From positions 10,551,258 to 10,615,257 of the forward strand of contig NC_069134.1 in the NCBI RefSeq assembly GCF_026914265.1: a stretch of 64,000 bases of DNA, read 5' to 3'. The position numbers and the translations under genes were made by a program. Position 1 is the stretch's first letter, and each line of letters starts with the position of its first letter. Positions 1 through 64,000 of the stretch are shown piece after piece. The DNA comes from Mya arenaria (Eukaryota > Mollusca > Bivalvia > Myida > Myidae). The notes under the pieces were generated by a model. That model was not told the DNA's origin. It worked only from the letters and a program-made list of their open reading frames with translations, and made no database searches.

Positions 1-372
1 TTGTACAAACTCAAATTGTTATTTAGACTCAATGTCAACCTTCAAAACGCATGGAAAAACAATGTCTTATAGTACATTTTTATTGATGGTAAAGACGCCA
101 ACATGAAAATATTCCATTTGGATCTCTATCTGTAGAATGACCACGTATTGTCAGTTTGAATGTTCATTCAATGGTTATTTTGTCTGTATTAAAAATGATC
201 TTGATGGGAATATACAGTTTTTTTGCTTACAGTTCTATATCTAGTTGGTGTTGATTTTTGCCTTTTTTAAATATGTAGAGCATGTATAAAAAAAAGAACA
301 GATTCAGTTCCAAGAAAATGTTTTGACCACTTATTTAACTATTTCTGAGAAAATTATTTCTGTGTTCTACAG
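1..372. other. Left-edge non-coding sequence
   Basis: AT-rich sequence with no long open frame and no recognisable RNA or repeat. If the exon pair just to the right is real, this is intron of a plus-strand gene that starts outside the window. Confidence 0.4.
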
Positions 373-639
373 GTTTAGAAAGGATGTATTGAAAAGCAGA
401 GGTAATGTGATAGGAATAATAGTCTGTGATTTTGTTTCACGATCAATGTTTACAATGCAGTCCCAAGTTACCTCAACTGAATCTGTGACAAAGAACAGCT
501 GCCAAACCCAATAACAGATGACAATTCATTGTCGCCACTGTTGTCACTGTCCCTGGAAACTGATGGGGACTCTGTTCTGCAGCAATCTGAAATTACCAGA
601 AAACATTATCAGCCTGGATCACATTTAATATATACATAA
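373..639 (+). CDS. Possible last two exons of an upstream gene
   Basis: Two segments fit together as spliced 3'-terminal coding exons. The first (373-401) follows a pyrimidine-rich acceptor ending in tctacag and ends at a gtaatg donor, encoding FRKDVLKSR. The second (518-639) follows acataacag-like sequence and encodes DDNSLSPLLSLSLETDGDSV and about 20 more residues before TAA at 637-639. Both junctions are phase 1, so the frame is kept across a 115-bp intron. The peptide is serine/leucine-rich and acidic; I do not recognise the family. The remainder of the gene would lie to the left of the window. The acceptor of the second exon has a weak pyrimidine tract, so the model is tentative. Confidence 0.33.
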
Positions 640-2848
640 GTCAATATTTGATGCTTTCAGAAAGTAATTTAATTTTAAATATCAAACAATATCTTGGAGC
701 TTCATGACTAATTCACTTAAGTCTTGATTTGAAGTTATGTGATGATAGCATGCATATCATACTAATCTTTTCTTTCTAACTTTGATTCCTTTCATCTTTC
801 ACTGTTTGGTTAATGCTATGCTCATTGGACCTGTATTTTTTTTAATTGCATTGGTATACATATCTGAACTTATCACATGACTTTCACATGCTAAATATAC
901 ACACTATAAACTGGGAAACCATTATGCGCTATTTTTAAATGGGTAAACTCAGCTGAGACAGCGACAAAATATTTTTGGTAATCATGTTAAATGATGTATG
1001 ATGTATAATCATACTAATTCGTATTAATAATTCTAGGCTTGCTTTGAGAAAAATACAGTATTTGCTGATTTTGGGAACATCTGGTGTCTAGTACCTTTAA
1101 CTGTTGAAGTTCTGAACAAAAATCCTAATCTGATTGTCTAGGATTTGCATAATTTGCTTGGCTTAATAATGACAACATTAAAATCTGGACTTTCATGAAA
1201 AGTGTCATCATTCCGTAGGTTTCAGCTTTTCCCTCACATATTGGTAGTTTTTTTATTGATAAAAAGTTGCCTTGGTTAAGAACTTTAATTGTCACACTAA
1301 TGCACTAAGCTTGATTTTGAAAACGTTGAGGTGCCAATGAAGTTTGTGGTGCCAATGAACAGTAATGGTGTTCATGCATTTTTTTCAGCTCTTTATTGGT
1401 ATTTTATTTTTTAATGGATTACCTGGCAAGTGCCGAGTCATGTCAAAGGTTAATGAAAAAACATGGACAAATGAGGCATTTGAATACATCTGAATAAAAT
1501 GACGTTCAGCTGGGAACGGCGACCTTACGTCAGCGGCTACGAAGCCACGCCCCCTGAAATCAATGGAGCGAACTCTGTTTATGCCCGTCAAACAACCAAA
1601 CAAGGAAGCAACATTTGGCGTCTCGAATTGTTTAACTGGTCTTCAGAGACGTAGGCACAATTCAAATATATAGGAGTTGAGAGTTGGTTAATGTAGTAAA
1701 CGGAAAACTGCTACCTATACATACCTACCGTTATCCACCTCTCCTTCCTTCCAATATTAATTCATTCATTCATTCAAAGGCATGACAATAACGCCTCCAC
1801 GTGGTGTGGCCTGGATGTAGATGGATTCGCTACAGCTAATGGTTATTATAACTTATAAAAGTAATACATCTTATAACTTAACACTCTGACAATAAAATAC
1901 CCCATACCCCAGTTTGCTTATTTCTGCCTAAACAGTAGGCATAATAATCAAAACTTGAATTGAAAATTACTTCAGTTTTAAATAACAAAATAACACATAT
2001 TTTTCATAACAAAGTTCCTCTAATCTTATTTTATTTTCGTATCTTCGTAAAAAAATATATTTTGGGGTTTTATATTGTGGTTGTCTTCTTTGGTTTCGTT
2101 TTCGTTGTTGTCTCCCTTTGACCACTAAGTAACTATTTTACATGGATATTGTATCTGTGTGTGATCAACACTATATGTGTACACGTGCGGTCAACACTGT
2201 TTAAATTAATTTCTGTGACAGATGACATTTTACTGAGTCAAAAAAACACTTAAGGTTTCTTGGATTCTGAAGCTAAGAGTTACCATTTGTCTAACCGTAT
2301 ATTCTGTTGCAAGGTCTTTCATACTTGCGTGTCACATGCAGTGTCAGTGAGAATATATGCAGTTCGATCCACAATCGATAGGTTGAATGTATGATGCAAA
2401 TGTGAAATTGTCATAAGTACACATGGATATCACTATCAACTATGAGCTAATATGGTATATATTAGTTATATTGATCATAGTTATAAATGTCAAACACTTT
2501 GTATTAATTATTTTAATTATTCTTATAATTATTCTCAGTTATTTGTGTACTTTCAGATTGGCGCGGCTGTACGTCAGAGGATATAGAGATTGTGTGAAGC
2601 GAGCATCGTGTTTATTCATCACTTAAAATTATTAGTAACATTAATTACAGAAACATGAACGTATTAATTAACCGACAGAACTAGTCCGGAAAACTTATGA
2701 CCGAAAATAACCAAATTTTCGCATTTTAATCATACCCGTGAATTGTCGTTTTTTGTTCAGTATAGTAATCATTAAGAAAGTAATATTACATAATATAATA
2801 ATACAGTCGCGAACAAAGTCATTAAATACGACTACAAATATATATGGC
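640..2848. other. Intergenic, with a CpG-containing promoter-like patch
   Basis: No supported gene. Most of it is AT-rich. At about 1500-1640 the composition changes: a CRE-like acgtca (near 1528), a GC-box-like gccacgcccc (near 1543) and several CpGs sit close together, which is what a small promoter or enhancer would look like. No transcript model could be attached to it. A 72-codon minus-strand open frame over this patch has no family resemblance and was not called. Confidence 0.35.
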
Positions 2849-2861
2849 GCGAAACTGAAAC
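2849..2861 (+). promoter_or_regulatory. ISRE-like site upstream of the RHIM-death gene
   Basis: The sequence gcgaaactgaaac contains GAAACTGAAAC, an exact fit to the interferon-stimulated response element core GAAANNGAAA that IRF-family factors bind. It lies about 270 bp before the chosen start codon, and a TATA-like run (tatatataatataaa, about 3010-3025) lies between. IRF genes are known in bivalves. Functional use here is inference, because a single 10-bp core can occur by chance. Confidence 0.45.
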
Positions 2862-2891
2862 ATGTGGAAACCACGGCGGTGACGTTTGATA

Positions 2892-2920
2892 CATTCGGAA
2901 CTCCTCGGCCATTCCGAATG
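2892..2920. repeat. Palindromic fragment matching a MITE terminal repeat
   Basis: Perfect 9-bp arms (cattcggaa / ttccgaatg) flank ctcctcggcca. The same string, tcggaactcctcg-ccatt, forms the terminal inverted repeat of the MITE at 31245-31602. This is therefore probably a remnant end, or a solo joined end, of that family sitting in the promoter region of the RHIM-death gene. Confidence 0.5.
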
Positions 2921-3128
2921 CGATTGATACTGTACTATTTGTTCGGATGCTATTAATAGCCAACTACGCCATTGGAAAAAAACCAACGTTTGGTTTTGCA
3001 GTGTAATTCGTATATATAATATAAACTGGATAAAGCTGGAGCTTTACAGATTGGCATAACATAAAATTGTATGTGACTTGTTTAATGTGCAACTAACTAA
3101 ACCACTAGCAAATAACAAAATTTGCAAA

Positions 3129-4793
3129 ATGAAAGTTGATTCGAGCAGCGAAAGCGAAAGTGAGTGGGAGGATTTTGAGGGACTCCATGGTTTCGGCCCG
3201 GGCACAACAGTAATCCAATCGGGTGGAGAAACAACAATCATACCAGGTAATATTAAAAATTAACATGTTACTGAGTGGTTTCCTCAAATAAAGTATATGC
3301 TGGCAATCTTACATCGTTGCCTATGGCTATGACATTTGTTGTACAAGCCATGGCAGTGAATATTCTGATCATAATTAATGTTTAGTCCCACCGTACATTT
3401 ACCTGGTATTTGGACTGCAGTTTTGGCCTGCCGAGATATGCCAACTGCCCGCAACTATCCGATTCGAGCGATTGCAGACCAGACAGTCCAAATACCAGGT
3501 ATACATAGCTCTGTGTTTGGTCAGGGGAACGGGGTGCTGAATCACAGCACAGGCTTTTTGCAATGCATGATCATGCATTTAAAAAACACTAATGTAACAG
3601 TTAATGGTGTTGTCTAAATTACATCCCTGGAATAGGCTTTGAAATTCTTGGGATCGTCGGAGTTCACTGTTTCAACGTTGGGAGGTAATTAGCGCCGGGT
3701 TGCAGCCTGTACCCCGGAATCACATAATATAGTAAAGTCCATATAGTCTCCACACTACTGATGGATTAGGTACCAAGGCCCTAGTACAGCCGCCGAATCC
3801 AATCAAGCATGTAACCATGGTTACATAAAATAAGCACGATTCCTAGCGTAACTTTTTTATTGTCAGCTTTTTAGAAATTGGTCCTGCCGCCAGTCTGAAA
3901 ACCTTGCCTAACAGATTTAATAGTGTGTTCACGCGCGTCTGTGAATATGGATTTGACTCTTTCACATATTATTTATCATCATCATGTAGCATTAATTACT
4001 TTCTACGTAGCCGGAACTTAAATTTAAATAAATTTCCCCGAGATCCGTCTCTTTGTATATCCGTTGAAAACCATTTTCTGAATGTGGCCTTCTTTAAAAA
4101 TTGGAAAATCCTGAATTGTTTAGGTTTCAGTAATAACAGAGAAATATTACTTTTTGCAGCAGGTTGTAGTGTTCAAATCTCCGGGATGACAGGCCTCACT
4201 ATCGGCGCCAATAACTACACGGTCGTGGAAAGAAACGGGACACATAGGGCACGTTCGCGCAATCACGGTCACAGAAAACACACTCGTTCAAGGTCACCAC
4301 CCGTCAGAACAGGTTTGTACTTCTAAAAATCCATGGTCTGTTCTCTGTGATACTTGTTAAAGATGAAAATGCAATTATGGTAACGGGATCAACATGTTTT
4401 CTAGTGACATACGGACTAAGGTGTATTTTTAAAATGGTAGTATGTGATGCTATTCACTATTATTTGCAAAAAAAATTTTTCAGCAATCACCGTTTTTTTT
4501 TTTTTAATGTTTTATCATCTACAGATTCAACAACGCCGGTATCAAATTCAAATATGAACCATATTTGTAACAACATCGGGGGCCGATGGCGCAGGCTAGG
4601 TGCCGCTCTTGGTGAGACGCGGGGCGCCTTGGAGGCTATCGAGTATGACTTTCGGACAGAGGGGACGTATGAAATGGCCTGGCAGATGCTCCTCAGATGG
4701 CGACGTCGGAACGGAAGTGGAGCGACCGTTGGCCGTCTCGTGAAATGCCTCTTGGAAATAGGCGAGTCGGAGTTAGCCAAAGAAATGCCTTGA
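3129..4793 (+). CDS. RHIM and death-domain adaptor (RIPK1/IMD-like, no kinase)
   Basis: Four exons: 3129-3246, 3421-3498, 4163-4312 (or from 4160) and 4525-4793. All have GT-AG boundaries and every intron is phase 1. They total 615 nt, giving 204 residues. Residues 76-88 (TGLTIGANNYTVV) fit a RHIM: compare RIPK1's TGIQIGAYNYMEI, with the I-G core, NY and flanking hydrophobics kept and core Q replaced by T. Residues 93-114 are a basic Arg/Ser/His linker. Residues 132-203 form a death domain whose WQMLLRWRRRNGSGATVGRL resembles the RIPK1 death domain. The N-terminus is Ser/Glu-rich (SSSESESEWEDFEG). RHIM followed by death domain without a kinase is the layout of arthropod IMD, so the inferred role is an amyloid-nucleating adaptor in NF-kB or cell-death signalling. 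The start at 3129 has A at -3; an in-frame ATG at 3078 is in poorer context. Exon boundaries need transcript support. Confidence 0.8.
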
Positions 4794-5161
4794 AAGGGTA
4801 CGAGAGTGTGACTGGGTCAATATTCTCGAAATGGACATATCCAGGAACATATTGGTATAGTCTCCGAACCGTCCATCATCCACTGTGACAGTTAAGAATG
4901 GGTAACGGATCATTTTTTATCGAAATCATTGGTAAAAGCTAGGACCAATTACACCTACTCCTAGGTCAAAGTAACATTTGTCACCGTCCGAAACATGAAG
5001 GACATTATGTGTTAGCATGTCTTGTTAACAATGCCTAGAGAATGTTGTGCTTTTTATTTCTGAACTTTTGAGACAACGTTTGTTTCTTTGTGTGCATTTC
5101 GGAAATCCAGATCAGACCGAGTTTGTTTATAATGTACGACGTTATCATATACGACTTCACC

Positions 5162-5252
5162 AATAAAAAGTTTGTATATGTTGAATGTGTAGTTATTCAA
5201 ACTCATTTGTTGCAAATTTAATGTAAAATACCATTATTTGTTTTCAATAAAA
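5162..5252 (+). terminator. Two polyadenylation signals for the RHIM-death gene
   Basis: AATAAA occurs at 5162 and again at 5247, 370-455 bp after the stop codon and before the satellite begins. Either would give a normal-length 3' UTR. Confidence 0.5.
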
Positions 5253-5448
5253 AAGTTAACCCGTGTGTTGTTGTTCAACTAGCATCATGTTCAGTTTTAA
5301 ATGCCACCAGCAAAACACTAAGGTAGATGTACCATGCCCTCTTTTGGCGCCAACCATGTGCTATCGCTTTCGTTTTCACGTGAAACCAAAGGAAACTATT
5401 TGAATCTGATATTATAGTATTATATTAAGCCCATTAGGTTTCTTTAAA

Positions 5449-7850
5449 ACTGCGCATATTATACGTTTTCCAAGATAGTTTTACATAGTCAACTGCGCAT
5501 ATTATACGTTTTCCAAGATATTTTTACACAGTCAACTGCGCATATTATACGTTTTCCAAGATATTTTTACACAGTCAACTGCGCATATTAAACGTTTTCC
5601 AAGATATTTTTACATAGTCAACTGCGCATATTATACGTTTTCCAAGATATTTTTACATAGTCAACTGCGCATATTATACGTTTTCCAAGATATTTTTACA
5701 TAGTCAACTGCGCATATTATACGTTTTCCAAGATATTTTTACATAGTCAACTGCGCATATTATACGTTTTCCAAGATATTTTTACATAGTCAACTGCGCA
5801 TATTATACGTTTTCCAAGATATTTTTACATAGTCAACTGCGCATATTATACGTTTTCCAAGATATTTTTACATAGTCAACTGCGCATATTATACGTTTTC
5901 CAAGATATTTTTACATAGTCAACTGCGCATATTATACGTTTTCCAAGATATTTTTACATAGTCAACTGCGCATATTATACGTTTTCCAAGATATTTTTAC
6001 ATAGTCAACTGCGCATATTATACGTTTTCCAAGATATTTTTACATAGTCAACTGCGCATATTATACGTTTTCCAAGATATTTTTACATAGTCAACTGCGC
6101 ATATTATACGTTTTCCAAGATATTTTTACATAGTCAACTGCGCATATTATACGTTTTCCAAGATATTTTTACATAGTCAACTGCGCATATTAAACGTTTT
6201 CCAAGATATTTTTACATAGTCAACTGCGCATATTATACGTTTTCCAAGATATTTTTACATAGTCAACTGCGCATATTATACGTTTTCCAAGATATTTTTA
6301 CATAGTCAACTGCGCATATTAAACGTTTTCCAAGATATTTTTACATAGTCAACTGCGCATATTAAACGTTTTCCAAGATATTTTTACATAGTCAACTGCG
6401 CATATTATACGTTTTCCAAGATATTTTTACATAGTCAACTGCGCATATTAAACGTTTTCCAAGATATTTTTACATAGTCAACTGCGCATATTAAACGTTT
6501 TCCAAGATATTTTTACATAGTCAACTGCGCATATTATACGTTTTCCAAGATATTTTTACATTGTCAACTGCGCATATTAAACGTTTTCCAAGATATTTTT
6601 ACATAGTCAACTGCGCATATTATACGTTTTCCAAGATATTTTTACATAGTCAACTGCGCATATTAAACGTATTCCAAGATATTTTTACATAGTCAACTGC
6701 GCATATTATACGTTTTCCAAGATATTTTTACATAGTCAACTGCGCATATTATACGTTTTCCAAGATATTTTTACATAGTCAACTGCGCATATTAAACGTT
6801 TTCCAAGATATTTTTACATAGTCAACTGCGCATATTATACGTTTTCCAAGATATTTTTACATAGTCAACTGCGCATATTATACGTTTTCCAAGATATTTT
6901 TACATAGTCAACTGCGCATATTAAACGTTTTCCAAGATATTTTTACATAGTCAACTGCGCATATTAAACGTTTTCCAAGATATTTTTACATAGTCAACTG
7001 CGCATATTATACGTTTTCCAAGATATTTTTACATAGTCAACTGCGCATATTAAACGTTTTCCAAGATATTTTTACATAGTCAACTGCGCATATTAAACGT
7101 TTTCCAAGATATTTTTACATAGTCAACTGCGCATATTATACGTTTTCCAAGATATTTTTACATAGTCAACTGCGCATATTATACGTTTTCCAAGATATTT
7201 TTACATAGTCAACTGCGCATATTAAACGTTTTCCAAGATATTTTTACATAGTCAACTGCGCATATTAAACGTTTTCCAAGATATTTTTACATAGTCAACT
7301 GCGCATATTATACGTTTTCCAAGATATTTTTACATTGTCAACTGCGCATATTAAACGTTTTCCAAGATATTTTTACATAGTCAACTGCGCATATTATACG
7401 TTTTCCAAGATATTTTTACATAGTCAACTGCGCATATTAAACGTTTTCCAAGATATTTTTACATAGTCAACTGCGCATATTATACGTTTTCCAAGATATT
7501 TTTACATAGTCAACTGCGCATATTATACGTTTTCCAAGATATTTTTACATAGTCAACTGCGCATATTATACGTTATCCAAGATATTTTTACATAGTCAAC
7601 TGCGCATATTATACGTTTTCCAAGATATTTTTACATAGTCAACTGCGCATATTAAACGTTTTCCAAGATATTTTTACAGAGTCAACTGCGCATATTAAAC
7701 GTTTGAAAGATATTTTTACAGAGTCAACTGCGCATATTAAACGTTTGAAAGATATTTTTACTGAGTAAACTGCGCTTATTATACATTTTTAAGATATTTT
7801 TACAGAGTAAACTGCGCATATCAAACGTTTGAAAGATATTTTTTACAGAG
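5449..7850. repeat. 43-bp satellite, about 56 copies
   Basis: Head-to-tail units of 43 bp built around ctgcgcatattatacg, ttttccaagatatttttaca and tagtcaa. Units are nearly identical except for a recurrent switch between ttatacg and ttaaacg. The last four or five units (from about 7680) are diverged and some are shortened, as expected at an array edge. A rare variant, acattgtc for acatagtc, appears at 6561 and 7335, exactly 774 bp or 18 units apart, which suggests duplication of an 18-unit block. The array starts about 200 bp after the RHIM-death gene. Confidence 0.97.
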
Positions 7851-8164
7851 TATAAGGTACAAAAATGAGAAAGTTAAGAATTGAAATTTGAAGTCATTTT
7901 CATGGCAATGTCAATCGTATTCAATATCGTTCTTATCCTTGGTCACACCTCAGTGATTTCATTGGCCAGATAATTTTAGAGTCCATTCAAACAGTATCAA
8001 GTGAATTTAAGGGTGGTCATTGAATACAGCCCCAGGCTTTTCTGGAAACCTGAATATGAAATTACATAGCCTTGTAATTCCATGTCAAGCCTGTACTTTA
8101 TATCTCAGCAGGGAAAAGCACATACATGTAGCGACTTTCAAACTGACACACAAGAACAAGTAAA
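7851..8164. other. Short unique stretch between satellite and geminin 3' region
   Basis: No gene, RNA or repeat recognised beyond the decayed last satellite units at its left edge. Confidence 0.4.
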
Positions 8165-9470
8165 GCCAACATTATACGTTTTATTTTTCAAATATCTTTG
8201 ACAATACTTATATTTACAATAAAACAAAATACAAACACATTTCATTTCAGTACTGAGCAGTGAACAATAACATTAACTTTCAGCAAATCATATTTACTAT
8301 GTAATTTTATGTTATAATTTAATTCTCAATCTCATTGGGTAAATCTTAGTTAATAGGTAATTTCTTCCACCACAATCTCCTTAATTTACCAGTTTTTATC
8401 TGTAAATTAACTTCTGTAAACTATTTAGGTTTTGTAAACTGTAAGAACATGTACATTTTCTTGAGCCAAACTTATACAATAACTTCCCACTGGTCTTCCC
8501 ACCTATCTATGATCAATGAAAACTATTTCATCTTTCATAATCACAATACAATATCTTAAACATGCAGTTGGAAATACAATTGAATCTACTTGAATAAACA
8601 TCGTTGATATACACACATATTAGTGGGTTTTTTTAGGGAAACTGTCATGTCACATACATAATGCTACATTAAAAGTAAACCTATTTAAATGTGTATGAAG
8701 GACTGGTATTCTGGTGATTTAAACAACCACAGAGATGGAAAATGAAATACCACCAGAATATTCCAGTATCTAATAAGTGATTTCCCATAAGTCTCACAAT
8801 TACAAAATTTATTCTTTATCTTAAACGGCTTGTAGTGATAAAAATAACCATTTTACAGCCACAAATGTCAAATAAAACCATTTAAAATTACATCACATGA
8901 CCTTGATGAACTTTGATGAAGTTTTCGTAATTCCAATTATTTCCAGCATGATTGAACAAATTACAATGGTGGTGTTGAAATTACAATGGTGGTGTTGAAA
9001 TTAAAATGGTGGTTTTGAAATTACAATGGTTGTGTTGAAATTACAATGGTGGTGTTGCGTTTGTAATGCATAAATGTATACAACAGTAATATTTATCATG
9101 GAATTAACAATTCTAAAATTGGTTTTCTGTATACATTCTTGCTAACTAAAAAGCTGTTAAATAATATTAAAAACAGTTAAAACCATTTCTATTTACAAGG
9201 CAGGCTAGCATAATTCACCGACTCTCTTTATGCAAATTCTAATTGATGATATTTTAAACAATGTAAGAAAGTAAGAAAGACATTGGCATACATCCAACAC
9301 AATTAACATTACAATGTTCCGCTGAGATCATCTTGAAAATACAGTTATTCTGAAGCACCAGTCACTTAAGACAAGAACAATTTAACGTCCTTGTTGATTA
9401 TCATGTAGGCAAGAAGAGTGATCCATCATTGTCACTGCAGGATATCCTTGATGGCTGGTGTCAAAGTCAA
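8165..9470 (-). other. Candidate alternative last exon and 3' UTR of geminin
   Basis: On the minus strand a good acceptor (catgtatttccag) at about 9471 opens a frame of 29 codons (VDFDTSHQGYPAVTMMDHSS, then SCLHDNQQGR ending in TAA). Downstream, an AATAAA on the minus strand lies near 8182-8187. The acceptor is in phase with the donor of geminin exon 4 (10903), so this could be an alternative terminal exon that replaces the acidic tail. A short direct repeat (ttacaatggtggtgttgaaa, five times, about 8963-9060) lies inside. Alternatively it is unrelated non-coding sequence. Confidence 0.3.
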
Positions 9471-10498
9471 CCTGGAAATACATGGGCAATTGTTACATTG
9501 CTTAAAACATTTTTTTAAAACAAACAATGTGAAAACCAGTTCTGACCAGTTAATTTTGACATGATCCCAGTAAAATTGTTAATGGTTTGGGATGTCTAAA
9601 GAACGTTAAATGTATACATTGATAAAATGTTTTCAGAATTTTTTGTCATGATCATTTTAAACGACGAAACCGACTGTTAATTTTTTCTCCCAGTATTATT
9701 GCTTGTTTTTCAAATGAAAATCGGTGTGAAGTAAGGGTATGTTTTATGTACAAAATGTGTGACATAATCCATGGTTTATATCACAAGAACGCACTAACAG
9801 TTAACAACTTGGGATGGAAATGAATTGAATTGGTATTGAAAGGGTCAGCGTGTTTCATACTCAAAAGACTTTAAATCAAGCCTAAAGTACAATACTAAAT
9901 ACTGATACACATATTAAAGCATTTTAAGCATTATTTTGTTTGTTACTGCTAGTACTATTTATTTCCAGGATTGAGCAGACATTATTAAAATCAACAAAAC
10001 TGTCCTATCTTGTTCTACCTTTTTGAAATTTCAGAAATTATTTTTAATCTTGAAATAGTCTGAACCTGTACTTTTTTTTTTAATCTTTTACAAATACTGC
10101 AGAATGGGTATTAAATGAATTAGTTTAAGAACTTATTTGTTGGATTGAGCAATTTTTAAAAGCATCTGAAATTTTGTCAGTCCAAATGACACACTTTTCA
10201 ACAAATGATGTATGCTTACAACATAAGAAACTTGCACTGTTTAAGTCATTAGGTCAACAGTTTGGTTGACTGAGGGAACTCAGGGGGCCGTAACAGAGAG
10301 AATCTTAGCAGTGAGCCCTGATAAAAAGTTTTTGGATTCACCCCTTGATTTGAAGAGAAAGATACTATATGTTGTCACTTGTATATTTTCATGAAATAAA
10401 TATGTTTAAACCAAGAGTAAGATAAAGCACTGCTTGTTCTTTTTTTGTCTAATCGTCTCATATATTAACATTAAATTCATACACTGTGCTTATTGGGT

Positions 10499-13400
10499 TT
10501 ATTCTGCAGTTGGCTTGTTGTCTTCAACTCCAGGTGTGTCCGTGTTGTCTTTATCTTTAGGTGTGTCGTTGTCTTGGTTGTCTGTGTCATCTTCCTCTTC
10601 CTCATCATTTCCAAAGGCACTCTGAAATGGTAACAATATTCATTTATAATACTTTTAGACAATTCAATGATTCCCTCAATTTCGAAAGCTATAATTCAAC
10701 AATATCAATCATACAAAAAGTAATCTCCCTATGTGGTTGCATACAATCGAGAATAAAAAACTTGAGATTTCTTTCAGAACTTACTTCAAAATGATGTTGA
10801 GCTAACTAAATATAGCCAACACAAAGTGAATAGTGAAACCAAAACATATTATTTTCAAACGCAAGATTCCTTGTCATACTAGCAAAGGTAAGTACTACTC
10901 ACATTGAGCACAGAGGCAAGATGTTCTGCCTGGCTGGCCAGCAGCGACAGGTTCTGGTTCTCATCCTTCAGCTCCTCCATCGACTGGTGGAGCTATATAA
11001 CATGTTGAAAAGAACACCTTAGACTCTTGGAGCTATAGACATTGTGGAAACAAGCAAATGCGTTGAATTGATATCCCCTGATTAGGCGAGGTAGATCTCA
11101 TGGAAATCACATGTTGGTGAAATGGTTCAAACAAAACATGCAATAGAGCTGCAAAGTGATGGACGCTTATAAACAATGAGTATGAAATATGAGTTTGTTT
11201 GCACCTGTTTGAAATAAAAAATGTTGTATGAAATAGTATAGTGTAGCATTAAAATTTGACCTAGTAACCTAGGTTTTGATCCCACATTACCCAGTTTCAA
11301 ACTAATAAAATATTTCTTCAATGCAAGCATTCTGATCAAATTACATGAAGATTGGACCAGAAATATTGCAAAAAATCATAGCCTCTAGATTGATCAACTA
11401 GATTGATCAACTAGATTGATCAACAGGTTTTACTTAGGTTTAACCTAGTGACCCAGTTTTTGACCATATGTTCCCTAGTTTCAAACTAATAACAAGAGCT
11501 GTCACAGAGACAGCGCGCTCGACTATTCCACCGCTTTTCAATGTAAGGATTGAAAAGTTTTGGCGAAACATGCATGGATCACTGTTAGATTAGATTTCAA
11601 TGCAATACATGGTGTGCTGAGATATAAACATAAATGTGGTTCCATGCAAAATATTAACGAAAATTTCTAAGTCTAATAATAAAGGGCCATTATTTGCAAA
11701 ATACAGTTATCTAACTTGGTTATTCAATTAAGTTGGGTGGTTAAATACCATTGTATAAAGTCTCAATGCAATACATCAAATAGTTGCTGAGATATTATCC
11801 TATGTGTGCTAACATGCAAGACCTTAACCAGAATTTCTAAGTCGCATAATAAAGGGGCAAAAATTACATATTATAAAAGATAGATTTATCTTACTTGATT
11901 AAATAAGAAGGTAAAATAGATGGGAGCCTGTGTGTAAATTTTCAATGCAATACATGATGTATTCGCTGAGGTATTGACTTAAAAGTGGTTACATGCAAAA
12001 CCTTAACCAGAATTTCTATGTCGAATAAAAAAGGGGGCCATTTTTTTAATTTAATGCAAACTGGGGTTATCTTACTTGGTTATTTAAGTAGATGGTTGAG
12101 TACCATTGTATAAAGTATCAATGCAATCCATCAAGTAATTGCTGAGATATTAACCTATGTGTGCTTACATGCAAAACCTTAACCAGAATTTCTAAGTCAA
12201 AAAATAAAAGCCCATAATTTGCATTATATTCAAAAAAGTGTTATCTGGGAATACTTATCTAATGTTTCAATGCAATACATGATATATTTGCCGAGATATT
12301 GCCTTAAATGTGGTAACATGCAAAACCTTAACCAGAATTTCCAAGTCGAATAATAAAGGGCAATTATTTTGCATTAAATGCAAACTAGAGTTATCTAACT
12401 TGGTTAATTAAGTAGGTTGGATGGTTGACTACCATTGTATCAAGTATCAATGCAATACCTCAAGTAGTTGCTGAGATATTAACCTATGTGTGCTTACACG
12501 CAAAACCTTAACCAGAATTTCTAAGTTGAATAATAAAGGACTATTATTGGCATTATATTCAAATAATTGTTATCTAACTTCATTAATTTAGTATGTAAGA
12601 TAGTTGGGAATACATATCCAAAGTTTTAATGCAATAACTGATGTATTTACTGAGATAATGACTTAAAGGTGCTTACATGCAAAACCTTAACCAAGGTGTG
12701 ACGCCAACGACGACGCGTTCTTCGAATAGTCGAGCTAAAGACATTGAATCAAGGCAAAGGGAACATATTGACCTCTGTTTGAACAAATCAAACTATTCAA
12801 TGATTTCATCACTGAAAACATTTTCATTTACCGGTAGTTTCATAAATATTATATCATGTGGTGAGATTCATCAGGGGTAACATAATGTCCAAGTTAGAAC
12901 ATTATCTGACCTATCATTACCATGAATTGGTTCCAGGCAAAAAAATCAAGAGATTTGAACTGGTGACCTTATTTTCATTGATCTTTGATTTCTCGCGCTA
13001 CAACAAACACCTCAGGCCTATGGGGCTATATACAGACAGGGGTTCTAACAGCTAAAAATTGGCTGTCCTAAAATTATGTCATAAGTCATTTATATTTATT
13101 TAAAGGTACTTCCTACTGTTTTTGAGGAATTGTCACAGGAAAAACAAACATCTGTACAATAGTCTGAAGTTTAAACCTCTCAATCCTGACTTCAGGATTT
13201 ATCCTTAACTCTAGAACCCCTGTATATGACATATGGAAATCAACACTTTAGGCTGGTGGAGCAAATACACATGTGCAAATGAACACTTTAGAAGGAAGGA
13301 GCTATATAACGTGGAAATGCATGCTTGAGGCTGGAGGAGCTACAGAACATGTGGAAATGCAGGCATGAGGCTGGGTGAGCTACAGAACATGTGGAAATGC

Positions 13401-16400
13401 ACACAAGAGGCTGGTCGAGTTACAGAACATTTGGAAATGCAGGCTTGAGGCAGCTGGAGCTACAGAACATGTGGATATGCACACGTGAGGCTGGTGGAGC
13501 TACAGAACATGTGGAAATGCACACTTGAGGCTGGTGGAGCTACAGAACATGTGGAAGTGCCCACTTGAGGCTGGTGGAGCTACAGAACATGTGGAAATGC
13601 AGGCATGAGGCTGGCGGAGCTACAGAACATGTGAAAATGCACACTTGAGGCTGGCGAACGCACACTTGAGGCTGGGTGAGCTACAGAACATATGGAAATG
13701 CAGGCATAAAGCTGGCGGAGCTACAGAACCTGTGGAAATGCAGGCATGAGGCTGGTGGAGCTACAGAACATGTGGAAATGCACACTTGATGCTGGCGGAG
13801 ATACAGAACATGTGGACATGCAGGCATGAGGCTGGTGGAGCTACAGAACATGTGGTAATACAAACTTGAGGCTGGTGGAGCAACAGAACATGTGGAAAAG
13901 CAGGCATGAGCATGGTGGAGCTACAGAACATGTGGAAATGCACACTTGAGGCTGGCAGAGCTACAGAAGATGTGGAAATGCAGGCAAGAGGTTGATGGAG
14001 CAACAGAACATGTGGAAATGCAGGCATGAGCATGGTGGAGCTACAGAACATGTGTAAATGCACACTTGAGGCTGGCGGAGCTACAGAACAGGTGGAAATG
14101 CAGGCAAGAGGTTGATGAAGCTACAGAACATGTGAAATGCAGGCTTGAGGCTGGTGGAGCTACATAACTACAGAACATGTGGAAATGCACATTTGAGGCA
14201 GATGGAGCTACAGAACATGTGGAAATGCACGCTTGAAGCTGGTGGAGCTACAGAACATGTGATAATGCACGCTTGAGGCTGGTGGAGCTACAGAACATGT
14301 GGAAATGCACGCTTGAGGCTGGTGGAGCTACAGAACACGTGGAATCGCAGACTCGACACTGGTTGAGCTACAGAACATGTGGAAATGCATGCTTCAGGCT
14401 GGTGGAGGTACAGAACATGTGGATATGCACACTTGAGGCTGGTGGAGCTACATAATATGTGGAAATGCACGCTTGAAGCTGGTGGAGCTACAGAACATGT
14501 GGAAATGCACGCTTGAAGCTGGTGGAGCTACAGAACATGTGATAATGCACGCTTGAAGCTGGTGGAGCTACAGAACATGTGATAATGCACGCTTGAAGCT
14601 GGTGGAGCTACAGAACATGTGGAAATGCACACACGTGGCTCATATGGAGCTACAAAACATGTGAAAATGCATGCTGCAGTGCACATGGAAACATACACTT
14701 GAGGCTAGGGGAGCTACAGAACATGTGGACATGCAACCTAGAGGCTGGTGGAGCTACAGAAAATGTGGAAATGCAGGCTTGAGGCTGGTGGAGCTACAGA
14801 ACATGTGGAAGTGCACACTTGAGGCTGGTGGAGTGTCAGAACATGTAGAAATGCAGGCTTGAGGCTGGTAGAGCTACATTACATGTGGTAATGCATGCTT
14901 CAGGCTGGTGGAGCTACAGAACATGTGGATATGCACACTTGAGGCTGGTGGAGCTACATAACATGTGGAAATGCACACTTGAGGCTGGTGGATTACATGT
15001 GGAAATGTACACTTGAGGCTGGTGGAGCTACAGAACATGTGGAAATGCAGGCATGAGGCTGGTGGAGCTACAGAACATGTGGAAGTGCAAACTTGAGGCT
15101 GGTGATGCTACAGAACATGTGGAAATGCAGGCATGAGGCTGGTGGAGATACAGAACATATTGAAATGCACACTTGTGGCTGGTGGAGCTAAAAAAACATG
15201 TGGAAAATCATAATTTGTAGTAACTCCATTTAGTGTTTCAGAAATTTTCCAAACTGTGTTTAATCCTTCGACTTGTTTGAGCCTGTTGTCATGATACAAA
15301 TTGATTTGTTATAACTATTTAAAATGAAAATGAACACATTATACAGATAATGATAGCAATGCTCATTCTCACTGTCATCCTATACTTATTCATTTATGGA
15401 CCCATATAGCACATATGAAATGCATTTATGGACCCATATAGCACATATGATATGCATTTATGGACCCATATAGCACATATGATATGCATTTATGGACCCA
15501 TATAGCACATATGATATGCATTTATGGACCCATATAGCACATATGATATGCATTTATGGACCCATATAGCACATATGATATGCATTTATGGACCCATAAA
15601 GCTCATATGGTATGCATATATGGACCCATATAGCACATATGATATGCATTTATGGACCCATATAGCTCATATGGTATGCATTTATGGACCCATAAAGCTC
15701 ATATGATATGCATTTATGGACCCATATAGCACATATGATATGCATTTATGGACCCATAAAGCTCATATGATATGCATTTATGGACCCATATAGCACATAT
15801 GATATGCATTTATGGACCCATATAGCACATATGATATGCATTTATGGACCCATATAGCACATATGATATGCATTTATGGACCCATAAAGCTCATATGATA
15901 TGCATTTATGGACCCATATAGCACATATGATATGCATTTATGGACCCATAAAGCTCATATGATATTCATTTATAAACCCATATAGCACATATGATATGCA
16001 TTTATGGACCCATAAAGCTCATATGATATGCATTTATAGACCCATATAGCACATATGATATGCATTTATGGACCCATATAGCACATATGATATGCATTTA
16101 TGGACCCATAAAGCTCATATGATATGCATTTATGGACCCATATAGCACATATGATATGCATTTATGGACCCATAAAGCACATATGATATGCATTTATGGA
16201 CCCATATAGCACATATGATATGCATTTATGGACCCATAAAGCACATATGATATGCATTTATGGACCCATATAGCACATATGATATGCATTTATGGACCCA
16301 TATAGCACATAGGGTATGCATTTATGGACCCATATAGCACATATGATATGCATTTATGGACCCATATAGCACATAGGATATGCATTTATGGACCCATATA

Positions 16401-19205
16401 GCACATGTGATATGCATTTATGGACCCATATAGCACATAGGATATGCATTTATGGACCCATATAGCACATATGATATGCATTTATGGACCCATAAAGCTC
16501 ATATGATATGCATTTATGGACCCATATAGCACATATGATATGCATTTATAGACCCATAAAGCTCATATGATATGCATTTATGGACCCATATAGCACATAT
16601 GATATGCATTTATGGACCCATAAAGCTCATATGATATGCATTTATGGACCCATATAGCACATATGATATGCATTTATGGACCCATATAGCACATATGATA
16701 TGCATTTATGGACCCATATAGCACATATGATATGCATTTATGGACCCATATAGCACATATGATATGCATTTATGGACCCATAAAGCACATATGATATGCA
16801 TTTATGGACCCATATAGCACATATGATATGCATTTATGGACCCATAAAGCACATATGATATGCATTTATGGACCCATATAGCACATATGATATGCATTTA
16901 TGGACCCATATAGCACATATGATATGCATTTATGGACCCATATAGCACATATGATATGCATTTATGGACCCATATAGCACATAGGATATGCATTTATGGA
17001 CCCATATAGCACATATGATATGCATTTATCGACCCATAAAGCTCATATGATATGCATTTATGGACCCATATAGCACATATGATATGCATTTATGGACCCA
17101 TATAGCACATATGATATGCATTTATGGACCCATATAGCACATATGATATGCATTAATAGACCCATAAAGCTCATCGGATATGCATTTATGGACCCATATA
17201 GCACATATGATATGCATTTATGGACCCATATAGCACATAGGATATGCATTTATGGACCCATATAGCACATATGATATGCATTTATGGACCCATATAGCAC
17301 ATAGGATATGCATTTATGGACCCATATAGCACATATGATATGCATTTATAGACCCATAAAGCTCATATGATATGCATTTATGGACCCATATAGCACATAT
17401 GATATGCATTTATAGACCCATAAAGCTCATATGATATGCATTTATGGACCCATATAGCACATATGATATGCATTTATAGACCCATAAAGCTCATATGATA
17501 TGCATTTATGGACCCATATAGCACATATGATATGCATTTATGGACCCATATAGCACATATGATATGCATTTATGGACCCATATAGCACATACGATATGCA
17601 TTAATAGACCCATAAAGCTCATATGATATGCTTTTATGGACCCATAAAGCTCATATGATATGCATTTACGGACCCATATAGCACATAATGATATGCATTT
17701 AAGTCCATATATAGCACATATTACATGCATTTATGGACCCATCTCCTGCAAGTTACCTTTTCATTTTCAGCAAGAGCTTCAGCTAGGGACTGTCTTCTCT
17801 CCTCTGCCAATTCTCTCCAGTAGCTCTCTGGTATGGGATCTGTAATATCATCTCGGTCAAAAGCTTTACATAGCTTATGTTTACTGATGTTCATAGAAAC
17901 CAACTATTGATATATATTGAATTTAATTGAATGTAAAAGAAGGCAATGTTTATACTGTAGTTATTTATCCTTCTTGTCAGGATCATTGAGTACGATTCAT
18001 GTGCTGGAATATCGCAACCTGGTATTAAAGAGCATGAAGTTGTAACTAAACATACCATTGCTGTCAATGATCAGTTTGTCAACTCAGACTGTGATTTTCA
18101 ACCCACTTCCCGAAACTTATTTTTATTTCAAAAAGGAGAATAACTAATGATTTCAGCCAGAGTTATTGGCCTTACTGTACATGTGCAATATAGGTAGTCA
18201 CTTCCAACATGTTTACCAAGTTTTACCAAAGCAATCACAATACCGGTACTCAGACTTTCCTTCTAAAAACAGGCAAGCTAAACTAGTCAACAATGCCAGT
18301 GGGAAGTTTTCTAAAATCTAAAATAAGGCTGACCTCTTACTAATTCAATTTTATATGTTGTAAGTGCTAAGAAAATGACTAAACAGAACAAACCTTTGAC
18401 CATGAGATCATACGCCTCCTGATCAAGATCACCAGCTCCCACCCCACTGTCGTTATGTAGATCTGGGGACCCAAATACTCTTGAGACACCAGATATGTCA
18501 GTCTGCACATACATCTCAGTGTGCTCCGGGGAAGCCTGCACACACATCTCATGCACTGACCGGCGCACTGGGCTGGATGCAGCCACTGGCTTATCTTTAA
18601 ATATCTGGATTGGCTTTTTGTACGCAATGATCTTGTTTTGTTTATGTTGTTTTGCAGGCTTCTAAAAAAATACATATTTACATTGAAATTTTGGATGAAC
18701 AAAAAAAAAATGCTTAGCATCAAATTTCTTTACAAGCCCTGCTAATTAAAACCTAGATTTTTAACAAGCCGGTGAGCATTTTATCAATGCAGGGCTTGCA
18801 TGCGTGTGCAAATTTAACTACTGTATTATAATAATTGATTTGAAATTATTCACACAAGACTGTTTAGTTGATAGCTTCTCTACATTACATCAGTCTGAGA
18901 GTAACATGGCACTTTCAAGAGATATATAGGTTGTGGTAGCATACAGTTGAATTGAAACCAAAGAGAGTTGGTTCTGTATTCATTTCCAATGACCATAATT
19001 ATCTGCTATTAACAAATAAATTAATTGATGTAGTGCACTTACAGTCAATCAAATCTACACTTGCTAATGAATCTTTAAATAGTGTTCTGATTTTTACTGG
19101 TATCAACATCATGCCAAATATAACCTCTGATCCTAAAAGTTTTCCATCTGCAGTAAGCTGAAGGGTCTTGAGAGTTTTCCTTTCATCACTCAGAGTTGCT
19201 GCCAT
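10499..19205 (-). CDS. GMNN: Geminin, DNA replication licensing inhibitor
   Basis: Geminin binds CDT1 in the nucleus and blocks MCM loading until it is destroyed by the APC/C. Minus-strand exons: 19205-about 19125 (MAATLSDERKTLKTLQLTAD..., destruction box R9-K-T-L12, aligning with vertebrate RRTLK), 18661-18394 (ends DLDQEAYDLMVK, like human VTQESFDLMIK), 17839-17757 (DPIPESYWRELAEERRQSLA, the CDT1-binding and early coiled-coil part), 10992-10903 (30 residues of coiled coil, LHQSMEELKDENQNLSLLAS...) and 10621-10499 (acidic tail ending PTAE, TAA at 10499-10501). The sum is about 214 residues; human geminin has 209. The exon 1 donor is uncertain: a stop-free in-phase choice is after GSE (19125) or after LIP (19098), whereas the perfect gtaagt at about 19043 is out of phase with exon 2. 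The ATG follows an acceptor (atccttttag), so a 5' non-coding exon lies upstream. Intron 3 (10993-17756) is packed with tandem repeats. Confidence 0.92.
10993..11070. repeat. Two seed units of the 40-bp minisatellite beside geminin exon 4
   Basis: Starting inside exon 4 at about 10984, the 40 bases beginning ctggtggagctatataacat line up end to end with the 40-bp unit of the array at 13228-15212 (about 32 of 40 identical by eye). A second, more diverged copy follows (ctcttggagctatagacatt). The register is kept, so this exon/intron boundary looks like the ancestor of the array. Confidence 0.7.
11071..11490. repeat. Decayed dispersed repeat with a triple 14-bp repeat
   Basis: Contains paired phrases of a type common in bivalve intergenic DNA: tgacctagtaacctaggttt then cagtttcaaactaata (about 11258-11310), repeated as taacctagtgacccagtttt then agtttcaaactaataac (about 11441-11492). 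Between them, ctagattgatcaa is repeated three times (about 11386-11422). No coding capacity. Confidence 0.5.
11491..12736. mobile_element. Non-autonomous TIR element with alternating internal repeats (HINE-like)
   Basis: Inverted ends gctcgactattc (11517-11528) and gaatagtcgagc (12724-12735) enclose about 1.2 kb. Inside are seven units of roughly 170 bp, each holding caatgcaatac, gctgagatatt, acatgcaaaaccttaacc and agaatttctaagtcgaataa. Two sub-types alternate regularly: one with gatgtatttgctgagatatt-gacttaaatgtgg, the other with catcaagtagttgctgagat then taacctatgtgtgctt. Short inverted ends plus tandem core repeats resemble Helentron-associated HINE or pearl-type elements of bivalves, but no transposase or Rep gene is present and the class is inferred. 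Confidence 0.6.
12737..13227. other. Geminin intron 3, unique stretch
   Basis: No gene or repeat recognised. Two short plus-strand open frames here lack splice context or family resemblance. Confidence 0.4.
13228..15212. repeat. 40-bp minisatellite, about 49 copies, in geminin intron 3
   Basis: Units read ctggtggagctacagaacat then gtggaaatgcacacttgagg, with moderate divergence and a few short deletions. On the minus (geminin) strand each unit contains atgttctgtag followed by ctccaccag, i.e. a near copy of the acceptor and first nine coding bases of geminin exon 4. The first units (13228-13310) keep the exon-type agctatataac, linking the array to the boundary at 10993. Open frames across the array are by-products of the repeat. 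Confidence 0.95.
15383..17742. repeat. 32-bp satellite, about 73 copies, in geminin intron 3
   Basis: Units read tttatggacccatatagcac then atatgatatgca. A common variant has cataaagctcatatg in place of catatagcacatatg, and the two often alternate, giving a partial 64-bp higher-order period. Units are very homogeneous, which implies recent expansion or homogenisation. The right end of the array lies about 14 bp from the 5' splice site after geminin exon 3 (donor at 17755-17756). Confidence 0.97.
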
Positions 19206-21256
19206 CTAAAAGGATAAATTGAATTAAATCTTCTGCTTGTTGAGAAAACAAAAAATGCTTGTGCTAATTCCTTATTCCCATTTTTTTTTTTTGTTGTTGG
19301 GGGGGGGGGGGGAGTATGTTTTAGCGTTGGGAATGAATTTCAGCCCAAAATAGATCACATAAAACACTTGTCACACAATCAAGGATGTAGAAATGAGACA
19401 GGCCAGTAAAATCACCTGTAAATTTAAGCCTCGCCCAGATACTATTTCTGCAGCTACAAAAAGAACTTTTTGTCAAGTTTGTGTGCCGGTGTGCTGAAAC
19501 TGTTTATATCCGTTGAAAAACCTATTTGTTGTTGTCAAACAATATATAAAATTATCTTTCACAATGTAAAAAATACTGTTCAGCATTATACAATACAAGA
19601 CGTCATTACTTGAATCCCCCTCAAGGAAATTTTTTAAATTGTATGCATGTGGTTACTTATATATTATGCATTTAATAATACTATTTAACCAGCTGTTATT
19701 ATAACCTTTCATAATTAAATATATTGTGATTTTATACAAAGATAACAAATTAAAATGATTAATCAATAAAATACCTATAAAACAGAAATGCATATATTTG
19801 TGATTTGGTACATAAATGGTCCAGTCCGACCAGCCTTTTATACCCAACAGAAATTCTTAATGATATCTGGACCGGTCCAGAGATTTTGGTCAGAAATAGG
19901 TCGGGTCCGGCCAGTCTTTTATACCCCACCGATATTTGAGCACATATCAACATTTGCTAGTTCTGGCTTCCAAAACTTTAATTTTGATGGTTCATTTAGT
20001 AGAAACCAATTGCAGTAAGATTGAAAATATTTTTTGATAAGTGAAAACAATTAAATTATTCCAAATTGTTATCCGTTATATTTCTAATTATTCAAAATAG
20101 AAAAATAACAGCAAAATAAACACTTTATTTGTGAGGTCATGTGTTTTTTTTTTCTGAAAGTCTTGTTATCTCATGATTCAATATGAACACAACTATCACC
20201 TAGTTAAGGAATGTTTATAATCGGATTTATTATAAAAATAAATCACTATATATAAAGTGTTTATTGGTTTTGAAAATGTGTTTTGTGAACTACATTTTAC
20301 TTCATTTACCTGAGAATATAGTTACTTTGTCTGTACAATGCATACAAGTGAAATAGCATGACATAAAATGTCACGATTTCTGGCAGGGTTTGGATACGGC
20401 GTTCTCTTCAGCTTTCACGTCCCATAAGGTAATATATAATGTGTTCGCTAAAGCACTTAAGCTAACATTTGCTAAAAGCCAAAAGGTTCAAGATTTTGGT
20501 TTATTAGTTTTTACATTCCTAATGTTATGAATTGCCACATTTTATTTCGTCATTAAAAAAATGCTTTTTACAAAAACATGGGAGTACCTTTAACTTTCCT
20601 CTTACCTGTTCCATAAAAAGGTATTATCAAAGAATGATTTGCTCGCGAATTGATATTGCAAACCTGATTTTAGTGTTAAAGGAAATGCTTCGTATCAATG
20701 CTGTTGATGTCGTAGGTTACATATTGGGTGTTTTTTTATTATAAAAGACGAATTTTCTATTCTACCTTTGATTTAATGCGGTTGTCTGTATTTTCTTTGT
20801 TAAATTTTGTAGCCTGCAACTCCGTGGACATTTTGCCTTACTTATTTTACCCGCAGCCTTGCAGCCAATCAAATGTAACGATACATTTAATTTTTGGAGG
20901 CCCGGCAGTTTTGGTTAACTTCTACTATTATACACAGTATTACCATTTAATGCAAGATAGGACCGAGTGTGCAGAAATTCAAAAGGCAAATACATAGATA
21001 CATGTCGGAAAATAGCTCATTGAGCTAACGTTTCTTGTTATCATACACCCGACTTTAAATAATGATACTGTATCTTGTAAAAAGCATATGAACAATGAAC
21101 ACTTATTTTAAGGGGCTTTGGGATGCCGGACCAAACGCAGATCACATAGAGATATAGTTATGCAGACAGAATAAGCGTACAAGGGCATTGGCCTTACGCA
21201 GATTATAACATATACAAAAGAGGATGTGTTAGTCTAAAGATAACATTGACCATAAT

Positions 21257-21259
<3 letters not shown>
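19206..21259. other. Upstream region of geminin, no coding evidence
   Basis: Probably holds the first non-coding geminin exon and its promoter, but I could not place them. Visible items: a T-run followed by about 14 G (near 19280-19311); a roughly 85-bp imperfect tandem duplication at about 19815-19935 (ccagccttttatacccaaca / ccagtcttttatacccca); and, near 20850-20890, a minus-strand CCAAT box (gattggct) beside gcgggtaaa, which is only loosely E2F-like. Confidence 0.35.

Positions 21260-21324
<65 letters not shown>
21260..21324. repeat. (TA)n microsatellite
   Basis: About 32 uninterrupted TA dinucleotides. Confidence 0.98.
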
Positions 21325-21330
<6 letters not shown>

Positions 21331-22049
21331 TGTCCTCAGTATTATACTCTGAATACATGAAAATCCAGAATACCGCTTTTGTTTACAGAATAATTAATTT
21401 TGTTCGAATTTAATTTACAATTCGGTAAGAACAGGCTTATTTTGTTATATTACAATGGGTTAATAAATTATCTTTGCGGTAAAAATTGAAACGAAACGAA
21501 CCGAAATTGTGAGGCAGGGATATTTAGATTTAATAGTTTTCGCGAAAGTGAATAGAACATCATAGAATAAGTTGATAATACTATTAAAATATCCTTAGTT
21601 TACGAATCGACCATTTTCATTCAGATGAAAGTTGCTTTATGCATAAATGAATACGGTCCATGAACTTTTAAAACAGTGACATCAACATTTACCCCACGTA
21701 TATTATGACATTAGGCCGCTTACTTAATAAATGTATGGCTTCCCTTTGCGGATTAAACTATGGAATGCTAACGAAATTTAACCTTACACAAATATCGTTA
21801 CACTGACAACACACATATTTAAAGAACATCATTATGTCGAAAAAGTCGTTTACATTTATATATGTCGAGAAAACATAGATTGGGTTGTTTTTATAGCGTA
21901 TTGATTGTTCGCTTTATTGCACATCCTTTGTTTATTTTATAACCTTTGTATCGCTATAAGGAGGCTTACAATGTTAATTTTGATGCAACGCATCAAAGAT
22001 GCCGCGAATGTTTTTGAAAAATGACTTAATAAAAGGAAGCCGATGCAGT

Positions 22050-22850
22050 TCACCAGCACATCAAGTCTGAGGTACCTGGATACAAGCATTGTTCAGTTAT
22101 TGAACGAAATCGAATTTTTAACTCAAGGTCATCATGTCATTGACCTTTGACCAACTGACGTCAAAAAAGTTAGGGTGCTGGTCATGTTGATGGATCTCTA
22201 CCAAGTTCGAGGTATCTAAGCCTAAGCGCCCATAACCTTAGATCAACTGACCTCAAAAGAAATAAGGCCCCTCTGCTGGTCATGACCAACCTATCTACAA
22301 ACTTTGAGGTCCCTGAGCCATGACGTTCTACAGATATTGGCCGGAATCCGATTTTCAGCTTAAGATCACCACCTACTGCGCATTTGATCCACTGAACTTA
22401 AAATGAATATGGTTCATCTGCTGGTTATGACCAATCAAATTATCATGTTTGAAGTCCCTGAGCCAAAGCGTTCTTCAGAATGCAAACCGATTTTCAACTG
22501 AAGGTCACCACTACCTTAACCTTTGACCATATGATCCTAAAATCAATCGAGTTTATATCATGGTCATGATGTAACTACATAGAAAGTTTAAAATCCCTGG
22601 GCCAAAGCGTTCTTCATATATTTGTCGGAATCCGATTTAAGCTGAAGATAATCGTAAGGTCACCATTACATTGACCTTTGAACAACTGACCTCAAAATCA
22701 AAAGGCTTTATGATGGTCATGACCAACCTGCCTACAAAGTTTAATAACCCTGGGCCAAAGCGTTATTCAGATATTGTTAGGAAACCGTGGTGGCGGACGG
22801 ATGGACGGACAGAGGATCAGATAACTATATGCCACCCTTTGGGGAAACAA
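22050..22850. repeat. Dispersed bivalve repeat with internal ~150-bp period
   Basis: Repeated phrases: aaggtcatcatgtcattgac, ctttgaccaactgacctcaaaa, tggtcatgaccaacct, gaggtccctgagcca, aagcgttcttcag and aaccgattttcagct. It ends in ggacggatggacggacagag. This wording is typical of a high-copy bivalve repeat. It has no transposase or reverse transcriptase. Confidence 0.65.
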
Positions 22851-22919
22851 ATCCCAGGTGCTGAAATACTAACAATTTTAAACTTAAGGTTTAATGTTTC
22901 TAGTTATGAATTAGTGTGA

Positions 22920-24336
22920 CAAAAGCTTTGGACGAATAATCGAAATTATTTGCTCTCCCAGTTTATAAGGGTTTTGGTAATAAAAACAGGAGCATATATT
23001 AGAAAATAAATTCAAAATAATACTAAAAAGTTTATAGGTATTTATTATCAAAAATGATCATTTATGATATTTCAAATAAAATTCACATGATTATGTCATC
23101 AGCAATTAGCAAGAATACAATGCCTGAATAAATACACTGCCCTGTATTGGGAGGAGTGTTAGAAGTACAACATGGTCTGTAAAACAGAAGCATCTTCAGT
23201 AAACTTTACAAATTTCAATTGATTATTATGAATAAAAATGATATATTTCCGAATCATTTTAGAACTTCAAGGTGTTTTAACTGATTTAGCATAGAAATAA
23301 TAGTTATATTCATTTACTGATATAAATTTAACAACAAATATTCAATATACATGTATATATGAAATGTTAACTTATCGAAATGTATATCCAAATTACTTCT
23401 CTTAACTTTTTTGGCATCTTTTAACACCCAGTTTGATAAAAAAAGAACTTCATTTGTCACAATAACAAACTTACGACAAAACCGAAAATATAGTCTTAAT
23501 TGAGCGTAACCACATAAGTGGAAGGTAATGCGACCCTTACTAAATTATAAATAATATATTGCTTCATATACTAATAATTTTCATATTCTAACTAAGAGGT
23601 AATAGACTACTAGTATAACAAGTTTAAGAATCGTGAGATAATAGGACAACGATACGACAATGCTTATTGCATTGTTGGGTTACGTACAGTTCCTCCATTA
23701 TACCAATCATAATGTTATATGTAATGAAATATCATTTAATTCGATGTCAATAAATTCCACGCTTTTATTGCCTGTGATGGTTTTATGTTATGCCTGACAA
23801 GTGTTATATGATATGGAACGGTACACAAAACATACACGAGTTAAAGGGAACACACACCTTCCACGCATTTATTTATTAAGTACAAGATTATTTAAATAAT
23901 TTATTTCATGATAACATGGCAGCATGAGTATATGCGACAAAGAAGAACATACAAAAGAATGAGGCAATTTTCTTAAAAAAAGGACATTCCATATTATAAT
24001 TATACATTGCAAACTATAACGGGGAGACATATTATCCCGGATCACTCTTACGCAGCGTGATGTTAACGACAAATATGTCTTGTTGAAACGGGACCAAGGC
24101 CCATTTTCTGACTGCCTGGTTCCAATCAGTGGCCAGCTAAACCGAGGAGTTAAACCGGATTTCGCATGCTTAACCTTTTCCAACTGATGGATAATATTAT
24201 AAAGCAGAAAAATCTATTTGATACGTCAATAAATATGATCATTAAATCCATATTACTCAAATCATATTGCAGATTCATATCATATTAAAATATTTTTATG
24301 TCATAAACTGCTCGTTTTCCCTGATTTTCTTGCCAA
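22920..24336. other. 3' flank of receptor gene copy 1
   Basis: AT-rich and non-coding. It is mirrored in copy 2 (about 29770-32060), including the strings attgcattgttgggttacgt (about 23668 / 30615) and ccgaggagttaaaccggat (about 24141) with its copy-2 counterpart near 32020. Conservation between copies reflects the duplication, not a gene. Confidence 0.5.
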
Positions 24337-25770
24337 TTATCTTAATGAGTTAAATTCTACTTTGTCGTATGCATCTGCTTCCCCGCCATTCTTGTTCAAT
24401 CTAGATATAGTATCATATCCTACGTCATTACATTGGGAACCATCGAATTGAACGTGAGAATACATGTTGACCTTTACATTTGGAGGATGTTCAGCCACGC
24501 GTCTGTTCTGATTACCGGCAATGTCGTATTCGTTAGTGATTGGTATGCTACTGCACTCATCATATTGTACTTGCCCTCGAGATTGGGCAAATGACATTAG
24601 GTCTATTGTGGCATAGGAACCGCCAATGTCAGCAAGGTGCAAGTCATCTTTAAGGTTTGACTCAACTCTATTGTGTATAAAAAAATTGTGAAATTCTTCT
24701 TTCTGCGTATCCACCTTGCTACTTAACGATTTAGTGCACATATATAAAATCACACAGACAAGACCTAGAAGAGATAAACATCCGCCTATCGTGACGAAAA
24801 TACTGACTACCAAATCGTTATAATCGTTTTGTTTTTTTAAGTCATTGAAACATAAGTATAACCTTAGCTCAGTACAGTCTTCTGGTTCCAGAATAAGCTC
24901 TTTCCCAACTCTTGTAATGACCAGACACGGAGAGTGATTTCCAACACGGTGTTCAACAACAGTAAAGCTTCTAAAAGTTCCCACCCAATACGCCTCTTCC
25001 TTGAGGTCAGCTATTAGACTTCGGTAAGGTACAATAGTTGTATTCATATCTTTACAGACCCGAACACTATCTCGCCTGCTATTTCGTGTCTTCATCAAGC
25101 AGTGACTACGGTTATTAACGGTATGATTGGTTCCACTACAATTATAACCTTTACGTATGGTACAAACTGTTCCATGTTTTTCTGAACATTTTATCGTCCC
25201 GTTCGTGGTATCGCATTGAAATGAAAAGTCATCAAATGCTTCTCCAGTGATTAAACGATATACTCCTAGAATCGAGCTGTTATCCGGGTCGCATTCTATG
25301 GGCTTTGCTACATCTTTGTCCGTTTGATTCAAACACGCACAATATGTGGAATTTACTCCTATATATAAATCTGTAGATGTTTTATCATATCCACATGCTT
25401 TCGAACAGTTATAAATGGAATAAGGGTTGATTTTCTGTGCGGCATGTTCATGCACACTACATTGCTGCCAATACACCGGCAGACTATACACTGCGTAACC
25501 GGCGACCCATGCTGATTCACCTTCGTTTAACGTCAGACCATTTATATCAGAGTAAGTTTTCCACAGTCCAATGTTTTCGGACTTGTAGTTGACGGTTTCT
25601 GGAATCGGGCTGAAGAAACTGCTTGGTGCTAGTCCGCCTCTGTTGTGACATCGATTGAATGATTCTTTGTGGTTCACCTGCTTATTCCCTGCAACAACTC
25701 CGTAAAATACAGGGCCAAGAAAAAACAAAGTACAGTGGTGCATCATAATTTGACTGATTATTAGAACCAT
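24337..25770 (-). CDS. Type I membrane receptor-like protein with tyrosine-rich tail, copy 1
   Basis: Single open exon of 477 residues from the ATG at 25770. That start gives a signal peptide (MVLIISQIMMHHCTLFFLGP); the frame stays open upstream but has no better ATG, and copy 2 starts at the same Met. The ectodomain (about 25-318) is cysteine-rich with many N-x-S/T sites. A WSC-like segment (NCSKACGYDKTSTDLYIGVN then STYCACLN, 121-148) and a C-type-lectin-like stretch (CLMKTRNSRRDSVRVCKDM... to YLCFN, 224-309) can be suggested, but key lectin residues are not evident. Transmembrane helix 320-345 (VVSIFVTIGGCLSLLGLVCV). The cytoplasmic tail has tyrosines 386, 403, 415, 437, 452 and 468, of which VGYDTI fits the ITIM consensus, and YDTI with YDKV twelve residues later is ITAM-like. 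It would suit a surface receptor that signals through SH2 proteins. The family is not recognised. Confidence 0.7.
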   Translation of the reverse strand: MVLIISQIMMHHCTLFFLGPVFYGVVAGNKQVNHKESFNRCHNRGGLAPSSFFSPIPETVNYKSENIGLWKTYSDINGLTLNEGESAWVAGYAVYSLPVYWQQCSVHEHAAQKINPYSIYNCSKACGYDKTSTDLYIGVNSTYCACLNQTDKDVAKPIECDPDNSSILGVYRLITGEAFDDFSFQCDTTNGTIKCSEKHGTVCTIRKGYNCSGTNHTVNNRSHCLMKTRNSRRDSVRVCKDMNTTIVPYRSLIADLKEEAYWVGTFRSFTVVEHRVGNHSPCLVITRVGKELILEPEDCTELRLYLCFNDLKKQNDYNDLVVSIFVTIGGCLSLLGLVCVILYMCTKSLSSKVDTQKEEFHNFFIHNRVESNLKDDLHLADIGGSYATIDLMSFAQSRGQVQYDECSSIPITNEYDIAGNQNRRVAEHPPNVKVNMYSHVQFDGSQCNDVGYDTISRLNKNGGEADAYDKVEFNSLR

Positions 25771-26160
25771 TCGGGCGAAAAAGTCAGGAACTAAGTGAAA
25801 ATGTATTATAAAATATATGTATACATATACAAGGATGAAAAAAAAGAAGTTTTCTTCCCTGTATGCACAATTTAGTAGTGTCGAACGATTGGAGCGGCTT
25901 TTAATTGCACAATTGTGATAATAAGTGTTTATTTCCGATGATTGTGAATAAAACATTTTCACTCTGACAATGTGTCAAAATATAACACAATTTTCAGTTA
26001 TTATAACATCACAATTATCATCGCGGTTATTGTAAAATTGAAGCTCATTTTGTGCAAGACAATCACTGTCTGGATATTTTTCTTGAAGACACAAAACATT
26101 GTAGTTTCAAACTCGTCAACACCATTGACAGAATTAGTTCGACTTGAGAGTACATGTTAG

Positions 26161-27640
26161 CGTTCACACAACGATGATTCTCGCCAGAGCAATTGCTATA
26201 GTTTTCTGCAATGTCATATTCGTAAGCTACTAGGTTTCCGCTGTTTAATGACTCGACATTATGTGAGAAAAAAAAATTTCAGCATTTTTAATCTCATCTT
26301 CTTCACAATTTAATTAATTCTTCCTGTAGTCATGTTTGTTATTTATCAATTTCATGAATAATAAAGTAACACTAAACCAAGAAGTGCCAAACATTCACTG
26401 ATTTGACAAATATGCTAAAAGCAAATTGCGCATGTGTGTTGTTTAGTGTTTCTCTTTTTGATCTGCTATGTAATAGGGACTTTTTTGCCTGCAATATCAC
26501 GTGAATACTTGTCCTTTCTCTATGCGAAACAGTTTTCAAGATCTACAAAAAAGTGTCTTTTAAACCATTGAATTACAAGACAAATATATCCGTTTCAAAC
26601 TTGTTATTCGGCACCGGGAAAGTTTCCAAACGTTCTTACCCATATTTGAAAAAAGGTGTTATTTAGATCAACCGTACGATGTGGCGGATGCTTCCCGCAA
26701 TTTGTTCTCAGTTTTCAACGCTGCCACACCATTTTATGCGCCGGAGCATTTACTTTGCGCCTGCCTTCAGAGTATAATGTATGATTGTTTCATGTACACT
26801 TGTCATTCTTTCATATATAGAGCGATGCCGTTCTAAACATTTTGATGTTCCTTATGAGACCTCGTCCAATATACTTTCTGAATGTACATGGAATACTCAT
26901 AGTAGCCTTCTTCCATTAGCTTTATCACATGGTATGGTATCCATCATTAGCTTTATCACATGGTATGATATCCATCACAAGCTTTATCACATGGTATGAT
27001 ATCCATCATTAGCTTTGTGATCTGATTTGGTGTTCCCGCATATGTTTAAACAGCTATAGATCGAATGGTCTTTTATCTTTTTAGCGTAATTTATGCATTG
27101 TAGACATACACGATTCAGGCTATACAAAGCATACACCGACACCAATGCTGACTTTCCTTATGGCAGTCTAAACCCCTTTAGCGGGTGAATCTGCCTAATG
27201 CTTGTCCGCCTCTTTCACGGTTTTGTTCAATTGGTTTTTAATGACCGAATTCGTTTCCCGCAGAAAAACTGGCTGAACAAACGACAGACCGAAAAAGATG
27301 CACCGACATTTAACTTTTGCTTGTTTAGGATTGGAATCGTTCTTTTTGTTATCAGACATTTATTATAACCTAGATATCTTTTTAACTTTTATACCGGTAT
27401 GTGTGAGTGAAAGGCTAATAAAGAAATCATGAAAGTCATATGCATGTATAAGTAACCAACGATGTTGAAGAGCGACCTTGCTTCCTCGTTTACCAGAGCG
27501 ATAATGCTATGCTTACAAGAATTACCATTGTCAATACTATGATGAATGAGAAGTACTTTAATGGGAAATTATTTTTTTTCTGAAACAGTTTCGGTTTCTT
27601 AATATAAGCACTTGAAGGCATTCGTAATGTAAGTATCAAT
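26161..27640. other. Copy-1-specific segment, no gene
   Basis: Absent from the other duplicate. Mostly AT-rich unique sequence. At 26907-27015 a 31-bp unit (attagctttatcacatggta then tgatatccatc) is repeated about 3.5 times. Confidence 0.5.
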
Positions 27641-29109
27641 TTCCGAATGTGGCATCGACGGTTATACTCAATAGTATAGGACAAACGTTTTTTTTTTTTT
27701 TTTCAAATATGAAAAAATGGCTTTGTTTACAAATGTCTTTCCCTATTTATAACTTTGATGACAGATGGTGTCATGAAGAATACGTTAAATTGAATGTATC
27801 AAAGCATGCTGGGGCTCAACACAAAAAGACATAATACCTCAAAAGTACGTGCTATAAATTACTAAACAGAACATGAAATATAACATATTTGCAGTATACA
27901 ACTGATGGACATGTATTAAAAGATAAGTCAAAGCCACACTCTCGGCTTTGGTCACAATATTTGTTTATATTGAAACAAATACTGGTTGTATCAGGCCTCT
28001 TATGCACTTCGTATTATTTAAAAAAAATGTTTACTGAAACTGTCAAAAATAATCACATACATTTAAAAGTTGACGCATTTCGCTGCGATGCTGACAAACT
28101 CCAGTGTTTTAATGACTTGTTGTTCATAGTGTTACATAAGATCTGATACTTGTCAATGCTTTAGTATTCTCGTAAACCAGAGTGATGATGCTATACGTAC
28201 AACATTTATCATTATGAAACCCCTGATGTATGATAATGTGCCTTAGTGGTCCACCGGTAAAGAATTTGGCTCATACACTAAACCACAAGTGCCAAACAAA
28301 ATAACCCATTTTGAATATAGTTGAACAGGTTTGCATTTATATTGTTGCTGATGTTCGTCCTCAGAACTCAAGCTGCCACCAGTTCAGAGTGGTACATGTA
28401 AATGCATTTTAAATTCAGAACGTCATTTTTTTAATAGTGTAGTTTTATCTACAAAGTGACCTGGATACATTTGAATAAACTATGGTTCCCATTTTATAAT
28501 TTCAGCATGTATTGAACAAATTATGTTTTGAATGTCCTATTTATAACATGTAAAGAAGATTTAGAATAATTAATATTCTAAAGAATTTAAGAAAAAAAGA
28601 AAAAGTCCATGTGTAATTTTGTAATATATGTTCTGGAATATTCCCATGCCAAACTTCTATGAGTATAGACCTAACAAGTCTTTATACGAGTTTCAGCAGT
28701 GCTGGAAATGAATGATGGAATAAGGTCCCTAAACATTTTAAAAAGTGACATTAACATTTGCCCCACTTATATTATGACATTAATCCGTTAACGTGAAAAT
28801 ATACGTTAGCCTTCACTTTGCGGATTAAACTATGGAATACTAACGAAATTTAACCTTCCTTGAATACAGTTACACTACATCACAAATATTTCAAGAACAT
28901 CATTATGTCGTTTAAACTTATGACCTTTACATTTGTATATATCGAGAAAACATAGATGGGATTGTTTAAAGGGTATAGATGGTTCGCTTTAATGCACGGC
29001 CTTTGTTTATTTTGTAGCCTTTATATCGTTATAAGGAAGCTAACAGGACTAAATTTGTTGCAAAGCATCAAAGACGCCGCGATTGTTGTTGAAACATGAC
29101 TAAAAGGAA

Positions 29110-29720
29110 GCAGATACAGTTCACCAGCTCACCAATTTTGATGTTCCTGGATATACGCATTCTTCAGTTTTGAATGGAATTGAATTTTTAGCTCAAGGTC
29201 ACCATAAACTTGGCCTTTGACCAACTGACGTCAAAAATGTTAAGGTGTTGGTCATGTTTTAGGGACTTCTACCAAATTCGAGGTCTCTAATGCTAAGCGT
29301 TTCTTAATTATTGATAACGTGCGTATTTTCAGCTTACGATCACAACGATCATGACCTTTGATCCACTGACCTCAAAAGGAATAGGACTCATCTGCTGGTC
29401 ATGACCAACCTATCTACAAACTTTGAGGTCTCTGAGCCATGACGTTCTACAGATATTCGTCGGAAACCGATGTTAAGCTAAACATCACCACCAACTTGAC
29501 ATTTGATTCACTGAACTCAAAACTAATATGGTTTATCTGCTGGTCATGACCATTCAAATTATCAAGTTTGAGGTCCCTGAGCCAAAGCGTTCTTCAGAAT
29601 GTAAACCGATTTTCAACTGAAGGTCACCACGACCTTAACCTTTGACCATATGATCCCAAAATCAATAGAGTTTATATCATGGTCATGATGTAACTACATA
29701 GAAAGTTTAAAATCCCTGTT
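29110..29720. repeat. Dispersed bivalve repeat, copy-2 version, 3' part missing
   Basis: Matches 22050-22600 (tggtcatgaccaacctatct, gagccaaagcgttcttcaga, catggtcatgatgtaactac) and then jumps at aaaatccctg directly to sequence matching 22860. It therefore lacks about 275 bp including the ggacggacag end. Confidence 0.65.
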
Positions 29721-31244
29721 ATTAATGAAGTGCTTAAATACAATTTTAAACTTAAGGTTTAATGTTTTTAGTTATGAATTAGTGTGACAAAACCTTTTGA
29801 TGAATAAGGAAAATTATTTGCTCTTCCAGTTTATAAGTTTATAAGGTTATGCATTTGACAACAAAAACAAGAGCATATATTGGGAAAAAATCCAAAGAAA
29901 GTACTTGTATTACAAGTTTAATGGTATGTATTATTACAAAATGAGCATTTAAGATATTTAAAATAAAATTCACATGATTATATCCTCAACAATTAGCAAG
30001 AGTACAATGGTCTGCATAAATACACTGTACTGTATTGAGAGGAATGTTAGAAGTTCAACAGGGTCCGTATAACAGAAGCACCTTCAGTAAATATATTTCT
30101 TTTTATAATAATACAAATGATTGATCACAGCGCACAATGTTAATGCAAATTTTGCAGGTCAGGTAAGAAAATGCCATATTGCTTTGTATACTAATAATTT
30201 TCATATTTTAACTAAGAAGTGATTCCTTTAAAAAGAATAACAAGATAACCACACTGACACTGTTTTAGTAAACTTATCGAAATATATCCAAATGACTCTC
30301 TTAACTTTTTTGACAGAAAAATTTAAAAGAAATTGCATACATCGCAATAAAAACATGTGATACCACAAGATATATATTATAGTTTAAGTTAAGCGCGCAA
30401 ATCGTTACTTAATTTACAGGTAATGTGACTTTCTTCTTAACCACATTTCTTTATTTACTATTAATTTTCACATTAAACTAAGAAGTAATTCCATTAAATA
30501 TTTTTTAAACAAAATAATCATACTGACACTGTTTTTATGCAAAATTTGAATTGAAAGATAACGTATATCAATTTGAAAAAGGGAGGTAATAAGACAACGA
30601 TACTGCGATGCTTATTGCATTGTTGGGTTACGTACAGTTCCTACATCATATCATTCATACCTGTAATATGTAATGAATTATCATCCAATGCGATGTCAAT
30701 AACTTCCACGCTTTTATTTCCTGTGATGGATTTATGCAATGACTTTAATGGGTGACAAGTGTTATATGATAGGTAACGGTACACGAAATATACACGAGTT
30801 AAACGGAACACAAATTCCACGCATTTATTTACAAGTACAAGATTATTCATATTAGACTTTTTATGATAACATGACAGCATGAGAACATTCAGAACATTCA
30901 ATATTATAATTATACATTTAGCAAAATATAACGGGAGACATATGATCAACAAAGCTTAATACGAACATGAATGTGAGATATTTACATTAACAAATCTTAG
31001 AACTTCCTGATGTTTCTTTCACAAAATGATATACATATGTAACTTTCTATATTTGGACAATTGGTTGTTACATATACACATTGAAAGTTTAAATTTGATT
31101 AAATTTGTATTAACAATTAAAGTATTTCAAGTCAATAAATCGCTTTAGAGCACTACATTCATTCGACACTTATACTACTGTAAGGTTTGCACAACGTACA
31201 CCACCTCGGAAAAACACCATGTCCAGCAGAGCTACCGGTTTCGA

Positions 31245-31602
31245 TCGGAAGTATTCGGAACTCCTCGACCATTTTTATCGAAAACAACCTCGGATATATG
31301 CCGGTACATCTTTAGAAGGTGTTCGTAAAATTTTGAAGTATATTATTAATTAATTATAGTGGTTGCGCTTGTATTTGTAAATCAAAGTTTAAATTGCTTG
31401 CCAGTGGAGTGTATTATTGCAAACATAATTAAGATTCCCAAGAGTTAAGTCATTAAGTTTACCTGCTAAATTGAAATAACTACGCGATCTACTTGCAGTG
31501 GAATTAAAGTGAACCGATTTCTGACATTGCAAACCGTCCATATACATCCAAGGTTGTTTTCGATAAAAAAAAAAATGGCCGAGGAGCTCCGAATGGATCG
31601 GA
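31245..31602. mobile_element. MITE with ~60-bp terminal inverted repeats
   Basis: The left end tcggaagtattcggaactcc, tcgaccatttttatcgaaaa, caacctcggatatat is mirrored by the right end atatacatccaaggttgttt, tcgataaaaaaaaaaatggc, cgaggagctccgaatggatc. It spans about 358 bp with no coding capacity. It lies inside the extra segment of duplication copy 2, so it arrived after the duplication or was lost from copy 1. A related end fragment lies at 2892-2920. Confidence 0.8.
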
Positions 31603-32172
31603 AGACGATGATTTCTGCTTCGACACTTAATCATGAACATTAACAATCGCAGAGTGGGCAGCTAAAGGAATGTGTGAAGGAATATGGGACCCGTTTCAAT
31701 TGATATTTATACGAAAAACTACAGAAACAAGCTCAGTAGCAAAAAGTTTAAACATAAACCCGGTTTAATGGCACTGGGTAAACGCCAAAGACATAAAACA
31801 TGAAAACAAAAAAATCACAAACAAGAAACATGGAAGAACTTAAGATAAAAAGGCTTAAGATCGTGTAGATTCAACCCGTAACTTAATTAGTGTCCCAGAG
31901 TACTCTCAAGCAGCGTAAGAACAACGACTATTATATGTCTAATTGAAACGGGGCCAAGGCCCGTATTCTGTTTGCCTGGTTTCGATATAAGTCCAGCTAA
32001 ACCGAGGAATTCACTGGGAGTTTAACCGGATTTCGAATGCTTGACTTTTTGTAACATATGAATAATATTATAAGACATAAACATGTACTCCATACGTCAA
32101 TAAATATGATCAATCATATAGCAAAACTACTTTTATGTCATAAACTGCTCGTTTTTCTGATTTTCTTGCCAA

Positions 32173-33465
32173 TTATCCAAATGAGGAAAAGTCTACTTTG
32201 TCGTATGCATCCGCTTCCTCGCCATTCCTGTTCGATCTAGATATGCTACTGCACTCATTACCTTGTACTTGACCTCGAGATTGGGCAAATGACATTGGAT
32301 CGAGTGTGGTGTAAGACCCGCCAATGTCAGCAAGCTGCACGTCATCTTCAATGTTTGACTCAACTCTATTGTGTATATGAAAGTCTTCTTTGTGCATATC
32401 CAAATGGTAACCTATCAATTCAGTGTACATATATAAAATCACACAAACAAGACCTAGAAGAGATAAACATCCGCCTATTGTGGCTAAAATACTGATTACA
32501 AAATCATTGTAATCGTTTGGACTTGTTTCCTTAATGTCATTGAAACATAAGTAAAGCCTTAGCTCAGTACAGTCTTCTGGTTCCAGAATAAGCTCTTTCC
32601 CAACTCTTGTAATGACCAGACACGGAGAGTGATTTCCAACACGGTCTTTAACAACAGTAAAGCTTCTAAAAGTTCCCAACCAATACGCCTCTTCATTGAG
32701 GTTAGATATCAGCCTTCGGTAAGGTACAATACGTGTATCCATATCTTTACAGACCCGCACACTATCTCGCCAGCTATTTCGTGTCTTCATCAAGCAGTAA
32801 CTACGGTTATTAACGGTATGATTGGTTCCATTACAATGATAACCTTAACCTCCGATACAAACTGTTCTATGTTTTTCTGAACATTTTCTCGTCCCGTTCG
32901 TGGTATCGCATTGAAATGAAAAGTCATCAAATGCTTCTCCAGTGATTAAACGAAATACTCCTAGAATCGAGCTGATATCCGGGTCGCATTCTATGAGCTT
33001 TGCTACATCTATGTCCGTTTGATTCAAACACGCACAGTATTTGGAATTTACTCCTATATATAAATTTGTAGATGTTTGATCATATCCACATGTTTTCAAA
33101 CAGTTATTATTGGAATAAGAGTTGATTTTCTGTGCGGCATGTTCATGCACACTACATTGCTGCCAATACACCAGCAGACTATACACTGCGTAACCGGCGA
33201 CCCATGCTGATTCCCCTTCGTTTAACGTCAGACCATTTATATCAGAGTGAGTTTTCCACAGTCCAATGTTTTCGGACTTGTAGTTGACGGTTTCTGGAAT
33301 TGGGCTGAAGAAACTGCTTGGTGCTAGTCCGCCTCTGCTGTGACATCGATTGAATGATTCTTTGTGGTCCACCTGCTTATTCCTTGCAACAACTCCGTAG
33401 AATACAGGGGCAAGAAAAAACAAAGTACAGTGGTGCCTCATAATTTGACTGATTATTAGAACCAT
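32173..33465 (-). pseudogene. Receptor-like protein copy 2, interrupted by a stop
   Basis: Paralogue of the gene at 24337-25770 with very high identity over the ectodomain and the same start (MVLIISQIM). The reading frame is interrupted once: the codon aligned with Lys207 of copy 1 is TAA (about 32845-32847), after which the same frame continues to the natural end. The region coding for the tail lacks 46 codons present in copy 1, removing tyrosines 415, 437 and 452; Tyr403 is replaced by Gly. Only the SYTTL and AYDKV tyrosines remain. As it stands it could yield a secreted 206-residue N-terminal fragment, or the stop may be polymorphic or an assembly error. Confidence 0.75.
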
Positions 33466-34880
33466 TCGGGCGAAAAAGTCAGGAACTAAGTGAAAATGTA
33501 TTATAAAATATATGTATACATATACAAGGATGAAAAAAGAAGTTTTCTTCCTTTTATGGATATTTTAGAAGTTTCGAACCATTGGGGCGGCTTTTTATTG
33601 CACAATTGTGAGAATAAGTGTTTAATTTCCGTGGTAGGTGACAATGTGTCGAAATACAACACAATTTACCATTGTTATAAAACAACAACTATCCATCGCG
33701 GTTATTATAAAATTTCAGCTCATTTTGTGGAAAAGAATCACTGTCAGACATTAACATTGTTGTATCCTATTCGTCCTCACCACTGACAGAATCAGTTCGA
33801 CCTGAGAGTACACGTCAGCATTTACACACAGATGATTCTCGTTTTGTCAAATATGCAAAAATGGCTTACAAATGTCTATCCGCCTATTTTAAAATAACTT
33901 TGGTGACAGATAGTGTCATAAAGAATACATTTAATTGAATGTATCAAAGCATGTTTGGCCTCAACACTTTCAAACTAAATAATATGTCAAAAACAAAATA
34001 TACATGCTATAAATTACTAAACAGGACCACAAATATACATGTAACATATGTGCTGTATACATTCGCGGGAATCATACAAATGATGGATATGTGTTAAAAG
34101 ATAAGTCAAAGCCACACTCTCGGCTTCGGGCAATATATCCGACCGTTTATACTGAAACAAATACTTGTTGCATCGGGCCTCTTGAGCACTTTTTTTATTA
34201 ACGTTCTGTCTGATATTGTTCAAAAGAATGTTTACTGAAACTGTCAAATAATCATATACATTTAAAACTTGATAACTTTCGCTGCGATGCTGACAAACTC
34301 CAATATTATCATGAATTGTTTTTCATAGTGTTACATAACATCTGCTACTTAACAATGCCTCAGCATTCTCGTAGACCAGAGATAAATATGCTATGATTAC
34401 AATTTTTATCATTATCAAGAGTCTGATCATTGGGGCCTCAGTGGTCCGTCGGTAAAGAATCTAGCTCATACATTAAACAATAAGCGCCAAATATTCACTC
34501 ATTGTGACGATAATAGATCAGGTGTGGGTTTATAATATAAACTTTATATTGTTGCTTTTGTTCGTCCTCAGAACTAAAGCTGCCACAAGTTAAGCGTGGT
34601 ACATGTATATGTATTTTAAATTCTTGTTTAATGTTATAGTTTTATCTGCATGGTGACCTAGATACACAAAAATAAACTATGGTTTCCATATTATATTTTT
34701 AGCATATGTTTATCAAAAGTTTGTTATGTATGCTCTTTTTATTACATTTATAGAAGATTTTGAATAAACAAGAATCTTTAGAATTTGAGAGAAAGTTCAT
34801 GAGGATTTTTATTATATACATGTATGTTCTGGAATATTTCCATGCCAATCTTCTCTAAGTGTAAAGTTAACAAGTCTTTA

Positions 34881-35759
34881 TTGCTAGAAAATGTCTAAAC
34901 TCTTATTTAAATTATTCTGTGATGGTAACATTTTAACCTTTTGTGGGAATAATTCTGAAAGTGTTGCTGATCATATAGTGTGTTCAGTATTCCGTGGAAA
35001 ATAAAGTCTACCGTAGGGTCAGAGAAGATATTTTGTGAGCTTTTGGAAATAATTCTTAATTATATGTATTTAATTCTCCAAAACATTTATTTTCAAAATT
35101 ACTTTGGTGCAGCTGTTAGTAATAAATGTTGTTGTAGTTGTTAGGATCAAGTGTTTTGCTTGTTTTTCGTTCTCACGACGGTTGGTTTTGTTGGTCGTCA
35201 TAAGAGCTTTCTGTCGAAATATCGAAAGCTAGCACTAAGAAGTCAATGTAAAGAATGTCGTTTGCTGTTATATGGGAGTATTATTGGTCCCAGCTTTTAT
35301 CTGATGATATTTTAGCAATCTCATTTACGATAAGACCCGATGTTTTTATTGTGAATACAACGATCACTGGTATACAATGTACAGTAGCTGGGACCGTTTC
35401 AATAAAGGATTTTAGTCCTCCGTTTATCATAAATCTTTATAAACGTCACAAATGACAATACATCGTTGTTGTTTTTAAATTCCTCAACTTCGCGTTCAAT
35501 TTCAATGTTGGCTAAAGTTCAATCCACACATATACGTAGCAAAATATATAACACTAACATAATATCAATTATGACTAATTTAAAATCGACTACAGTAAGA
35601 TCTTTATTCCCACTTCAATTGGGTAAGGTTTTTTTTCTTGATTACCTTACCAATAAACCTCATATACGTATTTAACTGCTGTTAATCATATCATGAAATT
35701 ATTTTTCATTACTAGTGCAATACGTGTTTGATTTAAATCCGTTTTTAATAATTATACAG
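34881..35759. other. Intergenic right of the duplication
   Basis: No supported gene. Contains tctgtcgaaatatcgaaagc (about 35210), a phrase that looks repeat-derived. Two short plus-strand open frames have no splice signals or family resemblance. Confidence 0.35.
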
Positions 35760-35953
35760 AGTATAATGCAACCGGAATGTACGGGCCTCCATACAAATAG
35801 CCAATCACAGCAGAGATTACATTATGCATGTAATAATGACGTACTTATGGCGATAGATGTCAGTCGATACGGAAATTTCACAGAAAATCATTTGCAGGCA
35901 TTATGCTTACCGCCTAAGAACTTAAATGAAAACATAATTTGTAATATAAACCG
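35760..35953 (+). CDS. Isolated exon, possibly SUEL/galactose-binding lectin-like
   Basis: A 194-nt stretch bounded by a plausible acceptor (taataattatacag) and a donor (ccg followed by gtatgtg). It encodes SIMQPECTGLHTNSQSQQRL, HYACNNDVLMAIDVSRYGNF, TENHLQALCLPPKNLNENII, CNINR. The spacing C-x-x-D-x-L-x-x-I-D-x-x-x-Y-G-x, followed by two further cysteines, resembles the SUEL lectin domain pattern (C...I.I..A.YGR...C...C). Neighbouring exons were not found, so it may be a fragment or a lone relic. The family assignment is tentative. Confidence 0.38.
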
Positions 35954-38004
35954 GTATGTGTATGAAATATTCAAATCTATTTTGTTTTTCCAATTTTTTT
36001 TTTCTTCAATACTAGACAAATTGGCAATTTTAGTTTTATTTTACTTTCTTTTAAGGTAAAAAAAGGTACAGTTTATGTGTTGGCTTGAGATTTGGGTTAT
36101 CATATGTCCATGAAGTTTTAGCCCAATTTTAGGATGGGTGGGGTGTCGCCTCCCTATATTGAGACTTTTTTATAATTGTAGTGAATGGTGCAATTTCCTG
36201 CGTTCTTGCTAAACTAAACTGCTACAGTATATAGTCCAACAATAAAATTGTTGTTCTTTATATCTTTTTGTATTCCTTAGTGGTCGAAATTAGCACAAGC
36301 CCGCAAACCCTGCACAGGTAAAATGTCCTCCGGGCTTGCTCGATTCTGAAATATAGCAGGGCTTGTTAAAAATTTGATGCCAAGCATAAGAATTCGGGCT
36401 TAATCATCTAAAAGTCTTATTGAAATTACTGGTTCCTCAAAGTTTTAAACCGAACAAATTCACGTGGTAGTGAGTAGTTATGTTTATATTAACACTGGAG
36501 ACAATACCCAGTGAAATGTGTTAAACAGGGCCTCCCTGGAGTCTGCTGTTCTTGTACATAAAGAGCATGAATCCTGTGATCATACTCAAATAATAATTAA
36601 ATGCAATCAAGTAATATATCCAACACTCATTATCCAACACTCATTCATTCAGATAAGAGATGATCAAGAAGGAAAAAAAACTTTATATAGGGACAATATC
36701 GCAAGCTTTACCTTCATGCTGGCTGACGTCACATGCATCTGCCTGTATGTATTTGTTTGAAGAACGATGAGATTCCTGAGCTCATAAGAGGCATGAGAAC
36801 TTTGTGTTAGGCCTTGTTGAAATTTTTAGTCAGAATGATTTGTTTTTCATGTAAACTTCCAATTGAAACTTCAAACTTAAATTGGCATTCAAAATGATTC
36901 TTGATTTTTGATACTCGATGGCAGGATGAGGAATCATGTGACTTCAACGGGGTTCTCACATGGGTCACCACAGTTCAAAACTAATGTAAACAAACATGAA
37001 ATGATGTTAATTTCTAAATAACTTTTTTGAAAGAAAAGATCTGAAAATATTTCTTAGTCCATAAATGACTATTTTATATTCCGCTTCTTCACCCGTGAAC
37101 TATTTTTAGATTTGCTTGTATTTTAAAGATGCAATCCTTGGCCAAAATTTCAACTTGACGGAATTTTGTAGAACAATGCAAAGCTGTGGGCGGCATGAAT
37201 CTTTCATGTTAAATTACAATTGGAGTATCCCATCAATTAACATATCATTGATTTATTCGAATTCAAAAGCCAATAGTGTTATTAGTTGGAAAGATGAAGG
37301 TCCATTGTATTTCAACCCTAACGCCAATTTGGAGTTGGGGAGAGCCATGAACGCGATTGAATGATGGTCAAGTGAAATATTCTTTACGGGCCTTCCGGCT
37401 ATCAGCCAACCATTATGATAGCAGCTGACACACCTTGCTTTAGGTCACCTATAATGAAGGCCTAAACTGTGTATGTCAATATTGTTTTTATAAGGCATGT
37501 CGTCCTGGGGATTAAGGCATGTAGGTGCAATAAACATGTGTCGGTTATCAGCCTTGCCCCGGGAATGCACATCGGGCTAGACAAGTCATAAAGGCATGGT
37601 GGAAACCCTGTGGTTTACTGTTTTTAAATAAATGACCATCATTTTTTTCTGGTTCTTGGTCCTATTCACCTTTAAGAAACAAAATAAAGAAAAATAATAA
37701 CATTAACTTATCCATTGGTATAACTCCCAGGCAAATTAGGCCATGTTTGATTCCTTTTCCTTGGAGCAGTATATGTCAATGCCTGTTTATGCAAGTTTAT
37801 TTTTAGAAACTTAAATCCAAATTATTGTGTAGCAGTTCAATGAAAATGATTCGTTTTGTGATTAAAAAACTATTTTAGTTTACAAAGTGAAAGTTAATGT
37901 ATTAATTACTTCATTTTATAATCATTTAGGATGTAAAACATGATTACCATATTTTTTTTTTCAGATTGACAGAAGAGTAGAATTTGTTCCCTCAACATCA
38001 AAAT
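35954..38004. other. Intergenic and 5' region of the KLHL gene
   Basis: No gene called. At about 36290-36410 a short dispersed repeat (agggcttgttaaaaatttga, cgggcttgctcgattctgaa) also appears in part at 18735-18800 within geminin intron 1. At about 37390-37620 a GC-richer stretch with repeated aaggcatg strings looks like an old repeat. The sequence cagattgacagaagag (about 37964) is the acceptor of the KLHL coding exon, so a 5' non-coding exon must lie upstream, perhaps here. Confidence 0.4.
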
Positions 38005-39759
38005 ATGGCAGGCCAGCGCAATGTTGATTCAAAGTTTGTCCTAAAAGAAGTCAGCTATGGCATAGACCTCTTGAAAAATTTGAATGATATGAGAATAAAG
38101 AGATTGTTTACAGACACAATACTGTGCTTAGGACAGGAAGAGTTTCCATGCCATAAAAATATTCTGTCAGCTAGCAGTCCTTATTTCCATGCCATGTTCA
38201 CAAATGATGTGAGAGAAAACAGGGACATACGGATATATTTTGATGATATATCGCCTTGGACATTCAAGAGAATATTAGACTATGTTTACACTGGTAGATT
38301 GGAGATCTCTACTGACAATGCTCAAGAAATGCTAGCTGCTGGTTGCAGGTTTCAGTATCCTGCCATTGTTGACGGCTGCTGTAAATTTTTACAAAGCGAA
38401 CTTCATCCATCCAATTGTTTGGGCATTTACTACTTTGCACACATGCATTCTTGTAAAGAACTTGAAGACAATTCATGGAAATATGCCCTTGAGAACTTCT
38501 CTATGCTTGTCCAGTATGATGAATTTTTGGAAGTTTCTCTTGAACAGTTGATGCGGTTTGTTTCTAGTGATTTGATCGAGGTACGAAATGAGGAAACAGT
38601 GTACAATGCTGTGATTCGCTGGATCAAGTTTGATGTTGAGGAACGAAAACAATACATGATGCAATTAATGCAAGAAGTGAGATTACCTGTGATTAACATC
38701 AACAACCTAAAAAGCATGGAAAATGAGCCTCTAGTTCAGAGCTGTGAAGGCTGCATAGGACTGGTTCTTGAGGCAGAGGTGAAACATGAAACTATTCATG
38801 ATCGTTATGGGCGTAGGAGACGAAGCATGCAGGATACTCAGGTCCACCCTCGACCTTCCACTATAGCGAAGGAGGTCATAGTTGTTGTTGGGGGATTGAA
38901 CGGGTTTGTCACAAGAACTGTGGAGATGTTTGATCCCCAGAAAGACACATGGATGTCCTTGCCTGATTTCCCGAAACCAGTGACATGGTTCAGTGTGTCG
39001 GCTGTAGTCAACTGCATCATAGTAGCTGGAGGGATAACAGATGGAAGAATAGTCAATAGTGTCTGGAAGTTTGACACACTTGGAAGAGAATGGCATGAAA
39101 TCTCCCACTTAACTCACCCACGAGCAAAGCATTCCTCCGCTGTGCTACATGACAGATTGTATGTGTTTGGAGGAGTGACATTCACTGCAAATTTTGATGT
39201 TGTTGATCAGGGTTGCATTGAATGTTTTGACCCTGCTACAAACACATGGTCTGTTGTTGGCCACTCTTCATTTCCCAGAACTCTGTCCAAAATTGTGCCA
39301 TTTGGTAACTTGTTAGTTGAAGTGGGTGGGCAGCAGGGGGAGGCTAAAGTCAACACAATGGAGTGTTATGAGGGCTCACAAGACAACATCTCCATCAAAA
39401 CACTCAGTGAACACTTCATCTTGCCAGAGGCCATCCAACATGCTCAGATTGTTGTTCTCAATGGTGTGTTTTACATCATCTGGGAGGACACAAAGAAAGT
39501 CATTACCTTAGACCCAGAGAAGCGTACATTCCAGAGATTGCCTGACCTTCACTACAGTCACAAAAGTAGTGGTGCTACCGTCCTGAAGGACAAGATCTAT
39601 GTGCTAGGCGGGATGACTGACAATCCCAGAGGTGGAGGCGCAGATTCACATGCTTGTACAATTGTTGAGTGTTATGATCCAGAGACAAAAACTTGGTCCC
39701 TAGAGAAACCAATGCAGGAATCACGTGGCTTTCATGGCTGTGTTACAGTAAATATGTGA
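38005..39759 (+). CDS. Kelch-like BTB-BACK-kelch protein, KLHL24/KLHL6 type
   Basis: A single coding exon of 584 residues; the ATG at 38005 (MAGQRNVDSKFV) follows an acceptor at about 37964-37974. BTB domain about 24-135 (LFTDTILCLGQEEFPCHKNI, LSASSPYFHAMFTNDVRE), BACK about 140-245 (SNCLGIYYFAHMHSCKEL, NEETVYNAVIRWIKFD), then six kelch-type repeats to the end (VIVVVGG at about 285; closing GFHGCVTVNM). The BTB and the endings VIVVVGG and HGCVTV match vertebrate KLHL24 closely. Such proteins are substrate adaptors of cullin-3 ubiquitin ligases: BTB binds CUL3 and the kelch propeller holds the substrate. KLHL24 itself controls intermediate filament and receptor turnover; a similar target here is only a guess. 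Length is normal for the family. No defect seen. Confidence 0.92.
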   Translation: MAGQRNVDSKFVLKEVSYGIDLLKNLNDMRIKRLFTDTILCLGQEEFPCHKNILSASSPYFHAMFTNDVRENRDIRIYFDDISPWTFKRILDYVYTGRLEISTDNAQEMLAAGCRFQYPAIVDGCCKFLQSELHPSNCLGIYYFAHMHSCKELEDNSWKYALENFSMLVQYDEFLEVSLEQLMRFVSSDLIEVRNEETVYNAVIRWIKFDVEERKQYMMQLMQEVRLPVININNLKSMENEPLVQSCEGCIGLVLEAEVKHETIHDRYGRRRRSMQDTQVHPRPSTIAKEVIVVVGGLNGFVTRTVEMFDPQKDTWMSLPDFPKPVTWFSVSAVVNCIIVAGGITDGRIVNSVWKFDTLGREWHEISHLTHPRAKHSSAVLHDRLYVFGGVTFTANFDVVDQGCIECFDPATNTWSVVGHSSFPRTLSKIVPFGNLLVEVGGQQGEAKVNTMECYEGSQDNISIKTLSEHFILPEAIQHAQIVVLNGVFYIIWEDTKKVITLDPEKRTFQRLPDLHYSHKSSGATVLKDKIYVLGGMTDNPRGGGADSHACTIVECYDPETKTWSLEKPMQESRGFHGCVTVNM

Positions 39760-40160
39760 TGTAGGCTGATACATTTTCTAGATTTATTCATTCGATTCAA
39801 ATCTCATTAGACAGTATTTTATAGGTTGAAATACTAATTTGAAATATTTTTTTCTGCTATCACATTCCTTGTTGTACATCACAGTACAACATGTAATCTT
39901 AAGTCTCAGCAAAGAAGGCCAATTAATTTTAATAAGTTCAAATACCGAATCTTATCTGTATTTATTTGTAATATTTGAATTATACTAACACAACTCGTAA
40001 ACAAAAAGGAACTGCAAAGAACTTAAAAATTATGATCATTAAATTTTAATATGCACCCAAATATAACTGGACTATAAGTTAACTGTATGTTACCTTATAC
40101 TTCTGCCATTTATATTTTATCAGTATTATTTCGATATTTATTTGTTTTACGCTACAATAC

Positions 40161-40166
40161 AATAAA
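40161..40166 (+). terminator. Polyadenylation signal of the KLHL gene
   Basis: AATAAA about 400 bp after the stop codon in AT-rich 3' UTR. Confidence 0.5.
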
Positions 40167-40879
40167 TACATTTGGAGTGTTGTTTGCCATTGTTACAAGT
40201 TTGAATGTGTGTTGCTGTATTTGTTGTTTTTTGAGGTGCTAATCACATGGAAACAGCGTTAAATGAGTGTCTGGACCAATACTATTTGTTCATCCTGAAT
40301 ATTGTTTTCTAGCATGATACCTGTGAAACATTCAATTCAATGAATTTTAAAATTGAACAATCAGATACATAATGACCTGGAAGGTGCATGATGATATTTG
40401 TAACAAACAGTTGTATGAGGTTGTCATTATTGCCAGTACACATAGACAATAATTGTTTCAGTGTCTGATTGCAACGTATTTCACTGAGTGAGCACTGGAA
40501 GTTGTATTTCATGCTTGTACTGCATACTAAATTATAATTGATTAGCTTTTTATTGGAAAACTTAACTAGGTTTTAGTCTGAAATTACCTTATTTTATTAT
40601 TATAAAGTTATTCTATTTACCAGAGCCAGACAGATCCTAAATATTATCTATTTTGAATCTGATTTGCTATTTTCATTAACTAGCTTTTAATTTCTTCCCG
40701 ATGTTTCATGAATTGGTGTTAACTGGTCTGGTTTCTACTACCTGTGGCTATCCGATGTACTTCTGACCAGTGTTAGTAGTATTTGCTGTTGCTGTTAACT
40801 GTATATTGTGTGAATGTAATATTAATGAGACAGTTAAACTGTTACATTAAATGGTATTGTTATTGATAATAAAAATGTC

Positions 40880-41570
40880 TGCACATATATTGTTATTTAA
40901 CTTTGTTATGCCCCCAAATGTGAGCATATTAAAATAGCACAGTCCATTTGGCCGTAGGTTCAATTTCTCGTGTCTGGACTGTAACTTTCTTTTGCATGGA
41001 CAGATTTTAACATAACTTGCCTTGATTATGTGTTTCACATACCAAGATGACCTGTTGTGTGCATGACCATGTCCCTACCTTTGAGGTCAAGGTCACAGAG
41101 TTTGTTTACTATGGAATGCTGCATTATGAGGACATAAGAGTATAAGTGGTCATGTCTGGGCCGTAACTCTGTAAGGACAGATTTTAAAAAAGACTTGTCA
41201 CATGTGTTTGACATACCAAGATGATGTGTCAGGTGCATGACCTGTGTCCCTACCTCTTAGGTAAAGTTCACACTTAGTTTTTGTTAACTATGAAATGCTG
41301 CATATTAGAACAAAGTATAGGTGGTTGTGTCCGGGCTGTAACATGATCTTGTGTGGACAGATTTTTAAATAACTTGCCCCTTGTATTCAACATAAGACGA
41401 CATGTTGTCTGCAAGAACTGCATCCAAACCTCTTAAGACCAATCCGTCGATGTGTCCGGCTCAATTCCTTTCTTTATCCATTTCATTGCTATTTTTTCCC
41501 TTTCTAAATGACCTTTAAATCACATTAGAGTACCCCTTCAGGGGCATTCGTTACTTACAGTGTTACTGGT
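40880..41570. repeat. Dispersed bivalve repeat with three internal ~165-bp units
   Basis: Units share tggacagattttaaaataact, ttgacataccaagatgac, gtgcatgaccatgtccctac, ctttgaggtcaaggtcaca and gaatgctgcat. The 3' end (ccccttcaggggcattcgtt then acttacagtgtt) is the characteristic terminus of this high-copy family. No open frame. Confidence 0.65.
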
Positions 41571-42107
41571 GTTAACCTGTTAAGCACAACTGACACATAC
41601 TGATGGGGATTACTTTGTATCACACTTTCACTTCTAATCAATGATGTTCGAGCAGCATGGTGTAGTCTTCAGACTTGGTATGATCTTCAGATCTCTATTT
41701 GATAAGAGGCAAAAATGTCAAAAATCTAGGTAACCTGCAAGAAAAATGACTCTAGTTAGAATTCTTCAAAAATGGTATGCCCATTTGTCAAGGTCAGTAT
41801 ATGGCCCATATCAATTTTGGGGTTAATAGTTCTAAATTCACATGAGGTTGCATAATATACCAATTTAATAGGAGTCATTTATCCAGGCAGAGGTATGTGG
41901 CTGGACAATAGATGGTCACTTAATAAACAAGGCCAACTATTTTATACTATACATCCATATGACAAGATAAGACTTTAAAATATAGGCTCATTGTTGGTTC
42001 TTGTCAAGTCAGTGAGTTTGTCACTAGGTCAGGAAAGATATCACATTTTCTACCCAATTATATTTGTGTTGTTTGTGTCCAGTTGGATCATGGGACATGA
42101 TCATATC
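41571..42107. other. Intergenic, nothing recognised
   Basis: No gene, RNA or clear repeat. Composition similar to surrounding intergenic DNA. Confidence 0.35.
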
Positions 42108-42589
42108 AGTGTGTATACCACGTGAAAACTGACGACATACTTGCTACGTCGGAAGGCGAAAATTTGCTTAAAATGAAGACTTAAATCAAAGATAACTTTT
42201 CATTTACAACATCATTTTAAATGAAACGAAGGGCAGTCTATGCCGCTTAAAGAGCCCAGCATTTGTTTTATTACCAAAATTTGATGAGGTCATTAATTTC
42301 ATCAAACACTTCGATAAACCTGTTTCCAAAATAAGGTTTTGACAGTGCTCCGTCAGACGGCCATATTGTGAAAAGGTTTGTCGAAGTGTTTTAAGAAAGT
42401 AAACCCTCAATCAAATTCTGGTAAAAGACCGAAGGTGGGGCTCCGTAAGCAACGTAGACTGCGCTTTGTTTCATTTAAAATGGTGAGGAAATAGTGAAGT
42501 TATCTTTGTTTAAAGTCTTTTTACAAATCAAAATATTGCCTTCCGACATAGCATTTATGACACAATTTATCATGTGGTATACTCACACT
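42108..42589. mobile_element. Fold-back element, near-complete ~480-bp palindrome
   Basis: The left arm (agtgtgtataccacgtg, ctacgtcggaaggcgaaaat, caaagataacttttcattta, cattttaaatgaaacgaagg, aaacacttcgataaacctgt) is mirrored in order by the right arm (aaaggtttgtcgaagtgttt, ctttgtttcatttaaaatgg, gaagttatctttgtttaaag, ttgccttccgacatagcatt, catgtggtatactcacact). Only a short central region near 42349 is unpaired. No coding capacity. A MITE of fold-back type. Confidence 0.85.
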
Positions 42590-43621
42590 GCATAATAAAA
42601 GGTAAGTAAAAGACCAAGAAAGCCTTGTAAGTCGCTTTTTGAATGGGGTCGCTTTTTAACCCCAATCTTCATGAACATAGCCTAACATGGAACTGGAATC
42701 AAGATTAAAAATGATAATCAGTCAAGTTTGACAACCAAACATGTCACCATAAAGAAGCAATTACTCTTAAAAAACTATTTAATAGACAATCTAAATGAAA
42801 CTGTCAGAATGTTTTTCTATGAATTTGGCGTAGTTCCAATATGTGTCATGTTGGATCAAAAAGTAGTATAGAGAGATCTCTGAGCTTGCTTTGACACTAA
42901 GTTTTGGCACTGAATAACTTATGAACTAGGACCTCTTGTTCCTGCCTGTCATATTACCCATCATGTTATCCAGGGATACAGATATACAATTTTATTTGAC
43001 AAATGTTGAGGCTTTCTTAAATAATCAATTTATTTTCTAAAGTTCTAAAACTAGCAAAGTACAATCCTATTTAAAACAACGGGATTAACATCAACGTTGC
43101 TAACTTTTAAATGTGAACTAATTGATAACGGGCTCATGTACTTAAAATATACCATGTATAGCTGAAACACTTGTCTATTATCTTGTAAGAAATACTGCAG
43201 ATCACAAAAGTATCCATTAAACTTCCAGAGCAATAAAGATTTGAAAGTTAACAGTGATGTCGTTATTAACTTGTTTACTTCATATAAAGTTTTGAACACT
43301 CAGCACAATGTGTGTTAATAAAAAACCTAGGCCTACATCTTCAAACAACTTACATTCAAAATATGAATACACACAATAATGCCTTTAAGAATTGCAAAAA
43401 ATGACCCCAAGTCATATACCCTATAGTTATATGCCCTTGGTGGTAATAAAAATAATAACTTTAATGTAACATGTATATGAGGCTCCAGAGTTTATGTAGC
43501 CAGTTCATGATTTAAGTACATGTTTGCAGCGAAAAAAACATCAGTGAAACTAATTAAATAGTGTTCATGATGTAGTGTAACAAGGAAGGCCAATAGATAG
43601 CTGCTATTTTGAGTGTGTATG
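42590..43621. other. 3' flank of GET3, non-coding
   Basis: No gene or repeat recognised. Part of this is likely GET3 3' UTR; a clear minus-strand AATAAA could not be assigned with confidence. Confidence 0.35.
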
Positions 43622-46600
43622 TCATGTTTCATCAGGATTGTATGGTTTTACAAGGAATCCTGAGAAAGCCTTAATTTTTTCCACACCTCTCACTTCATCT
43701 TCCTGTAGCGGCAATTTAGTCACATGGAAATCTTCGTATAGGTCGGCAATCTGTAGAAAGGAGAACAAAAAATAGTTAATAATTTTTTTTAACTAAATTT
43801 GAATCGAATTAAGTGTCATAACAATGTAAATTTGTAATTCCACTACATAACTGAATACATGTTCTTGAAGAAATTGAAAAAGTTAAAGCAAGTGTCAATT
43901 AATGTTCTAGGACAATAAATATATCTTCAATAACCATGTATGTTTTGTTAAAAGTAAGGTCGCTCTTTTGGTATGTTTGATATTATTTTAACAATAAGCA
44001 AAGTGCAAAAACAGTCAGTTATTAAATGGGACTCACGTTTTCTTCACTCACTACAAATTGGCCTATCAATCTTAAAACTAACCTGTTCTAAATACTTGGT
44101 TTGTATTCGATGGCGGGCAGCACACAGTTTACAGGGTTTGTCTCCCTTAGCAAGAATGTGGAGCTGGTTGACGAGAATGTTGTGTGTGTCAATGCCAAAC
44201 TGCATCAGCTGCTGGACCAGTCTCTCAGTCTCATACAGAGACAGAAACTCCGCTATACAGACACACACAAACGTTGTCTGGTCCTGAAATTAAAACAAGA
44301 AGGTAAATAGATATAAATTATAGCCAATGTCTACTGCAGGAAAACAAAAAGAGTAGAAACAAAATTGCACTGATGTTATATATCTCAAATTGCACATATC
44401 ATAATTCTGATGCAATGAAACTTTGTTAAAAATTTTAGCTAAAAGATATGGTACACCATGTTGATTTATATCATGACAATTCAGTTTTGCTTCTAATCAA
44501 TAAATCAACAATTAAAGTTACTGTATCTTGCTATTCATGTACAATAGTATTACTATCAATCATACAGCATTTTTGAACTGCTCATTCACTTGTCTGATGG
44601 TGCTCATAATATCGTCTAGTTTCCCTGACATGTCGTCTGCGTTCATGTCAGCCATACCCATCATGCTACCCATCTGAAACAGATACAAGAATATAAGTAT
44701 CTATATTGTGTTTCCGGTAGGGATAGAAAAATCCAACCCGAGGGCACTTGCGTAGGCCGGTAACGAGGCTTGCCGAGTTACCGGCCACGCAGCGTGCCCA
44801 AAGGTCGGATTTTTCGATCTGGACCGGAAAAACATGATTGATATTTTTTCTTGCATATCTAAGTTTATCAATTTGTGGAAAAATGATGTTGAAAACGAAC
44901 TTTTGTAAAATTACACTAAAAAGGGCGTGCGACGTTGTTTACCGACGTCATAGAGCGGTTATTTTGAATAATTAAAATAGCGTTTTTAATGGTTATTTAT
45001 GTTCAATTTTAATTAAAAGTCTTGCAAACATAGTTGATTGCCCTTTATTGAAATGGCATAATATATTGTTCATAAACCATACAATAAATAAAATAAGAAG
45101 TGGCGTGTTGTTGCGCGTGACTCATCTTACATGGGGTATATAAGATGGGTTTTTCCAGCACTGGTCACATGACCGGAGACACACGTCTGGTATGCAATAT
45201 AAGGTCACAATGTCGATAAAATCCATTCACTAGTAATTAATTAAAAACCACTTGGACCATCATGTCATCAACACAAATTTAAGCAAGAGTTAAAGGACTT
45301 GCTATTGCTCTGTGAACAAACATGTTTTGTTTGGCTTTGCACATGTTCTGTTTGGCTATGAACATGTTTTGTTTGGCTATGAACATGTTCTGTTTGGCTA
45401 TGAACATGTTCTGTTTGGCTATGAACATGTTCTGTTTAGCTATGAACATGTTTTGTTTAAAGCCAATAAAATATTCAGTCCTGTTTTGTATTGCTATAAA
45501 ATTTGTATAACTACTATCAATGTGTCATGAAATGGTATACAGGCAAATCAACCAAGCTTAGGGCAAGAATATCAAGGTTAATATGGACAAGTTTGAAATG
45601 CCTGAGGGCAGATTGAAAGACTAAAAGGCTGATTGAAAGACCATATGACAGATTGAAAGACCAAATGGCAGATATTGAGATTTGAAAATCTTACGGCAGA
45701 TTGAAAGACCAAAAGGCAGATGGAAATCATATAACATAGAGTAGTGGACTGGACCATACGAACCAGATCGGCGCCACATATAAAGCCAAGATAAACATAT
45801 ATACGGTAACAATAAATTAAGAAATATTTTATAAATTTTTAAAGTACCCAGCAAAATTAGAATTATTACTGAACATGATAAATATCCCCAATTGCTGTCC
45901 TCATAAGAAATGGCAGGGATTTATCCCCAATTGCTGTCCTCATAAGAAATGGCAGGGATTTATTTACCTCCCCCCCCCAAAAAAAAATTGACAATGCTGT
46001 GGATACAGTAATGATTCCCAAACAATGCGCTTTCTCTCATTGTGCTTTACCATTGTTTGAAGTTTGACCATAGTCCATCAAGTTGTTGTTAAATTATGCT
46101 CCAGACAAGAAAAGATAACAAATGGCAATAACAGTTTTAGTACACTGAACTTCCTCACAGTCTGCTTTACCATTGCATGAAATTCCAACAAGTAGTTTTA
46201 CAGTTATGCTCCAGACAAAAATTAAATTGCAACGGACCAACCGACAGACCCTAGGCTGACTCCAATATACCCCCTTCAAAATTTGTTTGTTGGGGGTAAA
46301 AAAATATAACATTACTAGGCTTCTTCTTTCAAACAGAAATACTCGTAATTCTTGAAGAATTCTGGCTTATTAATTCTGAGTTAAGTTCAAGTTTCATGAC
46401 TGAGCACCTATATAACTCGGATCACCACGCACCTGTGAGATGAAGGGTCCAACTTGGTTTTTAAGCCTCAGTAGTTTCCCAAGGCCTTTTTCAGCCACGG
46501 TTGGAAAGGAGAGGAGACGAAGGGTGTGGCCAGTGGGAGCTGTGTCAAACACAACCACAGAGAAGTTCATTGTCTTCACTAACCTGCAATAGAAAATCAC

Positions 46601-49600
46601 TGTCACCACTTGCGTATAAAATGTAACAATGCATGCTACCTTCCCAGTGAAGACTGCAATTTGGCCAATGTCAAATAACATTTTTGACAAAGAAAATTTA
46701 TGTATAAATATACTTTAATTTTTGAACAGTTATGAGGATTGGATGATGAAAGAGGATTACTTTCTTCAAACATAGGATAAAGCCAATTAATGTATCAGCA
46801 TTGCATTTTAAACATCTCTTACTTCATAACTTCAGCAAAACTCATTGCTTCATCAATGCCAGGAAATGCACCCAACAACTCCTGTGCCACTTGTTTCCCC
46901 ATTGACATCGCATCTACAAGAGAAACAACATGTTGAAATAATGTTTCTCCATTTTAATATTATCAAAAATAAAATATATTACACAAATACTATGTTTAAT
47001 CAATGGTGTGCATCTTGATCAGGCAGGATTGTCATAACTAGATGGCATCTATGGTCATCATGAAAAATATCTCATAAAAACCTACAAACGAAACAATTAA
47101 AATGATTGCCAAAACAAGTTGGAGGGTGTTAAAATTAATATTTTTTTAACTTCATGCCAAGATGCGTTGAGTTAAAAAGAGCATTAGACTTGACTCCAGT
47201 CTTATAAGCAAAGAAGAGTCTTCAACACTTGATCATATTTAATATTTATTTATAAACAGTGAAAATACAAATAATTATACACACCTTGTTCAAAGTACTC
47301 ATCCGGTAATTCTGAAATTCCAAGATTTGGGTCAATTTCCTGTAAAATGGAAATACAATTTATGAACAAGCATATTCATATTTTTTACTGATTTGAGAAT
47401 AGAATCTAATTCTTTCAATCTTAATAAAGATTTGCCAGTTTTTCTAACAGAAAACTTTAGAAATTTGTAAAGATTAAATTACTTTAACAAAAGGTCTTCA
47501 GAATAATAAATAAATGAAGCTCATCTTAAGAATGTATCTAATTTTAACAAATAAAATGTTTTACAATATTAAATATTTTTCAGGTCTTGATGTAAGCAAA
47601 TCCTTGTCCTTACCATTGCATAAAGATTTTCAAATCCTTTTACAAGAGTAGGGACCTTGGTGAACTTCTGGTTAAAAGCATCAGAAATGTTGTGTGCAGG
47701 ATCAGTTGATATTATCAACACTGACTCTCGGACCTTTGACAGTAACACTGAAAGGCTGCAGCTGAAATCAATACAAGTAAACAATAAACATGCTGTGCAA
47801 AATCATAAATAAACATTTAAACAAGGCACTCATGCTTTTTTCACATCACCTTAGTACAAATCATTATGTCAGCTGAAATAATCATGTTAATATGGTTCCA
47901 AAATGAAACCATATTGAAACACAACTGGGTCATATTTCACCACATTTCGATACATGTATTCAGTTTTCCCCTTTAGAAGCAAGACAGCTCTCATCCCTGA
48001 ATTTGTTGTCCCAAATACAAAAGTAACCAACCAGCTAGGGTTTAAAAAAAGTACCTGTTGGAAAAATATAATCGTATATGGAAAATTTGAACTGACCTTA
48101 AAGCCTTTGTCGGCGGCTTGTTCTTATTGAAAACCCTGCTGAAATATGGTAGCTGAACTTTTGTCCGCTATTCTTATTTTATAAACAATAATCAAAGCAA
48201 GGCATGCAAATGTCAATGCGTGTCTTTCTTTTCACAGTTGATCATGGGATACAAACAGACAATAATAGCTGTAGTTAAAGCAGGTTTCGCTACCTTTCTA
48301 CATACATGTGCATTGTGCCATTTACATGTTTGTCCTACAATTCATGTGTTTTTGAAATGTCCTCAAGATAAGTGCATCAACCATGACAACCCAAATGCAT
48401 TTTTCCCTAAACAGACCAGCAGCTTATAAAAAAATAACCATGAAATGCTTTGTTGGAAATAGCAAATGCTTTGGCCAATTGTTTAAAAGACAATACTTTA
48501 CAGCCCAGTTAAAAGATTATTTGGCTTAGATTGGTAGACCCTTCAGCTCAGATTTAAGAACATCCTGGCCTAGAATAAAAGAACATTCAGTCCATGCAGA
48601 TTTTACACCCAAGCCTGACACTTAAAAATATTACAAATAAGAATTTCATTATGATTTTAGAATGTTATATTTCTTTGTAATAACTGACAATCTCGACTGT
48701 TTGGTCAGCCAATATAGGTCTTTCAATCAGGGTCGTATGGTCTAAATAATCCCCCATGATCAAGTTGACATGATCAGTCTTTTCATAGGCAGTATTTTTT
48801 TACACTGTTTACACTGGGTCATAAGGGTTTTAATCGTAGACAAATGGTCCTCAAATTAGTCTAAAATAATAGACGTGTTATACGGGATTCTTCCAATCCC
48901 TAACGTCTAAACAGGAATGTGCAAAATACGGGGGTGTTTTAAAAATATTGAAATTGTTTTAAGTGAAGTATTTTATGGTTGAAATTGATCATAAAGAGTT
49001 ATATTCATATTTTACCATGTAAGTGAAATGTTATTTTGCACTAAACAAGCATTTAGTGCATTAAAACAAGTTGTTTACCTTTCCAATGAAACGAAAGTTG
49101 ACTGACACAGACAACAATTATGCGAAGGGGAACAACTCGATACAATCGTAATAGCTCGGCCTCCTCCGACAAAGTTTCGAGATAGACCTCGTTATACAAT
49201 TGTAACAACTCGGCCATGGCCGAAATGTTCCGAGCGATTTAAAACTGTGCCCTAAAGCCTTGCAGGTGCCCTTCATGTATATATCATTATGTTTTGACAG
49301 AATGAAATGAAAAAAAGCCGTCAAACTCATAATTATAAGTTGGATATATATTTTTTTGTGTACGAAACTAATATAAAATAACATTATCTGGTAATATTTC
49401 TTGTTTTTATGATATTTTATAGACGCTATATGCTTTAACCCGGAATCCTGATCGGAACAACTACCCATTTTTGATACTAAACAATTTGTACGTGAAGGAT
49501 TTGCCATATCAAAAATCTAAAAAAAATCCGTCAACGTACAATTATTTGGACTAGTCCTCAAATCAAGGCCATATGTCTGTTTTATCCCACTTACAATTGA

Positions 49601-49898
49601 AGAAATCGGTTACGTCACCAAAAGACAATGGTAACTGCAGAGTGCAGTACCCTAGACGGAAGACAGCCTTGAATTGATATATATTCAAAATAAATGACAG
49701 AAACGTGTCACAAGGAAGTGTTATTTTAATTTTATTTAAGTTCTTTTTCAAAGATTTTCTCAGTCAAACTGCATACCTTGTTGTAGTTTTCCCGACTCCA
49801 CCTTTTCCACCCACAAATACCCATTTCAAAGTCGTCTGATCAAGGATATTTTGGACAGAAGGCTCAAATTCAAGACTGTCAGCTCCTCCCTCCGCCAT
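43622..49898 (-). CDS. GET3: GET3/ASNA1 ATPase for tail-anchored protein targeting
   Basis: Eight minus-strand exons: 49898-49777, 47761-47614, 47339-47285, 46913-46823, 46583-46433, 44673-44566, 44283-44083 and 43750-43622, with GT-AG boundaries and consistent phases. They total 1005 nt, giving 334 residues (human 348). The deviant Walker A P-loop GKGGVGKTT is at 31-39, followed by [12 protein letters not shown] (switch I region), [15 protein letters not shown] (switch II) and the zinc-binding CKLC in exon 7; the C-terminus is [13 protein letters not shown]3 is a cytosolic homodimer that takes tail-anchored membrane proteins from the pre-targeting complex and delivers them to the ER receptor. 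The N-terminus is about 13 residues shorter than in human, with start context ccgccATGg reading as a good Kozak. Introns 5 and 1 are long and hold repeats. No defect seen. Confidence 0.97.
44713..45195. mobile_element. Dispersed element with a 120-bp terminal hairpin, in GET3 intron 5
   Basis: At 44713-44832 a long imperfect inverted repeat (ccggtagggatagaaaaatc, gagggcacttgcgtaggccg, gtaacgaggc / ttgccgagttaccggccacg, cagcgtgcccaaaggtcgga, tttttcgatctggaccgg) would fold into a stable hairpin. The following ~360 bp (ending acatgaccggagacacacgt) contain paired gtgac/gtcac motifs and look like the body of the same element. Hairpins of this wording recur in bivalve genomes. Confidence 0.6.
45318..45460. 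repeat. 21-bp minisatellite, 7 copies
   Basis: Unit aacatgttctgtttggctatg, with ttct/tttt variants. Because 21 is a multiple of three, it gives an open frame of MFCLAMN repeats with no other coding sign. It lies in GET3 intron 5. Confidence 0.95.
45610..45965. repeat. Short local repeats in GET3 intron 5
   Basis: At about 45610-45720 the phrase cagattgaaagaccaaa is repeated five times with drift. At about 45882-45962 a 41-bp segment (tatccccaattgctgtcctc then ataagaaatggcagggattt) is tandemly duplicated with no visible change, followed by a C-run and an A-run. Confidence 0.8.
46020..46312. repeat. Dispersed bivalve repeat fragment
   Basis: Two related halves (tgctttaccattgtttgaag ... aattatgctccagacaa and tgctttaccattgcatgaaa ... 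agttatgctccagacaa) end in ggaccaaccgacagaccct, actccaatataccccc and ttgttgggggtaaaa. This terminal phrase is typical of a high-copy bivalve repeat. Confidence 0.55.
47762..49776. other. GET3 intron 1
   Basis: Two kilobases without coding evidence. At about 49130-49240 a small repeat (gggaacaactcgatacaatc, ttgtaacaactcggccatgg, ccgaaatgttccgagcg) looks dispersed. The rest is unremarkable. Confidence 0.45.
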
Positions 49899-50162
49899 GT
49901 TTGTTTTGAAACCGGCGGTGATGTGTAATATTTTATTTTGTAAAACTTGCAAGGATATAATATAGAGTCAAAACGGCAAATATAAAAATGATGTCTCCAA
50001 ATTTGATTTTTTACCAAGTATTTAAAGAAAATTATTTAATGCTATCTGAAAGCATATATATATCTCAATGTAATCGCACCAAGGTAAAACAGGTCCACTA
50101 CAACAGTACCAGAAATGCCAAGTACATAGAAGACCCTGTCTTAAAATAGTTTTTATACATAC

Positions 50163-50271
<109 letters not shown>

Positions 50272-50400
50272 GAACCTGGTCAAATAGCCCCAAAGTCAAA
50301 TAGCTCCCAAGTCAAATATTTTTAAGATATTTGAATGTATATTTGAAGGTAAGTGGTATTTTTTTTAAAGATATGTGTATATATATCCGCCTGGTCTCAG

Positions 50401-50570
50401 AACAACGCTTCAAGCGTAACAAGAAGGCAGCGTATAGGTCCATGCATGGACGTGTGTTCTCTGCATGGGACATGTACAGATCTTGCGATCTGACCGACAC
50501 CGACCTGCTAAAAAAGATTTCCTCTCTATATGTGCACACCGTCCCCAAAACAAATGAAACAGAAGATTAG
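50401..50570 (+). pseudogene. Exon-like segment, first copy, possibly captured terminal exon
   Basis: A good acceptor (atatccgcctggtctcag) opens 56 codons to TAG: QRFKRNKKAAYRSMHGRVFS, AWDMYRSCDLTDTDLLKKIS, SLYVHTVPKTNETED. The peptide looks like real protein (basic start, mixed amphipathic middle, acidic end) and has the form of a last coding exon. I do not recognise the parent gene. It lies in a TIR element with no upstream exons, so it is most likely a captured gene fragment. Confidence 0.45.
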
Positions 50571-50920
50571 TGACAACTGCTTAAGGACCTTATTACTATG
50601 TATTAACATATGATATACATTCTCCATCTGTGTTAATGTATATTGTATTGTGCAATGAGAATGCATAATACATTTTACCATACATTTTAAATGTGTATAT
50701 AAAAGATGTGAATAATGTGAAAATTATTTCAAAATTAAAAAAGTAAGTTAAATTATTTATTCTTGTTGTTCCTTAATTTTGGAACGAGCCGATTTTTGCG
50801 AAAATGCATATAAACCAGTTATATAAGAATGTTGACCAAAAAAATAGATATTTGAATGTATATTTGAAGGCAAGTGGTATTTTTTTAAAGATATGTGTAT
50901 ATATATCCGCCTGGTCTCAG

Positions 50921-51090
50921 AACAACGCTTCAAGCGTAACAAGAAGGCAGCGTATAGGTCCATGCATGGACGTGTGTTCTCTGCATGGGACATGTACAGA
51001 TCTTGCGATCTGACCGACACCGGCCTGCTAAAAAAGATTTCCTCTCTATATGTGCACACCGTCCCCAAAACAAATGAAACAGAAGATTAG
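50921..51090 (+). pseudogene. Exon-like segment, second copy
   Basis: Same as the segment at 50401-50570, with one coding change seen by eye (DTDLL becomes DTGLL). The flanks differ by one tract of about 8 bp (aattaaaaaagtaagtt versus aattaagtt). Near-identity means the tandem duplication is recent. Confidence 0.45.
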
Positions 51091-51955
51091 TGACAACTGC
51101 TTAAGGACCTTATTACTATGTATTAACATATGATATACATTCTCCATCTGTGTTAATGTATATTGTATTGTGCAATGAGAATGCATAATACATTTTACCA
51201 TACATTTTAAATGTGTATATAAAAGATGTGAATAATGTGAAAATTATTTCAAAATTAAGTTAAATTATTTATTCTTGTTGTTCCTTAATTTTGGAACGAG
51301 CCGATTTTTGCGAAAATGCATATAAACCAGTTATATAAGAATGTTGACCAAAAAAATAGATCGCAGATTTTTATATTCAAGTTCAAAAATTGATGTTTTA
51401 AGCAATTCAGTTTTAGCCATAATTTTCGAACGGAAATATGAAAATCTGTAATCTGATCTTTTGTCAGCAATCTTTTAGCACTGGTAAGCAAATATTTACG
51501 CAAAAATTTGCTCTTTCCAAGACAAAAATTATAAAAGTTTTCAAAACGGTAAATCTGTGAGAGTGCAGCTTTAAGTTTGATGCTTAATCAATATTGAAAT
51601 AAAGAAAAACACCAAGAAACCAAAAAAATTATGACTTAGAAAGTTTGACATTTAAAATGTAGATTTTTAATGTAATAATATATTATTTATAAGATATACT
51701 TTAAAACGTTTGTTATTCTTACTTGGTAAATTTTTCAGATTTATTAATATACAAATAATGTTAATTGCACTTCATTTTGTAAAAATAAAGGTTAAAAAGT
51801 GTTTTGGAATAACATAAGTATGCATACATACATATAAAAAAATAAAAAAGTGGGGGCGTTTTTGGAGGCTATTTGACCAATTTAAAAATGTGAGTGGGGG
51901 CTATTTGACCAAAATGGGGGCTTTTTGACTTGGGGGCTATATGACTAGGAAGCAT

Positions 51956-51957
<2 letters not shown>

Positions 51958-52008
<51 letters not shown>

Positions 52009-52012
52009 TAAT
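51958..52012. repeat. (AAT)n microsatellite
   Basis: About 17 AAT units with one interruption near the end, immediately right of the TIR element. Confidence 0.97.
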
Positions 52013-52048
52013 AATGTTAAAAAGCATCATTACATTTTTTTTCTTTTT

Positions 52049-52218
52049 CATCATGGCCTATAACTGGAATAAATGATCGTTTTGATCATGTTTCTTTATG
52101 TTTGCGTATTGTATTTTAATACGTACCATTTGAAATAACATAAATCTATGCTTACGTTTTCATTCTAAGCATTTTTTGATGTCAAAACGGTCATTTATTC
52201 CAGTTACAGGTCATGATG
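52049..52218. mobile_element. 170-bp MITE or hairpin
   Basis: Arms catcatggcctataactgga, ataaatgatcgttttgat and atgtcaaaacggtcatttat, tccagttacaggtcatgatg are inverted copies over about 41 bp each. The spacer of about 90 bp is AT-rich. Confidence 0.85.
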
Positions 52219-52433
52219 ACAAAAAAGCAATGATACTGTTGAACAATTTGTATTTTTTTCGGTACTGATATGTGTTTGATTATGATTTGCATCACCTCTT
52301 TTAGTATCATTTTATTTCCTTTTTTGGGTCTGTGTATATATGTTCTTTCAGAAGGCCACATTGAAAATAAGACGTGGGTTATGTTTCTTCATAATATGAT
52401 GCATACGTCTAAATGTGTTGCCTTCTTTAAATA

Positions 52434-52435
52434 AA

Positions 52436-52495
<60 letters not shown>
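52434..52495. repeat. (ATT)n microsatellite
   Basis: About 19 ATT repeats. Confidence 0.97.
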
Positions 52496-53004
52496 TATTT
52501 GTAGTCATATCTGCGCCGAACCATACTCATCTAGACGTTTTGACTTGATTCTTTGATTACCCGTGAATAGTGCATTTACTTCCTGGATTGATCTATGAGG
52601 AAGTGTTCAAGTTACAAAAGTTGTGGTGATTGTTACTGTAAGTTGTAAGTTTATTTTTTCATCTTCATTTATGATTTGTAGATATTTTTTATTTTTTTGG
52701 TTATTAGTTAATTGTCATATTTTTTAATGAACAAAATTAAGTTTTAATTTCTATTTATGTATTTAATTTCTATTTATATATTTTTTGTTTATTCGGTGTT
52801 TTAAATGTAGTTTATTTGAGTTTTAAAACAATACAACAACATTAACAAAATGAATGTCTTAGTCAGTGACAATAAAACATATAATTGTACAAAAACCCAT
52901 GAACTGACAGTCATTTTATAGTAATAGCATGTATTGTTCATTAATGTTGACAGGTCTTGATTGATAGAATTATGACCATTAGACGGTTGTAACAATAAAT
53001 CACC

Positions 53005-55969
53005 ATGGCTGATGTAAGTGTTTTCTGTCGTGTGTGTTTTAGAATGCTAAATCAGTAAATGTTGTATATATCACTGGGTTTGTTGCTTTGCAGCTTAGAA
53101 TGAGATGGTTTTATCACGGACCTATAAACCATGGATTGGCAACTGCCCCATATCAGTGAAACAATAAGAAATAATAATTTACCCACAATCCTTAGCGCGC
53201 ACTCGGCAAATATCAGAAAATTCCGCCGAATCTCCGATCGGTGATTAAAGCTGCACTCTCACAGATTAACCATATTTACAACTTTATTATTTTTTGTCTT
53301 GGAAAGAGCATTTTTTGGCGTAAATATCTGCAAACCAATGATAAAAGACTGCTGACAAAAGATCAGATTGCAGATGTTCATATTTCCATTCGAAAATTAT
53401 TTATGGCATAAATTAACTGTTTACTAACGGTTTAAGAAAAATGTATAAAATATCAATTTTTGAAGTTAAATATAAAAATCTGTGATCTATTTTTTGTCAG
53501 CAGTCTTATATAACTGGTTTACATGGATTCTCACAAAAATTGGCTCGTTCCAAGGCAAAAAATAAAAAAGTTGTCAAAACGCTCAATCTGTGAGAGTGCA
53601 GCTTTAACGGCGATCTTCGGTTATTTCCGCCAACTCTGCTAATAATGCCTTGTTTGTCATAGATTTAATCATAATTAATAACTGTGATTTTAATCAGATT
53701 CAATTTGACTATTATCAACTGAAATGAAAGTACTGCGCATTTGAGTCAATTTTAATTAATGTTTTCCTACATGTATATATTCGGCCAATGTCGGATGTCT
53801 CGAAAATGACCACACGGTAAGATCTCAGAATGAAATCCCGTTGCACGCGCGAGTTTGAGATTATTGCATTAACACCGATGAGAGTTGCCAATCCATTGTT
53901 TATAGGTCCATGGTTTTATATGCTTAGAAAATATTTTAAAAAAAATAGAATAGTTTATAGTATTTCCTACTTTTACTAATATGTTGGTGATTTTTTAAAT
54001 GTCTATTTCTATCCAATGCAAAATGCTTAAACTTTTGTAAATAGTCAATAACTATACAATCATATCAAACCATACTCAATGAGTGATGAGAGGACTAATG
54101 TAGATGGAATATTGCTGTATCTACTGGTACAGATACTGCAAAAGTATAAGTTGTTTTTTTATTTTCTCAATACCTTGCAATCCTGCTCTCTTTCAGTGAT
54201 CATGTATGATGCATGTTATAAATGAATATATATATTTTGGATCTGTCATGAGTCGTCATATAATAAACAATATTAATTCAACAAGTTCAGGAAAAATGTC
54301 AGTAAGTGAGCCTTTAGCACAATTTTCTCTTAAGTTTTAAATGGAAAATGTCCAACCATTCAAATAAAACTTGCTACAATATTGTCATTGGTCTTAACAC
54401 ATGTTAATAAACAAATAATGTGCTTGCAGCTATCCATTAAGTACTGTTAAAATCAGTCCTAAAAGATTGCTATACACCATAATGCCGCTGATCATTATAT
54501 GGATTTACAAACTGTTAAATTTAAATTGCAATTAAGTACCATTACAGCTTAAAAACGGTTTTAAAGATAATATGAAAAAACAACAAGAGAATGTGAGACA
54601 TCCCTATTTTTATAGCTTTACAGTGATAGTTGACGGAACCGGACCAATTGAGATTTGAAATTTATAAAAGCAATGCTAATTACATGTATAGTACATGACA
54701 GTGTCTACATAATCATTTCATATAGCTAACAGTTTGATTTTTTTTGCATCACATCTTTTTTTTCTTAATCTTTATTTTTTTAGCATCATGATTGTTCTGG
54801 CAGTTATGTGTTAACAACGTTATTTGCTTACCCTAGTTCTTTTTTTGTTTGAACATTAATGTATTTCTTTGGAATAAGAATACTTCTTTCCATATGTTGT
54901 TACAGACATTCTTTTTATAATCTTATAGAATTATCTTGTGAATAGGTGCATCTTGATTAGACTTTCTTGATAACTTCCTAAAACATTGAGTCTGATATCA
55001 ATTGGTTTTTATACACATGTAAGCATATAACATTAATATACATGTTGCAGGACGAGGAAATATATGATGACTGCAGTGCAGAAAGTTCAAAGACTGTAGC
55101 ACCAATGTCTGCCAAGGAGCTAATGGCTAAGTTTGAGGCCTCTGGCTTTAAGCCAGCTGTTTGTCTGAAACCTACCGTGACATCAAAACCAGCAGTTGCT
55201 CCTAAATGGGGAGGAGGTCCTGGGCTCAATTTAGCAGGAGGTGGTGCTCAAACAGCCAGCCCAGCCAAAACAGCTAACAATGCTGTCAATGGTGCAATAC
55301 CAAACAGTGTCACAAACAGGGAGAAGTCTAGTGAAGAACAAGGTGGTCCTAAACGCCGCAGTATTGTTGAGGATCGTTTAGCAGCATTCCAGAACAAGGG
55401 AACTCCTACCCCTGCTGACAAACCAAAGCCAGGGATGAATCCACCTGTAGCCCCAAAATTTAAAGCTAGTGACCAAAACAACAATCCTAATGCTGCAGGA
55501 CCTAGACAGTTTGGTTTTAAACACAATAAACCAGATAGTATTCAGGATATTGCAAAAAAGCCATCGGTTTTGACAGGTTCCTCTTTTGAAAAAGACACCC
55601 CAAATCATTCCAGCCCACATTCACCTCGCGGAGTTAACCTGTTCGGGGCTGCCAATGGTCCAGTAGTGTCACCAATGGACCTAAAGGCACACCTAAAACC
55701 AGTAAATAGAAACAAACCTTTCATTGGACACAAACCAAGTGAAATTAAAGATGAAGTAGCCTTAAGGTTAAATGACAAGAAATCTAAACAGTCAAGACAT
55801 TCTTTACACAAATCTGTGATTCGAAATATTGATGGTAAAAAATTCCATAGAGCAGAGTTGACGAGTTCTGATGACTTTGGCCCAGCTCCTGAGAAACCCA
55901 GCAAGCTGGAAGAGGAAATCGACCTGGCCGACATGATTACACACTTCGAGCAGTCTGTCAAAAGCATGG
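53005..55969 (+). CDS. ADAP/FYB1-like adaptor, N-terminal exons (partial)
   Basis: Two coding exons lie in the window; the remainder is to the right of the edge. Exon 1 (53005-53013, ATG in the ideal context caccATGG) gives MAD and ends at a perfect gtaagt donor. Exon 2 (55051-55969, acceptor catgttgcag) continues in phase 0 as DEEIYDDCSAESSKTVAPMS for 306 codons and ends at gtaagg in phase 1. The peptide is rich in Pro, Lys and Ser, with SH3-ligand-like KPxxxPK motifs (SKPAVAPKW, NPPVAPKF) and an early EIYDD tyrosine motif. ADAP/FYB1 has KPxxPKP stretches and EIYDD/EVYDDV SH2 sites, hence the call; C-terminal hSH3 domains would be expected beyond the window. ADAP links immune receptor signalling to integrins and actin. 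The family match rests on composition and short motifs only. Confidence 0.6.
53115..53910. mobile_element. ~0.8-kb TIR element with target-site duplication
   Basis: The left end cacggacctataaaccatgg then attggcaact and the right end agttgccaatccattgtt then tataggtcca are inverted repeats of about 30 bp. The direct repeat tggttttat flanks both sides (53106-53114 and 53911-53919), so the target duplication is 7-9 bp depending on where the ends are drawn. That size suggests a hAT- or Mutator-type origin. No transposase. It lies in intron 1 of the ADAP-like gene and is interrupted by a second MITE. Confidence 0.8.
53245..53607. mobile_element. TTAA-flanked MITE nested in the TIR element
   Basis: Begins ttaaagctgcactctcacag and ends ctgtgagagtgcagctttaa, with the palindrome continuing inward (tcttggaaagagcattttttg / caaaaattggctcgttccaa). 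TTAA at both ends fits a TTAA-targeting (piggyBac-like) MITE. The same family supplies the truncated copy inside the element at 50271-51955. Confidence 0.85.
53911..55050. other. ADAP-like gene intron 1, remainder
   Basis: AT-rich, no exon or repeat recognised. It ends in the acceptor of exon 2. Confidence 0.45.
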
Positions 55970-58634
55970 GTAAGGAAGTATATTTATTTATATTTTGATA
56001 GACCATTATGTCATAAACACTTGTCTTTAATTTTTGCTAAATAAATTATAACTCATTTAATCATGAACATTTACAAGCACTCAATGTAATTTTAAGACTT
56101 CTTCAGTGTTCATAAAGCAAGTTAATTGTATGTATACACTAGAGTAGTGGATTTGGAGAGGGGGGATTCGTCTGAGTTTACTTTTGTCAATATTTGAGAG
56201 AAAAAAAGTAATAAATGTGCTTAAAATCCACCATTTATAACATGAACTGTTAAAAATTTATGGGAGAGTACCTCCAGACTCCCTTACTAACATTTGAAAC
56301 CATATAAATTTTGGAAGGGGCCCATTTCTGAAGGTTGAACACCTAAGTTACGCCCTCTCTAACGTTAATTCCTGTGTCCGCCCCTGTGTATATATAAAAT
56401 ATGTCCATACAAAATGAAACTATATATGAGGCCAATATTTATAGATATTTTCTCAAGTTATCAGTAAAATTTATTGAAACAAATGAAAGGCTACCAAATT
56501 ATTTTATCCCGGAAACTCTTTTTTATTGTTTTGACTTGCTGAAGACTCTTTATATTGATAGAAATTTAGTGTGGCTTTGGCCCAAGTTTACAATTTGGGG
56601 TATCATTATTGTAATAAACAGACACATTTCTGTTCCAAGATCACAATGAAGAGTGCAGATGTTTCCAGCATAAGAAAGCTATATAGATTCCTTATCTCAG
56701 ACCCATCCAGGCATGGTGATTGAATTCAAGGTCACCTGGTTCACTGTGTGTCAGAGTAATGAGTTCTAGGATAAGAAAGTACCAGACTAGGTCAAGCTGG
56801 GTTATATTTTAGTTTCATAGGGCTTTTCTCAAAGTTAATTTCACGTTTCCTATCATGTTTGTAATGTACATGTTGGAGAATTATACTCCAATATTTTTTG
56901 GGTTTTTTTACTGGTCAGGGGTTTACATAAACAATAAATTTCTGATTGATTTTATACATGAAATGTGCTTAAAGTTTTATGTTATTAAATGATTTCTGGA
57001 ATTATCATGTTATTGCAATCTGCAGCACTGTGTTATGACTGCGAATTGCAGAAACTCTTATTCCTTGAACGTCAAACTCATTCAGAAACAATTTGAGCCT
57101 GACATGAATATCACAATTGATATACATATATATATTTACCGGTATATACTATTGATAATAGCACAATGTCATGCCATTACATAAATTAAAAGTGCATGGA
57201 TGGGGTCCTGAGATTCTGAGATAGTTTAGGTTTGATACCAGCTTTATCTTGCCGTCAGGTACTGCTTCCTGTTGAGTGTATATAAAATCACTAATGATGA
57301 AAACATTCCATCTTATCATCCTTCTATCCTACAATGTATCCATTGATTTCCTTTTGCCTTTCCAAGTGGAAAACATACAATTTGTTTAAAGGAAAACTGT
57401 AACAATGTATATATCATAAATAAAGTTATTGTGGAATTAGGGCTTTTGACTTTGTTTTAGTTAGGGTTGTAGCTGTTCTTTGATTCCTGTTGATTTTATG
57501 TCAGGTTTATGATTCATGTAATTTTGTTTGAAGTTTTGAAGGCCACTTGTCCTAATTTAAAAAGGAAATGTACAATTAAGTATTTTGATCAGGGCGGGAT
57601 TGTCAATTGAATCTGATTACTTGGTCTCTTATTTACAACAATACTCTCCTAATCTATGATTTGTTATGCAAAAGCTCACAACTAGATGCACTATATCTTG
57701 TTTGTCTTTTTTAAAGGAATTAAACCAAAGAATAACAAATGCCTTGTTCTCATAGTCATATAATATAATTATGATTGTCTTATTGCTATTTGCTGTGATA
57801 CTTGTTGTAAAATCCTCACTAATTCATTTCGAGGGCTTAGCGCAAGACTGTTGTAATGTCTTCTATTTCTATACTGTCAGTTACGACCATCTAACACTAA
57901 GCCTGGGATTTAATGTCCAAGATTTTTTGAATTGCTATTTTAACCATGTATCTTGAATAAATTCTGTGTTTTCTATTAGCCCTATCATCAAACCTGCTTC
58001 TAGAATTTTCATTTCATGCACGTGTCATAGAAATGAATGATTCCCACATAGTTCTCCATGGTCTGATTATGATGAGAAAGGCACAGTCTCTCAAAACATG
58101 CCAGAGAGCTCTGTATCCCTTGTTGATTAAGTTATCATGAGTTGTAAGACAGTGAGAAAATGGTACTTGAACAACTTAGCCAGAATCCAGATTCCTGTAG
58201 ACAGTAATCCTTAAACATTTCAGCTTACACCTTAGGAGTAAAGACTTTTACTGAAACAAGAGACAAAAAAATTCACATGAACTGTGCATTGCTTTTATGT
58301 GACTTCAGTTTCTTCACATGCATGGAAAAATATGTAACTGTGTCCACTTTGTAATAGTTAGTGTTTATATTTGGTTTTCTAAACAAATAGCCAGTAAACC
58401 AGTAGGCCGTGCGCCCACCCAATTGCTTAAGAGACCCAAAATATACACTCACTTTCAAGTGTTGAGCCTAAATACATGCCAGAGATAACCCAAACTCCAA
58501 AATAACCAACTTAAAACCAACTAACTACCTAAAAAAATGATTTTTTTAATATTCTGAATTGATTTTTGGCTGTCAAAGCTTTTCTAAATGTTTCTGGCAA
58601 TCCCATTGGCAGGGGCATGAGTTTGAACACTAAT
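55970..58634. other. ADAP-like gene intron 2, left part
   Basis: About 2.7 kb without a supported exon. Short open frames at 56401 and 57771 lack splice signals and family resemblance. No clear repeats. Confidence 0.45.
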
Positions 58635-61600
58635 AAAGTTAAAAGGTGAAGTAAGCAGTATAGGTGTCTGCCTCTCACAAGAAGTTGTGAGGTCAAATCC
58701 TACCAGGGTGTGTGTGCTCTAGCAGTGTGGTTGTGTGTCTCTCAATAGAGGTTATGGGTTTGAGTCCACCAGGGCGAGAGTGGTCTAGCGGTATGCAAGT
58801 GGTTGTGGGTTTGAGTCCCACCAGGGTGAGAGTGGTCTAGAGGTATGCAAGAGGTTGTGGGTTTGAGTCCCACCAGGGTGAGAGTGGTCTAGAGGTATGC
58901 AAGTGGTTGTGGGTTTGAGTCCCACCAGGGTGAGAGTGGTCTAGAGGTATGCAAGTGGTTGTGGTTTTAAGTCCCACCAGGGTGAGAGTGGTCTAGAGGT
59001 ATGCAAGAGGTTGTGGGTTTGAGTCACACCAGTGTGAGAGTGGTCTAGCGGTATGCAAGTGGTTGTGGGTTTGAGTCCCACCAGGGTGAGAGTGGTCTAG
59101 CGGTATGCAAGTGGTTGTGGTTTTAAGTCCCAATGAGTGTGAGTGGTCTAGCGGTATGCAAGAGGTTGTGGGTTTGAGTCTCACCAGGGTGAGAGTGGCC
59201 TAGCGGTATGCAAGAGGTTATGGGTTTGAGTCCCACCAGTGTGAGAGTGGTCTAGCGGTATGCAAGAGGTTGTGGGTTTGAGTCCCACCAGGGTGAGAGT
59301 GGTCTAGAGGTATGCAAGTGGTTGTGGTTTTAAGTCCCAATGAGTGTGAGTGGTCTAGCGGTATGCAAGAGGTTGTGGGTTTGAGTCACACCAGTGTGAG
59401 AGTGGTCTAGCGGTATGCAAGAGGTTGTGGGTTTGAGTCCCACCAGGGTGAGAGTGGTCTAGAGGTATGCAAGTGGTTGTGGTTTTAAGTCCCAATGAGT
59501 GTGAGTGGTCTAGCGTTATGCAAGAGGTTGTGGGTTTGAGTTCCACCAGTGTGAGAGTGGTCTAGCGGTATGCAATAGGTTGTGGGTTTGAGTCCCACCA
59601 GGGTGAGAGTGGTCTAGAGGTATGCAAGTGGTTGTGGTTTTAAGTCCCAATGAGTGTGAGTGGTCTAGCGGTATGCAAGAGGTTGTGGGTTTGAGTCTCA
59701 CCAGGATGAGAGTGGTCTAGCAGTATGCAAGAGGTTGTGGGTTTGAGTCCCACCAGTGTGAGAGTGGTGTAGAGGTATGCAAGTGGTTGTGGGTTTGAGT
59801 CTCACCAGGGTAAGAGTGATCTAGCGGTATGCAAGTGGTTGTGGGTTTGAGTCCCAATGAGTGTGAGTGGTCTAGCGGTATGCAAGAGGTTGTGGGTTTG
59901 AGTCTCACCAGGGTGAGAGTGGTCTAGCAGTATGCAAGAGGTTGTGGGTTTGAGTCCCACCAGGGTGAGAGTGGTCTAGCGGTATGCAAGAGGTTGTGGG
60001 TTTGAGTCCCACTAGGGTGAGAGTGGTCTAGAGGTATGCAAGAGGTTGTGGGTTTGAGTCCCACCAGGGTGAGAGAGGTCTAGAGGTATGCAAGTGGTTG
60101 TGGGTTTGAGTCCCAATGAGTGTGAGTGGTCTAGCGGTATGCAAGAGGTTGTGGGTTTGAGTCCCACCAGGGAGAGAGAGGTCTAGAGGTATGCAAGTGG
60201 TTGTGGTTTTAAGTCCCAATGAGTGTGAGTGGTCTAGCGTTATGCAAGAGGTTGTGGGTTTGAGTCCCACCAGGGTGAGAGAGGTCTAGAGGTATGCAAG
60301 TGGTTGTGGTTTTGAGTCCCACCAGGGTGAGAGAGGTCTAGAGGTATGCAAGTGGTTGTGGTTTTAAGTCCCAATGAGTGTGAGTGGTCTAGCAGCATGC
60401 AAGAGGTTGTGGGTTTGAGTCCCACCAGTGTGAAAGTGGTCTAGCGGTATGCAAGAGGTTGTGGGTTTCAGTCCCAATAAGTGTGAGTGGTCTAGCGGTA
60501 TGCAAGAGGTTGTGGGTTTGAGTCACACCAGTGTGAGAGTGGTCTAGAGGTATGCAAGAGGTTGTGGTTTTGAGTCACACCAGGTTGAGAGTGGTCTAGA
60601 GGTATGCAAGAGGTTGTGGGTTTGAGTCCCACCAGGGTGAGAGTGGTCTAGAGGTATGCAAGAGGTTGTGGGTTTGAGTCTCACCAGGGTGAGAGTTGTT
60701 TAGCGGTATGCAAGTGGTTGTGGTTTTGATTCACACCAGGGTGAGAGTGGTCTAGTGGAATGCAAGAGGTTGTGGGTTTGAGTCCCACCAGGGTGAGAGT
60801 GGTTTAGCGGTATGCAAGAGGTTGTGGGTTTGAGTCACACCAGGGTGAGAGTGGTCTAGTGGAATGCAAGAGGTTGTGGGTTTGAGTCCCACCAGGGTAA
60901 GAGTGATCTAGTGGTATGCAAGTGGTTGTAGGTTTGAGTCCCACGGGGGTGATAGTGGTCTAGATGTATGCAAGAGGTTGTGGGTTTGAGTCCCACCAGG
61001 GTAAGAGTGATCTAGCGGTATGCAAGTGGTTGTAGGTTTGAGTCCCACCAGGGTAAGAGTGATCTAGCGGTATGCAAGTGGTTGTGGGTTTGAGTCCCAC
61101 CAGGGTAAGAGTGATCTAGCAGTATGCAAGTGGTTGTAGGTTTGAGTCCCACCAGGGTAAGAGTGATCTAGCGGTATGCAAGTGGTTGTAGGTTTGAGTC
61201 CCACCAGGGTAAGAGTGATCTAGTGGTATGCAAGTGGTTGTAGGTTTGAGTCCCACGGGGGTGATAGTGGTCTAGAGGTATGCAAGAGGTTGTGGGTTTG
61301 AGTCACACCAGGGTGAGAGTGGTCTAGTGGAATGCAAGAGGTTGTGGGTTTGAGTCACACCAGGGTGAGAGTGGTCTAGATGTATGCAAGAGGTTGTAGG
61401 TTTGAGTCCCACGGGGGTGATAGTGATCTAGCGGTATGCAAGTGGTTGTAGGTTTGAGTCCCACGGGGGTGATAGTGGTCTAGATGTATGCAAGAGGTTG
61501 TGGGTTTGAGTCACACCAGGGTGAGAGTGGTCTAGTGGAATGCAAGAGGTTGTGGGTTTGAGTCCCACCAGGGTAAGAGTGATCTAGCGGTATGCAAGTG

Positions 61601-63497
61601 GTTGTAGGTTTGAGTCCCACCAGGGTAAGAGTGATCTAGCGGTATGCAAGTGGTTGTGGGTTTGAGTCCCACCAGGGTAAGAGTGGTCTAGAGGTATGCA
61701 AGAGGTTGTGGGTTTGAGTCCCACCAGGGTGAGAGTGGTCTAGCGGTATGCAAGTGGTTGTGGGTTTGAGTCTCACCAGGGTAAGAGTGATCTAGCGGTA
61801 TGCAAGAGGTTGTGGGTTTGAGTCCCACCAGGGTAAGAGTGATCTAGCGGTATGCAAGTGGTTGTAGGTTTGAGTCCCACGGGGGTGATAGTGGTCTAGA
61901 TGTATGCAAGAGGTTGTGGGTTTGAGTCACACCAGGGTGAGAGTGGTCTAGATGTATGCAAGAGGTTGTAGGTTTGAGTCCCACCAGGGTAAGAGTGATC
62001 TAGTGGTATGCAAGAGGTTGTAGGTTTGAGTCCCACGGGGGTGATAGTGGTCTAGATGTATGCAAGAGGTTGTGGGTTTGAGTCCCACCAGGGTAAGAGT
62101 GATCTAGCAGTATGCAAGAGGTTGTAGGTTTGAGTCCCACCAGGGTGAGAGTGGTCTAGCGGTATGCAAGAGGTTGTGGGTTTGAGTCCCACCAGGGTGA
62201 GAGTGGTCTAGCGGTATGCAAGAGGTTGTAGGTTTGAGTCCCACCAGGGTGAGAGTGATCTAGCGGTATGCAAGTGGTTGTAGGTTTGAGTCCCACGGGG
62301 GTGATAGTGGTCTAGATGTATGCAAGAGGTTGTGGGTTTGAGTCACACCAGGGTGAGAGTGGTCTAGTGGAATGCAAGAGGTTGTGGGTTTGAGTCCCAC
62401 CAGGGTAAGAGTGATCTAGTGGTATGCAAGTGGTTGTAGGTTTGAGTCCCACGCGGGTGATAGTGGTCTAGATGTATGCAAGAGGTTGTGGGTTTGAGTC
62501 CCACCAGGGTAAGAGTGATCTAGCGGTATGCAAGTGGTTGTAGGTTTGAGTCCCACCAGGGTAAGAGTGATCTAGCGGTATGCAAGTGGTTGTGGGTTTG
62601 AGTCCCACCAGGGTAAGAGTGGTCTAGAGGTATGCAAGAGGTTGTGGGTTTGAGTCCCACCAGGGTGAGAGTGGTCTAGCGGTATGCAAGTGGTTGTGGG
62701 TTTGAGTCTCACCAGGGTAAGAGTGATCTAGCGGTATGCAAGAGGTTGTGGGTTTGAGTCCCACCAGGGTAAGAGTGATCTAGCGGTATGCAAGTGGTTG
62801 TAGGTTTGAGTCCCACGGGGGTGATAGTGGTCTAGATGTATGCAAGAGGTTGTGGTTTTGAGTCCTGCAAGAGTGAGAGTGGTCTAGCGGTATGCAAGTG
62901 GTTGTGGTTTTGAGTCACACCAGGGTGAGAGTGGTCTAGTGGAATGCAAGAAGTTGTGGGTTTGAGTCCAAGAGGGTAAGAGTGATCTAGTGGTATGCAA
63001 GTGGTTGTGGGTTTGAGTCCCACGGGGGTGATAGTGGTCTAGCGGTATACAAGTGGTTGTGGGTTTGAGTCCTGCAAGAGTAAGAGTGGTTTAGAGGTAT
63101 GCAAGAGGTTGTGGGTTTGAGTCCTGCAAGAGTGAGAGTGGTCTAGAGGTATGCAAGAGGTTGTGGGTTTGAGTCACATCAGGGTCATAGTGGTCTAGCG
63201 GTATGCAAGAGGTTGTGGGTTTGAGTCACACCAGAATGAGAGTGGTCTAGCAGTATGCAAGAGGTTGTGGGTTTGAGTCACACCAGGGTCATAGTGGTCT
63301 AGCGGTATGCAAGAGGTTGTGGGTTTGAGTCACACCAGAGTGAGAGTGGTCTAGCGGTATGCAAGAGGTTGTGGGTTTGAGTTCCACCAGTGTGAGAGTG
63401 GTCTAGCGGTATGCAAGAGGTTGTGGGTTCGAGTCCTGCGAGAGTGAGAGTGGTTTGGCAGTACGCAAGTGGTTGTGGGTTTGAGTCACACCAGGGA
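58635..63497 (+). repeat. 52-bp array of tRNA-like units, about 92 copies
   Basis: The unit reads gtgagagtggtctagcggta, tgcaagaggttgtgggtttg, agtcccaccagg. It contains tggtctagcgg, an exact fit to the pol III A box TRGYNNANNNG, and ggtttgagtcc, one mismatch from the B box GGTTCRANTCC. The segment gtggg-tttgagt-cccac is a perfect T-arm (5-bp stem, 7-nt loop). The boxes are only 16 bp apart because the anticodon arm is missing. The first two or three units (58635-58775) are longer and still carry anticodon-arm-like sequence (tgtgtctctcaatagaggtt), which points to a tRNA-headed SINE as ancestor. The array lies in intron 2 of the ADAP-like gene. Open frames on the minus strand are repeat artefacts. 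Confidence 0.93.
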
Positions 63498-63620
63498 CAG
63501 TCTTCGGATACCAATTCTGCTTTCTATCCAGGAGGCTGACTCAAGTTTGATTATATATCTTTCCTCAAATCTAGCTGAACGACATAGATTGATAGAAATA
63601 AAGTTTCAAGTTTGACAGGC
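63498..63620 (+). mobile_element. Probable SINE body at the end of the tRNA-like array
   Basis: The last tRNA-like unit runs straight into acagtcttcggataccaatt, ctgctttctatccaggaggc, tgactcaagtttgatta, closing at tagaaataaagtttcaagtt. A unique body following a tRNA head is the layout of a SINE, so the array may be one SINE whose head was amplified. I cannot match the body to a named family. Confidence 0.45.
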
Positions 63621-63764
63621 CAGTATAAGTTTTGTTCATGTATAAATTATTATATCTTAGGTTGATACTCTGCACATTATTAAGTTTTGCAATTTAACAA
63701 ATCACTTTATCAGTGTGAAGTACTCACTTAGTAGTAATGAAACCAGATAGGGTTCTTCAAAGAA

Positions 63765-63880
63765 ACTTGTTATACAGTTGAACATCGCTATTCCGAACAC
63801 TGTTTATCCGAAATTATCTCTTATTCAAATTATTTTTCGGTCCCAATTTTACTCCTTCTTTGTTTAACTAAATTTTTAAT
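63765..63880. mobile_element. Possible left end of a pogo/Tigger-like MITE
   Basis: The sequence cagttgaacatcgctattcc then gaacactgtttatccgaaat resembles the CAGT-GAACCTCG terminal repeats of pogo-like DNA transposons. The opposite end would be outside the window, so this is unconfirmed. Confidence 0.35.
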
Positions 63881-63972
63881 CTTTAATCCGAAACATTGAT
63901 GTCAGAAAATGAGCAATTCAATTGGGTGATGTAATGTGTATATAATTGCTGGTTAACACAACCTGAATATGC

Positions 63973-64000
63973 TCCCCCCCCCCCCCCCCCCCCCCCCTCC
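63973..64000. repeat. Poly-C run at the window end
   Basis: A C-run of more than 20 bases closes the window. Either a real homopolymer or a sequencing/assembly artefact. Confidence 0.9.

Follow-up and report, generated by a model that had tools for sequence, protein, structure and literature searches.

A candidate kinase-less adaptor of RIPK1/IMD type with a glutamine-less RHIM-like motif in the bivalve Mya arenaria

In insects, the immune adaptor IMD joins a RHIM to a death domain and has no kinase, and it further carries a cleavage and IAP-binding pattern recognized as a D-A dipeptide together with A-x-[PA]-[IVFY]. The situation of the IMD route outside arthropods is an open question. A 2023 paper describes, in its available passages, the Imd adaptor as not found in molluscs and brachiopods, which agrees with the view of molluscs taken in a preliminary description of the present locus; it presents the imd of a nemertean as the first one known from spiralians and reports that this gene gave no response to Vibrio (PMC9835746). 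In flies, according to excerpts of PMC9496462, the RHIMs of PGRP-LC and PGRP-LE miss the conserved glutamine, and these so-called cryptic RHIMs still form amyloid; IMD also has a cryptic RHIM, and through its death domain it binds FADD, by which the caspase-8 DREDD is brought in.

The other closely related system is RIPK1, defined in the available text of PMC12119088 by a kinase, a RHIM tetrad and a death domain. RIPK1-like proteins with a conserved RHIM, in which the tetrad glutamine is kept, are described there in zebra mussel, Lingula and lancelets, and in human cells the C-terminus of zebra mussel RIPK1, devoid of its kinase, turns on NF-kB, for which the RHIM is required. By taxonomy, zebra mussel and Mya share the order Myida. 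Regarding bivalves in general, the available parts of three papers report FADD and no TRADD in Mytilus edulis (PMC3308963), RIPK1, FADD and caspase 8 among the annotated genes of oyster (PMC8917759), and a bivalve iridovirus encoding a predicted CARD and RHIM protein similar to bivalve sequences (PMC12452177), the last of which may hint at other RHIM proteins in bivalves. No kinase-less RHIM and death-domain protein of a mollusc was found in the titles and abstracts among the matches listed in the open-licence literature, and a term search of PMC7531772 and PMC8905726 met no mention of RIPK1, IMD or RHIM.

Here we analyze a gene of Mya arenaria in a window of 64 kb, which is the whole stretch of DNA analyzed. 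The preliminary description had presented it as a RHIM spliced to a RIPK1-type death domain with no kinase, the layout of IMD in arthropods, and had proposed it as a candidate for the adaptor missing from molluscs. With a protein of 179 residues showing the IMD layout, the question of the IMD route becomes testable by one small construct; the case also serves to separate two look-alike histories, namely kinase loss from RIPK1 and descent from IMD, and to show that a profile library can overlook glutamine-less RHIMs.

The gene and its deposited record

The gene lies on the plus strand, and its four proposed exons (3129-3246, 3421-3498, 4163-4312 and 4525-4793) splice cleanly, with GT/AG ends and three phase-1 introns, into 615 coding bases that stay open up to the stop, that is, the 204 codons claimed before plus a stop codon. 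The GC content is 0.49-0.54 in the exons versus 0.30-0.39 in the introns. The coding part of exon 1 holds the start codon, an acidic N-terminus and a first beta-prone stretch, exon 3 the RHIM-like motif and a basic His/Arg/Ser linker, and exon 4 the death domain and the stop codon.

A protein database search with the 204-residue query found a public record named "RIPK1-like protein [Mya arenaria]", with 179 residues and designated P0001 below. In exons 1, 3 and 4 it is identical to our frame; exon 2 is missing from it, and one additional Ala is explained by an exon 3 beginning at 4160 (acceptor AG 4158-4159), three bases before 4163, at a CAGCAG tandem acceptor of the NAGNAG kind (4157-4162). 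P0001 carries exons 1, 3 and 4 and hence lends them outside support, so that this part of the earlier exon model stands, whereas exon 2 is skipped in the record and the acceptor of exon 3 is moved; for exon 2 no outside support was found, P0001 being the single matching record. The record is inferred to come from the annotation described in PMC10663159, the available text of which reports a chromosome-scale Mya genome annotated by MAKER using RNA-seq of six tissues. Judged by its splicing and by this record, the gene is real; it is already public under the name RIPK1-like, and it is the layout that had gone unremarked. Further copies of the gene were not detected in the 64-kb window by tblastn, which gave only weak matches with E values of 1.6 or worse.

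Around the coding part, the string TATAAA at 3020-3025, about 100 bases before the start codon in AT-rich DNA, is a possible core promoter element, and AATAAA at 5162-5167, with another at 5246, is a possible polyadenylation signal; these are string matches only, and AATAAA is also present twice within the introns. Between TATAAA and the start codon lie two tiny upstream ORFs, 3071-3076 (ATG-stop) and 3085-3096 (three codons), which could dampen translation if transcription starts near 3045.

The remainder of the window contains several other elements. Just downstream of the gene is a 43-bp tandem repeat at 5448-7851, with 56 copies that are 97% alike, and further arrays have units of 32 bp (15387-17742) and 52 bp (58747-63496). 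On the minus strand, a receptor-like gene is duplicated in tandem at 24343-25974 and 32179-33564, the two copies being about 90% identical over 1,535 bases; one is a single ORF of 544 residues and the other is broken by a stop. They have an apparent transmembrane stretch, several tyrosine motifs in the tail and no Pfam match. Near this duplicated receptor, a second RHIM-like string, LTLGNLNY, occurs at 31448 on the minus strand in an ORF of 90 residues, and the count of such strings is about that of chance. The window further holds a BTB-BACK-Kelch protein in one ORF of 592 codons (37981-39756, plus strand) and an exon of an ArsA/GET3-type ATPase (46400-46714, minus strand; Pfam E 2.4e-17). 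Rfam gave no match in the window.

Exon 2 and its inverted repeat

Exon 2 (3421-3498) has 26 codons, good splice sites, a matching phase and a GC content of 0.53, and its presence or absence is neutral to the frame. It sits within an 18-nt perfect inverted repeat, the left arm of which (3400-3417) stops two bases short of the exon's acceptor AG, while the right arm (3484-3501) includes the donor GT (3499-3500). Folded alone, bases 3380-3520 reach -45.4 kcal/mol versus a shuffle mean of -30.8 (z -4.32), and 0 of 200 shuffles are as low; the same hairpin persists in a context of 361 bases, with a smaller excess (z -2.05, 3 of 100 shuffles as low). Besides a (TA)n run at 21260-21324, this pair is the sole perfect inverted repeat of at least 18 bases within 150 bases in the window, and the element was not found elsewhere in the window with up to three mismatches.

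Because of its position within the repeat, exon 2 is read as an optional cassette exon that would usually be hidden. In this putative arrangement the hairpin would conceal the splice sites of exon 2, giving a usual transcript without it, and inclusion would set two beta-prone stretches, directly ahead of the RHIM-like motif, apart by 26 residues, which could tune assembly.

Death domain, RHIM-like motif and kinase

The death domain is the most clearly recognized part of the protein. The Pfam profile PF00531 (Death) matches the 204-residue form with 39.8 bits (E 5.2e-10) at residues 126-202 and P0001 with 40.1 bits (E 4.1e-10) at residues 101-177 (4554-4784, plus strand), against a gathering cut-off of 22.6, so the score asked of this profile is well above background. 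Among the 27 distinct PDB chains listed by phmmer to E 10, the best is RIPK1 with 48.8 bits, and TRADD (37.6), THOC1 (25) and FADD (22.2) come after it; for human RIPK1 as the query, the best non-RIPK1 chain is FADD with 37.5 bits, a rough comparison since the query differs. Aligned with the death domain of human RIPK1, the Mya domain is identical at 28 of 85 positions. On sequence resemblance it is RIPK1-type, human RIPK1 being the closest of the solved structures compared. The position aligned with K599 of human RIPK1 is Arg, and a Lys-to-Arg change there is reported to block RIPK1 dimerisation; a term search of PMC11850271 and PMC12517274 returned neither K599 nor K584.

The RHIM-like motif, TGLTIGANNYTVV, lies at the codons given for it before (4189-4227, plus strand), and the core glutamine is replaced by threonine as had been noted, so that the tetrad reads LTIG in place of V/I-Q-V/I-G; the canonical RIPK1 tetrad is thus missing while the wider motif matches. 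It is identical to the human RIPK1 RHIM, TGIQIGAYNYMEI, at 7 of 13 positions with a BLOSUM62 score of 37, and RIPK3 scores lower, 35, against human RIPK1 over the same 13 positions. In 100,000 shuffles of residues 1-100 of P0001, matches as good were obtained once for the RHIM of human RIPK1, 12 times for RIPK3 and 74 times for mouse RIPK1, the reference strings having been verified against PDB chains. By this measure the match exceeds chance. A bare regular-expression match would be weak evidence for a RHIM, with 2 matches in the six frames of the window versus 0.8 on average when it is block-shuffled 30 times.

A match to the RHIM profile PF12721 had been expected, and this expectation failed: the 204-residue form, P0001 and two RHIM-containing pieces all give none at E 10. 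Two controls show that little follows from this. A piece of human RIPK1 scores 22.5 bits (cut-off 20) and is undetected once its glutamine is changed to threonine, and for a RIPK3 piece the same change lowers the score from 35.8 to 24.4 bits; since human RIPK1 behaves alike, the silence of PF12721 on the Mya motif is what the Gln-to-Thr replacement alone would give.

That only the death domain is real, and that the RHIM resemblance arose fortuitously in a beta-prone, Gly/Asn-rich stretch, is a reading to be weighed against these controls. The silent profile would suit it, as would the PDB search with the 33-residue RHIM piece, which matched two pilins only (E 6.4 and 6.8), and the database searches, which gave no relative across species. 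Of these searches, the 204-residue query (318 candidates) and the death-domain region of P0001 (23 candidates) returned P0001 only, and a three-fold head-to-tail P0001 query, made for longer proteins and scored over residues 40-179, returned 0 of 563 at E 10; the method needs shared 5-residue words, and these failures prove little and are not read as absence of relatives. Viral relatives were sought as well, and none of 7 pattern matches encodes one. On the other side stand the single shuffle in 100,000 that equals the match to human RIPK1, the equal invisibility of glutamine-to-threonine RIPK1 to PF12721, and the order of the motif relative to a RIPK1-type death domain, and we consider a fortuitous resemblance very improbable. 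As a hint only, an aggregation scale gives raised values over scattered stretches of P0001 residues 22-62, and also over parts of the death domain.

As for the kinase, Pfam detects none in the 204- or the 179-residue form and none among the 18 plus-strand ORFs of at least 40 residues overlapping 1-3260, for which the best matches are to unrelated families (E 0.07-0.44). The scan reaches over the 3,128 bases upstream of the start codon for frames of at least 40 residues, and within it the earlier view of the protein as kinase-less holds; the N-terminal kinase of the RIPK1 definition (PMC12119088, available text) is missing from both protein forms and from these upstream frames. Taken together, splicing, Pfam, the shuffles and the 28/85 identity support the view that a bivalve has a protein without a kinase in which a RHIM-like motif precedes a death domain of RIPK1 type.

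From the ATG back to 3060 the coding frame is free of stops, and there is sequence left of base 1, so an upstream exon joined to exon 1 can be imagined, which we judge unlikely. This bears on the proposal that the locus is the tail of an ordinary RIPK1, with its kinase exons beyond the left edge of the window and a truncated deposited model. A kinase-bearing RIPK1 in the same order Myida, the open frame and the limit of 3,128 visible bases would favor such a tail. It is made improbable by a deposited model that starts at the same ATG, by the TATAAA at 3020, by the lack of a Pfam kinase in the 18 upstream frames, and by a tetrad without the glutamine, which zebra mussel, Lingula and lancelets conserve in their RIPK1-like proteins (PMC12119088, available text).

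Proposed function and comparison with RIPK1 and IMD

We consider it probable that the locus is a working Mya arenaria gene for a small kinase-less adaptor of RIPK1/IMD type, in which a basic linker connects a cryptic RHIM to a RIPK1-type death domain. From the observed gene structure, death domain, RHIM-like motif and absence of a kinase in the scanned frames, the later steps that we would infer are as follows: an upstream RHIM-bearing partner would nucleate the Mya RHIM into amyloid, the clustered death domains would recruit FADD and caspase-8, or ubiquitin ligases, and the outcome would be NF-kB activation or cell death with no need for kinase activity. Such a mechanism resembles that of IMD in flies and that of the kinase-less C-terminus of zebra mussel RIPK1 in human cells; by analogy the Mya protein corresponds to a naturally occurring form of the latter, with an IMD-like, glutamine-less tetrad. 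Points against this reading are the silence of PF12721, the Arg at the K599-equivalent position, the loss of NF-kB activation in two RIPK3 tetrad variants described below, and the nemertean imd that did not respond to Vibrio.

The same features would also fit a brake, that is, a decoy capping the RHIM or death-domain assemblies of a full clam RIPK1 as a natural dominant negative. The missing kinase, the altered tetrad and the Arg at the K599-equivalent position agree with this, and so does the loss of NF-kB activation caused by some single tetrad changes in human RIPK3: in the available text of PMC12119088, the natural variants TQIG and VQSG lost it, although all tested RIPK3 tetrad variants kept ZBP1-dependent killing, and no Gln-to-Thr tetrad (LTIG) is among those listed. 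Against a brake, fly cryptic RHIMs without the glutamine still signal (PMC9496462, excerpts), and the kinase-less C-terminus of zebra mussel RIPK1 activates rather than inhibits (PMC12119088, excerpts); a decoy is accordingly quite unlikely in our estimate, and the signaling adaptor is preferred.

The interpretation as a candidate IMD-type adaptor survives only in part. In its favor, the window holds a protein without kinase and with a C-terminal death domain, which is the IMD layout, and the glutamine-less RHIM is present as a sequence motif; in the fly IMD pathway the missing glutamine is what marks a RHIM as cryptic, as defined in the available text of PMC9496462, and this helps an IMD-like reading. 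On the other hand, the measured resemblance of the death domain is to RIPK1, and neither the 179- nor the 204-residue form contains a D-A dipeptide or A-x-[PA]-[IVFY], hence there is no IMD-type cleavage plus IAP-binding site, that is, no site for DREDD/caspase-8 exposing an IAP-binding motif; a different molluscan cleavage site is possible. The Mya protein is also half the length of fly IMD.

These points weigh on the proposal that the gene is orthologous to arthropod IMD, and so an IMD inherited by molluscs, and not a copy of RIPK1 that lost its kinase. The kinase-less layout and the missing glutamine would be natural for it, and the full RIPK1 of zebra mussel (PMC12119088, available text) leaves room for a second, separate gene; the same kinase-bearing RIPK1 within the order Myida makes kinase loss from RIPK1 a competitor of IMD descent. 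With RIPK1 as the closest measured relative among the solved structures compared, with the cleavage and IAP-binding motifs not found and with the shorter length, descent from IMD is unlikely, but we keep it in view. At the same time, the missing kinase and canonical tetrad put the protein outside RIPK1 by the definition of PMC12119088. The best reading is thus a kinase-less variant of the RIPK1/IMD kind, whichever its descent, and as such it is a candidate for the adaptor that had not turned up in molluscs according to the available text of PMC9835746.

A bolder picture, for which our expectation is similarly low, would make this protein the first IMD-type adaptor of a mollusc beside a full RIPK1; a cassette exon, locked within an RNA hairpin of 18 bp, would act as the switch of its amyloid core. 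If true, bivalves would have, next to RIPK1, an amyloid route to FADD/caspase-8/NF-kB that works without a kinase, and the CARD-RHIM gene of the bivalve iridovirus (PMC12452177, excerpts) could represent a viral counterpart of RHIM signaling of this sort.

Compared with the known systems, the Mya protein shares with the RIPK1 of spiralians and lancelets (zebra mussel XP_052232845.1, by its description) the order of a RHIM followed by a C-terminal death domain, and its death domain is RIPK1-type by comparison with human RIPK1; unlike them, it is without a kinase, has LTIG for V/I-Q-V/I-G, is only 179 or 204 residues long and contains a basic linker. Like Drosophila IMD, it combines the lack of a kinase with a cryptic RHIM devoid of glutamine and a C-terminal death domain, whereas no caspase-cleavage plus IAP-binding motif was detected in it. 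With the imd of Lineus ruber, as described in the available text of PMC9835746, it has in common that it is a spiralian death-domain adaptor candidate, and it differs in its RHIM-like motif, since the RHIM survey of the Lineus ruber transcriptome reported there found none.
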